A stretch of DNA of 46,089 bases from Actinocrinis puniceicyclus (GTDB lineage Bacteria > Actinomycetota > Actinomycetes > Streptomycetales > Catenulisporaceae). Both the position numbers and the translations under genes were made by a program. Below, piece after piece: positions 1-46,089 of this stretch. The DNA lies in NCBI RefSeq assembly GCF_018283645.1, contig NZ_JAGSXH010000045.1, positions 1 through 46,089 of the forward strand. The letters run 5' to 3'. Positions within the stretch are counted from its first letter, which is position 1. Each line of letters begins with the position of its first letter. The notes under the pieces are model-generated. The model ran no database searches, was not told the origin of the DNA, and saw nothing but the letters and a program-made list of their open reading frames with translations.

Positions 1-122
1 GCTCCGCACCGCCCCAGCCCCGCGCCGCTCCGCCCGGCACGGCGCCGCGATGTCAGTCCACGCGAATCTCCCCTGCCCCGGAAACCGGGCGCGTTCGCGC
101 GCCAGCGCTGCAAGGAGACAAC
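1..122 (+). promoter_or_regulatory. Upstream region of the GH3 gene with a small hairpin and RBS
   Basis: The region carries no gene of its own. Bases 88-103 form a perfect 6-bp stem (GGCGCG / CGCGCC) closed by a TTCG tetraloop. It lies about 9 bases before a good ribosome-binding site, AAGGAGA at 112-118, which sets the ATG at 123. I could not recognise a promoter or a LacI-type operator. Confidence 0.4.
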
Positions 123-3100
123 ATGACTCGAACAGGCTCGTCTCGGCGGACGGCGGCGCTGTGCGCCGCCGGCCTGCTGGCGGCCACGCTCACGGCCGCG
201 GGCAACGCCTCTCCCGCCGCAGCGGGCAGCGGCACCGTACCGATCTACCTCGACACCCACTACACCTTCTCCGAACGCGCCGCCGACCTGGTCGCGCGGA
301 TGACGCTGCCGGAGAAGGTCGCACAGCTCCATACCAACAGCGCGCCGGCGATCCCGCGCCTGGGCGTGCAGCAGTACACGTATTGGAGCGAGGGCCAGCA
401 CGGTATCAACCTGCTGGGTGCGGATTCGAACAACGGCGGGGCGACCGGCGGCCCGCACGCCACCAGCTTCCCGACGAATCTGGCCTCGACGATGTCCTGG
501 GACCCGGCACTGGTCTACCGCGAGACCACGGCCATCTCCGACGAGATCCGCGGCGAACTGGACAAGTCGCTGTGGGGCACGGCGCAGAACAACATCGGCC
601 CCTCGGCCGGTGACTACGGTTCGCTGACGTACTGGGCTCCGACGGTCAACCTGGACCGCGATCCGCGCTGGGGACGCACCGACGAGGCCTTCGGCGAGGA
701 CCCCTACCTGGTCTCCCGGATGGCCGGCGCGTTCGTCGACGGCTACCAGGGCGAGACGCCGACCGGCGCCCCGACGACGCCGTACCTCAAGGTGGCGGCG
801 ACCGCGAAGCACTTCGCGCTCAACAACATCGAGGACACCCGGCACAGCGGCTCCTCCAACGCCAGCGACACCGACATCCGCGACTACTACACCGCGCAGT
901 TCCGCAGCCTGGTCCAGAACTCGCACGTGTCCGGCCTGATGACCTCGTACAACGCCATCAACGGCACCCCGTCGCCGGCCGACACCTACACCACCGACGA
1001 ACTGGCGCAGCGCACCTGGGGCTTCAACGGCTACATCACCTCCGACTGCGGCGCGGTCGGCGACATCACCGGGCAGTCCAGCCACGACTGGGCGCCGCCG
1101 GGCTGGACCGAGTCGGTGGTGAACGGAATCAGCACCTGGACGAACACCGCGACCGGAGCGCAGATCCCGGCGGACGCGGGCGGGCAGGCGTACGCGCTGC
1201 GCGCCGGAACGGACGTCAACTGCACCGGCGGTGACGCCACGCTCGGCAACATTCAGGCCGCGATCAAGGCGGGGATCCTCAGCGAGGGCGTGATCGACCA
1301 CGCGCTGGTGCAGCTGTTCACCGTGCGCATGGAGACCGGCGAGTTCGACCCGCCGAGCAAGGTGGCCTACACGCGGATCACCAAGGCGCAGATCCAGAGC
1401 CCGGCGCACCAGGCACTGGCCGAGAAGGTGGCCGCCAACTCCCTGGTGCTGCTCAAGAACGACCCGCTGCCCGGCTCCGCCGCCACCCTGCTGCCGGCGA
1501 ACCCGGCCGCGCTGAACAACGTCGTGATCGTGGGCGACCTCGCCAACACCGTCACTCTCGGCGGCTACTCCGGCGACCCGACGCTTCAGGTGAGCGCGGT
1601 GCAGGGCATCACCGCCGCGGTCAAGGCCGCCAACCCGAACGCCACCGTCACCTTCGACGCCTGCGGCACCTCGACCACCGCCACCGCCGCCGCGGCCTGC
1701 TCCGCGCCGACCCAGGCCGCGATCAAGACCGCTGACCTGGTCGTCGTGTTCGTCGGCACCGACGCGAACACCGCCGGCGAGGGCAACGACCGCTCCAGCC
1801 TGGCCATGCCCGGCAACTACGACTCGCTGATCAGCCAGGTCGCCGCGCTGGGCAACCCGCGCACGGTGCTGAGCATGCAGACCGACGGCCCGGTCGGCAT
1901 CGAGGACGTCAAGGGCGACTTCCCGGCCATCGTCTACAGCGCCTACAACGGCGAGAGCCAGGGCGCCGCGCTGGCCGACGTGCTGTTCGGCAAGCAGAAC
2001 CCGAGCGGGCACCTGGACTTCACCTGGTACAAGGACGACTCGCAGCTGCCGCCGATCGACAACTACGGCCTGAGCCCCGCGGACACGGCGGGCCTCGGCC
2101 GCACCTACCAGTACTTCACCGGCACCCCGACCTACCCGTTCGGCTACGGGCTGAGCTACACCGGTTTCGCCTTCTCGAAGGTCCATGCGACGCACGCCGC
2201 CGACGCCAACGGCAAGGCCACCGTGCGGTTCGACGTGACGAACACCGGCACCGTCCCGGGGGCCACCGTCGCGCAGCTGTACGTCGGCTCCCCCGCGCTC
2301 TCCGGTGTGCAGCTTCCCGCGAAGCGGCTCGAAGGGTTCGCGAAGACGGCCGTGCTCAAGCCCGGCCAGACCCAGCACCTGTCCATCACCGTGAACGTCC
2401 CGGACCTCGCGGTCTGGAACGAGCAGCAGCACAAGAACGTCGTGTACGACGGCACCTACGCCCTGCAGCTGGCCACCGACGCCGCCCACACGGTCGCCTC
2501 GGCGCCGTTGCGGGTCACCGGCGCGATCACCCCGCGGATCCAGTACGTGACGGTGCAGCCCGACCAGGTCGCCTTCACCCCGGGCGACAAGCTCGACCTG
2601 ACCGGTAAGAACCCGTGGATCGCCGACGACACCGCGCAGGCCGCGCAGCATCAGAGCGCGGACGACATCGTCGAGGCGGTGAACAACGACGAGTCCTTCG
2701 TCACCCTCGCCGCCAAGCACGTCAGCTACCGCAGCAGCAACCCGGCCGTGGCCTCGGTCAGCCGCGACGGCGTCGTCACCATGCACGCCAACGGCGCCGC
2801 GACGATCCGCGTGAGCGTCGACGGCGTCACCGGCACGACGCCGGTGGTCGTGCACCAGCCGTTCAGCATGAGCGCGCCGGCCGTCGCCGTCCCGGGCGGC
2901 AGCTTCACCGTCACCGCCGCCACCGCGAACCCGAGCGGCGGCGAGACGCTGCGCGACGCCGCCCTGAGCCTCACCGCGCCGGCGGGCTGGACGGTCACCG
3001 CGAGCACGCCCACCACGTTCGCCACCGTCGCACCCGGCGACACCGCCACCTCGAGCTGGACGGTCAGCGTTCCGTCGGACGCCTCGCCCACGCAGGCCGC

Positions 3101-3752
3101 CCCGGTCCTGACCGCGCAACTCGCGTTCACCGACGGCACCGGTCGCCACAGCGAGAGCACCGGCGCGACGGTCTCGATCCCCTATCCGTCGATCGCCGCG
3201 GCCTACACCAACCCCGGTGTCAGCGACGATTCCGCCACCACTGCCGGCAACCTCGACGGCGGCGGCGCCAGCTACTCGGCCCAAACGCTCGCGGCGGCCA
3301 CCCCGAGCATCGCCCCCGGCGCCACTTTCACCCATGACGGGCTCAGCTTCACCTGGCCCTCCCCCGCGCCCGGCACGCCGGACAACATCGTGGCCACCGG
3401 GCAGACCGTTCCGGTTTCGGGCAGCGGATCGACGCTGGGCATCGTCGGCACGGCCGACTACGGTGCGGCCTCCGGCACCGCCGTGATCACCTACACCGAC
3501 GGCACCACCCAGTCGTTCTCCCTCGCGTTCAGCGACTGGTGGGCCAACTCCGCGGCGCCCGGGGGCGACATCCTCGCCACCTTCCCCTACCTCAACAACG
3601 CGAGCGGAGCACTCCACAACCAGGTCAGCCTCTACGTGGACACGGTATCGCTGACCCCGGGCAAGACCATCAAGTATCTGACTCTCCCGGATGTCGGCGA
3701 CGCCCTGATCAACCAGACCGCGATGCACATCTTCGCGCTCGCCGTCGGCTGA
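123..3752 (+). CDS. Secreted glycoside hydrolase family 3 protein (beta-xylosidase/beta-glucosidase type), multidomain
   Basis: This 1209-residue protein probably removes terminal sugars from plant or cell-wall oligosaccharides outside the cell. It starts with a Sec-type signal peptide (SSRR, a hydrophobic Ala/Leu stretch, then ASPAAA near residue 35). The GH3 N-terminal barrel follows; RDPRWGRTDEAFGEDPYLV and the nucleophile region YITSDCGA (Asp308) are typical of GH3 xylosidases. The GH3 C-terminal domain starts near residue 430 (NSLVLLKND) and includes the segment ending in GYGLSYTGF. A fibronectin-III-like GH3 domain comes next (AQLYVGSP...), then a bacterial Ig-like (Big2) segment at about 860-920 (SSNPAVASVSRDGVVTM), a NEW3-like segment, and a C-terminal beta-rich domain. 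The extra 350-400 residues make it longer than a usual GH3 enzyme and suggest substrate or wall binding. The start is supported by AAGGAGA eight bases upstream. The exact sugar specificity cannot be told. Confidence 0.93.
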   Translation: MTRTGSSRRTAALCAAGLLAATLTAAGNASPAAAGSGTVPIYLDTHYTFSERAADLVARMTLPEKVAQLHTNSAPAIPRLGVQQYTYWSEGQHGINLLGADSNNGGATGGPHATSFPTNLASTMSWDPALVYRETTAISDEIRGELDKSLWGTAQNNIGPSAGDYGSLTYWAPTVNLDRDPRWGRTDEAFGEDPYLVSRMAGAFVDGYQGETPTGAPTTPYLKVAATAKHFALNNIEDTRHSGSSNASDTDIRDYYTAQFRSLVQNSHVSGLMTSYNAINGTPSPADTYTTDELAQRTWGFNGYITSDCGAVGDITGQSSHDWAPPGWTESVVNGISTWTNTATGAQIPADAGGQAYALRAGTDVNCTGGDATLGNIQAAIKAGILSEGVIDHALVQLFTVRMETGEFDPPSKVAYTRITKAQIQSPAHQALAEKVAANSLVLLKNDPLPGSAATLLPANPAALNNVVIVGDLANTVTLGGYSGDPTLQVSAVQGITAAVKAANPNATVTFDACGTSTTATAAAACSAPTQAAIKTADLVVVFVGTDANTAGEGNDRSSLAMPGNYDSLISQVAALGNPRTVLSMQTDGPVGIEDVKGDFPAIVYSAYNGESQGAALADVLFGKQNPSGHLDFTWYKDDSQLPPIDNYGLSPADTAGLGRTYQYFTGTPTYPFGYGLSYTGFAFSKVHATHAADANGKATVRFDVTNTGTVPGATVAQLYVGSPALSGVQLPAKRLEGFAKTAVLKPGQTQHLSITVNVPDLAVWNEQQHKNVVYDGTYALQLATDAAHTVASAPLRVTGAITPRIQYVTVQPDQVAFTPGDKLDLTGKNPWIADDTAQAAQHQSADDIVEAVNNDESFVTLAAKHVSYRSSNPAVASVSRDGVVTMHANGAATIRVSVDGVTGTTPVVVHQPFSMSAPAVAVPGGSFTVTAATANPSGGETLRDAALSLTAPAGWTVTASTPTTFATVAPGDTATSSWTVSVPSDASPTQAAPVLTAQLAFTDGTGRHSESTGATVSIPYPSIAAAYTNPGVSDDSATTAGNLDGGGASYSAQTLAAATPSIAPGATFTHDGLSFTWPSPAPGTPDNIVATGQTVPVSGSGSTLGIVGTADYGAASGTAVITYTDGTTQSFSLAFSDWWANSAAPGGDILATFPYLNNASGALHNQVSLYVDTVSLTPGKTIKYLTLPDVGDALINQTAMHIFALAVG

Positions 3753-3815
3753 CACCGGGAAACAGCGGTCGCCGGACCGCCGCGTGCCGGCGCCCGCTGA
3801 CCGACGACGTCCCGT

Positions 3816-3845
3816 GACACAGACGTCGTAGACACAGACGTCGTA
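3816..3845. repeat. Perfect 15-bp tandem duplication
   Basis: The unit GACACAGACGTCGTA occurs twice without a gap at 3816-3830 and 3831-3845, followed by a further GAC. It lies just before the long hairpin that ends the GH3 transcription unit. A recent slippage duplication is the simplest explanation. Confidence 0.85.
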
Positions 3846-3849
3846 GACG

Positions 3850-3900
3850 CGCAGAGGGCCCCGAGATCGTGCACCACAAACGATCTCGGGGCCCTCTGCG
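3850..3900 (+). terminator. Long perfect hairpin, probable terminator of the GH3 gene
   Basis: Bases 3850-3870 and 3880-3900 are perfect reverse complements (21 bp) separated by the 9-base loop GCACCACAA. It begins about 100 bases after the GH3 stop. There is no T-run after it, as is common for actinomycete hairpin terminators. The remaining bases of the 400-base gap, 3753-4152, show no gene I can support. Confidence 0.8.
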
Positions 3901-4152
3901 CTTGCGCTGCGCTCGTTCAGGCGCCGAACTGCGCCGCGCGGTCCCCACGGGTCGTTCGGCCCGGTTCCGTGGCCGACGCGCGAGGCCACTGCGCGATCAT
4001 GGGCCGGGCGGCACGGTGCATCCGATGAAGGTGCATCCCATAAACTGGAGTCGATCAACCGTGGCCCGCGGGCGTCGCCCGGATGCGTCCACCGTCGTCA
4101 ACGGTGCCGCGGCCCACTTCGTCGCAGCAGATGGCCCCGGACGGGATACGTA

Positions 4153-5910
4153 ATGGTCAAGGCGTTGGTGGCGGCACTGGACGAGCGGGTCCGGCAGGCG
4201 ATGACGACGGCGCTGGGGGTTGCCGCGCAGCGTGTCGATCCGCTGATCCGTCCGTCCGACCACGCGGATTTCCAAGCCAACGGCGTCCTGCCCCTGGCCA
4301 AGTCCCTGAAGGCCGACCCGCGGCAGTTGGCGGCGAAGGTCGCCCAAGCGCTGGCGGCGGACGAGCTGATCACCTCCTGCGAGGTGGCCGGCCCCGGTTT
4401 CCTGAACCTGACGGTCGCGGACAGCGCGATCTCGACGCAGGTCGCGGCGCGTCTGGGCGATCCGCGCCTCGGCGTGCCGCCGGCCGACACCGACAATGTC
4501 GCAGTGATCGACTATTCGCAGCCGAACATCGCCAAAGAGATGCACGTGGGGCACCTGCGTTCCACCGTCATCGGCGACGCCCTGGTGCGGCTGCTGGAGT
4601 TCACGGGCACGAAGGTCATCCGGCAGAACCACCTGGGCGACTGGGGCACCCAGTTCGGCATGCTCATCCAGTATCTCGTCGAGCACCCCGAGCTTCGCGC
4701 GCACGCCGAGGGCGAGTCCGGCTCGGAGGCGATCTCGCGGCTCAACGCGCTGTACCGGGATTCCCGGGCCAGGTTCGACAACGACCCCGAGTTCGCCGAC
4801 CGTGCCCGCAGGCGGGTCGTCGCCCTGCAGGCGGGCGATCGGGAGACGCTTGAGGGCTGGCGGGAGATCGTGGCCGAGTCCAAGGTCTACTTCGAGGACG
4901 TCTACGACCGTCTGCGGGTGCTGCTCGTCGATGAGGACGCGGTCGGGGAGAGCTTCTACAACCCGTTCCTGACCGAGGTGGCCGAGGATCTGGAGCGGCG
5001 CGGGATCGCGGTGCGCAGCGACGGGGCGTTGTGCGTGTTCTTCGACGACGTCCTGGGTCCGGACGGGAACCCGGTGCCTCTCATCGTGCAGAAGAGCGAC
5101 GGCGGTTTCGGTTACGCGGCGACGGACCTGGCCGCGATCCGGTACCGGGTGCAGACTCTGGGCGCGAACCGGATCCTCTATGTCGTGGACAGCCGGCAGG
5201 CGCTGCATTTCAAGATGGTCTTCGAGACGGCGCGGCGGGCCGGCTATCTGCCCGGGGCCGTCGAGGCGGTCCATGTCGCGTTCGGCTCGGTGCTGGGGCC
5301 GGACGGCAAGCCGTTCAAGACCCGCGCCGGGGACACCGTGCGTTTGATCTCGCTGCTCAACGAGGCGGTCGAGCACGCACGCCGCACAGTGGAGGCGAAG
5401 AACCCCTCCTTGGATCCCGCGCTGCTGCCGCGGCGCGCGGACGAGGTCGGGATCGGCGCGGTCAAGTACGCCGACCTGTCCACCAGCAGGACCCGCGACT
5501 ACATCTTCGATCTGGACCGGATGGTCTCCCTCAACGGCAACACCAGCGTCTACCTTCAGTACGCGCATGCCCGGATCCGTTCGATCCTGCGCAAGCTCCC
5601 GGCGGACGCCGCGAACGCGGGCGTCCACGCGCGGTTGGAGCTCGCGCCGGCGGAACGCAGGCTCGCGATGCTGCTCGATCAGTTCGGGGCGACGACGCAG
5701 GCGGTGGTGGAGAGCCTTGAGCCGCACCGGCTGTGCGGCTACCTGTACGCGGTGGCGCAGGCGTTCACCGACTTCTATGAGTCGTGTCCGGTACTCAAGG
5801 CGCCGTCCGAGGCGGTGCGCGACAACCGGGTGGCGCTGTGCCGCCTGACCGGCGACACGCTCAGGCTCGGGCTTGAATCGCTGGGGATCGCGGCGCCCGA
5901 GCAGTTGTAG
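4153..5910 (+). CDS. argS: Arginyl-tRNA synthetase
   Basis: The enzyme charges tRNA-Arg with arginine in the cytoplasm (class I synthetase, ATP-dependent). The 585-residue length fits the family. The N-terminal additional domain comes first (residues about 1-110). The catalytic core begins with DYSQPNIAKEMHVGHLRS, whose HVGH at residues 131-134 is the HIGH signature. NHLGDWGTQFGMLI and FGSVLGPDGKPFKTRAGDTV follow; the latter is the KMSKS-equivalent loop, which in ArgRS is commonly degenerate. The DALR-type anticodon-binding domain closes the protein (YLQYAHARIRSILRK... to the C-terminus). ATG 4153 was chosen because homologous N-terminal sequence begins there; no strong ribosome-binding site is visible. 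The gene stands alone here rather than next to lysA/hom/thr genes, where actinomycete argS is often found. Confidence 0.97.
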   Translation: MVKALVAALDERVRQAMTTALGVAAQRVDPLIRPSDHADFQANGVLPLAKSLKADPRQLAAKVAQALAADELITSCEVAGPGFLNLTVADSAISTQVAARLGDPRLGVPPADTDNVAVIDYSQPNIAKEMHVGHLRSTVIGDALVRLLEFTGTKVIRQNHLGDWGTQFGMLIQYLVEHPELRAHAEGESGSEAISRLNALYRDSRARFDNDPEFADRARRRVVALQAGDRETLEGWREIVAESKVYFEDVYDRLRVLLVDEDAVGESFYNPFLTEVAEDLERRGIAVRSDGALCVFFDDVLGPDGNPVPLIVQKSDGGFGYAATDLAAIRYRVQTLGANRILYVVDSRQALHFKMVFETARRAGYLPGAVEAVHVAFGSVLGPDGKPFKTRAGDTVRLISLLNEAVEHARRTVEAKNPSLDPALLPRRADEVGIGAVKYADLSTSRTRDYIFDLDRMVSLNGNTSVYLQYAHARIRSILRKLPADAANAGVHARLELAPAERRLAMLLDQFGATTQAVVESLEPHRLCGYLYAVAQAFTDFYESCPVLKAPSEAVRDNRVALCRLTGDTLRLGLESLGIAAPEQL

Positions 5911-6103
5911 GCGGCCGTTGCGGCGCAGTTCGCGGCGGCAGCGAGGCCGCGCCGATTCACACAGGCCCCTGATGAATGTCGAGCCCGCGCTGCTAGAGTG
6001 GAGTGAATCAGGGTTCTCAAAATAAGTATGCAGGCCGCGTCCGGGAAGTGGCGGCCCCGGCGACGCTTCTCGGACGCGGTCTTGACTCGGGGGGGGTCTG
6101 CAC

Positions 6104-6442
6104 ATGGCCGATGGGTACCAGCTGGATCCCGCGGTGCTGCGTCGTTTCGCTCAGGTCGTCGGCGAGCAGGCGCAGAGGCTCGACGGGATACACCGGGCTC
6201 TCGCCGACGTCCGGATCGAGGGGGACGCTTTCGGGAGGCTGCCCGCTTCCGGCGATCTGCATCGCGAGTACATCGCGCACGCGCAGGCCGAAGTGGACGA
6301 CTCGGGTGAGGCCGGGCCGCTGCTGCGGGAGACCGGTGACGGGCTGGCGCGGACCGCGGACAACTACGAGCGGACCGAGCAGTACGTCACCGGACTGCAC
6401 CGGGCCGTGTTGCGAGGATTGTCAGGGGGCGAACATGAGTGA
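6104..6442 (+). CDS. EspC/DUF2580-like small protein, type VII secretion associated
   Basis: This 112-residue, alpha-helical, acidic protein starts MADGYQLDPAVLRRFAQVV. It shows the pattern of EspC/DUF2580-type small proteins found with ESX (type VII) secretion: an N-terminal helix around 'Q(V/A)xGEQAQRLDGI', a central 'AFGRLP' turn, and a C-terminal helix ending in ADNYERTEQYV. GGGGGG lies a few bases upstream of ATG 6104. The gene overlaps the next one by 8 bp, so the two are translationally coupled. It may be secreted or act as a partner of the WXG100-like product. The family call is by pattern and moderately sure; no secretion apparatus gene (EccC etc.) is in the window. Confidence 0.65.
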   Translation: MADGYQLDPAVLRRFAQVVGEQAQRLDGIHRALADVRIEGDAFGRLPASGDLHREYIAHAQAEVDDSGEAGPLLRETGDGLARTADNYERTEQYVTGLHRAVLRGLSGGEHE

Positions 6443-7484
6443 CGGGATCGGCGATGAGATGGTCGCCGCGTACGACTGGATCCACCGGCCGCTGTTCACC
6501 ATCAACCTGCCGATCCACCTGCCGCATCCGGTCAAGAAGGCCGAGAGCGCGCTGAACGGCGCGATCGACTCCGCGGTGCGCGGTGTGTTGGAGGTCACCG
6601 GCCTGCTGTCGATCCTGCAGGAGGTGACCGGCAAGCCGGAATCGCTCGCGCAGGCAGCGGATGTCTGGCTCGAGCAGGCCCACCAGACCAAGGCGCTCGC
6701 CGACGAAATTCGTCAAAGCGCCCGGCCGGTCCCGGAGGCTTGGCAGGGTGCTGCCTCGGCCGCGTTCGGGCAGCATCTGGGCCGGCTCGTCAGCGCGCTG
6801 GACGCGATGGCCGGCGACATGGGCACCACCGCCGCGATCCTCAACCAGGCGGCGCAGGAATGCCAGGTGGCCGAGGACCTGATCGACGAGATCATCCGGG
6901 AGGCGATCGAGTTCGCGGCGGCGACCTTCGCGGCCGGCATGGTCGCTGACATCGTCACCTTCGGGCTGGCCACCATCGCCGCCGGGATCGCGGAAGGCGC
7001 CGAGATGGCGGCGTTCGTCGCCCGCGCGGCCGAGGTCTCCACCAAGCTCGCCGAGGTCCTGGAGCAACTGCTGACGGAGCTGAGCAAGCTCAAGTCTTTG
7101 GACGAAAACGCGAGCGCGTGGAAGGCATTTCGGGAATTCAGGAGCGCGAAGAGTGACTTTCGAGCCCTGAATCTCATGAAGCGGCAAGAGTACGGCGAAT
7201 TGGCTTCGAACCGGGTCCTGCACTACGTCAGTAAGACCGTTGAGAGCGCCCTCGTCGAGCCGGCGATGAAGGCGGCCGGCCTGGAGCCCGACCCGACCGG
7301 CGGCGCCAGGGACATACTGACCGGCAGCGACGGCCTCGGCGCGATCGCCACCACGATCGACGACGCGACAGGGACCGGCCGGTCCGCCGGCCCCTACCGC
7401 CTGCCGGCGTCACAGCTTGCCACCGAACTCGATAGCCTGACGGCATTGCAGCCGACCGAGCACAAGCCGGTGCGTCTTGAGTAG
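6435..7484 (+). CDS. WXG100-like type VII secretion-type protein
   Basis: This 349-residue protein has a WXG-type turn, EAWQGAASAAF (Trp103-Gln-Gly105), between two amphipathic helices. The first covers about 74-98 (VWLEQAHQTKALADEI); the second runs on from FGQHLGRLVSALDAM. A long Ala-rich hydrophobic region follows (about 150-200, including ADIVTFGLATIAAGIAEG), then a charged C-terminal part. This is the plan of large WXG100/PPE-like substrates in actinomycetes. ATG 6435 lies inside the end of the EspC-like gene (8-bp overlap), and the bPH-like gene begins 19 bases after its stop, so the three form one unit. The effector activity, if any, is unknown. A related but decayed protein is encoded at 19378-19959. 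Confidence 0.7.
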   Translation: MSDGIGDEMVAAYDWIHRPLFTINLPIHLPHPVKKAESALNGAIDSAVRGVLEVTGLLSILQEVTGKPESLAQAADVWLEQAHQTKALADEIRQSARPVPEAWQGAASAAFGQHLGRLVSALDAMAGDMGTTAAILNQAAQECQVAEDLIDEIIREAIEFAAATFAAGMVADIVTFGLATIAAGIAEGAEMAAFVARAAEVSTKLAEVLEQLLTELSKLKSLDENASAWKAFREFRSAKSDFRALNLMKRQEYGELASNRVLHYVSKTVESALVEPAMKAAGLEPDPTGGARDILTGSDGLGAIATTIDDATGTGRSAGPYRLPASQLATELDSLTALQPTEHKPVRLE

Positions 7485-7503
7485 CCTTGAGCGGAGAGCG
7501 AGC

Positions 7504-8106
7504 ATGAAGCCAGCGAAAGCCGATATCGAGCAGACGCGGCTGGCGTGTCTCGCCGAGTACGGTCCCGCACTTGAGCCCTGGCTTGCACCTGGCGAAACGC
7601 TCCGCGCCGTCGTGTCGGCTCGTGTGGACACAGGTATCAGGGAGCCACCGCGCAAGCTGCGACCCAAGATCAAGACGTCGAAGTTGCGAACCACGCTCGG
7701 CTGCCTCTTCATTACCTTCTCGATCGGATCCATGGTGGCCGAGGCTGTGACCGCCGCGATCCTGGGAATCCCGACTCTCTTCATGGACAAACCGTGGCGC
7801 GGCGGTTGGAAGAGCCAGGCCGGGGAGTTCCTCGTCGCCGCTTTCCGGCTCAATCACGATTATCCGGCGCTGTTGATCGCCGCCACCGATCGGCGGCTCC
7901 TGGTGACCTCCCGGCCCGGCCGGTTCTCGAAACCGCACGCGGCCGTCATCGCCGAATACACTCCGGGCCAGTTGCGCAACCGACCCAAGCCGCCCCCCGA
8001 ACGCCGAAAATCCCGCGCCGATGTGGCCTTCCCGGACGCGTCCTGGATCACGTTCTTCGCCGACAAGCCCGAGCAGGCTGATCTGCTGCGACGCATCCTC
8101 GCCTGA
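7504..8106 (+). CDS. Hypothetical protein with a bacterial PH-like (bPH) pattern
   Basis: The 200-residue product is not recognised with certainty. Residues about 60-90 (LRTTLGCLFITFSIGSM and onward) are hydrophobic enough for one or two membrane segments. The part after residue 110 has LLIAATDRRLLVTS followed by a second strand-rich stretch (ADVAFPDASWITFFAD), which resembles bacterial PH-like domain proteins. ATG 7504 is preferred over the in-frame TTG at 7477 because CGGAGAG lies 8 bases before it. It is the last gene of the EspC-like/WXG100-like unit and converges on the EspR-like regulator. A role tied to the type VII-type substrates is inferred from position only. Confidence 0.55.
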   Translation: MKPAKADIEQTRLACLAEYGPALEPWLAPGETLRAVVSARVDTGIREPPRKLRPKIKTSKLRTTLGCLFITFSIGSMVAEAVTAAILGIPTLFMDKPWRGGWKSQAGEFLVAAFRLNHDYPALLIAATDRRLLVTSRPGRFSKPHAAVIAEYTPGQLRNRPKPPPERRKSRADVAFPDASWITFFADKPEQADLLRRILA

Positions 8107-8135
8107 CAGGCTGCCGACCAGTCGTCAGCAGCCTG
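8107..8135. terminator. Small inverted repeat between convergent genes
   Basis: CAGGCTGC at 8107-8114 pairs with GCAGCCTG at 8128-8135 (8 bp, 13-base loop), directly after the stop codon at 8104-8106. It is well placed to end transcription of the plus-strand unit. The stem is short and has no T-run. Confidence 0.4.
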
Positions 8136-8219
8136 GCATCGCCTGGGCTCGCCCCGCCGGTCGCAGGACCCGCTGTCCTCCCCCGCCCTCCCGTCCTCGA
8201 GGACTGAAGCGGCGGCGGG

Positions 8220-8825
8220 CTATTCGATTCGGCCCGATGCCGGCTCGGCCGGGGGCAGTCCCTGCAGCGACCGCAGGTGGTCGATCACGCTGACGACCAT
8301 CTCAATGCTCTGGGGCGACAGGCCGACGGCCCTCATCGCGATCTCCTGCGCGCCCGCGTGCCGCAGCGCGTCGACGAGGTTGATCCGTTCGTCGGTCTCG
8401 ACGGTCTTCTCGTGCGCGTCGAAGTACGACAGCGGCACCTGGAAGAACCGGGCCAGGCCCTGTACCGCGTCCAACATCGGGTTGGTGCGCACACCGGTGA
8501 CCAACTGCGAGAGGTACCCGACCGACATGCTCGGCCCGCCGTCCGCCTCGATCGCGGCCAGCACCTCCCGGTAGGAGTGGCGCTTGCCGTCAGGCCGGCG
8601 CTTGTGCTCGAACAGGTACTGAATGCGCTCGGCGAGCACCCCGGGACCGGAGCGTTGCGGCTTTTGCTGTTCCTGTTGCCGTTGCTGTTGCGGTGCCGAG
8701 TCGGACCGCTCGCCGGCCTGCCCGTCGCACCGCTCGCCGGCCTGGTCGCCTGCCTGCTCGCCGGCCTGCCCGTCAGCGGGCGGACGCGCCGGTCGGCGGC
8801 TGCGGTCTGCGGGTTTCTCGGACAT
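8220..8825 (-). CDS. EspR-like helix-turn-helix DNA-binding protein
   Basis: This 201-residue protein has a low-complexity Gln/Ala/Glu/Gly-rich N-terminal tail (1-58). An XRE-like helix-turn-helix follows at about 64-130 (VLAERIQYLFEH, REVLAAIEADG, MSVGYLSQLVTGVRTNP, FFQVPLSYF), then a C-terminal helical segment (RINLVDALRHAGAQEIAMRA...). The order and spacing match mycobacterial EspR, a nucleoid-associated regulator of ESX-1 genes with an N-terminal HTH and a C-terminal dimer helix. That is notable because type VII-type substrate genes end only 114 bases away. Mycobacterial EspR lacks the long tail seen here. ATG 8825 has GAAGG about 12 bases upstream. Homology to EspR is read by eye. Direct control of the 6.1-8.1 kb unit is inference. 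Confidence 0.75.
   Translation of the reverse strand: MSEKPADRSRRPARPPADGQAGEQAGDQAGERCDGQAGERSDSAPQQQRQQEQQKPQRSGPGVLAERIQYLFEHKRRPDGKRHSYREVLAAIEADGGPSMSVGYLSQLVTGVRTNPMLDAVQGLARFFQVPLSYFDAHEKTVETDERINLVDALRHAGAQEIAMRAVGLSPQSIEMVVSVIDHLRSLQGLPPAEPASGRIE
8708..8768. repeat. 24-bp-period repeat inside the EspR-like gene
   Basis: GCTCGCCGGCCTG occurs at 8708-8720, 8732-8744 and 8756-8768, exactly 24 bases apart. On the coding (minus) strand it encodes repeated QAGE/QAGD units in the N-terminal tail, so tail length could vary by whole 8-residue steps without a frameshift. Confidence 0.85.
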
Positions 8826-9018
8826 CGCGGCTTGCTACCTTCAGTCGGCTCGGTCCGCCAACCTGCGCGAGCCGAAGTTGACTCCCGCCGCTCGTCCATT
8901 TCACCTTCTCAACGAGTCGGCATGACACTAGGTGTGATGCGGAAGTTACTTCGCGTAGTTTACACACATGAATCTCGGCCCATTCCCTGAAGGTCACATC
9001 ACACCGCCGCTAGCCGAC

Positions 9019-10962
9019 TCAGTACCCGAGCCGCGTGCGTATGACCCGAGCGAGCGAGGTGACCTCCTCGATGCGCAGCTTGCGCGAGACCACGAGGAAC
9101 AGGACGCCGAAGACCACGCCTCCGCCGAGCAGAGCCGTGGCGTTGCCGACTGTTCCGGCCAGTTGAGCGCTCACGGCCGCCGCGACCGGAGCCCCGATCA
9201 GCGCGGCGGCGACGGACGCGGCGCCGAGCTTGATGTGGGTGCGCGCGACGCGGCGGCCCTCGACGCCGCGCAACCGGCGGCGCAGCTCGCGGCCGGTCAT
9301 GATCGCGCCGATGGTGTAGGTCAGGGTGGAGGCGACGCACAGGCCGACCATCACCCACGGCGTCGTCTTCAGCGTCGCATAGGCCAGCAAACCGATCGCC
9401 ACGTTGGCAGCCGTGACCCAGGCTGTGATCACGAACGGGGTGCGGGTGTCTTCGTAGGCGTAGAAGCCGCGCATCATCACGAACTGTGCCGAGAACGGGA
9501 TCAGGCCGGGGGCGAGCGCCATGAGCATGAAGCCGGTGTTGCGGGCCATGGCCGCGTCGGACTGCCCGTGTCCGAACAGCACGGCCGCTATCTGCGGCCC
9601 GAAGGCCAGCAGCGCGAATGCGCAGGGGACGATGGCCACCGCCGCCACGCGCAGGCCGTAGGAGACGGAAGTGCGCACGGCGGCGCGGTCGCCGGTTTGC
9701 GCATAGCGGCTCATCCGGGGCAGCAGCGCCGTGATGACCGAGACGGTGATCACCGCGAACGGAAGCTGCCAGATGTTCTGGGCGTTCATGTACGCCGTGT
9801 AGCCGACGCCCTGGCCGCGGAAACGCTCGTCCATCGTGTCGCCGATCCGTGTGGCCACCAGCGAACCGATCTGTCCGAGCAGCACGATGCCCATCGTCCA
9901 CTTCGCCAGCGTCGCGGACTTGCGCAGGCCCGCGCCGCGCCAGTCGAAGCGCGGCCGGAATCCCACTCCGGCCCGGCGCAGATAGGGAACCATCGTCACG
10001 GTCTGCAGCACGATCCCGAGTGTCGTGCCGAGGCCGAGCAACGCCACTTCCCCCGGGGTGATGTTCTGCTCGGTGAGCCGCGCGTGACCGACCAACGCCA
10101 TGAGGGCCGCGAGCGTCGCGATCATCACGAGGTTCGCCAGCACCGGTGTCCACATCATCGGCCCGTAGCGTTCGCGGGCGTTGAGGATCTGACCGAGGAT
10201 CACCCACACGCCGTAGCACAGGATCTGCGGCAGGCAGTAGCGGATCAGCGTGACGGTCAGCGCGTGGTCCGCGGCGGGGGCGGCGCCCGCGGTCACGTCC
10301 GCGATCTGCGGGGCCAGCAGCATGCACGCGGCGGTGAGCACGCCGAGAACCACGAGCGCGATCGTCAGCAACCGGTCGGTGAACTGCCGTCCGCCGTCCG
10401 CGTCATCGCGCATCGCCCGCACGAGTTGCGGGACGAACACGGAACTGACCGCGCCGCCGACGATCAGCAGGTAGATGGTTCCGGGGATGTTGTTGGCCGT
10501 GTTGAAGCAGTCCCCGAGCGTACTGAGGCCGAGCGCGGAGGCGAGCAGCAGCGAGCGGATCATGCCGGTCACCCGGGAGGCCGTGGTGCCCAACGCCATG
10601 ATCCGGCCCGCGCGCGACAGGCTCGCGGCGACGGGTGGGCTCGCGGTCGCGACGGCCGCCGGCGTGTCGTCCGCGGCGGGCAGCCAAAGCGACGCGGCCG
10701 GTGCACCGTCACCACGTGGCGGCGCCCAGGCTTCGCGGGTCGCCGGTTCCGTCGCGAAGACGGCCGCGGCGGGGCCCTGTACCGGCCCGCGCCGCGGCGG
10801 GATGAGGGCTTCGAGCACGGAGGGATGGAAGGCGCCCCACCCGATCGCCGGAAGGTTGAACCGGGTCGCGTCGACGCCCTCGACCGCGTCGATGTCCTCC
10901 AGTGCGCTCAGATAGGTCTCATCGTCCGGCAGTGGCCGCCGCTCGTTCGATCCCACGGGCAC
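9019..10962 (-). CDS. murJ: MurJ/MviN-type lipid II flippase with N-terminal extension
   Basis: This 647-residue polytopic membrane protein of the MOP superfamily should flip lipid II for peptidoglycan synthesis. The conserved core starts near residue 123 (GRIMALGTTASRVTGMIRSL) and continues with DCFNTANNIPGTIYLLIVGG and VFVPQLVRAM. About 13-14 hydrophobic segments can be counted to residue ~625, ending with a short cytoplasmic tail (SRKLRIEEVTSLARVIRTRL). About 110 residues of hydrophilic, Pro/Ala-rich sequence precede the core, which ordinary bacterial MurJ lacks; actinobacterial MurJ proteins often carry extra terminal regions. The start used is GTG 10962, with another in-frame GTG at 10956; neither has a clear ribosome-binding site. 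The usual chromosomal neighbours of actinomycete murJ (the parA/parB-trx end) are absent, so this may be an additional copy. Confidence 0.9.
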   Translation of the reverse strand: MPVGSNERRPLPDDETYLSALEDIDAVEGVDATRFNLPAIGWGAFHPSVLEALIPPRRGPVQGPAAAVFATEPATREAWAPPRGDGAPAASLWLPAADDTPAAVATASPPVAASLSRAGRIMALGTTASRVTGMIRSLLLASALGLSTLGDCFNTANNIPGTIYLLIVGGAVSSVFVPQLVRAMRDDADGGRQFTDRLLTIALVVLGVLTAACMLLAPQIADVTAGAAPAADHALTVTLIRYCLPQILCYGVWVILGQILNARERYGPMMWTPVLANLVMIATLAALMALVGHARLTEQNITPGEVALLGLGTTLGIVLQTVTMVPYLRRAGVGFRPRFDWRGAGLRKSATLAKWTMGIVLLGQIGSLVATRIGDTMDERFRGQGVGYTAYMNAQNIWQLPFAVITVSVITALLPRMSRYAQTGDRAAVRTSVSYGLRVAAVAIVPCAFALLAFGPQIAAVLFGHGQSDAAMARNTGFMLMALAPGLIPFSAQFVMMRGFYAYEDTRTPFVITAWVTAANVAIGLLAYATLKTTPWVMVGLCVASTLTYTIGAIMTGRELRRRLRGVEGRRVARTHIKLGAASVAAALIGAPVAAAVSAQLAGTVGNATALLGGGVVFGVLFLVVSRKLRIEEVTSLARVIRTRLGY

Positions 10963-11085
10963 AGTCTTGCGGACTGCGCAGTCCTACGCTGCATCGGGGA
11001 GCGCCGACCGCGGACCGCCGCGTGTCTGAACGCTGAACTCAGGGCGGGCCGGGTCGCGGCCCCGGCGATACTTCTCAATCGCGGC

Positions 11086-11520
11086 CTAGTCGAGGCAGAA
11101 CTCGTTGCCCTCAACGTCCTGCATCACGAGGCATGATTCGTTCTCCTCGTCGGCGAGTAGCAGCCGCACCCGCCGAGCGCCGAGCGCTTCCAGCCGGGTC
11201 GCCTCGGCGTCAAGCGCGTGGACTCGCTCATCGCCGGTCAGCCCCACCCCGACGCGCACGTCCAGATGCAGCCGGTTCTTCACCGTCTTGGCCTCGGGCA
11301 CCCGCTGGAAGAACAACCGCGGGCCGACCCCGTCAGGGTCCTGACAAGCCCAGGCCGCGCCCTGGCGCTGCGCGGGCAGCGAAGCGTCGAACGCATCCCA
11401 CGAATCAAACCCCGGCGGGACCGGCGGGTCGACGTACCCGAGCACGGCCTTCCAGAACTGCGCGACCGCTCGTGGGTCTGCGCAGTCGAAAGTCACCTGT
11501 ACCTGCTTCACATGCGGCAT
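11086..11520 (-). CDS. VOC (glyoxalase/bleomycin-resistance fold) family protein
   Basis: This 144-residue single-gene protein has the two beta-alpha-beta-beta-beta modules of the vicinal oxygen chelate fold. The first is QVTFDCADPRAVAQFWKAVL...; the second is KNRLHLDVRV...EATRLEALGARRV, ending in VMQDVEGNEFCLD. The RLHLDV His and the terminal NEFC Glu are in the usual metal-ligand positions. The sub-type resembles the small actinobacterial 'glyoxalase-like' proteins. Substrate unknown. It starts at ATG 11520, upstream of murJ on the same strand with a 123-bp gap. Confidence 0.8.
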   Translation of the reverse strand: MPHVKQVQVTFDCADPRAVAQFWKAVLGYVDPPVPPGFDSWDAFDASLPAQRQGAAWACQDPDGVGPRLFFQRVPEAKTVKNRLHLDVRVGVGLTGDERVHALDAEATRLEALGARRVRLLLADEENESCLVMQDVEGNEFCLD

Positions 11521-11556
11521 CGACCCAGAATATGCGCACCACGCGATCTAAGGGGG

Positions 11557-11733
11557 ACGGCACGCACGGCACGCACGGCATGCACGTACGCACGGCACGT
11601 ACAGCACGCACAGCACGCATGGCGGCAGCGACAGCAGCGGATTCAGCCGCCCGCCCGTGCGAATTTCGCTGCATACCACGGTTCGTTCCGCTTCGCACCG
11701 GGCCCTCGTCCGCGACGCGACGCGACGCGACGC
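11557..11733. repeat. Short imperfect repeats in an intergenic region
   Basis: Between the VOC gene start and the sigma factor stop, bases about 11557-11630 are built of imperfect 5-10 bp units of the GGCACGCAC / CAGCACGCA type. Bases 11711-11733 hold a CGCGA run with about four and a half copies. No gene is supported in this 228-base gap. Confidence 0.6.
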
Positions 11734-11748
11734 CCGCGCCCGGGCGCG

Positions 11749-12978
11749 TCAGTGGGCTGCGAGCCGCCGGCTCAGCAGGCGGCGTTCCGCGTCCGTGGGG
11801 GCGAGAGCGAGCGCCGAACGCAGGCAGGCGTCGGCCTCCTCGGCGCGGCCGCAGCGGCGCAGCAGGTCGGCGCGCGTGGCGTGCAGCAGGTAGTAGCCCT
11901 CCAGCCGGCCGGACTCGGCTATCGCCTCGACCAGCGGCAGCGCCGCTTCGGGGCTGCGCGCCATCGAGATCGCGACGGCGCGGTTCAGTTCGACCACCGG
12001 GCTAGGCGCCACCCGAGCCAGTCGCCCGTACAGCGCGACGATCTGCGGCCAGTCGGTCTGCCGCGCGTACGGCGCGGTCGCATGGCAGGCCGCGATCGCC
12101 GCTTGTATCTGGAACGGCCCGGCCCGGCGCCGGCGCAGCGCGCGTTCGAGGACCGCGCCGCCCTCGGCGATCAGGTCGCGGTCCCAGCGGGAGCGGTCCT
12201 GATCCTCCAGCGTGACCAGTTCGCCGTCCGCATCGAAGCGCGCCGGGCGGCGCGCATCGTGCAGCAGCATCAGGGCGAGCATGCCGAGCGCCTCGGGTTC
12301 GTCGGGCATCAGCGCCACCAGCACGCGGGCGAGCCGGATCGCCTCCCGGCTCAGCGCTTCCCTGTCCCCCGCGGCGCCGTAGCCCTCGTTGAACAGCAGG
12401 TAGAGCACGTGCAGGACGCCCGGCAGCCGTTCGGGCAGCAGGTGCGCCGGCGGGACGCGCAGCGGAATGACCGCGTGCGCGATCTTCTGCTTGGCGCGGA
12501 AGATCCGCTGGCCCATCGTGCGCTCCGGCACCAGGAACGCGCGCGCGATCTGCGCCGTGCTCAGCCCGGCCAGCGACCGCAGCGTGAGCGCCACCTGGGC
12601 GTCGAGGTTCAGCGCCGGGTGGCAGCAGGTGAACATCAATTCGAGGCGCTCGTCCGGGATCTCGGCGTCGCTGCGGTAGGCCGGCGGCTCGTGCCGCTGT
12701 TCCCACGCCGCCCACGCGCGGGCCTTCACTGCGTCCCTCGTCGCGCGCCGCATCCGGTCGATGGCGCGGTTACGTGCGGCGGTGGTCAGCCACGCCAGGG
12801 GCTGGCGTGGCACACCGTCCTGCGGCCACGTGCGCAACGCCTGCGCGAAGGCGTCCTGCGCGCAATCCTCGGCCAGGTTCCAGTCGCCGCCGGTGAAGCG
12901 GATCATGGTGGCCACGATCCGGCTCCACGCCTCGGCGTAGATCCCGGCGATGAACTCGCCTGCCGACTCTTCGGCCAT
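11749..12978 (-). CDS. ECF RNA polymerase sigma factor, ECF42 type with TPR-like C-terminal domain
   Basis: This 409-residue sigma factor would direct RNA polymerase to a special promoter set. Region 2 lies at residues about 10-80 (AWSRIVATMIRFTGGDWNLAEDCAQDAFAQAL). Region 4 is at about 120-175 (DAQVALTLRSLAGLSTAQIARAFLVPERTMGQRIFRAKQKI). A 230-residue helical extension follows with ALPLVEAIAESGRLEGYYLLHATRADLLRRCGRAEEADACLRSALA, i.e. a TPR-like repeat. No anti-sigma gene is nearby. Such long ECFs are known as ECF42 and are paired with DGPF/YCII proteins, exactly as here (next gene upstream, same strand). Their C-terminal extension is needed for activity. Start is ATG 12978. Confidence 0.92.
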   Translation of the reverse strand: MAEESAGEFIAGIYAEAWSRIVATMIRFTGGDWNLAEDCAQDAFAQALRTWPQDGVPRQPLAWLTTAARNRAIDRMRRATRDAVKARAWAAWEQRHEPPAYRSDAEIPDERLELMFTCCHPALNLDAQVALTLRSLAGLSTAQIARAFLVPERTMGQRIFRAKQKIAHAVIPLRVPPAHLLPERLPGVLHVLYLLFNEGYGAAGDREALSREAIRLARVLVALMPDEPEALGMLALMLLHDARRPARFDADGELVTLEDQDRSRWDRDLIAEGGAVLERALRRRRAGPFQIQAAIAACHATAPYARQTDWPQIVALYGRLARVAPSPVVELNRAVAISMARSPEAALPLVEAIAESGRLEGYYLLHATRADLLRRCGRAEEADACLRSALALAPTDAERRLLSRRLAAH

Positions 12979-13026
12979 CGCCCGCCGCCCACCTGCCTGT
13001 CCACCTGTGTTGACCGGCTACCTGTT

Positions 13027-13055
13027 TGACTGACTGACTGTCTGTCAGTCAGTCA
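13027..13055. promoter_or_regulatory. TGAC-repeat inverted repeat between DGPF gene and sigma gene
   Basis: TGACTGACTGAC at 13027-13038 and GTCAGTCAGTCA at 13044-13055 form a perfect 12-bp inverted repeat with a 5-base loop. A second small one, CAGCT-TG-AGCTG, abuts it at 13054-13065, and further CTGACTGAC copies lie at 13063-13090. It sits in the leader of the sigma factor mRNA, 49 bases before its start codon. It could be an attenuator, terminator or protein-binding site. Confidence 0.55.
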
Positions 13056-13133
13056 GCTTGAGCTGACTGACCGCCTACTGGGCTGACTGACCGTCACTCC
13101 GCCTCTCTGACCGCTTGCGCGCGTTTCTCGCAC

Positions 13134-13478
13134 TCAGGCGTCCCGGTCCTCGACCCAGAACGGGCGCAACTCGATCACCCCGCCCCAGGCCATCGGGTGC
13201 CTGGACGCGACCTCGACCGCCTCGTCCAGATCGGCGCACTCGATCACGTCGAACCCTGCGATCAGGTCCTTGGTCTCGGCGTATGGCCCGTCCGAGAGCA
13301 GCACCTCGCGGTTGCGCACCCGCACCGTGGTCGCGTCGCTGCCCGGCCGCACCCGGTCGCCCATCAGCCGGATGCCCTTGCCGCCCATCTCACGTACCCA
13401 GTCCTCCACGTCCGGCGCGCCCTGCGCCGCCCCCGGTTCGAGGTCCGGGTCCACGCACACCAGCATCAGGTACTTCAT
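13134..13478 (-). CDS. DGPF/YCII-domain protein, partner of the ECF42 sigma factor
   Basis: This 114-residue cytoplasmic protein of the YCII-related/DGPF family begins MKYLMLVCVDP. It contains the motif LLSDGPYAETKDLIAGFDVIEC (first half LLSDGPYAETKDL), where SDGP corresponds to the DGPF signature, and ends with IELRPFW. Family members are small ferredoxin-like-fold proteins of unclear enzyme function that are nearly always next to ECF42 sigma genes. The start at ATG 13478 was chosen over upstream in-frame codons because the conserved MKYL begins there and GGAG lies about 7 bases upstream. Co-transcription with the sigma gene is likely. Confidence 0.85.
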   Translation of the reverse strand: MKYLMLVCVDPDLEPGAAQGAPDVEDWVREMGGKGIRLMGDRVRPGSDATTVRVRNREVLLSDGPYAETKDLIAGFDVIECADLDEAVEVASRHPMAWGGVIELRPFWVEDRDA

Positions 13479-13845
13479 CGGTCCGCTCCGTTCGTCATGG
13501 TCGAGCACTTCGGGCGGCATCTCGCGCCGTTCCCACCGCATTGACGAACGGGTAGGCCGCTCTACTACAGGCTCGCGCGAAAAATCTTCCTACGCATCCG
13601 CCCGCGCCGGGCGATCAGGCGCCCGCGGTTGTTCTTCCAGCGTCCCGGAGGCACAACGGCGCAGATTGCGGTACGTCTCGACCTACGCGTCTGGGCCAGG
13701 CCGACCCGGCGCCGACCGAGGCCGCCGATTCGGCTGCCCGTCGCGGGCGCGACGCCTACAATCGCTAGGCATCAGCCAGACCATCATGCGCCCGCTCACG
13801 GCGCTCGTCTTCGTCGTCATCTTCGTCCACTGAGGGATCTTCGCA
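13479..13845. other. Intergenic region between divergent DGPF and SLATT genes
   Basis: This 367-base gap separates the minus-strand DGPF-sigma unit from the plus-strand SLATT unit. It must contain promoters for both, but I see no convincing -35/-10 pair, no ORF with homology and no strong repeat. The only clear element is GAGGGA at about 13832, the ribosome-binding site of the SLATT gene. Confidence 0.4.
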
Positions 13846-14517
13846 ATGGTCTCGGGTAACGGCGCTAGAGCCACCGAACTCCACACGGGCAAGGCCGCGA
13901 GCAATGTGCCCACGAGACGGCGGGGCCTCCGGCGAGGCGATCTTCGAAGGGAAGGCTTCCCGAGCATCTCCGGCGCCACGCCTCAAGAACGGGCACAGGC
14001 CGTCGAGGCGCTGCGGGAGTGGGCGGAACACCAGGCGGAAGGAGCCATCGAGTGGTACATGAAGGACAAGCGTCTCAAGCGGTCGGGCTCCAGACTGCTG
14101 CGCGCGCTGACTGTCCTGCTCGCGGTGGGCGGTAGCCTGGCACCGCTCCAGGCCGCCGCGGTGAGCGAAAAGGTCGGCGCGTGGGGGTACGTCCTGCTCG
14201 CGGCAGCGGCCGGCTGCGTCGCGTTCGACTACTTCTTCGGGGTGTCCACCGGGTGGATGCGCGACATGGCGGCGATACAGTCGCTTCAACGGGAGTTGAC
14301 CACTTTCCGGCTCGACTGGGCCACCGAGTTGCTGCGCGGCGGGCCGGCGGATGCGGACCCCGGGCAGCCGATGGCGAGTCAGCTCTTGATGATCGGCCGG
14401 CTGAAGAGCGCAGTGGACCGGATCGTGGAATCGGAGACCACGGACTGGCTCGCGGAGTTTCGCCTCAGCCTCGGCCGGATGCATGACAAACTGGGCAAGA
14501 CCCAGTCCGGGCCTTAG
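13846..14517 (+). CDS. SLATT-domain two-transmembrane protein
   Basis: This 223-residue protein starts with about 45 basic, disordered residues. A helix follows (QERAQAVEALREWAEHQAEGAIEWYMKDKRLKRSGSRLL in outline), then two membrane helices at about 84-105 and 113-131. After those comes the signature run FFGVSTGWMRDMAAIQSLQ, followed by a helix with FRLDWATELL. This order (W-Y..K followed by two TMs and a post-TM GWMR helix) is the SLATT pattern. SLATT proteins are proposed membrane-acting effectors of nucleotide-signalling and other conflict systems. Start ATG 13846 has GAGGGA about 9 bases upstream. It is the first gene of a four-gene same-strand run ending at 18434; the next reading frame starts about 60 bases after its stop. 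A pore-forming effector role is inference. Confidence 0.75.
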   Translation: MVSGNGARATELHTGKAASNVPTRRRGLRRGDLRREGFPSISGATPQERAQAVEALREWAEHQAEGAIEWYMKDKRLKRSGSRLLRALTVLLAVGGSLAPLQAAAVSEKVGAWGYVLLAAAAGCVAFDYFFGVSTGWMRDMAAIQSLQRELTTFRLDWATELLRGGPADADPGQPMASQLLMIGRLKSAVDRIVESETTDWLAEFRLSLGRMHDKLGKTQSGP

Positions 14518-14576
14518 GCGCACTTCGGTGCGGAGCCGGCGAGTGTCAAAAGCGCGCTTCCACTCTGGAGGACTTC

Positions 14577-15659
14577 ACGGACGATCCGAAGGCTGTTGCG
14601 TCCCTCATCGCGGTCGGGCTGGGAAACTGGGCACTGACCAGAATTCTTCCGACCCTCTGGGGTCTGACAGGCCCGTGCGCCCGCGTCGTCGTGGTGACGG
14701 AACTGGTGGGCGGGCACGGCGAGTTCACCCAGGTCATCGCCCCCGCCTTCGCGGCCCACGGGCAGCCGCCGCCCACCTACGTCCCCCGACTGCAAGACGC
14801 GATAGAGGCAGCCCGCGCAGTGTGCGAGCGTCCCGCCGCGGTGATCTACACCCCCAACAGCGAACACGCCGCCCAGGTCATGGCATGCATAGCCGCCGAC
14901 CTCGACGTATTCGTCGAGCGGCCGTTCGCCACACCCGCTCACGACGCACCGCGGCTGGTCGCCGCGGCCCGGGACGCGGACGTGCTGTTTTTCACCGGAG
15001 TTCAGCGCAGGCTTGAGGCTTCGTTCAGGTATCTGCGAGAGGTCGTCGGCACCAGACGCGGCTTCGGTGAACTGGCGAGCATCCGCTGCACCCTGGCAGT
15101 GGGCATGCGGCCGACGGGCTGGCGGCTCGATCCGGGCCTGTGCCACGGCGGCGTCGTAATCGACAGTGGCTATCATCTGCTGGACTGCGCCGCGTGGCTG
15201 GCGGAAGCGGGAGGTGCCGAGATCACCGGATCCACCACGGGATTCGTCGAACTCGCGGTGGATCCGTGGGCCCCGGGTCCACTCGAGACTTCGGCCGTGG
15301 GCTCGCTCGTCGGTCCTACCGGCGTGCGGCTCACCTTCGACCTGAGCTACTCAGCGCCCGTATCGTCAGTGTTCGAGCGGCTGGAGTGCCGGGATGCGGA
15401 AGGCGCGTGCGTGGTGGTGACCCGGGATCAGACGCTCAAGTCGGACAGACCCGGACTCGTCACCCATCAACAGGCCGACGGCACGGTGATCCTCGACCAT
15501 GTCCGCCTCCCCGGCACGCCACGGCAGGCCGCCCCGCTGATCGGTTTTCTGCGTAGCCGGGATGAGCGAGCCAGCGCGCAGGAGCATCCTTGTTCCGCCC
15601 GGCACTCGTTGACGACTTGGCAACTGACAAAGGAGATCTACGATCATGCACATCGGTGA
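14577..15659 (+). CDS. Gfo/Idh/MocA-type oxidoreductase-like protein with no normal start codon
   Basis: The Rossmann N-terminus reads LIAVGLGNWALTRILPTL, with the dinucleotide loop GLGNW. TPNSEHAAQVMACIAADLD and FVERPFATP follow, then the second domain with GWRLDPGLCHGGVVIDSGYH LLD, where the catalytic-type His is kept. The first ATG/GTG/TTG in frame is GTG 14691, which lies after the Rossmann loop and would remove it. The homologous frame is open back to a stop at 14484. It has GGAGG at 14567-14571 followed five bases later by ACG 14577, just where ATG would be expected; I therefore place the start there. Family enzymes have EKP; here it is ERP, so the catalytic Lys is replaced by Arg. Translation from ACG, loss of function, or a sequencing error are all possible. 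The frame overlaps the next gene by 14 bp. Confidence 0.7.
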   Translation, partial: TDDPKAVASLIAVGLGNWALTRILPTLWGLTGPCARVVVVTELVGGHGEFTQVIAPAFAAHGQPPPTYVPRLQDAIEAARAVCERPAAVIYTPNSEHAAQVMACIAADLDVFVERPFATPAHDAPRLVAAARDADVLFFTGVQRRLEASFRYLREVVGTRRGFGELASIRCTLAVGMRPTGWRLDPGLCHGGVVIDSGYHLLDCAAWLAEAGGAEITGSTTGFVELAVDPWAPGPLETSAVGSLVGPTGVRLTFDLSYSAPVSSVFERLECRDAEGACVVVTRDQTLKSDRPGLVTHQQADGTVILDHVRLPGTPRQAAPLIGFLRSRDERASAQEHPCSARHSLTTWQLTKEIYDHAHR

Positions 15660-16113
15660 GGCGATGATCAAAGCAGAAAGCGGCGCAGCGGGCACCGGCC
15701 CGACATGCGTCATGCACAGCATCGCGGTGCAGACCGCGGCATTCGAGAAGGCCTACCGGTTCTACACCGAACTGGTCGGCCTGCGAGTGGTCCGGGAACC
15801 CTTTCCGTTCAAGACCCGCACCCTGGCGTGGCTGGACGCCGGTTCAGTCCTGCTTGAGTTGTACTCGGTGCGCCGCGAGGACAACGCGGCGGCGCGCGAG
15901 GACGGGGTCGTCGGGCCGGATCATCTCGCGTTCGTCGTGGACGACCTCGACGCGATGATCCTGCGGCTGCACGAGTTCGAGGTCCCGATCGTCAAGGGTC
16001 CGCTGATCCCGCCCAGCGGCGACCCCAACCAGCCGCGCGTCCTCTTCGTCGAGGGACCCGACGGCGAGGAGGTCCAGTTCCGCGAGCCAGCGGTGGGAGC
16101 GCGCGGTCGATGA
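15646..16113 (+). CDS. VOC (glyoxalase-fold) family protein
   Basis: This 155-residue VOC-fold protein has a first module with MHSIAVQTAAFEKAYRFYTE and LVGLRVVREPFPFKTRTL, and a second with DHLAFVVDDLDAMILRL. It ends LFVEGPDGEEVQFREP. His18 region (MHS), the Glu in LLELYS, DHL and the terminal Glu occupy ligand-like positions, so metal binding is plausible. The substrate is unknown. ATG 15646 has AAGGAG about 10 bases upstream and lies within the end of the oxidoreductase frame. Its stop overlaps the next start as ATGA (4 bp), so translation of the three genes is coupled. It is not closely similar to the VOC protein at 11086-11520. Confidence 0.82.
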   Translation: MHIGEAMIKAESGAAGTGPTCVMHSIAVQTAAFEKAYRFYTELVGLRVVREPFPFKTRTLAWLDAGSVLLELYSVRREDNAAAREDGVVGPDHLAFVVDDLDAMILRLHEFEVPIVKGPLIPPSGDPNQPRVLFVEGPDGEEVQFREPAVGARGR

Positions 16114-18434
16114 CGGTGCGATGGCTCCACGTCTCCGACTTCCATTTCGGCACCGGGATGTCCGGCTACGGGATGACGAATGTTCTCAAGACTCTGCTGC
16201 GCACCGTCCGTGAGCGTCGTCAACTCGAGGGGCCACCGGACTTCGTCTTCGCCACCGGGGATCTCGGCAACCGCGGCCAGGCTGCGGACTATGAACTCTG
16301 CGAAACATTCTTCGCACGACTGGTCGAGGCCGCGGGTGTCGATCCGAGCAGGCTGTGGATCGTTCCCGGCAACCATGACGTCGATCGCCGGCTGGCCCGC
16401 GGGGCGGTCCGCACGCTCTCGACGCCTCAGGAAGCCGACGAGTGGTTCTTCGACGAGCCGGCCAACCGGGCCTTCCACATCGCCAAGTTCGCCGAGTACC
16501 GGCGTTTCGCCCAGAGGTTCCTCCCCGGCCGGCAGTTCGCCCCCGGAGACGTCGTTCACCTGCCTGAGGTGGTCTCGGTGGGCGGCAGCCGGATCGGGGT
16601 CCTGCCGCTGAACTCGTCCTGGTTCTCCTGCGGGGACGACGACCTGCAGAATCTGTGGATCGGCTCAAGGCTGGTGCGGGAGCGTACGGAGGCGTTGCGT
16701 GCTGCCGGCGCGGAACTGATCATCGCGCTGCTGCATCACCCGTACTCGTTTCTGCACGAGAACGAGGGCGCCGAGTCGTGGCTGCGCCAAGAGTGCGACA
16801 TCGTTCTTCGCGGGCATCTGCACACCACGGACGTGAAGTACGTCGTCAGCGCCGACGGTCACTCGTTGGAGATCGCCGCGGGCGCAAGCTATCAGGGGCC
16901 GGCCCAGCCGTGCAGCGCCTTCTACTGCGAACTGGACATCGCCGCGGGGCAGGTGACGCTGGATCCCATCAGCTATGTGGAGAAGGCCGCCGCGCACACG
17001 TGGGTGCGCGACTCGACGATCTTCCCCGACGCCGCAGCCGACGACTACCGCAAGAGGTTTCCGCTGCGCGAAAGGCGAGCCGTGTCGGCCGCGGCCGCGT
17101 CACCGGCGGTCGCCACGTTCCCGCACACCGACTGGACGGCCGTCAACCACGTCGGCTGGCTCATGCAGATCGACGCCTGGTTTCCCGACGCCTATCGGCG
17201 CGATCCGAGCGGAGCCATGCGACAGATCGCGTCCCATGCCTTCCAGATATTGGTGCAGGCGCGCCGGCAGCCGAACCTGGCGAACAGCGTGATCGACATG
17301 GGCACCGCCCTGCTGCGGCACATACCAGCCGACCTGCCGACGCAACAGTCTCATCATCCGACCGTACTGCAGTTGCTCTCGCTGGGAATACACCACCGGC
17401 TCTCGCATCTCTTCATGCTGCCGGAGGTTCAGCTGAACGCCCTTCTCGACGTGCCGGACTACTCGCGTCTGCTGCGCTCGACGCGGCATCTTGCGGCCGG
17501 CGAATATCTGGCCGCGCACACGCTGGCCAACCAGGTCGGGCCGGGCTGCTGCGTTGCCTCGTTCGTCATGGGCCAGAGTGCCCGAAAGCGTGGATTCCCG
17601 TACGAAGCGGACGCGAGCTTCAAAGACATCATCCTGCACTTGGACCATATGGACTCGCTTCCCACAGGCAAGTCGATCCCGTGCAACGCCGGGGACAAAG
17701 TCCAGTGTCTGTGCAATCCCGACCTGCTGCGGGCCTCCGTCCTGCGGGCGCGCGGCGTCATCGCGAGGCAGCTCGGCGACGACGATGACGCGGAGCGCTA
17801 CTTCGCGGCGGCGACGGAGGCCGCCGAGGCCGCCCGAAGCGTTCCACAGCCACTGCCGCAGGACGGCGAAGGCGATCAGACACTGCCCACCGGCTACGAC
17901 GAGGCGCCTCAGCGAGTCTTGGCCGATGTCCACTACAGCCACGGCTACTACTGGTATGTAAGAGGCGACCTGGATCGCGCGGAGGTGCTCTTCCGCAAGG
18001 CGATTCACAGGTTGGGCAACGGACTTGAGCCCTGGGATTCACCATTCACCCGGCTCGCGATCGTCCGCCTCCTCAAAGGCGACTTGCGCGAAGCCAACCA
18101 ACTCGCTTACACCGCACGGGATCTGTGCGTGCGTTCCTCCGTGCAGGCCAATCGCGAGGCGCCGCTGAGCCAGTCCGTCTGCTCGTTGACCATCAGGATT
18201 CTGGAGGCGCTGAACGGACACCGGGAACCGGCCAACCGCTCGATCAGCCCGGAAAAGGAGCTCGACCAGGCCATCGCGCTACATCCGCCTTTGGGGCTGG
18301 GCCCGGTCGAGTGCCACTACGCCGATGTCGAGCTCCTGCAGACCGTGGCCCCCGAGTCTTGCCGGGCCCTCGTCGAGTCGATGCTGGCGAAGCTCGATTG
18401 CGCTACCGACGATGCGCGCGGCGCCGGTCCGTGA
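16110..18434 (+). CDS. Calcineurin-like metallophosphoesterase with TPR-like C-terminal half
   Basis: In this 774-residue protein, residues 1-~290 form a complete binuclear-metal phosphoesterase: WLHVSDFHFG (Asp10, His12), FATGDLGNRG (Asp51), VPGNHDVDR (Asn88-His89-Asp90), ALLHHPYS (about His208) and LRGHLHTTD (about 235-241). After a linker, residues ~335-770 are all-helical with TPR-like pairs such as YYWYVRGDLDRAEVLFRKAI and ARGVIARQLGDDDDAERYFA, likely a protein-binding or sensor scaffold. Two Cys-rich spots occur (GPGCCVASF and VQCLCNPD). A phosphodiesterase of nucleotides, nucleic acid or phosphoproteins is possible. It is the last and largest gene of the SLATT-oxidoreductase-VOC-phosphoesterase run and starts within the VOC stop. 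No signal peptide or TM segment is seen, so it should be cytoplasmic, unlike its SLATT neighbour. Confidence 0.85.
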   Translation: MTVRWLHVSDFHFGTGMSGYGMTNVLKTLLRTVRERRQLEGPPDFVFATGDLGNRGQAADYELCETFFARLVEAAGVDPSRLWIVPGNHDVDRRLARGAVRTLSTPQEADEWFFDEPANRAFHIAKFAEYRRFAQRFLPGRQFAPGDVVHLPEVVSVGGSRIGVLPLNSSWFSCGDDDLQNLWIGSRLVRERTEALRAAGAELIIALLHHPYSFLHENEGAESWLRQECDIVLRGHLHTTDVKYVVSADGHSLEIAAGASYQGPAQPCSAFYCELDIAAGQVTLDPISYVEKAAAHTWVRDSTIFPDAAADDYRKRFPLRERRAVSAAAASPAVATFPHTDWTAVNHVGWLMQIDAWFPDAYRRDPSGAMRQIASHAFQILVQARRQPNLANSVIDMGTALLRHIPADLPTQQSHHPTVLQLLSLGIHHRLSHLFMLPEVQLNALLDVPDYSRLLRSTRHLAAGEYLAAHTLANQVGPGCCVASFVMGQSARKRGFPYEADASFKDIILHLDHMDSLPTGKSIPCNAGDKVQCLCNPDLLRASVLRARGVIARQLGDDDDAERYFAAATEAAEAARSVPQPLPQDGEGDQTLPTGYDEAPQRVLADVHYSHGYYWYVRGDLDRAEVLFRKAIHRLGNGLEPWDSPFTRLAIVRLLKGDLREANQLAYTARDLCVRSSVQANREAPLSQSVCSLTIRILEALNGHREPANRSISPEKELDQAIALHPPLGLGPVECHYADVELLQTVAPESCRALVESMLAKLDCATDDARGAGP

Positions 18435-18695
18435 CCTGCCGCGCCACAATGACCAGGGCAGCACCCGGGCGCGTACGTCGGCGAGAACGGCAGTGCGGCC
18501 GGCGCGCCCGTCTCCACACTCACATGAATCATGAGAAATCCGGTGCCTCCGCGAGTTCATTTTGGCTGACACCCTTCGCGCCCTATCGGACCATGAGCGA
18601 AGGCACATGGAGTTGCCCGCGCACTCGTGTCGCGGGACAGGACCCGCGTTGGCGCGAATGCTGTTGGGCGGAGCGTTTGGCGCTACCGTGGAACC

Positions 18696-18977
18696 ATGAG
18701 CGCTCTGCCCTCCGACATGCACGGCCCGGGCCGGGCCGTGGTCCGGATGCCGCGCACCATCCGCGCGGTGCGCGCGGCGCTGCCCCGGGAACTGCGGGCC
18801 AGGTTCAACGAGGAGATGGAGAGCGGCGAGCAGCCGGCGACCTTCGAGCACTGGTGGGCACGGGCGGTCATCCAGTCCAGCCCGCGCACGACGGCGCTGC
18901 TGGAGCAGGCGCGCAACGGCACGCTCAAGACGGTGCCCGCCGCGGAGGTGTTCGGGGACCGCTGGGCCGACGCCTGA
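18696..18977 (+). CDS. DUF6247-like small protein, probable antitoxin
   Basis: This 93-residue protein has the core MPRTIRAVRAALPRELRARF, then EHWWARAVIQSSPRTTALLEQ and a tail rich in charged residues. It resembles the actinomycete DUF6247 type, which often precedes a small RelE/ParE-like gene. ATG 18696 was chosen over the GTG/ATG-rich sequence upstream because the conserved part begins soon after; GTGGAA is the only weak ribosome-binding site. The stop overlaps the next start (TGATG, 1 bp), as in many toxin-antitoxin pairs. Function is inferred from this arrangement. Confidence 0.6.
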   Translation: MSALPSDMHGPGRAVVRMPRTIRAVRAALPRELRARFNEEMESGEQPATFEHWWARAVIQSSPRTTALLEQARNGTLKTVPAAEVFGDRWADA

Positions 18978-19231
18978 TGGCGTTCGGCCTCCACATCAGC
19001 GAAACGGTCGCCGCCGAACTGGCGGCCATGGACGAGCCGACATCCGAACTGCTGCTCATGGAGATGATCGACCTCGCCGCCGCACCGCTCGAGCGCGGAA
19101 CGCAGCTGGAACGCGACGGCCCGGTCTCGCGCCGGATGCTGGGCTTGGGCACGAACCTGATCCTCTTCCAAGCGGACGAGGACACCAAGATCGTCACCAT
19201 CCTCGACGTCGTGTGGCTCACTTCAAGCTGA
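18977..19231 (+). CDS. Small RelE/ParE-like protein, probable toxin
   Basis: This 84-residue protein starts MAFGLHISETVAAELAAM and ends with a strand pattern NLILFQADEDTKIVTILDVVWL. That is the typical end of RelE/ParE-fold toxins, where alternating beta strands finish in a VxxILxVxW motif. It is coupled to the preceding antitoxin-like gene by a 1-bp overlap. Catalytic residues cannot be assigned with confidence. An RNase (RelE) or gyrase (ParE) target is unknown, and a non-toxin role is possible. Confidence 0.55.
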   Translation: MAFGLHISETVAAELAAMDEPTSELLLMEMIDLAAAPLERGTQLERDGPVSRRMLGLGTNLILFQADEDTKIVTILDVVWLTSS

Positions 19232-19377
19232 CCATGACGGCGATACCTGACGCTCCCGTCACCGCCAAGATGCGATAGAGCCAGGATCCTGATACAGCCT
19301 GTGTTTCGGCGACCGAGCCGACATGCCAAGTCCTGGGTCGCTACTGTGGACGGGCTTCGCGCTGGGCGCAGTAGGAA

Positions 19378-19959
19378 GTGTGTACCCATCAGGACGCCAC
19401 GCAGACTGTCTCGAACATCGCCCAGGCGTATCAGGGGGCGTCCACCCAGCGAATGATGTCGGGATGGGCAGAGCTGTCGGGCCGTCATGTGCGCGAGATC
19501 GTGGACGGCAGCGTGATCGTCACGGATGCGCTGGAGGCGTGGGCGGGGTACATCGTCGCGCAGAAGCTCGAGGCGATCGGGCAGCTGGTGGAGATGGCGG
19601 CGGAGTTCTTCGCGGACCAGGCCGCGTCGGTGGCCACGTTCGGCATCGCGGAGGCGGCGCTGCCGTTGATCATCGAGGCGGGACAGAAGCTGGGCCAGTC
19701 GCTGGTCCAAGACCTGGAACAGTATGTGCTCGGCAAGGTCGTCGAGGCGGCGCTCAGGCCGTTCATGGCGAAGGTGCAGGCGCTGCTGGCAGGCCTGGAC
19801 TGGGGCAACACCGGCGCATCCGGGTCCGGGGCGGGCGAAGGGTTCAGCTTGGACGAGGCGCAGATGCGTATGCACCTGTCGACGCTGCGCTCGCACGCGG
19901 ACACGATGCTCGGGCACGGGCAGACGCTGCGCCAAGGGCTTGCGGGGTTGAGCTTCTGA
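19378..19959 (+). pseudogene. N-terminally truncated WXG100-like type VII-type protein
   Basis: The frame reads QTVSNIAQAYQGASTQRMMS, then GRHVREIVDGSVIVTDALEAW and a long helical hydrophobic tract (FADQAASVATFGIAEAALPL). These match the second half of a WXG100 domain and the membrane-like tail of large type VII substrates, as in 6435-7484. The first helix is missing and the WxG Trp is Tyr (YQG). The only upstream codon is GTG 19378, six bases after an in-frame TAG (19372) and without a ribosome-binding site. ATG 19453 is the next start. I read it as a remnant; a short functional product cannot be excluded. It is coupled to the next small frame by a 1-bp overlap. Confidence 0.55.
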
Positions 19960-20114
19960 TGTCGAGCGGGTTCATGGCAGCGGCAGCAGAGCAGGCCGGC
20001 GCCGACCTGGCCGAGGCATGCGACGCGGCGGTGCAGACGATCAGCCGCAAGCTGATCTCCCGGGCGGCCGACACCCAGGAGGCAAACCGAAATCGCAGTG
20101 TCCGAAATCCGTGA
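19959..20114 (+). CDS. Short EspC/WXG-type partner fragment
   Basis: This 51-residue frame, beginning MSSGFMAAAAEQAGADLAEA, overlaps the preceding stop (TGATG). It has the helix pattern and an ADTQEANR near the end, similar to the 'ADT.EAN' C-terminus of small type VII partners. It stops early (RNRSVRNP) and is about half the length expected, so it is probably part of the same decayed pair. No ribosome-binding site is needed if coupled. Confidence 0.4.
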   Translation: MSSGFMAAAAEQAGADLAEACDAAVQTISRKLISRAADTQEANRNRSVRNP

Positions 20115-20253
20115 CCTGCTCGGATCAGATCCGAGCTGGCGGAATAGTAGGTGACCCAGTCGCAGCCAGAGACGGCTGTGAACCGGCCTGGATCGCGGCA
20201 ATCCGACCGGGCGCGCGCGGCACAGCGCGTGGAACACCAGCCTACAAAGCAAG

Positions 20254-21039
20254 TCAGCAACGCTGGTAGGACACCAGCTCGCCGCGCGCCGGGGACATCA
20301 GGATTCTGAAGTGGCGAGCCAGGCGCTGCACGTCGACGGGCGCGTGGATCAGCGTGCCGATCTCAAGGTTGGCGCCCAGTGCCCGGCCGGTGAGGTTCGC
20401 GCTGCCGAGCAGCACCTTGGCGTCGTCCACGATGATGAACTTGGCGTGCATGACGGCGCCCGCGGGTCGCCGGTGCTCGGGCCAATGCCACACGTGCACT
20501 CCCGGTATCGCCGCGAGCCGGGCCGCGGCGTCGGTGCCACGCGTCTCGGCGATGGCGTCGACCTGGACCGCGCGGGCCGCGGCCGCCGCCAGATCCGCGG
20601 TGATGTCCGCGACGTCGTTGGTCGCGTAGGTCGCGACCAGGATGGTCCGCTCGGCCCCGGCGATCAGGCTCGACGCGACGGCCGCGGTGTCGCGTACCGG
20701 TTCGGTGCGGTCGCGCGGTCCGGAGATCACCCACTCCAGCGCGTGGTCCGCGTCCCATGCCTCGTACTGCGCCGCGGCGGTACGCAGCGCGAACGCGAGC
20801 GTCGCGCCGTACGGTCGCGGTTCGGCGGCGCGCCACTCGGTGGACAGCCGCTCGGCCAGCGGCCCGAGGCCGGTGCCGCCGGGCCTCGCTTCGAGCAGCG
20901 CCGCCGTGAGCGCGGGCCCGGGGCCAGGGTGTGCTTCCAGCACCTTGACCCAGGCTTCGATGTGCGCGGGGCCGAGGGCGGTCGCGATGCTCGCCATCGT
21001 CTCCGGGAGCCGGGAGCGGGATGAGAGCGGTTCGTTCAT
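20254..21039 (-). CDS. drmC: DISARM protein DrmC (phospholipase D-like)
   Basis: This 261-residue protein carries one complete PLD/HKD motif, HAKFIIVDDAKVLLGSANLT (about residues 200-219), in the C-terminal half and a divergent N-terminal half; PLD-fold enzymes with a single motif act as dimers. A nuclease or phosphodiesterase function is expected. DrmC is the least essential member of the known DISARM core. ATG 21039 overlaps the drmB stop by 1 bp (TGATG), and upstream in-frame codons running into drmB were rejected. It is the last gene of the five-gene DISARM run. Confidence 0.9.
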   Translation of the reverse strand: MNEPLSSRSRLPETMASIATALGPAHIEAWVKVLEAHPGPGPALTAALLEARPGGTGLGPLAERLSTEWRAAEPRPYGATLAFALRTAAAQYEAWDADHALEWVISGPRDRTEPVRDTAAVASSLIAGAERTILVATYATNDVADITADLAAAAARAVQVDAIAETRGTDAAARLAAIPGVHVWHWPEHRRPAGAVMHAKFIIVDDAKVLLGSANLTGRALGANLEIGTLIHAPVDVQRLARHFRILMSPARGELVSYQRC

Positions 21040-22970
21040 CAGGCGGCGGTGGCCGGCAGGCCGAAGAAGCCGAGGCCGGTGCCGCTGTGCGCGAAGGTGT
21101 CCACGAGCAGCGCGCGGTCGAGGTAGCGGTTGCCTGCCTCGCAGGAGGTCTCGGCGGCGAACAGGCAGGCGTGGCACGCGGCGCCGTGCAGACGGCCGTG
21201 TTCGCGCGGGTCGTGCTCCGAGCACAGCGGGTCGGAGCCGCACAGTTGCGCGGACTCGATCGCCTGGCCCAGCAGCGGGATGAGGCGGTCGCGCTCCCCC
21301 AGGCTGACCAGTCCGCCGAGCGTGCCCTCGCTGTCGGGCGCCGCCGTGTAGAGCAGGAGGCCGGCCATGGGCTGCTCGCCGCTCCTGGCGTAGATGCGTT
21401 CGCTGATGCCGGAGGCGCCGTAGCCGCATTCGAGGGCGAATTCGCGGATGAGGCAGTGCGCGAGGGTGTGCAGCAGGATGTAGCGCACCCCGGGCCAGTC
21501 CAGTTCGACGCCCATCGTCTGGCACCATTTCGCGTGCGCGGCGCGCAGGACGCTCGCGCGTCTGTGTACGGCGTCGAGTTGTTCCCAGCGGGCGATCCGG
21601 GCCTCGTCGAAGCGCAGGAAGATCCCTTCGCCGCGGGTTTCCGCGCACGGCACCCAGCTGGGCGGGTTCGAGCTGATCGGCGCGCAGCGCCGGTTGTCGG
21701 CGCCGACCGCGCCGGCGGAGGTGTCCCAGTCCGGCGCGTCGAGGCGGGTGAACGCATACAGGGCGCTGACTTCACGCAGCTTCGTCACGCGCACGATGTC
21801 GGCAAGCGCGCCGACCGGTGCGCTCTCGCCCGGGGCGGCGATGCGTCCGCGTTCGCGGCGTGTGGTGAAGTCGTCGAGGCTGTGTTCGCGCTGGTCGGTG
21901 AACGCGGCCCATTCGGGTACACGCAGGTCGACGGCTTCGTCCGGGGAGTCCGCGTCGCCGCCGCCGCCGCTGCCGCTGTTGCTGTTGCTGCTGCCCGGCG
22001 TCGTCGCGGCGGCGGCGTGCAGCGCGGCGATGGTCCGGTACACGCTCTCGATGCCGAATTGTTCGAGGTCGCGCCAGGAATACTGGGTCGGAAGCAGGGC
22101 TTTGACGGTCTCGGCGGGCAGTGGGGCGAGGAGGCTCAGCGTCTCCCAGTGTTCGCGCACGGCTTGTTCGACCGGTTCGTCCGTGCGCGGGAGGGAGAAG
22201 ACTTTCAGTTGCATGGCGAACCAGCTGTTGGTGGCGCCCAGGGCGAGGGTGCGGGTCTGTTCGCCGCAGGGGTCGAATTTCTCCAGGTGGGGGTGGCGGC
22301 CGCGGCAGGCGGGCAGGTTGGCCTGTTTGGTCTGGCCGATGGCGTCGGCCATGCTGCGGCTGGCTCCGCATGAGCAGATGACGAAGATGTTCGCCGCCTC
22401 GCCGGTGGTGCCGCGTTCGACGAGGGTCAGGGTGTGGCCGGGGTCTTCGTCGACGCCGCCGTGGACGAAGTAGAGCCAGGGGAAGTCGTCGAGGTGCCCG
22501 TTGGGGCAGGCGAGGACGAAGCGCGCGGGTAGCGCCGTGGCCGGTACGCGGTGGTTGTGCACGTAGCGGGTTTTCTCGGGCGCGTAGTTGTTGGGTTTGA
22601 GGGTGAACAGGCCGGAGCGGGCGCGGGCCAGCAGGTTGCAGGACAGGTTCGAGCAGCGCAGCCACCCGGGGAAGACCTCGACGGGGACGCCGATGCCGGC
22701 CCAGTTGCCGAAGGGGTCGCGGGTCCTGGGTTGGTGCGGGGGCAGGCGCAGTTGGGCGACCTGCGGCCCGAGCTTGCGGCGCACGGCGGTCAGCAGGCGT
22801 TGTTCCGTGACGACGGCGGCGTTGCCGGGGTCCCAGCGGTCCAGGCCCATCACCATGACGGACAGGTTGGGCAGGTCGGCGATCGAGCCGATGCCGAAGG
22901 TGTGCAGCAGTTGACTCGGGCGCAGTTCGCCGACCCGCAGCCGGTTGTCGGTGGGTGCGGTCGCGGTCAC
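21039..22970 (-). CDS. drmB: DISARM protein DrmB (DUF1998)
   Basis: This 643-residue protein begins with the DrmB signature RPSQLLHTFGIGSIADLPNL and includes NPPSWVPCAETRGEGIFLRF. The DUF1998 domain at the C-terminus has Cys clusters (SDPLCSEHD, ACHACLFAAETSCEAGNRYL) suited to metal binding. In DISARM, DrmB forms a complex with the DrmA helicase that loads on DNA with 5' overhangs and helps recognise incoming phage DNA. GTG 22970 overlaps the drmA stop as GTGA (4 bp). A Ser/Asn/Gly-rich low-complexity stretch near residue 325-340 (SSNSNSGSGGGGD) is a likely flexible linker. Confidence 0.93.
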   Translation of the reverse strand: MTATAPTDNRLRVGELRPSQLLHTFGIGSIADLPNLSVMVMGLDRWDPGNAAVVTEQRLLTAVRRKLGPQVAQLRLPPHQPRTRDPFGNWAGIGVPVEVFPGWLRCSNLSCNLLARARSGLFTLKPNNYAPEKTRYVHNHRVPATALPARFVLACPNGHLDDFPWLYFVHGGVDEDPGHTLTLVERGTTGEAANIFVICSCGASRSMADAIGQTKQANLPACRGRHPHLEKFDPCGEQTRTLALGATNSWFAMQLKVFSLPRTDEPVEQAVREHWETLSLLAPLPAETVKALLPTQYSWRDLEQFGIESVYRTIAALHAAAATTPGSSNSNSGSGGGGDADSPDEAVDLRVPEWAAFTDQREHSLDDFTTRRERGRIAAPGESAPVGALADIVRVTKLREVSALYAFTRLDAPDWDTSAGAVGADNRRCAPISSNPPSWVPCAETRGEGIFLRFDEARIARWEQLDAVHRRASVLRAAHAKWCQTMGVELDWPGVRYILLHTLAHCLIREFALECGYGASGISERIYARSGEQPMAGLLLYTAAPDSEGTLGGLVSLGERDRLIPLLGQAIESAQLCGSDPLCSEHDPREHGRLHGAACHACLFAAETSCEAGNRYLDRALLVDTFAHSGTGLGFFGLPATAA

Positions 22971-25900
22971 TGGTCGGCTCCTGTCCTGGTGGTAACTGTG
23001 CCGGTGGTTCCCGTGCCGGCGGCTCCCGTGCCGGCGGTTCCCGTGCCGGTGGTTCCCGTGCCGGCGGCTCCCGTGATGGTGTCCGCTGCGCCGCCGCCCG
23101 CCGCGTTCTGGTCCTCGTCGCTCGCCCGGGCCGCCCAGGCCGGCTCGTCAGTGTCCTGATCGACCTTGGTGTGGCTGTCGGGGTCGTGGCTGAGGATGAG
23201 CTGGATTCCCGGTTCGACGTTGCGCAGCGAGGTCGGGCAGGTGAAGCGGGTCCACGCGCCGGTTTCGGGCTCGCGCAGCAGGGCTTCGATGTCGCCGGAC
23301 TGCGTGCCGCGGCCGACCCGGTAGCCGAGCCTGATGCCGGGTGCGCGTCTGCGCCGTTCCCAGTAGTCCAGCCGGTCGTCGAGGTGGCGCTGTATCTGCT
23401 CGCCGATGGCGCGGTGCCCGGTCACGTCCAGCGCGCGGCGCCGCAGGTACTGAGTGACGTGGTCGGCCAGTTCGGAGTCCCGGGTGAGGTAACCGGCACC
23501 GAGGTTGGTGTTGTAGTCGGGTCGCAGGTCCCGTACGAGCGCGGCCAGGACGCCGGACAGGCCGCGGTCGATGGCCCGGTCCGCGAAGGGCGTGACGGAC
23601 AGCGCCTCGACGTGCTGGTACATGGTCGCGTGGAAGGCTTCGAAGGATTCGTAGTGGGACAGGTCGCGCGGCCGGGCCCAGTTGTAGACCGTGAAGACGA
23701 GGCCCGGTGCGGCCCGGCCGACGCGGCTGGTGGCCTGGATGTATTCGGCCGGTGACTTGGGCTGGTTGGCCACGATCATCGCGCCGAGCCGGGGGACGTC
23801 CACGCCGACGGCGATCATGTTGGTGGCCAGCAGCACGTCGACGGCGCGGGCGCTCTCGGCGCGCTGGCCCTCGGACCCGGACCGGCTCGGCCCGGCGTCG
23901 GGGCCGTATCCCGCGGATCGCCCGGTGTAGGAGCGTTCGAGTTCGGCCAGGACGGCCGGGATGTCCTCGTTCGACATCCGGGAGGTCAGTTCGCGCAGTT
24001 GCGGTTCGCGCCGGTTGGCCAGGCCGCGTTCGGCGGCCCGGCCGACGCGGGTGGTCACGTCGTCCTCGACGAGGCGGCGCATCCCGCCGAGGTCGCGCAG
24101 CGAGTTGAAGTACCCGACGACGGTCATGTACGGGTCGGTGATCTCGTTGCGGCCGTACTTCTCGTGCAGCGCGTGTGCCGCCGCCAGCAGCGCGACGTAG
24201 ACCCGGATGTGCGTGTTCTTGATCCGCGATCCGTGCGCGCACAGGCCGACGTAGAGGCGGCCGGGCCGACTGCCGGGGCCTTGGACGGGGCGGGTGCGGG
24301 CGAAGAACGAGTCGTCGGCGTCCAGACCGGGCGGCGGGAAGATCCGGGTCTCCCGGTTGAACAGCGCCCCGATCTGTTTGCGGGCGCGGCGCACGGTCGC
24401 GGTGGAGGCGATCACCTTGGGCCGCACGTATTTCCCGGGGCCGCGCTCCCAGGTGGCGAGCCGGTCGACGGCCGATTCGTAGAGCCCGACCAGGGAGCCG
24501 AGCGGGCCGGAGATCAGGTGCAGCTCGTCCTGGACGATCAGGTCCGGCGGCCGGATGCGCGCGCCGGGCAGGATCCGCGCGGGCGGCAGCGCATCGGTGG
24601 CCTGATGGCCCGTGGCGCTTTCCCAGGCGGCGCTGGTGGTTTCGGCGGCCAGGTGCCCGTGCCGTTCGCAGTACCGGTCCACGCCGCCGAACAGCGTGCG
24701 GGTCGCTCCCTGCCAGGGCAGTTGCGCGAACTTGTCCACGGTGGCGATCACCAGGGAGGGCAGCAGCCGGTAGAGCTCCTCGTCGGTGACGACCACCGGC
24801 AGGCCGGGCTCTGCTCCGTGCGCACCGGAATACTCGCCCATGGGCCCGAAGGGGCAGTACATCACGTCGGGGCAGCGAACCCACGTACGGCGCAGGCCCT
24901 TGAGATCGACGGTGACGGCGCGGGCCGCTTCGAGCGCGCTGCCGCACCACGGGCAGTGGGTGAGCTGGTGCGGGCTGCCGCCGCCGAGCCGGGGCCGTCC
25001 CTTGTCCCGGTTCAACTCCCGCACCCATTCCTCGGCCCGGTCCACACTGTTGGGGGTCACGTCGCCGCCGACCCACAGTCCGATCCGGAACGGCTCACTG
25101 CCCCACCGCGCGGTGTCGGCGCGGCGCAGGACCTCGCAGGCACAGATGAGCGCGGCGGCGCGGTAGAACTGCTGGATCGTCAGCAGCCGCAGCGTATACC
25201 GCATCAGTACCGCGATTCCCCGGTCGGCGCGGTAGCCGCCGTATTCGGATTCGGGTTGCAGGCGCCGGATGGCGAGGGTGAACGCGGTCAGTCCCAGGTA
25301 TGCCTCGGTTTTCCCGCCGCCGGTGGGGAACCAGAGCAGGTCGGCGATCGCGGCCTCGGTGTCGGTGGAGCGCTCCGGGTGCCCGGGGTCGGCCAGCGCG
25401 GGCAGGTTGAGCAGGAGGAAGGCGAGCTGGAACGGCCGCCAGGAGCGGTTGCGCGCGGCGCGCTCGTCCGCGTCGGCGGCGGCGACAGCCTGATCGGGTA
25501 ACAGGTTCGGGTCGCGGCGGCGTTGCGCGGCGGCGATGGTGTGGATGCGCTGCTGGTGCATCGCGCTGTTGGCGAACCGGAACGCGGCCAGCGCGCGCTC
25601 GTCGCGCAGGCCGGGTGGACCGGTGAGCAGGTCGATGCCGGCTTCGATGCGTGTCGCGGCTTCGCGCGCGGCGGTCAGGGTGTCGCGGATCTCCGGCCTG
25701 AAGCCGTCGAGTCGTGCTTCGGGTTGCCCCGCGTGGCGCTGCGCACGCTCGATCCAGGCGCGGTAACCGGTGACCAGCGGTAGCAGCGCGGCGCGCAGCG
25801 GTTCGGCTTCGAGAGCGGCGAGCACCTTCATGTCGAGCACGAGGGAGGCCAGTTCGGGCAGGTCCGGGTCGGCGGCGGCGTCGGGTACGTCGGTGGCCGG

Positions 25901-26797
25901 CAGTTCGTGCTGCGGCGCGGTGGCGGTGACGATGCGCCGGGCCCGCATGGGGTCGCCCGGGTCTACGTGCGCGTGTGCGCCGCAACTGTGGCCGATGGCG
26001 AATTCGGGCAGGAGCCGGTAGGCCATGGCGAGCCGGCGTTGTTCGGCCCGGTCGGTGGCGTCTCCGCCTTTGCTGGTGCGGTCCGCGGGGCGGCGCGGCA
26101 GGAAGCACGCGGTGTCGTTCGCCGATCGCGCGGCCAGTTCGGCCTGGAACACCCACGGCCGCACGCCGATGCCGGATTGGGTGTTGACGAGGAACAGGGT
26201 CACCAGCCACGCGTCGTCGTGCCAGCGCACACGGCCGCGCACCTTGACGTCAGGGACCTGTGGGTCGAGGGTTTGCGCGGTGATCGTGCCTTCGGCGAGC
26301 TTGACCGGGATCTCGCCGCCGCGCGGCTGCCGCTGGTAGCGGCGGGCTTGTGGCCGTTCGGGGTCGGCCACACTCGTGTATTCGCCCCAGGTCGCGGAGA
26401 CGAGCAGTTCGGTGACGGTGCCTTTGACGCGCGCGGTGAATCCGAGGGATGACGGTACGAGCGAGGGTGTGTTCGGTGCCTGGGTTTCCGGGTCCGTGCC
26501 GTTGTCGTCGGTGTCGCAGCTGTCGCTTTCGGCGAGCGTGTCGAGTTGGTCGGGTGCGACTTCGGTGCCGTTGGGGGCGAGTTTGCCCAGGACGTACCAT
26601 TCGCGCGGGTCGTTGCCGAGTTGTTCTTCGTCTCCGTGGACGGGTCCGCGCAGGTCGCGCACGACCATGGCGGCCAACTCGTCGCGCACCTCCTGCGGGG
26701 TCGGCGCGCGCAGAATCGACCCGGGGCCCGGTCCGGTATCTGGCCCTGACCCGGGGTTCTCGGCGGACGAGTCCTCGACGGAGAGTTGTTCGCTCAC
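22967..26797 (-). CDS. drmA: DISARM helicase DrmA
   Basis: This 1276-residue superfamily 2 helicase has Walker A WFPTGGGKTEAYLGL at about 485-500. The DEAH-type box QDELHLISGPLGSL lies at about 754-768 and ASTATVRRARKQI at motif III position. The C-terminal helicase half has NMIAVGVDVPRLGAMIV and EYIQATSRVGRAAPG near residue 1025. A zinc-like CPWCGS cluster (about 625) and CPDVMYCPFG lie between the two halves. DrmA with DrmB is the DNA-translocating core of DISARM. GTG 26797 is the start. The last 30 residues are Gly/Thr repeats encoded by the 15-bp repeats at 22998-23072, which are not part of the conserved protein. drmMI ends 98 bases upstream. Confidence 0.93.
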   Translation of the reverse strand: MSEQLSVEDSSAENPGSGPDTGPGPGSILRAPTPQEVRDELAAMVVRDLRGPVHGDEEQLGNDPREWYVLGKLAPNGTEVAPDQLDTLAESDSCDTDDNGTDPETQAPNTPSLVPSSLGFTARVKGTVTELLVSATWGEYTSVADPERPQARRYQRQPRGGEIPVKLAEGTITAQTLDPQVPDVKVRGRVRWHDDAWLVTLFLVNTQSGIGVRPWVFQAELAARSANDTACFLPRRPADRTSKGGDATDRAEQRRLAMAYRLLPEFAIGHSCGAHAHVDPGDPMRARRIVTATAPQHELPATDVPDAAADPDLPELASLVLDMKVLAALEAEPLRAALLPLVTGYRAWIERAQRHAGQPEARLDGFRPEIRDTLTAAREAATRIEAGIDLLTGPPGLRDERALAAFRFANSAMHQQRIHTIAAAQRRRDPNLLPDQAVAAADADERAARNRSWRPFQLAFLLLNLPALADPGHPERSTDTEAAIADLLWFPTGGGKTEAYLGLTAFTLAIRRLQPESEYGGYRADRGIAVLMRYTLRLLTIQQFYRAAALICACEVLRRADTARWGSEPFRIGLWVGGDVTPNSVDRAEEWVRELNRDKGRPRLGGGSPHQLTHCPWCGSALEAARAVTVDLKGLRRTWVRCPDVMYCPFGPMGEYSGAHGAEPGLPVVVTDEELYRLLPSLVIATVDKFAQLPWQGATRTLFGGVDRYCERHGHLAAETTSAAWESATGHQATDALPPARILPGARIRPPDLIVQDELHLISGPLGSLVGLYESAVDRLATWERGPGKYVRPKVIASTATVRRARKQIGALFNRETRIFPPPGLDADDSFFARTRPVQGPGSRPGRLYVGLCAHGSRIKNTHIRVYVALLAAAHALHEKYGRNEITDPYMTVVGYFNSLRDLGGMRRLVEDDVTTRVGRAAERGLANRREPQLRELTSRMSNEDIPAVLAELERSYTGRSAGYGPDAGPSRSGSEGQRAESARAVDVLLATNMIAVGVDVPRLGAMIVANQPKSPAEYIQATSRVGRAAPGLVFTVYNWARPRDLSHYESFEAFHATMYQHVEALSVTPFADRAIDRGLSGVLAALVRDLRPDYNTNLGAGYLTRDSELADHVTQYLRRRALDVTGHRAIGEQIQRHLDDRLDYWERRRRAPGIRLGYRVGRGTQSGDIEALLREPETGAWTRFTCPTSLRNVEPGIQLILSHDPDSHTKVDQDTDEPAWAARASDEDQNAAGGGAADTITGAAGTGTTGTGTAGTGAAGTGTTGTVTTRTGADQ
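22998..23072. repeat. Five tandem 15-bp units in the 3' end of drmA
   Basis: Five units of the form GTGCCGG(T/C)GG(T/C)TCCC start at 22998, 23013, 23028, 23043 and 23058. They encode the repeated Gly-Thr-(Gly/Ala) tail of DrmA on the minus strand. Length changes stay in frame because the unit is five codons. Confidence 0.9.
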
Positions 26798-26895
26798 GCG
26801 CTACACGATACGTGGCCGCGCCGACAGGGCGGGTGAGGTTTGCGGGTTGAGCTGCCGGGATGCGGCGAAGACGGCGGCGTCGGCTTCGCCATTTG

Positions 26896-29800
26896 TCAGA
26901 AGAGCCGGTCGTCGTCGCTGCCGGGGATGAGGCTCATCTGGGTGCTGAGGCCCGGGACAGTCGGGGCGGCGGTGGCGCGAGGGGACGCGGCTCGTTTCGC
27001 GGAACTCTTCTTCTTGTCGTGCAGGCCGAGCCTGACCTCTTCGGCGTAGCGGGACTGGTTCAGTTCGAGGAGACGGTCAAGGATCTCAACCTGGGCTGCG
27101 GGGTCGATGGTGTAGCGCAGGCCGTGGGTTGTGACGTGGAAGTCGTGGTTGAGGTCGAGGTCTGCCCAGTCCGCGCAGTCAGGGGTTTGCTGGTAGGCGC
27201 GGAAGACGGCTTCGTCGATGAGCTTGTGGATGGCGCGAAGCTCGACGATATCCGGGTCCTGGTTGGCACGGTCGTGGAACTCGTTGTAGAGCTTGGTCAG
27301 CCCGAGATTGCGGTCAAGCATCGTCGCAGAACGGAACTCGTGCAGTCGCGTGCCAAGGTCGCGGAGTTCGTCGGTGAGGTTCGGCTGAGCGAACGTCTCG
27401 AAGCCATCTGACGGTGTGTAGCGGAGGCGCGTCTCAAGGGTCGAGTTGCCCTTCTCCGTCCACCACGCGAAGTGGAACGCACTGGACAGCAGCGCAAAGA
27501 ACGCCGCGTCGTCCGAGGCAAAGACGCCAAGCATGTGCGAGAAGACGGTGCCGGTCGGGACCATCGCAATCGCGCCGTACTTGCTCACGAGCGAGATCAC
27601 GATTACCCGCTCCAGCCCCTCAATCGCCTTCCGCAGCGCTGGCGCCACCTCACCGTGGCGCCACCAGTACCTCCTTCGTTGTTCGCGCGCGTTCTTGTCG
27701 CGAATCGGCTTTACGCGCTCGACAACAACTTCAAATGGTCTCGTATACCTCGCGGCGCGACTCTCATCCCAGTCATTGAAGTCGATCACCCACCTACTCG
27801 GCGAACAATCTGGGCGCGAGTTGAGGTCGTCACCGTTGAGATACGGGAAGACGACTTCTTTGTTACGGGGATCAGCCGTGAGCAGCGAAGCCGCCTCGTC
27901 AGGCTCGAGAACGAATCCGATTCCGACAAGGTTCGATCCCTGAAACGCAGTATCCGCATTGCGCGCCAAGCGCTCCGGATTACCGGTAGCTCTCGATGCG
28001 GGATCGAGAGTCGGCGCAATGGACACAACCGGCTGTCGATCAAGAAAGCATTGCTCAGACTCGCCTGGCTGGCCGCACCATAGGAGCGACACCGAGACGT
28101 TCGCCGTCCCAGGCCACTTCTGAGACTTCACCGCGCGGTATACAGGGAATGCGCGACCATCCAGCTGGTCAAGACCAACCTCGCGCGTGTCTCCCTGCGC
28201 GATCGTGTTCGTAGCGATGATCCCGATCCGACCACGCGGCGCCGCCGCAGCATTGCGCAGCAGGAAGTAAGAGCACAGATCCGCTGATCCCCGGACTCCG
28301 CCCGCAAGCCGTGCCACCAAATAGTCGCGATAATCGTCGCCGTTGGACCCGGTGATCTTCTGTCCGCCCACGAACGGCGGGTTCCCCACTACCGCATCAA
28401 ACGCCTTCTCCGGCCTACTACCCGACGACGTCCCCAGCACCTCCGGGAACTCCAGTGCCCAGTGCAGCGGCCGGATCGGCTCTTTCCTCGGCCCACTCGC
28501 CGGCCCCTTCAGCCAGCCATCGACCACCCGCCGCACCGCATCGTCAGCCGCCGAATCCCCGCTCAGCGCATCCGCCAGCTTCGGCGCAAGTCCCGCCAAC
28601 CGATCGTCGTACGCATCGTCAGACTTCTGCTCCGCTGTCGAGAGCGCCGCGCCGACCACCGCATCCGCGACCAACCGCAGCTGATCCGTCAGCCCCTCCG
28701 CCTCCGCCAGCAGCTTCGCCTTCGCGTCCGCGTCGCGAATATCGTTGTCCGGCATCGACTCGATCTCGCGCCGTAACTCCGCCGCCCGGCTGAACAACGG
28801 CGCGGCCCGCTCCTGCAACAGGTTGATCAGCACGTCGTTCTGAACCATCTGCCGCGACGGGTCCAAATGGAACGCAGTGATCTGCTCGGCGGTGATCGTG
28901 CCCACCAGCGAGTCCCCGCACCGCAGCGCGTGGTCCACGAACGAGAACGGCCGCCCCTTCGCCAACGTCACCAACCACAGCGACAGCTTGCCGAGCGAAA
29001 CCGCCATCGGGTCCCGGTCCACGCCGTACAGACACCGGTCCACGACCATCCGCCGCGCCGCGAGCAGCAACAGATCCCGGTCCTCGACGCCCGCCAGATC
29101 CTCCGGCCGACCATCCCGCTCCCACGCCTCCACCACGCGCTCGCTCAAGTATCTGCACGCTGAGACGAGGAACGCGCCGGAACCCATCGCCGGATCCAGC
29201 ACCCGCAACTTCAGCAACTGCTCTCCGGGCAGCACATTGCCCAGCGCTGCCGGAACTCCATCGGCCGGACCCGGCCGGTAGCACAACGGCTCAAGCGTGT
29301 ACTTCACGACCTCCTCGGCCAGCGAACGCGGCGTGTAGTGCGTGCCGGTATTCCGCCGATCGCCGACCTGCGTGATGACCAGCGAGCCAGTAGGGAACAC
29401 CGTCGGCAGGCCCCGCAGATCCGTGCGCAGCAGGCCGTGGAACGGTTTGACCGTCTCGGCCAGCTGCGCGTCGTTGTCGCAAGCGGCATGCAGGTTCGCG
29501 TATTCAATCTCCGCGACGGGCCTCGTCAGGCCCTTCGCGACCTGCGTATCCGTCGCGCCAAGTGCCGCCTTGAGCTCCTGCTCCAGGGCCGACTGTTGCC
29601 ACGACAGCACCTTCGACAGCGGGATCTCCGGCTCGTTCTTCCCCATGAACCCGAGGTAGGGCTCCTGCGCGCGCAGACACGAAAACTCCAGCAGACCCTC
29701 GTACACGTGCCCGATCTGCTCGACGTCCAAGCCCTTATACGAGAGCCGTTCCGGCGTGTCGCGGCGCCTGCCGTTCTTGTCGATCCGCAGCATCAGCAGC

Positions 29801-31062
29801 GCATCCAGGATGCGATAGACGACGCGGTCGGTCACCTGCATCGGCTCAAGCCAAGGGAACTCCCCCGGATCGAACAGCGAACCGCCATACGCCGGGATGC
29901 GCAGATCCGGGTGCATGCAGCCGTCGTGGATCGCGCGGAAGAGCGCGAGCAGACGCGGCCAGGCGGCGGCCTGCCGGTCGCCGATCTCGGCGCCCTCGCG
30001 CGACCTCGACTCGTGCAACTGCTCGTACAGCGAGCCGACCGCGTACGACTCCTGATACAGCGGGTCGTCGATCGGCAGCAGCCGCTGCTCCTCCGCGTAC
30101 AGCAGGAACACAGCCCGCAGCATCACGGTCAGCGCCGCGCGGTAGACGGCCGGCGGCTCGACCTGGACCAGCAGCTTCAACCCCGCTTCCCGATCCAGGC
30201 GGGACAGTTCGCCGGTGAGCAGTTCCACCGCCAGCAGAACCTGTTTGCCCAGGGTGTTGGTGACCTCGACCGTGTCTTCCGCAGTGCGGGCGATCAGCGC
30301 CGCGAGCGAACCGGTGAACTCACCCCTCGCATCGCGTTCCGGCAGCGCGGCGCGCTCCGGCCGCAGCAGCGTGACGAAGGCCCGCAGCAGCAGCGGCTCC
30401 TCCAGCCAAAGGTCCGGATCGAACCGCGCGACGCTCACCGGCTGACTCGCCCGCGCATGCACCAGCACGAACTCGCGTCCGTTCGTCAACAGCGCCAGCG
30501 GCACCCGGCGCGCACGACACAACGCAGCAGCCTGATCGATCGCGGACACCGACTGATGCCGCGCCGGCTTGTCCAGCCGCGTGCGCGCACCCTCCGGCCA
30601 CGGCAACCGGTACACCAGCACCCGCTCCTGCGGTCCGCTCTCGCCGCCGCCCGGCGTCGGCGGCCCGACCAGCACACCGTTCGGGCGCAGCGCACCCTCA
30701 CCATGGAAGCCCGCCACATTCACGCCCGCCGCGCCGAGACCACCGAGACCGCCCGGCACACCATCGCGCCACACCTGCCCGCGCCAGCCCAGCAACTCGC
30801 CGAGAACCAGCTCCTGCCAAGCGCTGCACAACCCGTACGGATCCTGCTGCACCTCAGCCCACGCCTGCCGGATGCGGGCCGTCCGCTCCGTATCCAGCTT
30901 GTCAAGGCCCTGCGGATACGCGTCGGCGCGCGTGAGCACGGACACCGACAGGAACGGGCCGTCCGGGCGCAGCAGCCCGAGCCATTCGGCGTGCTGATCG
31001 GCCGGGCTCTGCTCGGTACGCACCGCGCGCTTGGTGCGAGTCATCGCCATACGCGCCGCCAT
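26896..31062 (-). CDS. drmMI: DISARM adenine-specific DNA methyltransferase DrmMI
   Basis: This 1388-residue Eco57I/PglX-like N6-adenine methylase has motif I LDPAMGSGAFLVSACRYL (about 625) for S-adenosylmethionine and the catalytic NPPFVGGQKITG (about 893-904). The specificity (TRD) half follows, with DWDESRAARYTRPFEVVVER and RRYWWRHGE. It marks host DNA so that the DISARM helicases spare it. Start ATG 31062 is 6 bases after the drmD stop, with GGGAG inside the drmD end as ribosome-binding site. From about 27000 to 28360, i.e. the part after the NPPF motif, wobble positions are visibly less GC-rich than in the rest of the gene. Bases 27901-27960 are 31/60 G+C against 42/60 at 30361-30420 in the N-terminal half. 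Confidence 0.92.
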   Translation of the reverse strand: MAARMAMTRTKRAVRTEQSPADQHAEWLGLLRPDGPFLSVSVLTRADAYPQGLDKLDTERTARIRQAWAEVQQDPYGLCSAWQELVLGELLGWRGQVWRDGVPGGLGGLGAAGVNVAGFHGEGALRPNGVLVGPPTPGGGESGPQERVLVYRLPWPEGARTRLDKPARHQSVSAIDQAAALCRARRVPLALLTNGREFVLVHARASQPVSVARFDPDLWLEEPLLLRAFVTLLRPERAALPERDARGEFTGSLAALIARTAEDTVEVTNTLGKQVLLAVELLTGELSRLDREAGLKLLVQVEPPAVYRAALTVMLRAVFLLYAEEQRLLPIDDPLYQESYAVGSLYEQLHESRSREGAEIGDRQAAAWPRLLALFRAIHDGCMHPDLRIPAYGGSLFDPGEFPWLEPMQVTDRVVYRILDALLMLRIDKNGRRRDTPERLSYKGLDVEQIGHVYEGLLEFSCLRAQEPYLGFMGKNEPEIPLSKVLSWQQSALEQELKAALGATDTQVAKGLTRPVAEIEYANLHAACDNDAQLAETVKPFHGLLRTDLRGLPTVFPTGSLVITQVGDRRNTGTHYTPRSLAEEVVKYTLEPLCYRPGPADGVPAALGNVLPGEQLLKLRVLDPAMGSGAFLVSACRYLSERVVEAWERDGRPEDLAGVEDRDLLLLAARRMVVDRCLYGVDRDPMAVSLGKLSLWLVTLAKGRPFSFVDHALRCGDSLVGTITAEQITAFHLDPSRQMVQNDVLINLLQERAAPLFSRAAELRREIESMPDNDIRDADAKAKLLAEAEGLTDQLRLVADAVVGAALSTAEQKSDDAYDDRLAGLAPKLADALSGDSAADDAVRRVVDGWLKGPASGPRKEPIRPLHWALEFPEVLGTSSGSRPEKAFDAVVGNPPFVGGQKITGSNGDDYRDYLVARLAGGVRGSADLCSYFLLRNAAAAPRGRIGIIATNTIAQGDTREVGLDQLDGRAFPVYRAVKSQKWPGTANVSVSLLWCGQPGESEQCFLDRQPVVSIAPTLDPASRATGNPERLARNADTAFQGSNLVGIGFVLEPDEAASLLTADPRNKEVVFPYLNGDDLNSRPDCSPSRWVIDFNDWDESRAARYTRPFEVVVERVKPIRDKNAREQRRRYWWRHGEVAPALRKAIEGLERVIVISLVSKYGAIAMVPTGTVFSHMLGVFASDDAAFFALLSSAFHFAWWTEKGNSTLETRLRYTPSDGFETFAQPNLTDELRDLGTRLHEFRSATMLDRNLGLTKLYNEFHDRANQDPDIVELRAIHKLIDEAVFRAYQQTPDCADWADLDLNHDFHVTTHGLRYTIDPAAQVEILDRLLELNQSRYAEEVRLGLHDKKKSSAKRAASPRATAAPTVPGLSTQMSLIPGSDDDRLF

Positions 31063-31068
31063 GACAGA

Positions 31069-34000
31069 TCAGCTCCCGTGGGCCAGCGACGCGGGGACGA
31101 GGAAGGTCACGGCCGCGGCGAAATGCCGCGGGGACGGATCGGCATAATGCCTGCGCAACGCCTCAGTCTCCTGCGCCTCAAGCTGCGGCAACTGCTGGTA
31201 GCGGCGTTCCAGTGCGCTGCGGTCCTGCCGCGCCTGATCCCGCTCCTCCCCGACCGCGAGCAGATCCAGCTGCTCATAGCGCTGGCTGTCGCTCAGCGCG
31301 CTCTCGATGTTCCGGCGAAGCTCCGCGAGCACGACGCGCATGTCCTCGATCTCCTGCGCACACCGGCGCTCCAAGGTCTTCGCCTGCTTACGCGCCGCCT
31401 GCTCGGAGGTCCTGGCCAGCGCGCCGGCCAGGTCAGGACCGAGCCGCGGCCACAGCTCGGCCAGCTGCTCCCGCATCGCGCCCGCAGGTTCGTCCCCGCC
31501 CGCCGCGCCGAGCCACGCGCGCAACTCCTCGGCCGGCCGCGTCACCAGCCCTCCGGCCTCGATCCGGCCGCCCGCCAACACGACCTCCTCATGCAGGCGA
31601 ACCCCCGAAGCCCCGGTGATCACCACGCGGCCGTGCGCGACGACCGCCGGAACACGCAACAGGTCGCCGGGAACGAGCCGGGCCGTCACCCGGCTCAGCC
31701 GCGCCGCCTCGCCGCCCTTCCACAGTTCCGCGCGCAGCAACCGCAGGCACATCTGCACGAGACGGTGACCGAGGTGCAGCAGCACCACGCTGTTGGTCCT
31801 GCCCGTCACCCGGTCGCCGTCGAAAGTGACCGGACGCTCCTTGCCCGTGACCGGATGCCGCAGGCCGTCGTTGCGCGCCGCGGCCCACGCACCGGGCAGC
31901 TCCGGCAGCGTGAAACAGCGTCCTTCGAAACCCTTCGGCGGCTGCGCCTCGGTCAGGTCGCGGCCGTGCGCGAGACGCAGCGCGGTACGCACGACGTGCT
32001 CCAGCGTCCGCGGCGAGAGCCCCATCGCGTCGCGCGAACCGTCCAGCGCCGCACTGAGCTCCTCAAGCCGGTCGCGCAGATCGCGCTCGATCCGCAGCAG
32101 CGCGCGAGAAGAACGCTGCGCGATCTCGCTCTCCGCGCCGCGCCAGTCGGTGCGCTTGCCGAGCATCTTCTGCTCCACCTGACGCGCGATCACATCACCG
32201 GCCGAACCGAGATCCTCGCGGATCTGCTCGACCTTGCGCACCGCGGTGCTCAGGAAACGCAGCTCGTCCTCCAGCGAGCCGTCCGCATCGTCCGAGCCGT
32301 CCGAGCCGCCGATGTCGCCGGCCATCCGGCCGCCGCGCTCATCCCAGCCCTCGGGCACGAAGTGGTAGACCTCGACCCTCGGCGCGCTCTGCCCGTGCCG
32401 GTCGATGCGGCCGTTGCGCTGCTCCAGCCGGTTCGGGTTCCACGGGATCTCCCAGTGCAGCAACCGATGGCAGTGATTCTGCAGGTTGATACCCTCGCTC
32501 GCGGCGTCCGTGGCCAGCAGGATGCGCACCGGGGAGTTGGCCGGATCGTCCTGGAAGACCTCCTTGACGCGGGTGCGCTCGTCCTCGTCCTGGCCGCCGA
32601 AAAGCTGCGCGATCCGCTCCCTGGGAACGCGGGCGTCGTTGATCAGCCGCTCGTAAAGCCAGTTCTGGGTGTCGCGGTACTCGGTGAAGACGATGACGCG
32701 CTCATCGGACCAACCGCCCTCGGACCGGCCCCCATCGGACCGGCTCTCATCGGACCGGCCGTCCGCACCGGAAGCCCCGCCAACGCCACCGGCTCGGCCC
32801 GAGCGCACGATCGGGTCGAGCCACGCGCGGAACGCGGTGAACTTGTCGTCCGGGCGGTGCGCGGCGTCGCGTGCCCACTTCTCCAGGCGCTCAAGCAACT
32901 GCTCCTCCCGCGCGTTCAGCGGCTCGACCACCCGGCGAGCCGCCGCCAGCGCATCGGCGCTGACCTGTGCGAAAGCCCTGTCGTCCTCGGCGCTCTCCTC
33001 GACCTGCTCGAACAGCGGCCGCAACACCCGGGGCGCAAGCTCCTTCGTCTCCGCCCGGGCAAACGCGTCCGCGCCGCGCCGCCGCATGGTCTCCCGATGC
33101 ACCGAGATCGTCTCCGCGAACGCGTGCGGACTGGAAAGGAACCGCTTCTTCAGCAGCATGATGACGAACTCCTCGGCCGTCTGCTGCGCCGCCGCCCCGG
33201 CGCGCGAGCGCCGACTGGCCGCATACTCGCCGAGCAGCGCGTGCGCCGAACGCGAATCCTCGCCATAGCTGACCTGCACGGCGTCGAGCACCCGCTGCGG
33301 GAAGCGCGGCGAACCGTCCCAGCGCGGCGGCAGATCCCGCTTGAGCCGGCGCACCATCACCTTCGCCTTCTGCTCCTCGGTCGGGCGCACCCCGCGGGCG
33401 AAACGGTGATCGTCGAGCAGTTCGAGCAGCGCCTCGAAGGACTCCGGATAGCCGTTGTGCGGCGTCGCCGAAAGGAACAGGCGATGCTCGCAATGCGGCG
33501 CCAGCGTCTTGATCGCCTTGGTACGCAACGAATCCACGGCGTACTTCCCGCTGCCCGCCGGCGCGCAGGTGTGCACCTCGTCCACCACCAGCAGGTCGAA
33601 CGCGCGCGGATACTGCGGCACGCCGGGCAGGACCTCGCGCAGCAGCCGCAGCGGACGCTCCCGCTTCAGCCAGTCGATCGAAACGATCAGCCGCGGATAA
33701 TGCGTCCACGGGTTCGCATACAGCCCCTGCGAGCGGCGCAAGTCCTTGAGCAGGTCGGTATCGAGGACCCGGAATTCCAGCCCGAACTTGTCCCGCATCT
33801 CCTCGTGCCACTGCCGCGTCAATCCCGCCGGGCACACGATCAGCATCGTGCGCGCCCGGTGACGCAGCATCAGCTCCTGCATCACCAGCCCGGCCTCGAT
33901 CGTCTTACCGAGGCCGACATCATCGGCGATCAGCAGATTCACGCGCGGCATGCGCAGCGCCCGTGCGACCGGGTCCAGCTGGTAGTCCTCGATCTGGATG

Positions 34001-34365
34001 CCGGAGCGGAACGGGGCCTGAAGCGCGCGGGTGTCCGCCGAGGCCACCGCGCCCCAGCGCACCGCGTGCAGGAAGGCGTCCAGCAGATCCGGCCGGTCGA
34101 AGCCGCGGCGCGGATCCGGCAGCGCACCCGACTCGCTCACCCCGGCGCCCGGCTCCAACTCCCAGATGACGCGCAATTCCTCGTTCCCGGCGTCGGAGTC
34201 CACCGAGACCAGGCTCACCAAATGCTGCGGCGGCGTCGTCAGATCGGCCAGCGGATCGTCCACGCGCACACTGGACGCCTCGACCCCGGCCACCACCCAC
34301 GGCCGGTTGCGCACGGTGACCAACTGGCCGTCGCCCGGCACCGCCGCCCTCGCGACCTGCGTCAT
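31069..34365 (-). CDS. drmD: DISARM SNF2-family helicase DrmD
   Basis: This 1098-residue Swi2/Snf2-type ATPase marks class 1 DISARM. Walker A is ADDVGLGKTIEAGLVMQ (about 145-160). The DExH box is VVDEVHTCAP near 260, with SATPHNGYP as motif III. The helicase C domain carries LLATDAASEGINLQNHCHRL and WNPNRLEQRNGRIDRHGQ (about 615-665). A Cys-free, helical C-terminal third follows. I chose ATG 34365 instead of the longer frame to 34494. GAGGGG lies 7 bases before it, and the extra 43 residues are repeat-derived. It is the first gene of the DISARM operon, with promoter elements expected in the 208-base gap shared with the divergent UvrD-like gene. Substrate engagement in class 1 DISARM is not fully known. 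Confidence 0.93.
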   Translation of the reverse strand: MTQVARAAVPGDGQLVTVRNRPWVVAGVEASSVRVDDPLADLTTPPQHLVSLVSVDSDAGNEELRVIWELEPGAGVSESGALPDPRRGFDRPDLLDAFLHAVRWGAVASADTRALQAPFRSGIQIEDYQLDPVARALRMPRVNLLIADDVGLGKTIEAGLVMQELMLRHRARTMLIVCPAGLTRQWHEEMRDKFGLEFRVLDTDLLKDLRRSQGLYANPWTHYPRLIVSIDWLKRERPLRLLREVLPGVPQYPRAFDLLVVDEVHTCAPAGSGKYAVDSLRTKAIKTLAPHCEHRLFLSATPHNGYPESFEALLELLDDHRFARGVRPTEEQKAKVMVRRLKRDLPPRWDGSPRFPQRVLDAVQVSYGEDSRSAHALLGEYAASRRSRAGAAAQQTAEEFVIMLLKKRFLSSPHAFAETISVHRETMRRRGADAFARAETKELAPRVLRPLFEQVEESAEDDRAFAQVSADALAAARRVVEPLNAREEQLLERLEKWARDAAHRPDDKFTAFRAWLDPIVRSGRAGGVGGASGADGRSDESRSDGGRSEGGWSDERVIVFTEYRDTQNWLYERLINDARVPRERIAQLFGGQDEDERTRVKEVFQDDPANSPVRILLATDAASEGINLQNHCHRLLHWEIPWNPNRLEQRNGRIDRHGQSAPRVEVYHFVPEGWDERGGRMAGDIGGSDGSDDADGSLEDELRFLSTAVRKVEQIREDLGSAGDVIARQVEQKMLGKRTDWRGAESEIAQRSSRALLRIERDLRDRLEELSAALDGSRDAMGLSPRTLEHVVRTALRLAHGRDLTEAQPPKGFEGRCFTLPELPGAWAAARNDGLRHPVTGKERPVTFDGDRVTGRTNSVVLLHLGHRLVQMCLRLLRAELWKGGEAARLSRVTARLVPGDLLRVPAVVAHGRVVITGASGVRLHEEVVLAGGRIEAGGLVTRPAEELRAWLGAAGGDEPAGAMREQLAELWPRLGPDLAGALARTSEQAARKQAKTLERRCAQEIEDMRVVLAELRRNIESALSDSQRYEQLDLLAVGEERDQARQDRSALERRYQQLPQLEAQETEALRRHYADPSPRHFAAAVTFLVPASLAHGS

Positions 34366-34573
34366 CCGCGCACCCCTCGCCGCTTCCACCACCTGCGGAT
34401 CATCGTAATGCGCGCCGCCGGACCACCGGACCACCGGACCGAACTGCCGAACCGCAGGAGCGGCGGAACACCGGACCACAGCAAACCACAGCAAACCACA
34501 GCAGCGGCGGCGGCATCGCGCAGCGGAAGTCTACGGACACTCACAGGCACGAGGCAGCGCTACGCTGACATTC
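34366..34573. promoter_or_regulatory. Divergent promoter region of DISARM and the RelE-UvrD gene, with short tandem repeats
   Basis: These 208 bases separate the divergent starts. GGACCACC repeats about 2.6 times at 34420-34440. ACCACAGCAA repeats twice with a third partial copy at 34475-34503. GAGGGG before drmD is visible at about 34373-34378 on the minus strand. No -35/-10 pair is convincing. The direct repeats could bind a regulator or may be simple slippage. Confidence 0.45.
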
Positions 34574-36682
34574 GTGCCGCGCCTGATGCTCGCCAGTGAA
34601 TTCCTCCCCGCCTACGCCAAACTCGACCCGCCGGTGCGCGCGCGGGTGCAGTCCGTGTTCGGTAAGTTCGCCGAGCACACCTTCGCCGGACTGCACCTGG
34701 AGAAACTCCAGAACGCGCGCGACGAACGGGTACGCACGATCCGGATCGACAAATTCTGGCGCGGCATCGTGCTGGCCCCGGCCAGCGGCGACCAGTACTG
34801 CCTGATCAATGTCCTGCCACACGACGAGGCCATCGCGTACGCGCGAAGCCGGCTCTTCAGCGTCAACCACGCCCTCGGCGTCATCGAGATGCGCGACGCG
34901 GAGAAACTCGAACTGATCGCACCCGCGCTGCGCATCCAGGCGCAGGCGGCCCCTGAACGGCTCTTCGCGGCGTTCCCCGACAAGGACCTGCTGCGGCTCG
35001 GCATCGAACCAGACCTGCTGCCCCTCGTGCGGGACATCACCAGCGAAGCCGCGCTGCAAGCCGTCGAGCGGCTGCTGCCCCAGGCGCAGGCCGACGTGCT
35101 CACCGCGCTCGCCAGCGGACTGAGCGTCGAGGAGACCTGGGCCGAAGTCAGCGCCGGATACGCCGAACAGTGCGCCGCAGCCGAGAGCGTCGACACCGAG
35201 GACCTCGGCGCCGCCCTGAGCCGCAGCCCCTCCTTCGCGGTGGCCGTGGCTGGCGAAGCGGAACTCGCCGCGATCCTCGACCAGCCCTTCGACTCCTGGC
35301 GAGTCTTTCTGCACCCCAGTCAGCGCCGCCTCGCGTACGCGGCCTCATACGCGGGCCCGGCACTGGTCACCGGAGCCGCCGGCACCGGAAAGACGGTCGT
35401 GGCGCTACACCGCGCCGTCCACCTCGCGCGGCACCGGCCGGCGCTGCCGGTCCTGCTCACCACGTTCACGCGCGCGCTCTCCGACAACCTGCGCGCCTCC
35501 CTCGACCGGCTGGAAACCGGCCAGGAGGTGCTCGCCACCGTCGACGTGCAAGGGGTCGACCAGCTCGCGCACGCGGTCTTCAGCGAGCAGCGCGCGTCAC
35601 TCGGCGAGCACTGGGCAGTGGCCACCGACGCGGACCAGGCCGCCGCCTGGCAGCACGCGCTCGATCTCACGCAGGCGCCCTTCGCGCCGGAGTTCCTCGC
35701 CGACGAATGGGAACACGTCGTCCTCGCCCAAGACCTCACCACCGCGGCGCAATACCTCGCCTGCTCGCGCGCCGGTCGCGGCGAGGCCCTCGGCCCACGG
35801 CAGCGCGAGCAGGTGTGGCAGGCCATCGACATCGCCGCCGCGCAGCTACGCGCCGCGAACAAGTGGACCTTCCTGCAGATCGCGGCCGAGGCAGCCCGCG
35901 TCCAAGCCGGCAAGAGCGCGCCGCGCTACCAGCATGCGGTCATCGACGAAGCACAGGACCTACATCCGGCGCACTGGCGACTCCTGCGGGCGTGCGTCGC
36001 CCCGGGCGCCGACGACCTGTTCCTCGTCGGCGACCCACACCAGCGGATCTACCGCAACAACGCCTCGCTGCGCGCACTGGGCATCGAGGTGCGCGGCCGC
36101 AGCAGGAGACTGACACTCGGGTACCGCAGCACCAGCGAGATCCTGGACTTCGCGGCCGGCATCCTCACCTGCCGGCAGGTCGCCGACCTGGCAGACGGGC
36201 AGAACAGCGACAGCCTCAGCGGCTACCGCTCCCTGCTGCACGGCCGCAAGCCGTTCACACGCGCCGCCGCGCATCGCGCCGAGGAACTCGACGCGCTCGC
36301 CGCACAGATCAAGACCTGGCTCGCCGACGGCGTGCCCGCCGCGTCGATCGCGGTCGCGGCCCGCACCAGGCACCTGGTCGACGAAGCCGCCGAGGCGCTG
36401 CGCGTGCACGGGCTCGAGGTGAGCACCATCGAGAAGGACGCGGGCCGGCAGCCGGGCGTACGCCTGTGCACCATGCACAAGCTCAAGGGCCTGGAATTCC
36501 AGTGCGTCGCCCTCGTGGCGATCGAGTCCGGCGTCGTGCCGCCGACGCGGCTCGGTGCCGACGCCGCCGACCTGCTGCGCGAACGCTGCCTGCTCTTCGT
36601 GGCCGCAACCCGGGCACGGGACGCCCTGTACATCTCCTACAGCGGCGACCAAAGCAGCCTGCTACCCACCCTGGTCGCGTAG
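34574..36682 (+). CDS. UvrD/Rep-type superfamily 1 helicase with N-terminal RelE/ParE-like domain
   Basis: In this 702-residue protein, residues ~5-100 look like a RelE/ParE-fold domain: LASEFLPAYAKLDPPVRARV, LHLEKLQNARDERVRTIRID, WRGIVL and a strand ending VLPHDEAIAYARS. After a helical linker, the SF1 helicase core shows GAAGTGKTVVALHRAVHLA (near 265-280), HAVIDEAQDLHPAHWR (near 457), LVGDPHQRIYRNNAS (487), LTLGYRST (515), TMHKLKGLEFQCVALV (about 633) and LLFVAATRARDALYI (about 675). It probably unwinds or surveys DNA. It starts at GTG 34574 (ATG 34586 possible) with no clear ribosome-binding site, divergent from drmD. Similar RelE-helicase fusions exist in actinomycetes. A link to DISARM is inferred from the shared promoter region only. 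Confidence 0.85.
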   Translation: MPRLMLASEFLPAYAKLDPPVRARVQSVFGKFAEHTFAGLHLEKLQNARDERVRTIRIDKFWRGIVLAPASGDQYCLINVLPHDEAIAYARSRLFSVNHALGVIEMRDAEKLELIAPALRIQAQAAPERLFAAFPDKDLLRLGIEPDLLPLVRDITSEAALQAVERLLPQAQADVLTALASGLSVEETWAEVSAGYAEQCAAAESVDTEDLGAALSRSPSFAVAVAGEAELAAILDQPFDSWRVFLHPSQRRLAYAASYAGPALVTGAAGTGKTVVALHRAVHLARHRPALPVLLTTFTRALSDNLRASLDRLETGQEVLATVDVQGVDQLAHAVFSEQRASLGEHWAVATDADQAAAWQHALDLTQAPFAPEFLADEWEHVVLAQDLTTAAQYLACSRAGRGEALGPRQREQVWQAIDIAAAQLRAANKWTFLQIAAEAARVQAGKSAPRYQHAVIDEAQDLHPAHWRLLRACVAPGADDLFLVGDPHQRIYRNNASLRALGIEVRGRSRRLTLGYRSTSEILDFAAGILTCRQVADLADGQNSDSLSGYRSLLHGRKPFTRAAAHRAEELDALAAQIKTWLADGVPAASIAVAARTRHLVDEAAEALRVHGLEVSTIEKDAGRQPGVRLCTMHKLKGLEFQCVALVAIESGVVPPTRLGADAADLLRERCLLFVAATRARDALYISYSGDQSSLLPTLVA

Positions 36683-37096
36683 CATGGATCTGAAGCCTGA
36701 CCGCCGTCGCCGGTCTACGGTCTTGAGGCGGCTGTATTCGACAGACCCGCAAAACCGCTTCACGGCGGCGTGAAATAAGAATTCGGATATAGCTGCCCTG
36801 GTCAAGCCGTGGCCGAATTCCCCGAGCCGCCGATATCGCTTCCAGGTGATTCCCCGATCACGCGTGAAATGAACGATCGAGCGCAGTTCGCGGCGCCGTT
36901 CGCTCCCCGCCGCACCACCTTCCGCGCCCCTCCTCCCGGCCACCGGCACATATCCGACCCGCGTGAATACGTTCTCTGACCCGGCAGGCTTGACACACCG
37001 CCCCAGGTAAGTTCTTATTCTGATAATGTGCCGCAGCCGGAGGTAGCACGCACTTGGCTGACTTCATGATCGTGCTAGTACGGCAGCCGCCAATTG
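36683..37096. other. Gene-free, lower-GC stretch between the helicase and the IS remnant
   Basis: There is no supportable gene in these 414 bases. They are more AT-rich than their surroundings (for example around 36770-36850 and 37000-37030). A promoter-like pair, TTGACA 36990-36995 and TCTTAT 37013-37018 with a 17-base spacer, faces plus-strand sequence that has no gene. TGCTAGT occurs at 37073-37079 and 37095-37101, close to the end of the transposase frame, and may mark an IS end. It looks like the scar region of the insertion. Confidence 0.4.
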
Positions 37097-37640
37097 CTAG
37101 TTGACCAGGGTGTATGTGCGGTTGAGTCGTGCGCGGTGGTGGAACCAGCGGGCTCGGGCCTGGTGTCGGCGTCGCCAGGTGAGCCAGTGTTCGAGGTGCG
37201 CGTCGGGTTTGGCGCGGTGCAGGGCTGCGGCGAGCAGGTGTTGTATTTCGTGGACGGTCAGCGGGATCAGGCCGGGGTCGCGGGGCGGCGGCTGGTCTGG
37301 GCGCACCGGAGGCGGTGCTTGGGTGCCGGTGCGGCGCCTGAGCTACGCGGCGACGACGGCGCAGATCGCCAGGGCGGCCATGACCAACACGGTGTGGCGC
37401 GCGATGGCGGTGTAGAGGCGTGCCTGGCACTGGTCCAGGCCGAGGTAGTCCTTGCCGAACTGGTAGTTCTCCTCGCACGGCCAGCGCAGCCCGGCCGCTT
37501 TGATCAGCCGGGCCATGCTCAGCACCTGTCCTTCGGGCACGTGGCAGTAGTGGAAGGCCAACTCGCCGCTGCGTAGGTGGCGACGGATCAGCAGGTGGTG
37601 GCGTGGGCTGTCGGTGGCGATCCACGCCCAGGCGTAAGCC
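37097..37640 (-). pseudogene. IS701-like transposase remnant with in-frame amber stop
   Basis: The reading frame from about 37640 down to TAG 37097-37099 shows a DDE-transposase C-terminal half of IS701/IS4-like type. Recognisable parts are AWIATDSPRHHLLIRRHLR, GELAFHYCHVPEGQVLSMARL and GLRWPCEENYQFGKDYLGLDQ, in which the EE/E region is the third catalytic acid area. ARHTVLVMAALAICAVVAA follows, and further on IPLTVHEIQHLL and WLTWRRRHQARARWFHHRA. A TAG at 37343-37345 interrupts the same frame (not a frameshift). The N-terminal part is missing; at about 37640 it runs directly into the S9 peptidase. The transposase cannot be active. Confidence 0.8.
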
Positions 37641-39524
37641 TGGATCGGCGGCGCTGCCGTACTCGGGCACCCAGCTGGGGCCCAGGCCCGACAGTTCGTA
37701 GCGGGCCATGTCGAGCAGCGGGGACATGCACACGGCGGCGGCATAGCGCTCGGGGTGCTGGGTGAGCGCCGCGCCGATCAGCAGCCCGCCGTTGGAGATG
37801 CCCATGATCGCGAGCCGGCCCGGCTGCGTCCAGCCCGCCTCGACCAGGTGCGCCGCGGCCGCGTCGAAGTCGTCGAAGCTGTTCTGCTTGCGGTCCGCGC
37901 ACCCGTCGCGGTGCCACCGTTCGCCCTCGTCGCCGCCGCCGCGCACGCACGCGGCCGCGAAGACGCCGCCGGCCCGGGTCCAGGAGAGCACCTCGGGCGC
38001 GAACTTGGCCGACACCGGGGTGCCGAAGCCGCCGTAGCCGAACAGTATGGTCGGCCGCGGCCGATCCGGGCAGGCGCTCGGGCCGACCACGAACATCCGC
38101 ACCGTCGTGCCGTCCCGCGAGGTGAACGACTCCTGACGGGCTGTCACGCCGAGGTGGTCGAAATCGCCGCCGCGCCGGCGGGCGGCCTCGCCGCCGGCTT
38201 GCCGGGCGGCCCCGCCGGCCCGCTCCCGTGGTCCTGGCGCGATGCGCGCGGCGGCCCACACCCGCGTGTGCCGCGTCCGCGCGTCGTAGTGCATGATCCG
38301 CGGTGGCGTGGCGAAATCCGTGTAGGCGAACCAGGCCTCGGATCCGCCGCCGGGGCGCACCGAGAAATCGCCGATCGTGCCGACCCCGGGCAGCGGCACC
38401 GTCCCGGTCTGCCGGCCGTCGGCCAGGTCGTGCACCGTGATCTCGGCCGCGCTGTGGCGCAGCCACGCCGCCAGGCCGACCGGACGCCCCGCGTCGCCGC
38501 CGTCGAGCACGGCGAAGTCCGTCAGCACCGCTCCCGGGCGTTCCGTGATCACCGTGCGCCAGGCGTCCGCCGACGCCCGCGCGGGCGTGCACGCCACGAC
38601 ACGGCCGAACGGCGCCTCGTGCCGGGTGCGCAGCCACATCGTCCCGTCGGGGCCGGTACCGGGCAGGATGTGCACTCGGGTGCGCGCCGACCCGCCGGTC
38701 TGCACCGGCCGCAACTCGGGCCGGTCCGGCGCGGCGACGGTCAGGTCGGCCAGATAGACATCGGAGCCGGGCGCCGTGCCCTCGGCGGCCGTGATCGTCA
38801 GCCAGCGCCCGTCCGCGGTGACGGCCACGGTGTAGAACTGGGTGCGCCCGCGCCCCTCGCCGAAGACCAGGGCGTCCGCGTCCGGGCGGGATCCGACCCG
38901 GTGCAGCCAGATCCGGCGGTGGTAGCGCCGGTCGCCGCACTGCGCCCCGGCCGGTGAGCACCTGACGTAGTAGAGCATTTCGCCGCCGGGCAGCCAGCCG
39001 AGCGACCGGCCCCGGATCCGGTCGATCGGGCCGTCGACGGTCAGCCCGCTGCGCACGTCGAGCACGTACAGCGACGCGTCCTCGGTGCCGTCGCGCGAGA
39101 TCTGGTACGCGAGCCGGTCGCCTTCCACCGACGGCTGCCAGGCCTCCAGCGTGGTGCGGCCGGACGGGTCCGCCGCGTTCAGGTCCAGCAGGGGGCGCTC
39201 ACGGCCGCCTTCCCGGACGAACAGCACGGGCAGTTCCTCGCCCGCCCGCTGCCGTGGGACGAAGATCCGGTCGCCGCGCACCTTGGGCGTCAGCACCCGG
39301 TCCAGCGCGCTGAACGCCGCCACGTGCGCGTGCCAGCGGTCCGCGTCCGGCCATTGTGCGCGCGCGGCGCTGTACAGGGTTTCCTGTTCGGCGGTCCAGC
39401 GCAGCACCCGCGGGTCGTCGGCGTCCTCCAGCCAGCGGTACGGATCGGGCACCGCCAGGCCGTGGACCGCGTCGCCTGGATCTTCGCGAGCCGCGTCGGG
39501 GTACCGGTGCGCGGACGCGGTCAC
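37641..39524 (-). pseudogene. Prolyl-oligopeptidase family (S9) peptidase, C-terminally truncated by the IS remnant
   Basis: The N-terminal part is a POP-type peptidase. It opens DAVHGLAVPDPYRWLEDADD (residues about 18-37), followed by a beta-propeller and then the hydrolase domain: ILFGYGGFGTPVSAKFAPEV, VFAAACVRGGGDEGERWHRD and nucleophile motif IMGISNGGLLIGAALTQHPE (Ser577). Homology stops after WVPEYGSAADP at about 37641. The catalytic Asp and His, which lie further on in S9 enzymes, are gone. The frame continues through the IS remnant to 36858 as an 888-residue chimera. GTG 39524 overlaps the maturase stop as GTGA (4 bp). In RiPP operons such a peptidase typically removes the leader peptide; here it is expected to be inactive, so another protease may substitute. 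Confidence 0.88.
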
Positions 39525-40726
39525 AGGCGCCCGGTCTCGGCCAGGTAGTCGAGCAGCGCCGCGTCCACGGCGTCACGGAAGGCCGCGACGTCCGCGTCGT
39601 CCGGGCTGGGGTCGTACATGTCGCCGCAGGAGATCCAGCGCTCGCGTGTCTGCTCGGTCGGAAGGAATCCGTCCGTGGTGCTGCCGACCTGCCATCCCGG
39701 CTTGCCGGCGGTCTCCCAGCAGCTTGACAGCGTCCCGTCCGCGTTGACCACCGCGCCGTAGCGGCCGTCGCCGTATCCGCAGGTGCGGCAGGGTGCCAGC
39801 GCCCGCGGGCGCGGCACCTTGAAACCCAGTTCGAGCGCCTGGCGCTGCCAACGCGAGAACCAGGCGGAGAGGTTGCGGGTGTACTCCAGATCGTTGCCGT
39901 ACCCGACGCCCATGTCGCGGATCTGGTCGAACGAGATGGTGCACCGCGAGGTGTCCAGCGCTGCCGCGAGCCGAGCCAGAAGGCTGTCGATCCCCCGGTA
40001 GTTGCGGTGCGAGACGTTGACCCGCAGCGCCCACGCGATCGGCGTGGCCTCGCTGGCGCGCGCCACGTTGTGGACGATGGCGTCGAAGGTCCCGCCGCTC
40101 GATCGGCGGATCCGGATGCGGTCGTGGTCCGGCTGGTCGCCGTCGAAGGTCACCTGGATGAAGCGCAGCCTGGCGTCCCACAGGTCCTTCGCCAGCTTCG
40201 GGGTGAGCAAGGTGGCGTTGGAGATCATCCAGGCGGAGGCCAGCCCGTAGTCGGCGGCCCGGGTGAGCAGTTCCACGCAACCGGACGGGTTCAGCAGCGG
40301 TTCCCCGCCGAACAGCAGGATGCTGAGCCGGTCGAGGCCGGAGGCGTCCATCTGGCGGCGGGAGAACTCCAGGATCGAGGTGATCCGCTCCGAGGTCAGC
40401 CGGGAGTGGGTGATCCGGGGCGGCCGGTTGCCGCCGCTGAGGTCCTGCCCGACGTTCTGGAAGCAGTATCCGCAGCCCAGGTTGCAGTCCGTGCTGGTCA
40501 GCACGGTCAGCGAGTACAGGTGGTCGGTCGGCGCGGTGAACAGTCCGCGCTCGCGCAGTTGCCGGTCCGCGGCCGGCCTGAGGGTGCCCTCGGGGGACAC
40601 CTGCCCGGCGCCGAGCCGCGCGATGCCGCCGGGTCCGAGGAACCAGTAGTTCTTGCGGCCGGCGAGGATCCGCGTCCCGCCGAGCTGTCCGGCGCGGCTC
40701 TGCAGACCGGTGTGTTCCGGGCTCAC
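39521..40726 (-). CDS. Radical SAM/SPASM peptide maturase
   Basis: This 401-residue enzyme binds a 4Fe-4S cluster through TSTDCNLGCGYCFQN (Cys81, Cys85, Cys88; CX3CX2C) and uses S-adenosylmethionine radical chemistry. LLFGGEPLLNPSG (GGE motif) and VTFDGDQPDHDRIR follow. A C-terminal SPASM region has CRTCGYGDGRYGAVVNADG, SSCWETAG and ISCGDMYDP (Cys at about 314, 317, 336 and 366), enough for auxiliary clusters. It should modify the core of the 47-residue precursor encoded upstream on the same strand. GTG 40726 has GGAGGT just before it and was chosen over ATG 40780, whose extra 18 residues are not conserved-looking. Reaction type (thioether, carbon-carbon or other crosslink) cannot be told from this sequence. 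Confidence 0.92.
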   Translation of the reverse strand: MSPEHTGLQSRAGQLGGTRILAGRKNYWFLGPGGIARLGAGQVSPEGTLRPAADRQLRERGLFTAPTDHLYSLTVLTSTDCNLGCGYCFQNVGQDLSGGNRPPRITHSRLTSERITSILEFSRRQMDASGLDRLSILLFGGEPLLNPSGCVELLTRAADYGLASAWMISNATLLTPKLAKDLWDARLRFIQVTFDGDQPDHDRIRIRRSSGGTFDAIVHNVARASEATPIAWALRVNVSHRNYRGIDSLLARLAAALDTSRCTISFDQIRDMGVGYGNDLEYTRNLSAWFSRWQRQALELGFKVPRPRALAPCRTCGYGDGRYGAVVNADGTLSSCWETAGKPGWQVGSTTDGFLPTEQTRERWISCGDMYDPSPDDADVAAFRDAVDAALLDYLAETGRL

Positions 40727-40884
40727 GGCAACCTCCGTAGCGTTCGATATGCAGCGTTCTTCGATCCCCGGCCGCCCCATGGGCCCGCTGACGGCTTTCG
40801 CAGGACTCTCGTGGGTCGGGCGGGCGTCGCCGGACCCGACGAGGTGGTGCGTGGTCGGTGCCGGGCCATCCGGCCTCGCGGCCC

Positions 40885-40905
40885 GCCTGCCGTCACCGGG
40901 CAGGC
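40885..40905 (-). terminator. Hairpin between precursor and maturase genes
   Basis: GCCTGCC at 40885-40891 and GGCAGGC at 40899-40905 form a perfect 7-bp stem with a 7-base loop, 41 bases after the precursor stop in the direction of transcription. It is placed to act as a partial terminator giving more precursor than enzyme, a common arrangement in RiPP operons. No T-run follows. Confidence 0.45.
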
Positions 40906-40945
40906 CGCCCGTCGAGAGGCCGAATGTCCCGGGCCGATCCTCAGC

Positions 40946-41089
40946 TCACAGCTGTGAGGCGGAGTTGAACTGACAGCCCGCGTTCAGCTCCTCGTCCTCC
41001 TCGTCGCTGTGCGCGACGACCTCGATCTCGTCGGTCTCTCCGGGAGCCGTCTCCGCGGCCTCGGGCTCCTGGTCCTCGAGTTCCGGCAT
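40946..41089 (-). CDS. RiPP precursor peptide (47 residues)
   Basis: This small gene starts ATG 41089 with AGGAGGG at 41094-41100 (a near-perfect ribosome-binding site) and ends with TGA at 40946-40948. The product begins MPELEDQEPEAAETAPG and ends ELNAGCQFNSASQL. Sixteen of 47 residues are Asp/Glu and there is no Lys or Arg, typical of an acidic leader. The last 13 residues carry the only Cys (39) and the only Phe (41). The acidic leader, short Cys/Phe/Asn/Ser tail and adjacent SPASM maturase make it a substrate for radical SAM modification. The C-terminal FNS resembles the F-x-S of FxSxx-type maturase substrates, but with two more residues after it. The last 12 bases are a perfect palindrome, which may be chance. 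Confidence 0.85.
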   Translation of the reverse strand: MPELEDQEPEAAETAPGETDEIEVVAHSDEEDEELNAGCQFNSASQL

Positions 41090-41513
41090 TGCGCCCTCCT
41101 ATCGTCGGTCACACTGCGGAGCCGGTACCGCTCCGCTGACTTACCGTGACCGTAGGCGGGCCCGGTTCGGCGCCGTTCAAAGCGCGGTACGGATCCGGTT
41201 AATCAGCAGGCTGCGTCCAGAGCCGCACTCGCGCCGGCAACGGATACGTACGGGAAACGGGAACTGAAGCGGGAGTGGAGAGGGTGCCGGGACGGCACGG
41301 TACCGAGGACTGCGGCTGGTGCGGCAATCACCGCCTGCACAGTGAGATAGGTCACGTTCTCCCGCCAGAAGCGGAGCAGAGCCCTGTCTCACCTGCCACA
41401 TGGCGCAGACGCCTCTCCTCGAATCCCAACCGTCGTGCCTGGGTCGACGACCGATATGCTCAGCGTCCTGAGAGGGGTTGACGGATCGTCAGATACCACG
41501 TGACCATTTGTCC
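41090..41513. promoter_or_regulatory. Divergent regulatory region between RiPP operon and P450 unit
   Basis: These 424 bases hold the ribosome-binding site of the precursor and must hold promoters in both directions. TTGACG at 41478-41483 lacks a good -10 and lies too close to ATG 41514 to be convincing. AGAGGGG at 41471-41477 abuts it. No gene or large repeat is supported; short frames here have no recognisable content. Confidence 0.4.
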
Positions 41514-42710
41514 ATGACGGAACTTCCTCGGTTGCCGTTCGACAACCCGGGCATCATCGGCATCGCGCCCCAGATGCTCGCGCTGCAAAAGGAGGGGCCG
41601 ATCACCAAGGTGCGGACCGCCGGTGAAGACGCCTGGCTGGTCACCCGCTACGACGAGGTGCGCACGCTGCTCGCCGACCGCAGGCTCGGCCTGAGCCACC
41701 CCGACCCGCAGCGCTCGGCCGAGAACGCGGCCAGGGGCTTCATGGTGGCACTGATGGCCGGGGACGACTTCGACACCGAACGCCCCAGGCACGCGCAGAT
41801 GCGCTCGCTGCTGGTGCCACGGTTCTCGCCGCGCCGGATGAGGCTCATGAAGAGCCGGATCGACCAGCACGTGGAGGAGCTTCTCGACCAGTTCGCCGCC
41901 GGCACCCCTCCGGTCGACCTGCATCGGGCGCTGTCGTTCCCGTTGCCGACCATGGTGGTGTGCGACCTGCTCGGCGTGCCGCTGGCCGACCGGGAGCGGT
42001 TCGGGCTGTGGGCGAGAGGCACTTTCGACCAAAGCGACAACGAACGCGCGGCGAACACGTTCGGCAAGGTCGTCGACTACATCACCGAACTGGTCGTGCG
42101 CAAGCGGTCCGAGCCGGGCGACGACATCCTCTCCGAATTGATCGCCGAGGACGGCGGCGCCCTGTCCGACGCGTACATCGCCCAGTTGGGCTGCGCCGTG
42201 CTGTTGTTCGGCTACGAGACCACCATCGTGCGCATCGACCTGGGCACCCTGTTGCTGCTGCGCAATCCGCGCCAGCGCGCCCTGCTGGCCGAGCGTCCGG
42301 AACTGGCGCCGGCCGCGGTCGAGGAGATCCTGCGCCTGGGGGTGGGCGGCAAGGGATCCAACGCGCTGATACCCCGCTACGCGCACAGCGACATCGCCGT
42401 CGGCGACACGGTGATCCGGGCCGGGGACGCGGTGAGACTCGCCATCGGCGCGGCCAACTACGACGACAGGGTGTTCCCCGACAGCGACCTGTTCGACGTG
42501 ACCCGGGTCAAACCCAAGACACACCTGGCCTTCGGCGGCGGCACCCGGCACTGTATCGGCCGCGTGCTGGCCCGCATCGAGCTGACCGCGGTGTTCGAGC
42601 GGCTCTTCCGGGTCCTGCCCGACCTGCGGCTCGCGGTGCCGGAGGAGTCGCTGCGCTGGCAGGAGCACCGGATCACGGGCGGATTCGACGAAATCCCCGT
42701 CACCTTCTAG
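41514..42710 (+). CDS. Cytochrome P450
   Basis: This 398-residue P450 of usual bacterial length should hydroxylate or oxidise a substrate with electrons from a ferredoxin pair encoded elsewhere. The heme loop is [11 protein letters not shown], with heme ligand Cys347. The ExxR helix is in [10 protein letters not shown]. The I-helix reads [13 protein letters not shown], where Glu235-Thr replaces the common AGxxT pattern but keeps the acid-Thr pair. The N-terminus has [10 protein letters not shown], without a membrane anchor. ATG 41514 was chosen over TTG 41478; neither has a strong ribosome-binding site. It is transcribed away from the RiPP operon and leads a run of oxygenase, transporter and dehydrogenase genes on the plus strand. 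Whether it acts on the RiPP or on another product is open. Confidence 0.9.
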
Positions 42711-42749
42711 GCATCCGGCACGAGCGGACACGCAGCAGTCCACCGTTGA

Positions 42750-43661
<912 letters not shown>

Positions 43662-43714
43662 CCTCGTCGCACCCGCCGCAACCGTCCCCCTCACGAACGC
43701 CTGGTAGGCAGCGC

Positions 43715-45169
43715 ATGACCGAACGCGAGGACCTCGCCCTGCTGAGGAAACCCGACGCGGCACCGCGGCCCCCGGCCGGCCCGGAACCGGCCGCCGCGGG
43801 ACTCAGCGGCATCGCCCTCGTGGTGGTGCTCACCGGATACGCCCTGTCCATCGTGGACGCCTCCATCGTCAACGTGGCGCTGAGTTCGATCAGCCACGAC
43901 CTGCACGGCGGCCCCGCCGCCCTGGAACTGGTGGTCTCCGGCTACGGCCTGACCTACGCCCTCGGGCTGGTGATGGGCGGACGGCTAGGCGACGCCTTCG
44001 GGCGGCGCCGTCTTTACGCCTACGGGCTCGCGGCCTTCACCGCCACCTCGGCGCTGTGCGGGCTGGCCCCGACCATCGAACTGCTCGTCGCGTTCCGTCT
44101 GCTGCAGGGCGCCGCCGCCGCCATGCTCGTGCCGCAGGTGCTGGCGACGATCCAGGCGGCCACGAAGGGGCAGGCGCGCGCCCGCGCCATCGGCATGTAC
44201 GGCGTGACCGCGGCCCTCGGCATGGTCGTCGGGCAGATCCTGGGCGGGCTGCTGGTCTCGCTGGACGTCGCCGGGATCGGCTGGCGCGCGGTCTTCGCGA
44301 TCAACGTCCCGATCGGGGCGGCCGCGCTGCTGGCCGTCCGGCGCGTGCCCGCGACGAAGGCCGGCGCGAAGCCGGGTTTCGACCCGGTCGGCACCGCGCT
44401 GTTCGGCGTCGCCATGATCTGCGTCCTGGCCGTGGTCGTCGCAGGGCCCGACCTGCACTGGCCGCTGTGGCTGTGGTCGCTGCTCGCGGTCGCCGCGGCC
44501 GGGGCGCCGGCACTGGCGCGGGTCGAACGCGGGCTGGAGGCGCGCGGCGGCTCACCGCTGCTGTCCCCGTCAGTGCTCTCCCACCCGGGGATGCGCAGGG
44601 GCCTGGCCGCGGTGGTGCCGTTCTCGGCCAGCTTCGGCGCGTTCCTGTTCGTCTACGCACTGATCGCGCAGGGGCACTTCGGCTTCACCGCACTCGCCTC
44701 CGGCGGCGGGCTCGCGCCCTTCGCCGTGGCGTTCTTCGTGGTGGCGCTGTACACCCCGCGCATCGCGGGAGCCCTGGGCGGCCGGATCGTCACCCTGGGC
44801 GCGCTGGTCCAGGCGGCGGGCCTGCTGCTGCTCGCGCTGGTGATCCAGCTGGGCTGGCCGCGTCCCTCGTTGGCGCTCGTGCTGGTCGGGATCGCCCTTT
44901 TCGGCGCCGGCGCGGCGCTGACCGGGCCGACGCTGTTCCGGATGATCCTCGCCGACGTACCCGCCGCACAGGCCGGCATGGGCAGCGGGGTGCTGGTGAC
45001 CAGCCAGCAGATGGCGACCGCGCTGGGCGCGACCGTCGGCGGAACACTCTACGTCTCCCTGTCCGGCTGGCTGTCGACGGTGTCAGCCGCCGTACTCGTC
45101 ATCGCCCTGCTGATGTGCCTGTCGGTAACCGTCCTGGTGATCAGCCTGAAGCTTCCCGACCCGAGCTGA
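43715..45169 (+). CDS. MFS transporter, DHA2 (14-TM drug:proton) type
   Basis: This 484-residue major facilitator protein is probably the exporter for the cluster product. The first TM shows VVVLTGYALSIVDASIVNVA with motif D-like IVDASIVNVALSSI (first loop). Motif A is MGGRLGDAFGRRRLYAYGLA between TM2 and TM3. The antiporter motif C-like stretch is GVTAALGMVVGQILGGLLVS in TM5. About 14 hydrophobic segments are seen. ATG 43715 was chosen because the upstream frame runs into the PhyH gene; the ribosome-binding site is weak (CTGGTAGGC). It lies 53 bases after the PhyH stop. Substrate range cannot be told. Confidence 0.9.
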   Translation: MTEREDLALLRKPDAAPRPPAGPEPAAAGLSGIALVVVLTGYALSIVDASIVNVALSSISHDLHGGPAALELVVSGYGLTYALGLVMGGRLGDAFGRRRLYAYGLAAFTATSALCGLAPTIELLVAFRLLQGAAAAMLVPQVLATIQAATKGQARARAIGMYGVTAALGMVVGQILGGLLVSLDVAGIGWRAVFAINVPIGAAALLAVRRVPATKAGAKPGFDPVGTALFGVAMICVLAVVVAGPDLHWPLWLWSLLAVAAAGAPALARVERGLEARGGSPLLSPSVLSHPGMRRGLAAVVPFSASFGAFLFVYALIAQGHFGFTALASGGGLAPFAVAFFVVALYTPRIAGALGGRIVTLGALVQAAGLLLLALVIQLGWPRPSLALVLVGIALFGAGAALTGPTLFRMILADVPAAQAGMGSGVLVTSQQMATALGATVGGTLYVSLSGWLSTVSAAVLVIALLMCLSVTVLVISLKLPDPS

Positions 45170-45277
45170 CGCCCACACCCCGCCCGCGGCGCGATCCGAT
45201 CCGGATCTTCTCAGGCGACGGCGCGCCGTGCGTCGGCGTACCCGCGCGCAGAAGCGAAGAGAGCGGAGAGCAGCACT

Positions 45278-46089
45278 GTGCATTCGAAGACACCGAAATC
45301 GGAAGCGGCGCAGTCCAAGACAGCGCGTTCGCGGACACGCACGGCCGTGGTGACCGGTGCGGCCGGCGGCATCGGCCTCGCCCTCAGCGCCCGCCTCGCA
45401 CGCTCCGGCGCCGCCGTCGTCATGGCCGACATCGAAGCCGATGCCCTGCACCGCCGGGCCGCCGAACTCACCGCGCAAGGCGCCGTGGTCACCGCGGTGA
45501 CCACCGACCTGACCGACCCGGACGCCGTGGCACGGCTCGCGGACGCGGCGTTCGGCGCGCTCGGCGACATCGACGTGCTCTGCAACAACGCCGGGGTGCT
45601 CGGCCCCGTCGGACAACCCCTGTGGGAGGCGCCGCTGGAGCGGATGCGGGAGGTCTTCGAGGTCAACTACTGGTCGCGCGTCCTGGTGGCCCGCGCCTTC
45701 GTCCCCCGGATGCTGGAGCGCGCCCGGCCGGCCCATCTCGTGCACACCGCCTCGATGTCAGCCTTCGTCGTCGGCGCCGGCAGCGCCGCCTACGCCGCCT
45801 CCAAGCACGCCGACCTCGCGGTCGCCCGCAGTCTGCGCGCCGACCTGCGGGGCACCGCGATCCGGGTGTCGGTGCTGTGCCCCGGCCGAGTCGACACCCC
45901 CATGGTCAAAGGCCTGATCGCCCCGCGCGGCGCGGGCGGCGAGAGCACGGTGAGCGCCGAGCACGTCGCCGAACTGGTGTGTGACGCCCTCGGCTCCGAC
46001 CGCTTCTACCTCTTCAGCAACGAGGACACCGCGCCGCGGCTGCGCGACCAGTTCGACGAGGTGTGGCGTCATCTTCCCCTTCCGCCCCC
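45278..46089 (+). CDS. Short-chain dehydrogenase/reductase, 3' end beyond the window
   Basis: Partial gene: 270 residues are visible and the frame is still open at the window edge. After a basic tail of about 20 residues, the NAD(P)-binding motif TGAAGGIGLALSARLARSG appears near residue 26. VDLCNNAG-type sequence follows (IDVLCNNAGVLGPVG), then the catalytic Ser region HTASMSAFVVG and YAASKHADLAVARS (Tyr-x3-Lys). CPGRVDTPM is the usual loop after it. GTG 45278 has GGAGAG about 9 bases upstream. It oxidises or reduces a hydroxyl/keto group. It follows the MFS gene after 108 bases and is probably part of the same biosynthetic unit. Confidence 0.88.
   Translation, partial: MHSKTPKSEAAQSKTARSRTRTAVVTGAAGGIGLALSARLARSGAAVVMADIEADALHRRAAELTAQGAVVTAVTTDLTDPDAVARLADAAFGALGDIDVLCNNAGVLGPVGQPLWEAPLERMREVFEVNYWSRVLVARAFVPRMLERARPAHLVHTASMSAFVVGAGSAAYAASKHADLAVARSLRADLRGTAIRVSVLCPGRVDTPMVKGLIAPRGAGGESTVSAEHVAELVCDALGSDRFYLFSNEDTAPRLRDQFDEVWRHLPLPP

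Follow-up and report, generated by a model that had tools for sequence, protein, structure and literature searches.

A protein of the ArmD family, in which a RelE-like N-terminal domain precedes an SF1/UvrD helicase, is encoded beside a complete class 1 DISARM operon in Actinocrinis puniceicyclus and is probably a functional accessory of that system. ArmD genes lie beside DISARM in other actinomycete genomes far more often than chance would allow, which makes ArmD a probable, so far unlisted DISARM helper. The ArmD family itself is known; the new element here is its recurrent link to DISARM proper. The window considered below is the whole stretch of DNA that was analysed, 46,089 nucleotides of contig NZ_JAGSXH010000045.1. 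The closest named relative found for this genome was Actinospica acidithermotolerans.

The DISARM operon and the divergent helicase gene

The window contains all genes of class 1 DISARM in the order drmD-drmMI-drmA-drmB-drmC, and the operon is thus a complete member of this class (Table 1). The gene of the ArmD-like protein is located head-to-head with drmD. The start of drmD is probably ATG 34365 rather than TTG 34494, because the similarity to the family and to orthologues begins there, and this start would leave about 208 bp between the two genes. The divergent gap common to drmD and the helicase gene, as described in the original prediction, was retained after this correction. A promoter scan of the gap gave zero sigma-70 sites, the sigma-70 consensus being a poor guide in actinomycetes. 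The orientation by itself cannot show the function of ArmD. In the available parts of two papers on these systems, the described gene set of class 1 DISARM does not list a RelE-UvrD protein (PMC9142583, PMC12458937).

Table 1. Features of the DISARM-armD locus in the window
Feature	Position	Strand	Size or basis
drmC, PLD nuclease	20254..21648	-	NF038319 168 bits, cut-off 133
drmB	21039..22970	-	PADLOC DrmB 252 bits
drmA, YprA-type helicase	22967..26797	-	NF038325 1274 bits, cut-off 950
drmMI, adenine methyltransferase	26896..31062	-	PADLOC DrmMI 1537 bits
drmD, SNF2/RapA-like helicase	31069..34494	-	PADLOC DrmD 1325 bits; NF038317 1280 bits, cut-off 610
Intergenic gap common to drmD (likely ATG) and armD	34366..34573	.	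~208 bp
ArmD-like protein, RelE-like N-terminal domain and SF1/UvrD helicase	34574..36682	+	702 aa
RelE-like domain, aa 1-108	34574..34897	+	Predicted model, fold matches, conservation over 98 rows
Helical linker domain, aa 136-198	34979..35167	+	Predicted helices; without Pfam family
SF1A/UvrD-type helicase core, aa 247-697	35312..36664	+	Pfam PF00580, PF13361; Foldseek to UvrD/PcrA/Rep
Walker A GAAGTGK, aa 267-273	35372..35392	+	Sequence
Walker B / motif II DEAQD, aa 458-462	35945..35959	+	Sequence

The reading frame starts with GTG, which is kept in an 80%-identical homologue, and has zero internal stops. From about residue 255 onward, the UvrD-helicase and UvrD_C Pfam domains are matched far above cut-off. 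The Walker A residues G267, G270, G272 and K273 and the motif II residues D458, E459, Q461 and D462 are each present in 98 of 98 aligned rows, and the further SF1 motif residues checked are retained in essentially all of these homologues. In the full-length model (pLDDT 80.8), the top Foldseek matches are UvrD/PcrA/Rep. The Pfam domains and the motif residues across the 98 homologues thus confirm the complete SF1 helicase that had been proposed. No ArmD-like protein was matched in the phage records searched; the search of genome contigs gave one close homologue and no others.

ArmD identity and the RelE-like domain

The full-length similarity, the RelE-like fold and the PADLOC assignment to GajB show the protein to be a member of the ArmD family. 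It is 39.5% identical to the ArmD-type proteins of Escherichia coli and Klebsiella plasmids over 99% of its length (aa 2-697), and this assignment follows from the fact that the plasmid homologues mostly sit in ARMADA-like operons. ArmD homologues were found in 48 plasmid records. Ten plasmid neighbourhoods were inspected, two of them unannotated; most of the annotated ones resemble ARMADA II operons, the E. coli and Klebsiella proteins coming after a methyltransferase and a giant DEAD/DEAH helicase. The ArmD of ARMADA II is similar to the window protein in length and motifs. ARMADA was defined in a 2025 preprint by Bell et al., where ArmD is described as the product of the fourth gene of type II, a GajB-like UvrD helicase with an N-terminal RelE-like domain (PMC12458937). 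The claim of a novel architecture for the RelE-UvrD fusion was therefore rejected.

The window locus is not an ARMADA type II system. In ARMADA type II, the genes form an ArmA-ArmB-ArmC-ArmD operon and ArmC is a single-chain YprA helicase, whereas the partner in the window is a class 1 DISARM with split DrmA/DrmB and the PLD protein DrmC, transcribed divergently. The tblastn search with an 1836-aa ArmC-type protein gave no match in the window, and the ArmB query gave weak matches inside drmMI and nothing else. The best PADLOC family of the window protein is GajB of Gabija (116 bits), also a UvrD-type helicase, from which it differs by the added RelE-like domain. GajA is absent next to the gene, the neighbours being drmD and an S9 peptidase gene, and the protein is thus not part of a Gabija system.

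The AlphaFold2 model of aa 1-134 (pLDDT 82.4, pTM 0.71) resembles the RelE/YafQ/YoeB toxins (best Foldseek E 5.7e-4) and has a predicted beta-alpha-alpha-beta-beta-beta core with an extra hairpin. VIA comparison of the predicted model gave Z 11.2 with Thermus thermophilus RelE (2khe; rmsd 2.2, 87 residues), Z 9.3 with ribosome-bound RelE (4v7j) and Z 7.5 with Cami1, which was solved on the 70S ribosome and which we take to be a RelE-domain effector. The fold is common to RelE, YoeB and YafQ (VIA Z 8-11), but unlike in these toxins the domain is fused to a helicase and its sequence is not recognisably related to theirs. The Pfam search of the N-terminal part gave no family, the PDB sequence search with the domain (single-sequence and profile) gave no RelE, and hhalign against six actinomycete RelE/ParE toxins gave a probability of 1.2, that is, no similarity at the sequence level. 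Since sequence-level kinship with RelE is undetectable, the name RelE-like refers to the fold, and the domain as modelled belongs to the RelE/ParE superfamily by fold and not by sequence profile. The RelE/ParE-type N-terminal fold of the original prediction, for which a fold prediction had been proposed as the check, is supported by the AlphaFold2 model, Foldseek and VIA alike. The accompanying suggestion of ParE-like gyrase poisoning was dropped as unsupported.

Four residues of the domain are near-invariant among the 98 homologues: R57 (95), R63 (97), H83 (96) and D84 (96); R63, H83 and D84 are present in 10 of 10 ARMADA rows. Near what we take, by eye, to be the position of the C-terminal tyrosine of RelE, 87 of the 98 rows have W, and the window protein has Y89. 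The prevalence of W at this place, as well as the lack of a sequence match to RelE families, could mean that the fold is catalytically dead and serves as a binding or assembly module, docking for example to DrmAB or to the helicase, with ArmD being only a DNA motor. This is possible but rather doubtful, because the four residues are conserved in all contexts beyond the apparent need of a scaffold. Such a reading concerns the domain and is compatible with an accessory role in DISARM. In the parts of the literature covered by the search, no demonstration of RNase activity of the ArmD RelE-like domain was found.

The same four residues, together with the resemblance to RelE, including its ribosome-bound form and Cami1, would also suit a guarded abortive-infection toxin. 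The helicase would then sense phage DNA or the loss of DISARM and release the RelE-like domain, which would cleave mRNA on the ribosome and so arrest the cell. This version is the least likely and may be called improbable: there is no sequence-level RelE match, no antitoxin-like partner was recognised adjoining the gene, and the defence by ARMADA II, the only relative tested, is reported as direct and non-abortive (PMC12458937). The independent abortive-infection gene considered in the original prediction thereby loses likelihood, although the gene does join other systems as well.

Linkage of ArmD to DISARM in actinomycetes

Of the 245 same-order genomes surveyed for ArmD, 78 have a total of 87 places at E <= 1e-60. 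This set contains 30 class 1 DrmD loci above cut-off, and a class-wide sample of 394 contributed another 25 DrmD loci, from 24 genomes belonging to other orders. Together, the two sets give 55 class 1 drmD loci from 53 genomes of actinomycetes, phylogenetically related ones included. At 22 of the 55 loci (12 of 30 in the same order and 10 of 25 in other orders), an ArmD homologue is found within 40 kb of drmD, compared with about 0.63 linked loci expected from random placement; this count omits the 12 weakest of 46 other-order ArmD rows (E above 1e-60), none of which is within 40 kb of drmD, and the linkage of G673 in it presupposes that the single contig of this genome is circular. The enrichment beside DISARM, whose absence had been named as evidence against the original prediction, was therefore found. 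The other 33 loci have no ArmD within 40 kb. The link is recurrent but belongs to a minority of loci, and ArmD is not a standard component of class 1 DISARM.

Two control genes were examined in these 53 genomes: McrC lies near 3 and PglZ near 0 of the 55 drmD loci. Per copy, 22 of 60 ArmD genes are near drmD versus 0 of 29 for PglZ (P=4e-5) and 3 of 19 for McrC, the latter comparison being weak because the difference is not significant (P=0.10). McrBC itself has been reported to be associated with a DISARM-like system (PMC11090510). On plasmids, 0 of 22 DrmD records were among the 48 ArmD records. The genome of the window has a second class 1 DISARM (G000:C355:22542-41457; L157, L158), which is located on a 49-kb contig without ArmD and in which a GmrSD-type gene adjoins drmD.

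The arrangements at the linked loci fall into several types. The armD gene is head-to-head with drmD at three loci (the window, G013 and G855) and with drmA at five (G037, G072, G155, G189 and G055); it is also head-to-head with drmA in G156, which was excluded from the 22 because its drmD is on another contig. Seven loci (G563, G621, G629, G712, G728, G743 and G758) have a codirectional drmD-MI-A-B-C-(methylase)-kinase-armD operon, with the N6 methylase in five of the seven and kinase-armD gaps of 37 to about 125 bp in the six measured. A GmrSD-type gene lies between DISARM and armD in G089, G173 and G232, and two kinase-like ORFs do so in G145; armD is convergent beyond drmC in G673, and the arrangement is loose in G821 and G233. 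The Ser/Thr kinase of the codirectional operons has a Pkinase domain and TPRs and aligns near full length with the kinase preceding armD in type I restriction islands; in G629 it was seen by tblastn only, and it is absent from the window. A heuristic based on GC content at the third codon position was used to call neighbouring genes, whose ends are therefore approximate; flanks were covered for 80 of the 87 ArmD places, plus the second copy inside L042 and the window, with five places left out.

Comparison of the window with G013 (different genus, 80% identity), with flanks reaching 2.6 kb past drmC and 17 kb past armD, showed collinear proteins for drmC-drmB-drmA-drmMI-drmD-armD only, with one extra row given by an antisense ORF inside drmC, which is the same stretch. 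Since the match is confined to these six genes, armD is part of the conserved block.

The ArmD tree of 98 rows was built by a quick method with SH-aLRT support only; it has long branches among the ARMADA rows, excludes L038, which duplicates L074, as well as rows shorter than 600 aa, and carries context labels assigned partly by hand. Among the rows, 27 are found with McrBC, 23 with DISARM, 18 with Hsd, 10 with ARMADA and 20 in other contexts. DISARM-linked ArmD occurs in at least four clades, and the DISARM label requires 9 changes on the tree versus a shuffled mean of 20.9. The rows of the codirectional operons together with G821 form one clade (8 rows, support 100), and the ARMADA rows fall outside the main radiation of actinomycete sequences. 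ArmD is thus promiscuous, being found also with McrBC, with type I restriction plus kinase and with ARMADA.

Given this variety of contexts, ArmD might be an autonomous, mobile defence module, by itself or accompanied by a kinase or methylase, which settles in defence islands and comes to lie beside DISARM, McrBC or type I systems without cooperation. The 33 drmD loci without ArmD and the per-copy comparison with McrC are consistent with this, as is the second ArmD copy of G855 (C5), which has zero matches to DISARM queries within its 20 kb. However, the short-gap head-to-head pairs with drmD or drmA and the close spacing in the kinase-armD operons exceed loose clustering, the exact block of DISARM and armD is conserved between genera, and ARMADA II was reported to need all four genes for defence against phage HK022 in E. 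coli (PMC12458937). A module without cooperation is for these reasons unlikely, and the accessory role in DISARM remains the preferred reading.

Several of the other contexts have a regular composition. McrB-McrC, ArmD and an N6 methylase occur together in L052, L054, L067, L072, L073, L075, L079, L080 and L082, with McrB-McrC uncalled in L067 and the methylase uncalled in L072. In these L052-L082 loci, a divergent drmA-like gene is located about 4.5 kb upstream; the one of L082, the only one tested, is below the NCBIfam cut-off. In L071, L076, L077, L102 and similar loci, a PD-T4-6-like kinase gene and armD come after HsdR-type type I restriction genes. A nuclease-helicase of about 2,000 aa (MTES_1575; ProA/Hhe-like) is convergent to armD in L081, L083, L090, L091, L092 and L096, and armD is therefore between the nuclease-helicase and drmA-B-C.

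Possible role of ArmD in DISARM defence

The accessory DISARM component of the original prediction is favoured by the link itself, by the conserved operons and by the six-gene block, while the majority of loci without ArmD stands against its being a general part of the system. The analogy with ARMADA II also argues for this role, since deletion of armD or the Walker A mutation K266A was reported to abolish the ARMADA II defence; ArmD D454N weakened it (PMC12458937).

Unmethylated DNA carrying 5' overhangs is reported to activate DrmAB. The way in which DISARM destroys phage DNA is unsettled; its nuclease DrmC is reported to be dispensable (PMC9142583). It may be proposed that DISARM (DrmAB and the methylases) recognises incoming unmethylated DNA with 5' single-stranded ends and that ArmD, as a translocase of the 3'-5' type on single-stranded DNA, is loaded onto the same DNA, travelling along it or stripping it at the expense of ATP. 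The RelE-like domain would in this way be brought to the invading genome. Its role we can only infer: the domain could bind or cut RNA from that genome (phage mRNA during its synthesis, perhaps on ribosomes) or, alternatively, could guard the activation of the helicase. If these steps hold, the DNA would be attacked by DISARM, and a second arm, either RNA-directed or remodelling DNA, would come from ArmD.

The Ser/Thr kinase preceding armD in many actinomycete loci may regulate ArmD. It can be suggested tentatively, as a less probable extension of the accessory role, that Actinomycetota possess a separate, unnamed DISARM subtype, in which class 1 DISARM is joined by the Ser/Thr kinase, frequently together with an additional N6 methylase, and by ArmD as a second effector arm under regulation. 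The kinase-ArmD cassette would be the one also present in the type I restriction island, and the window would represent a kinase-less, head-to-head form. A search of the open literature, with supplementary tables outside its scope, found no paper in which DISARM is paired with a kinase or with a UvrD/RelE helicase. For ArmD with DISARM, this search gave PMC12458937 as the sole match.

As a recurrent helicase carrying an RNase-like domain, ArmD would be a concrete candidate for a DISARM effector, and a kinase-regulated DISARM arm becomes testable in Streptomyces. A helicase, a RapA-like helicase and a methylase have already been noted as parts shared by DISARM and ARMADA (PMC12458937); ArmD would be a further part common to both.

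The remaining features of the window lie on either side of this locus. Downstream of armD, a truncated and unrelated S9 peptidase gene is found. The S9 peptidase match in 36858-39524 covers 122 of 213 positions, and because it is short, the gene adjoining armD seems to be broken by an insertion remnant. The short ORF at 37343-37744 (-) inside this stretch has no Pfam match and presumably resembles the C-terminus of an IS transposase. Further on, a radical SAM protein (39521-40780, -) resembles SPASM RiPP maturase families, with every listed match below cut-off. Upstream of drmC, the window encodes a SLATT_2 effector-domain protein (13846-14517, +) and a calcineurin-like phosphoesterase with TPR (16110-18434, +; PADLOC PDC-S60 and, below the NCBIfam cut-off, NCBIfam DS8), which are possible further defence genes.
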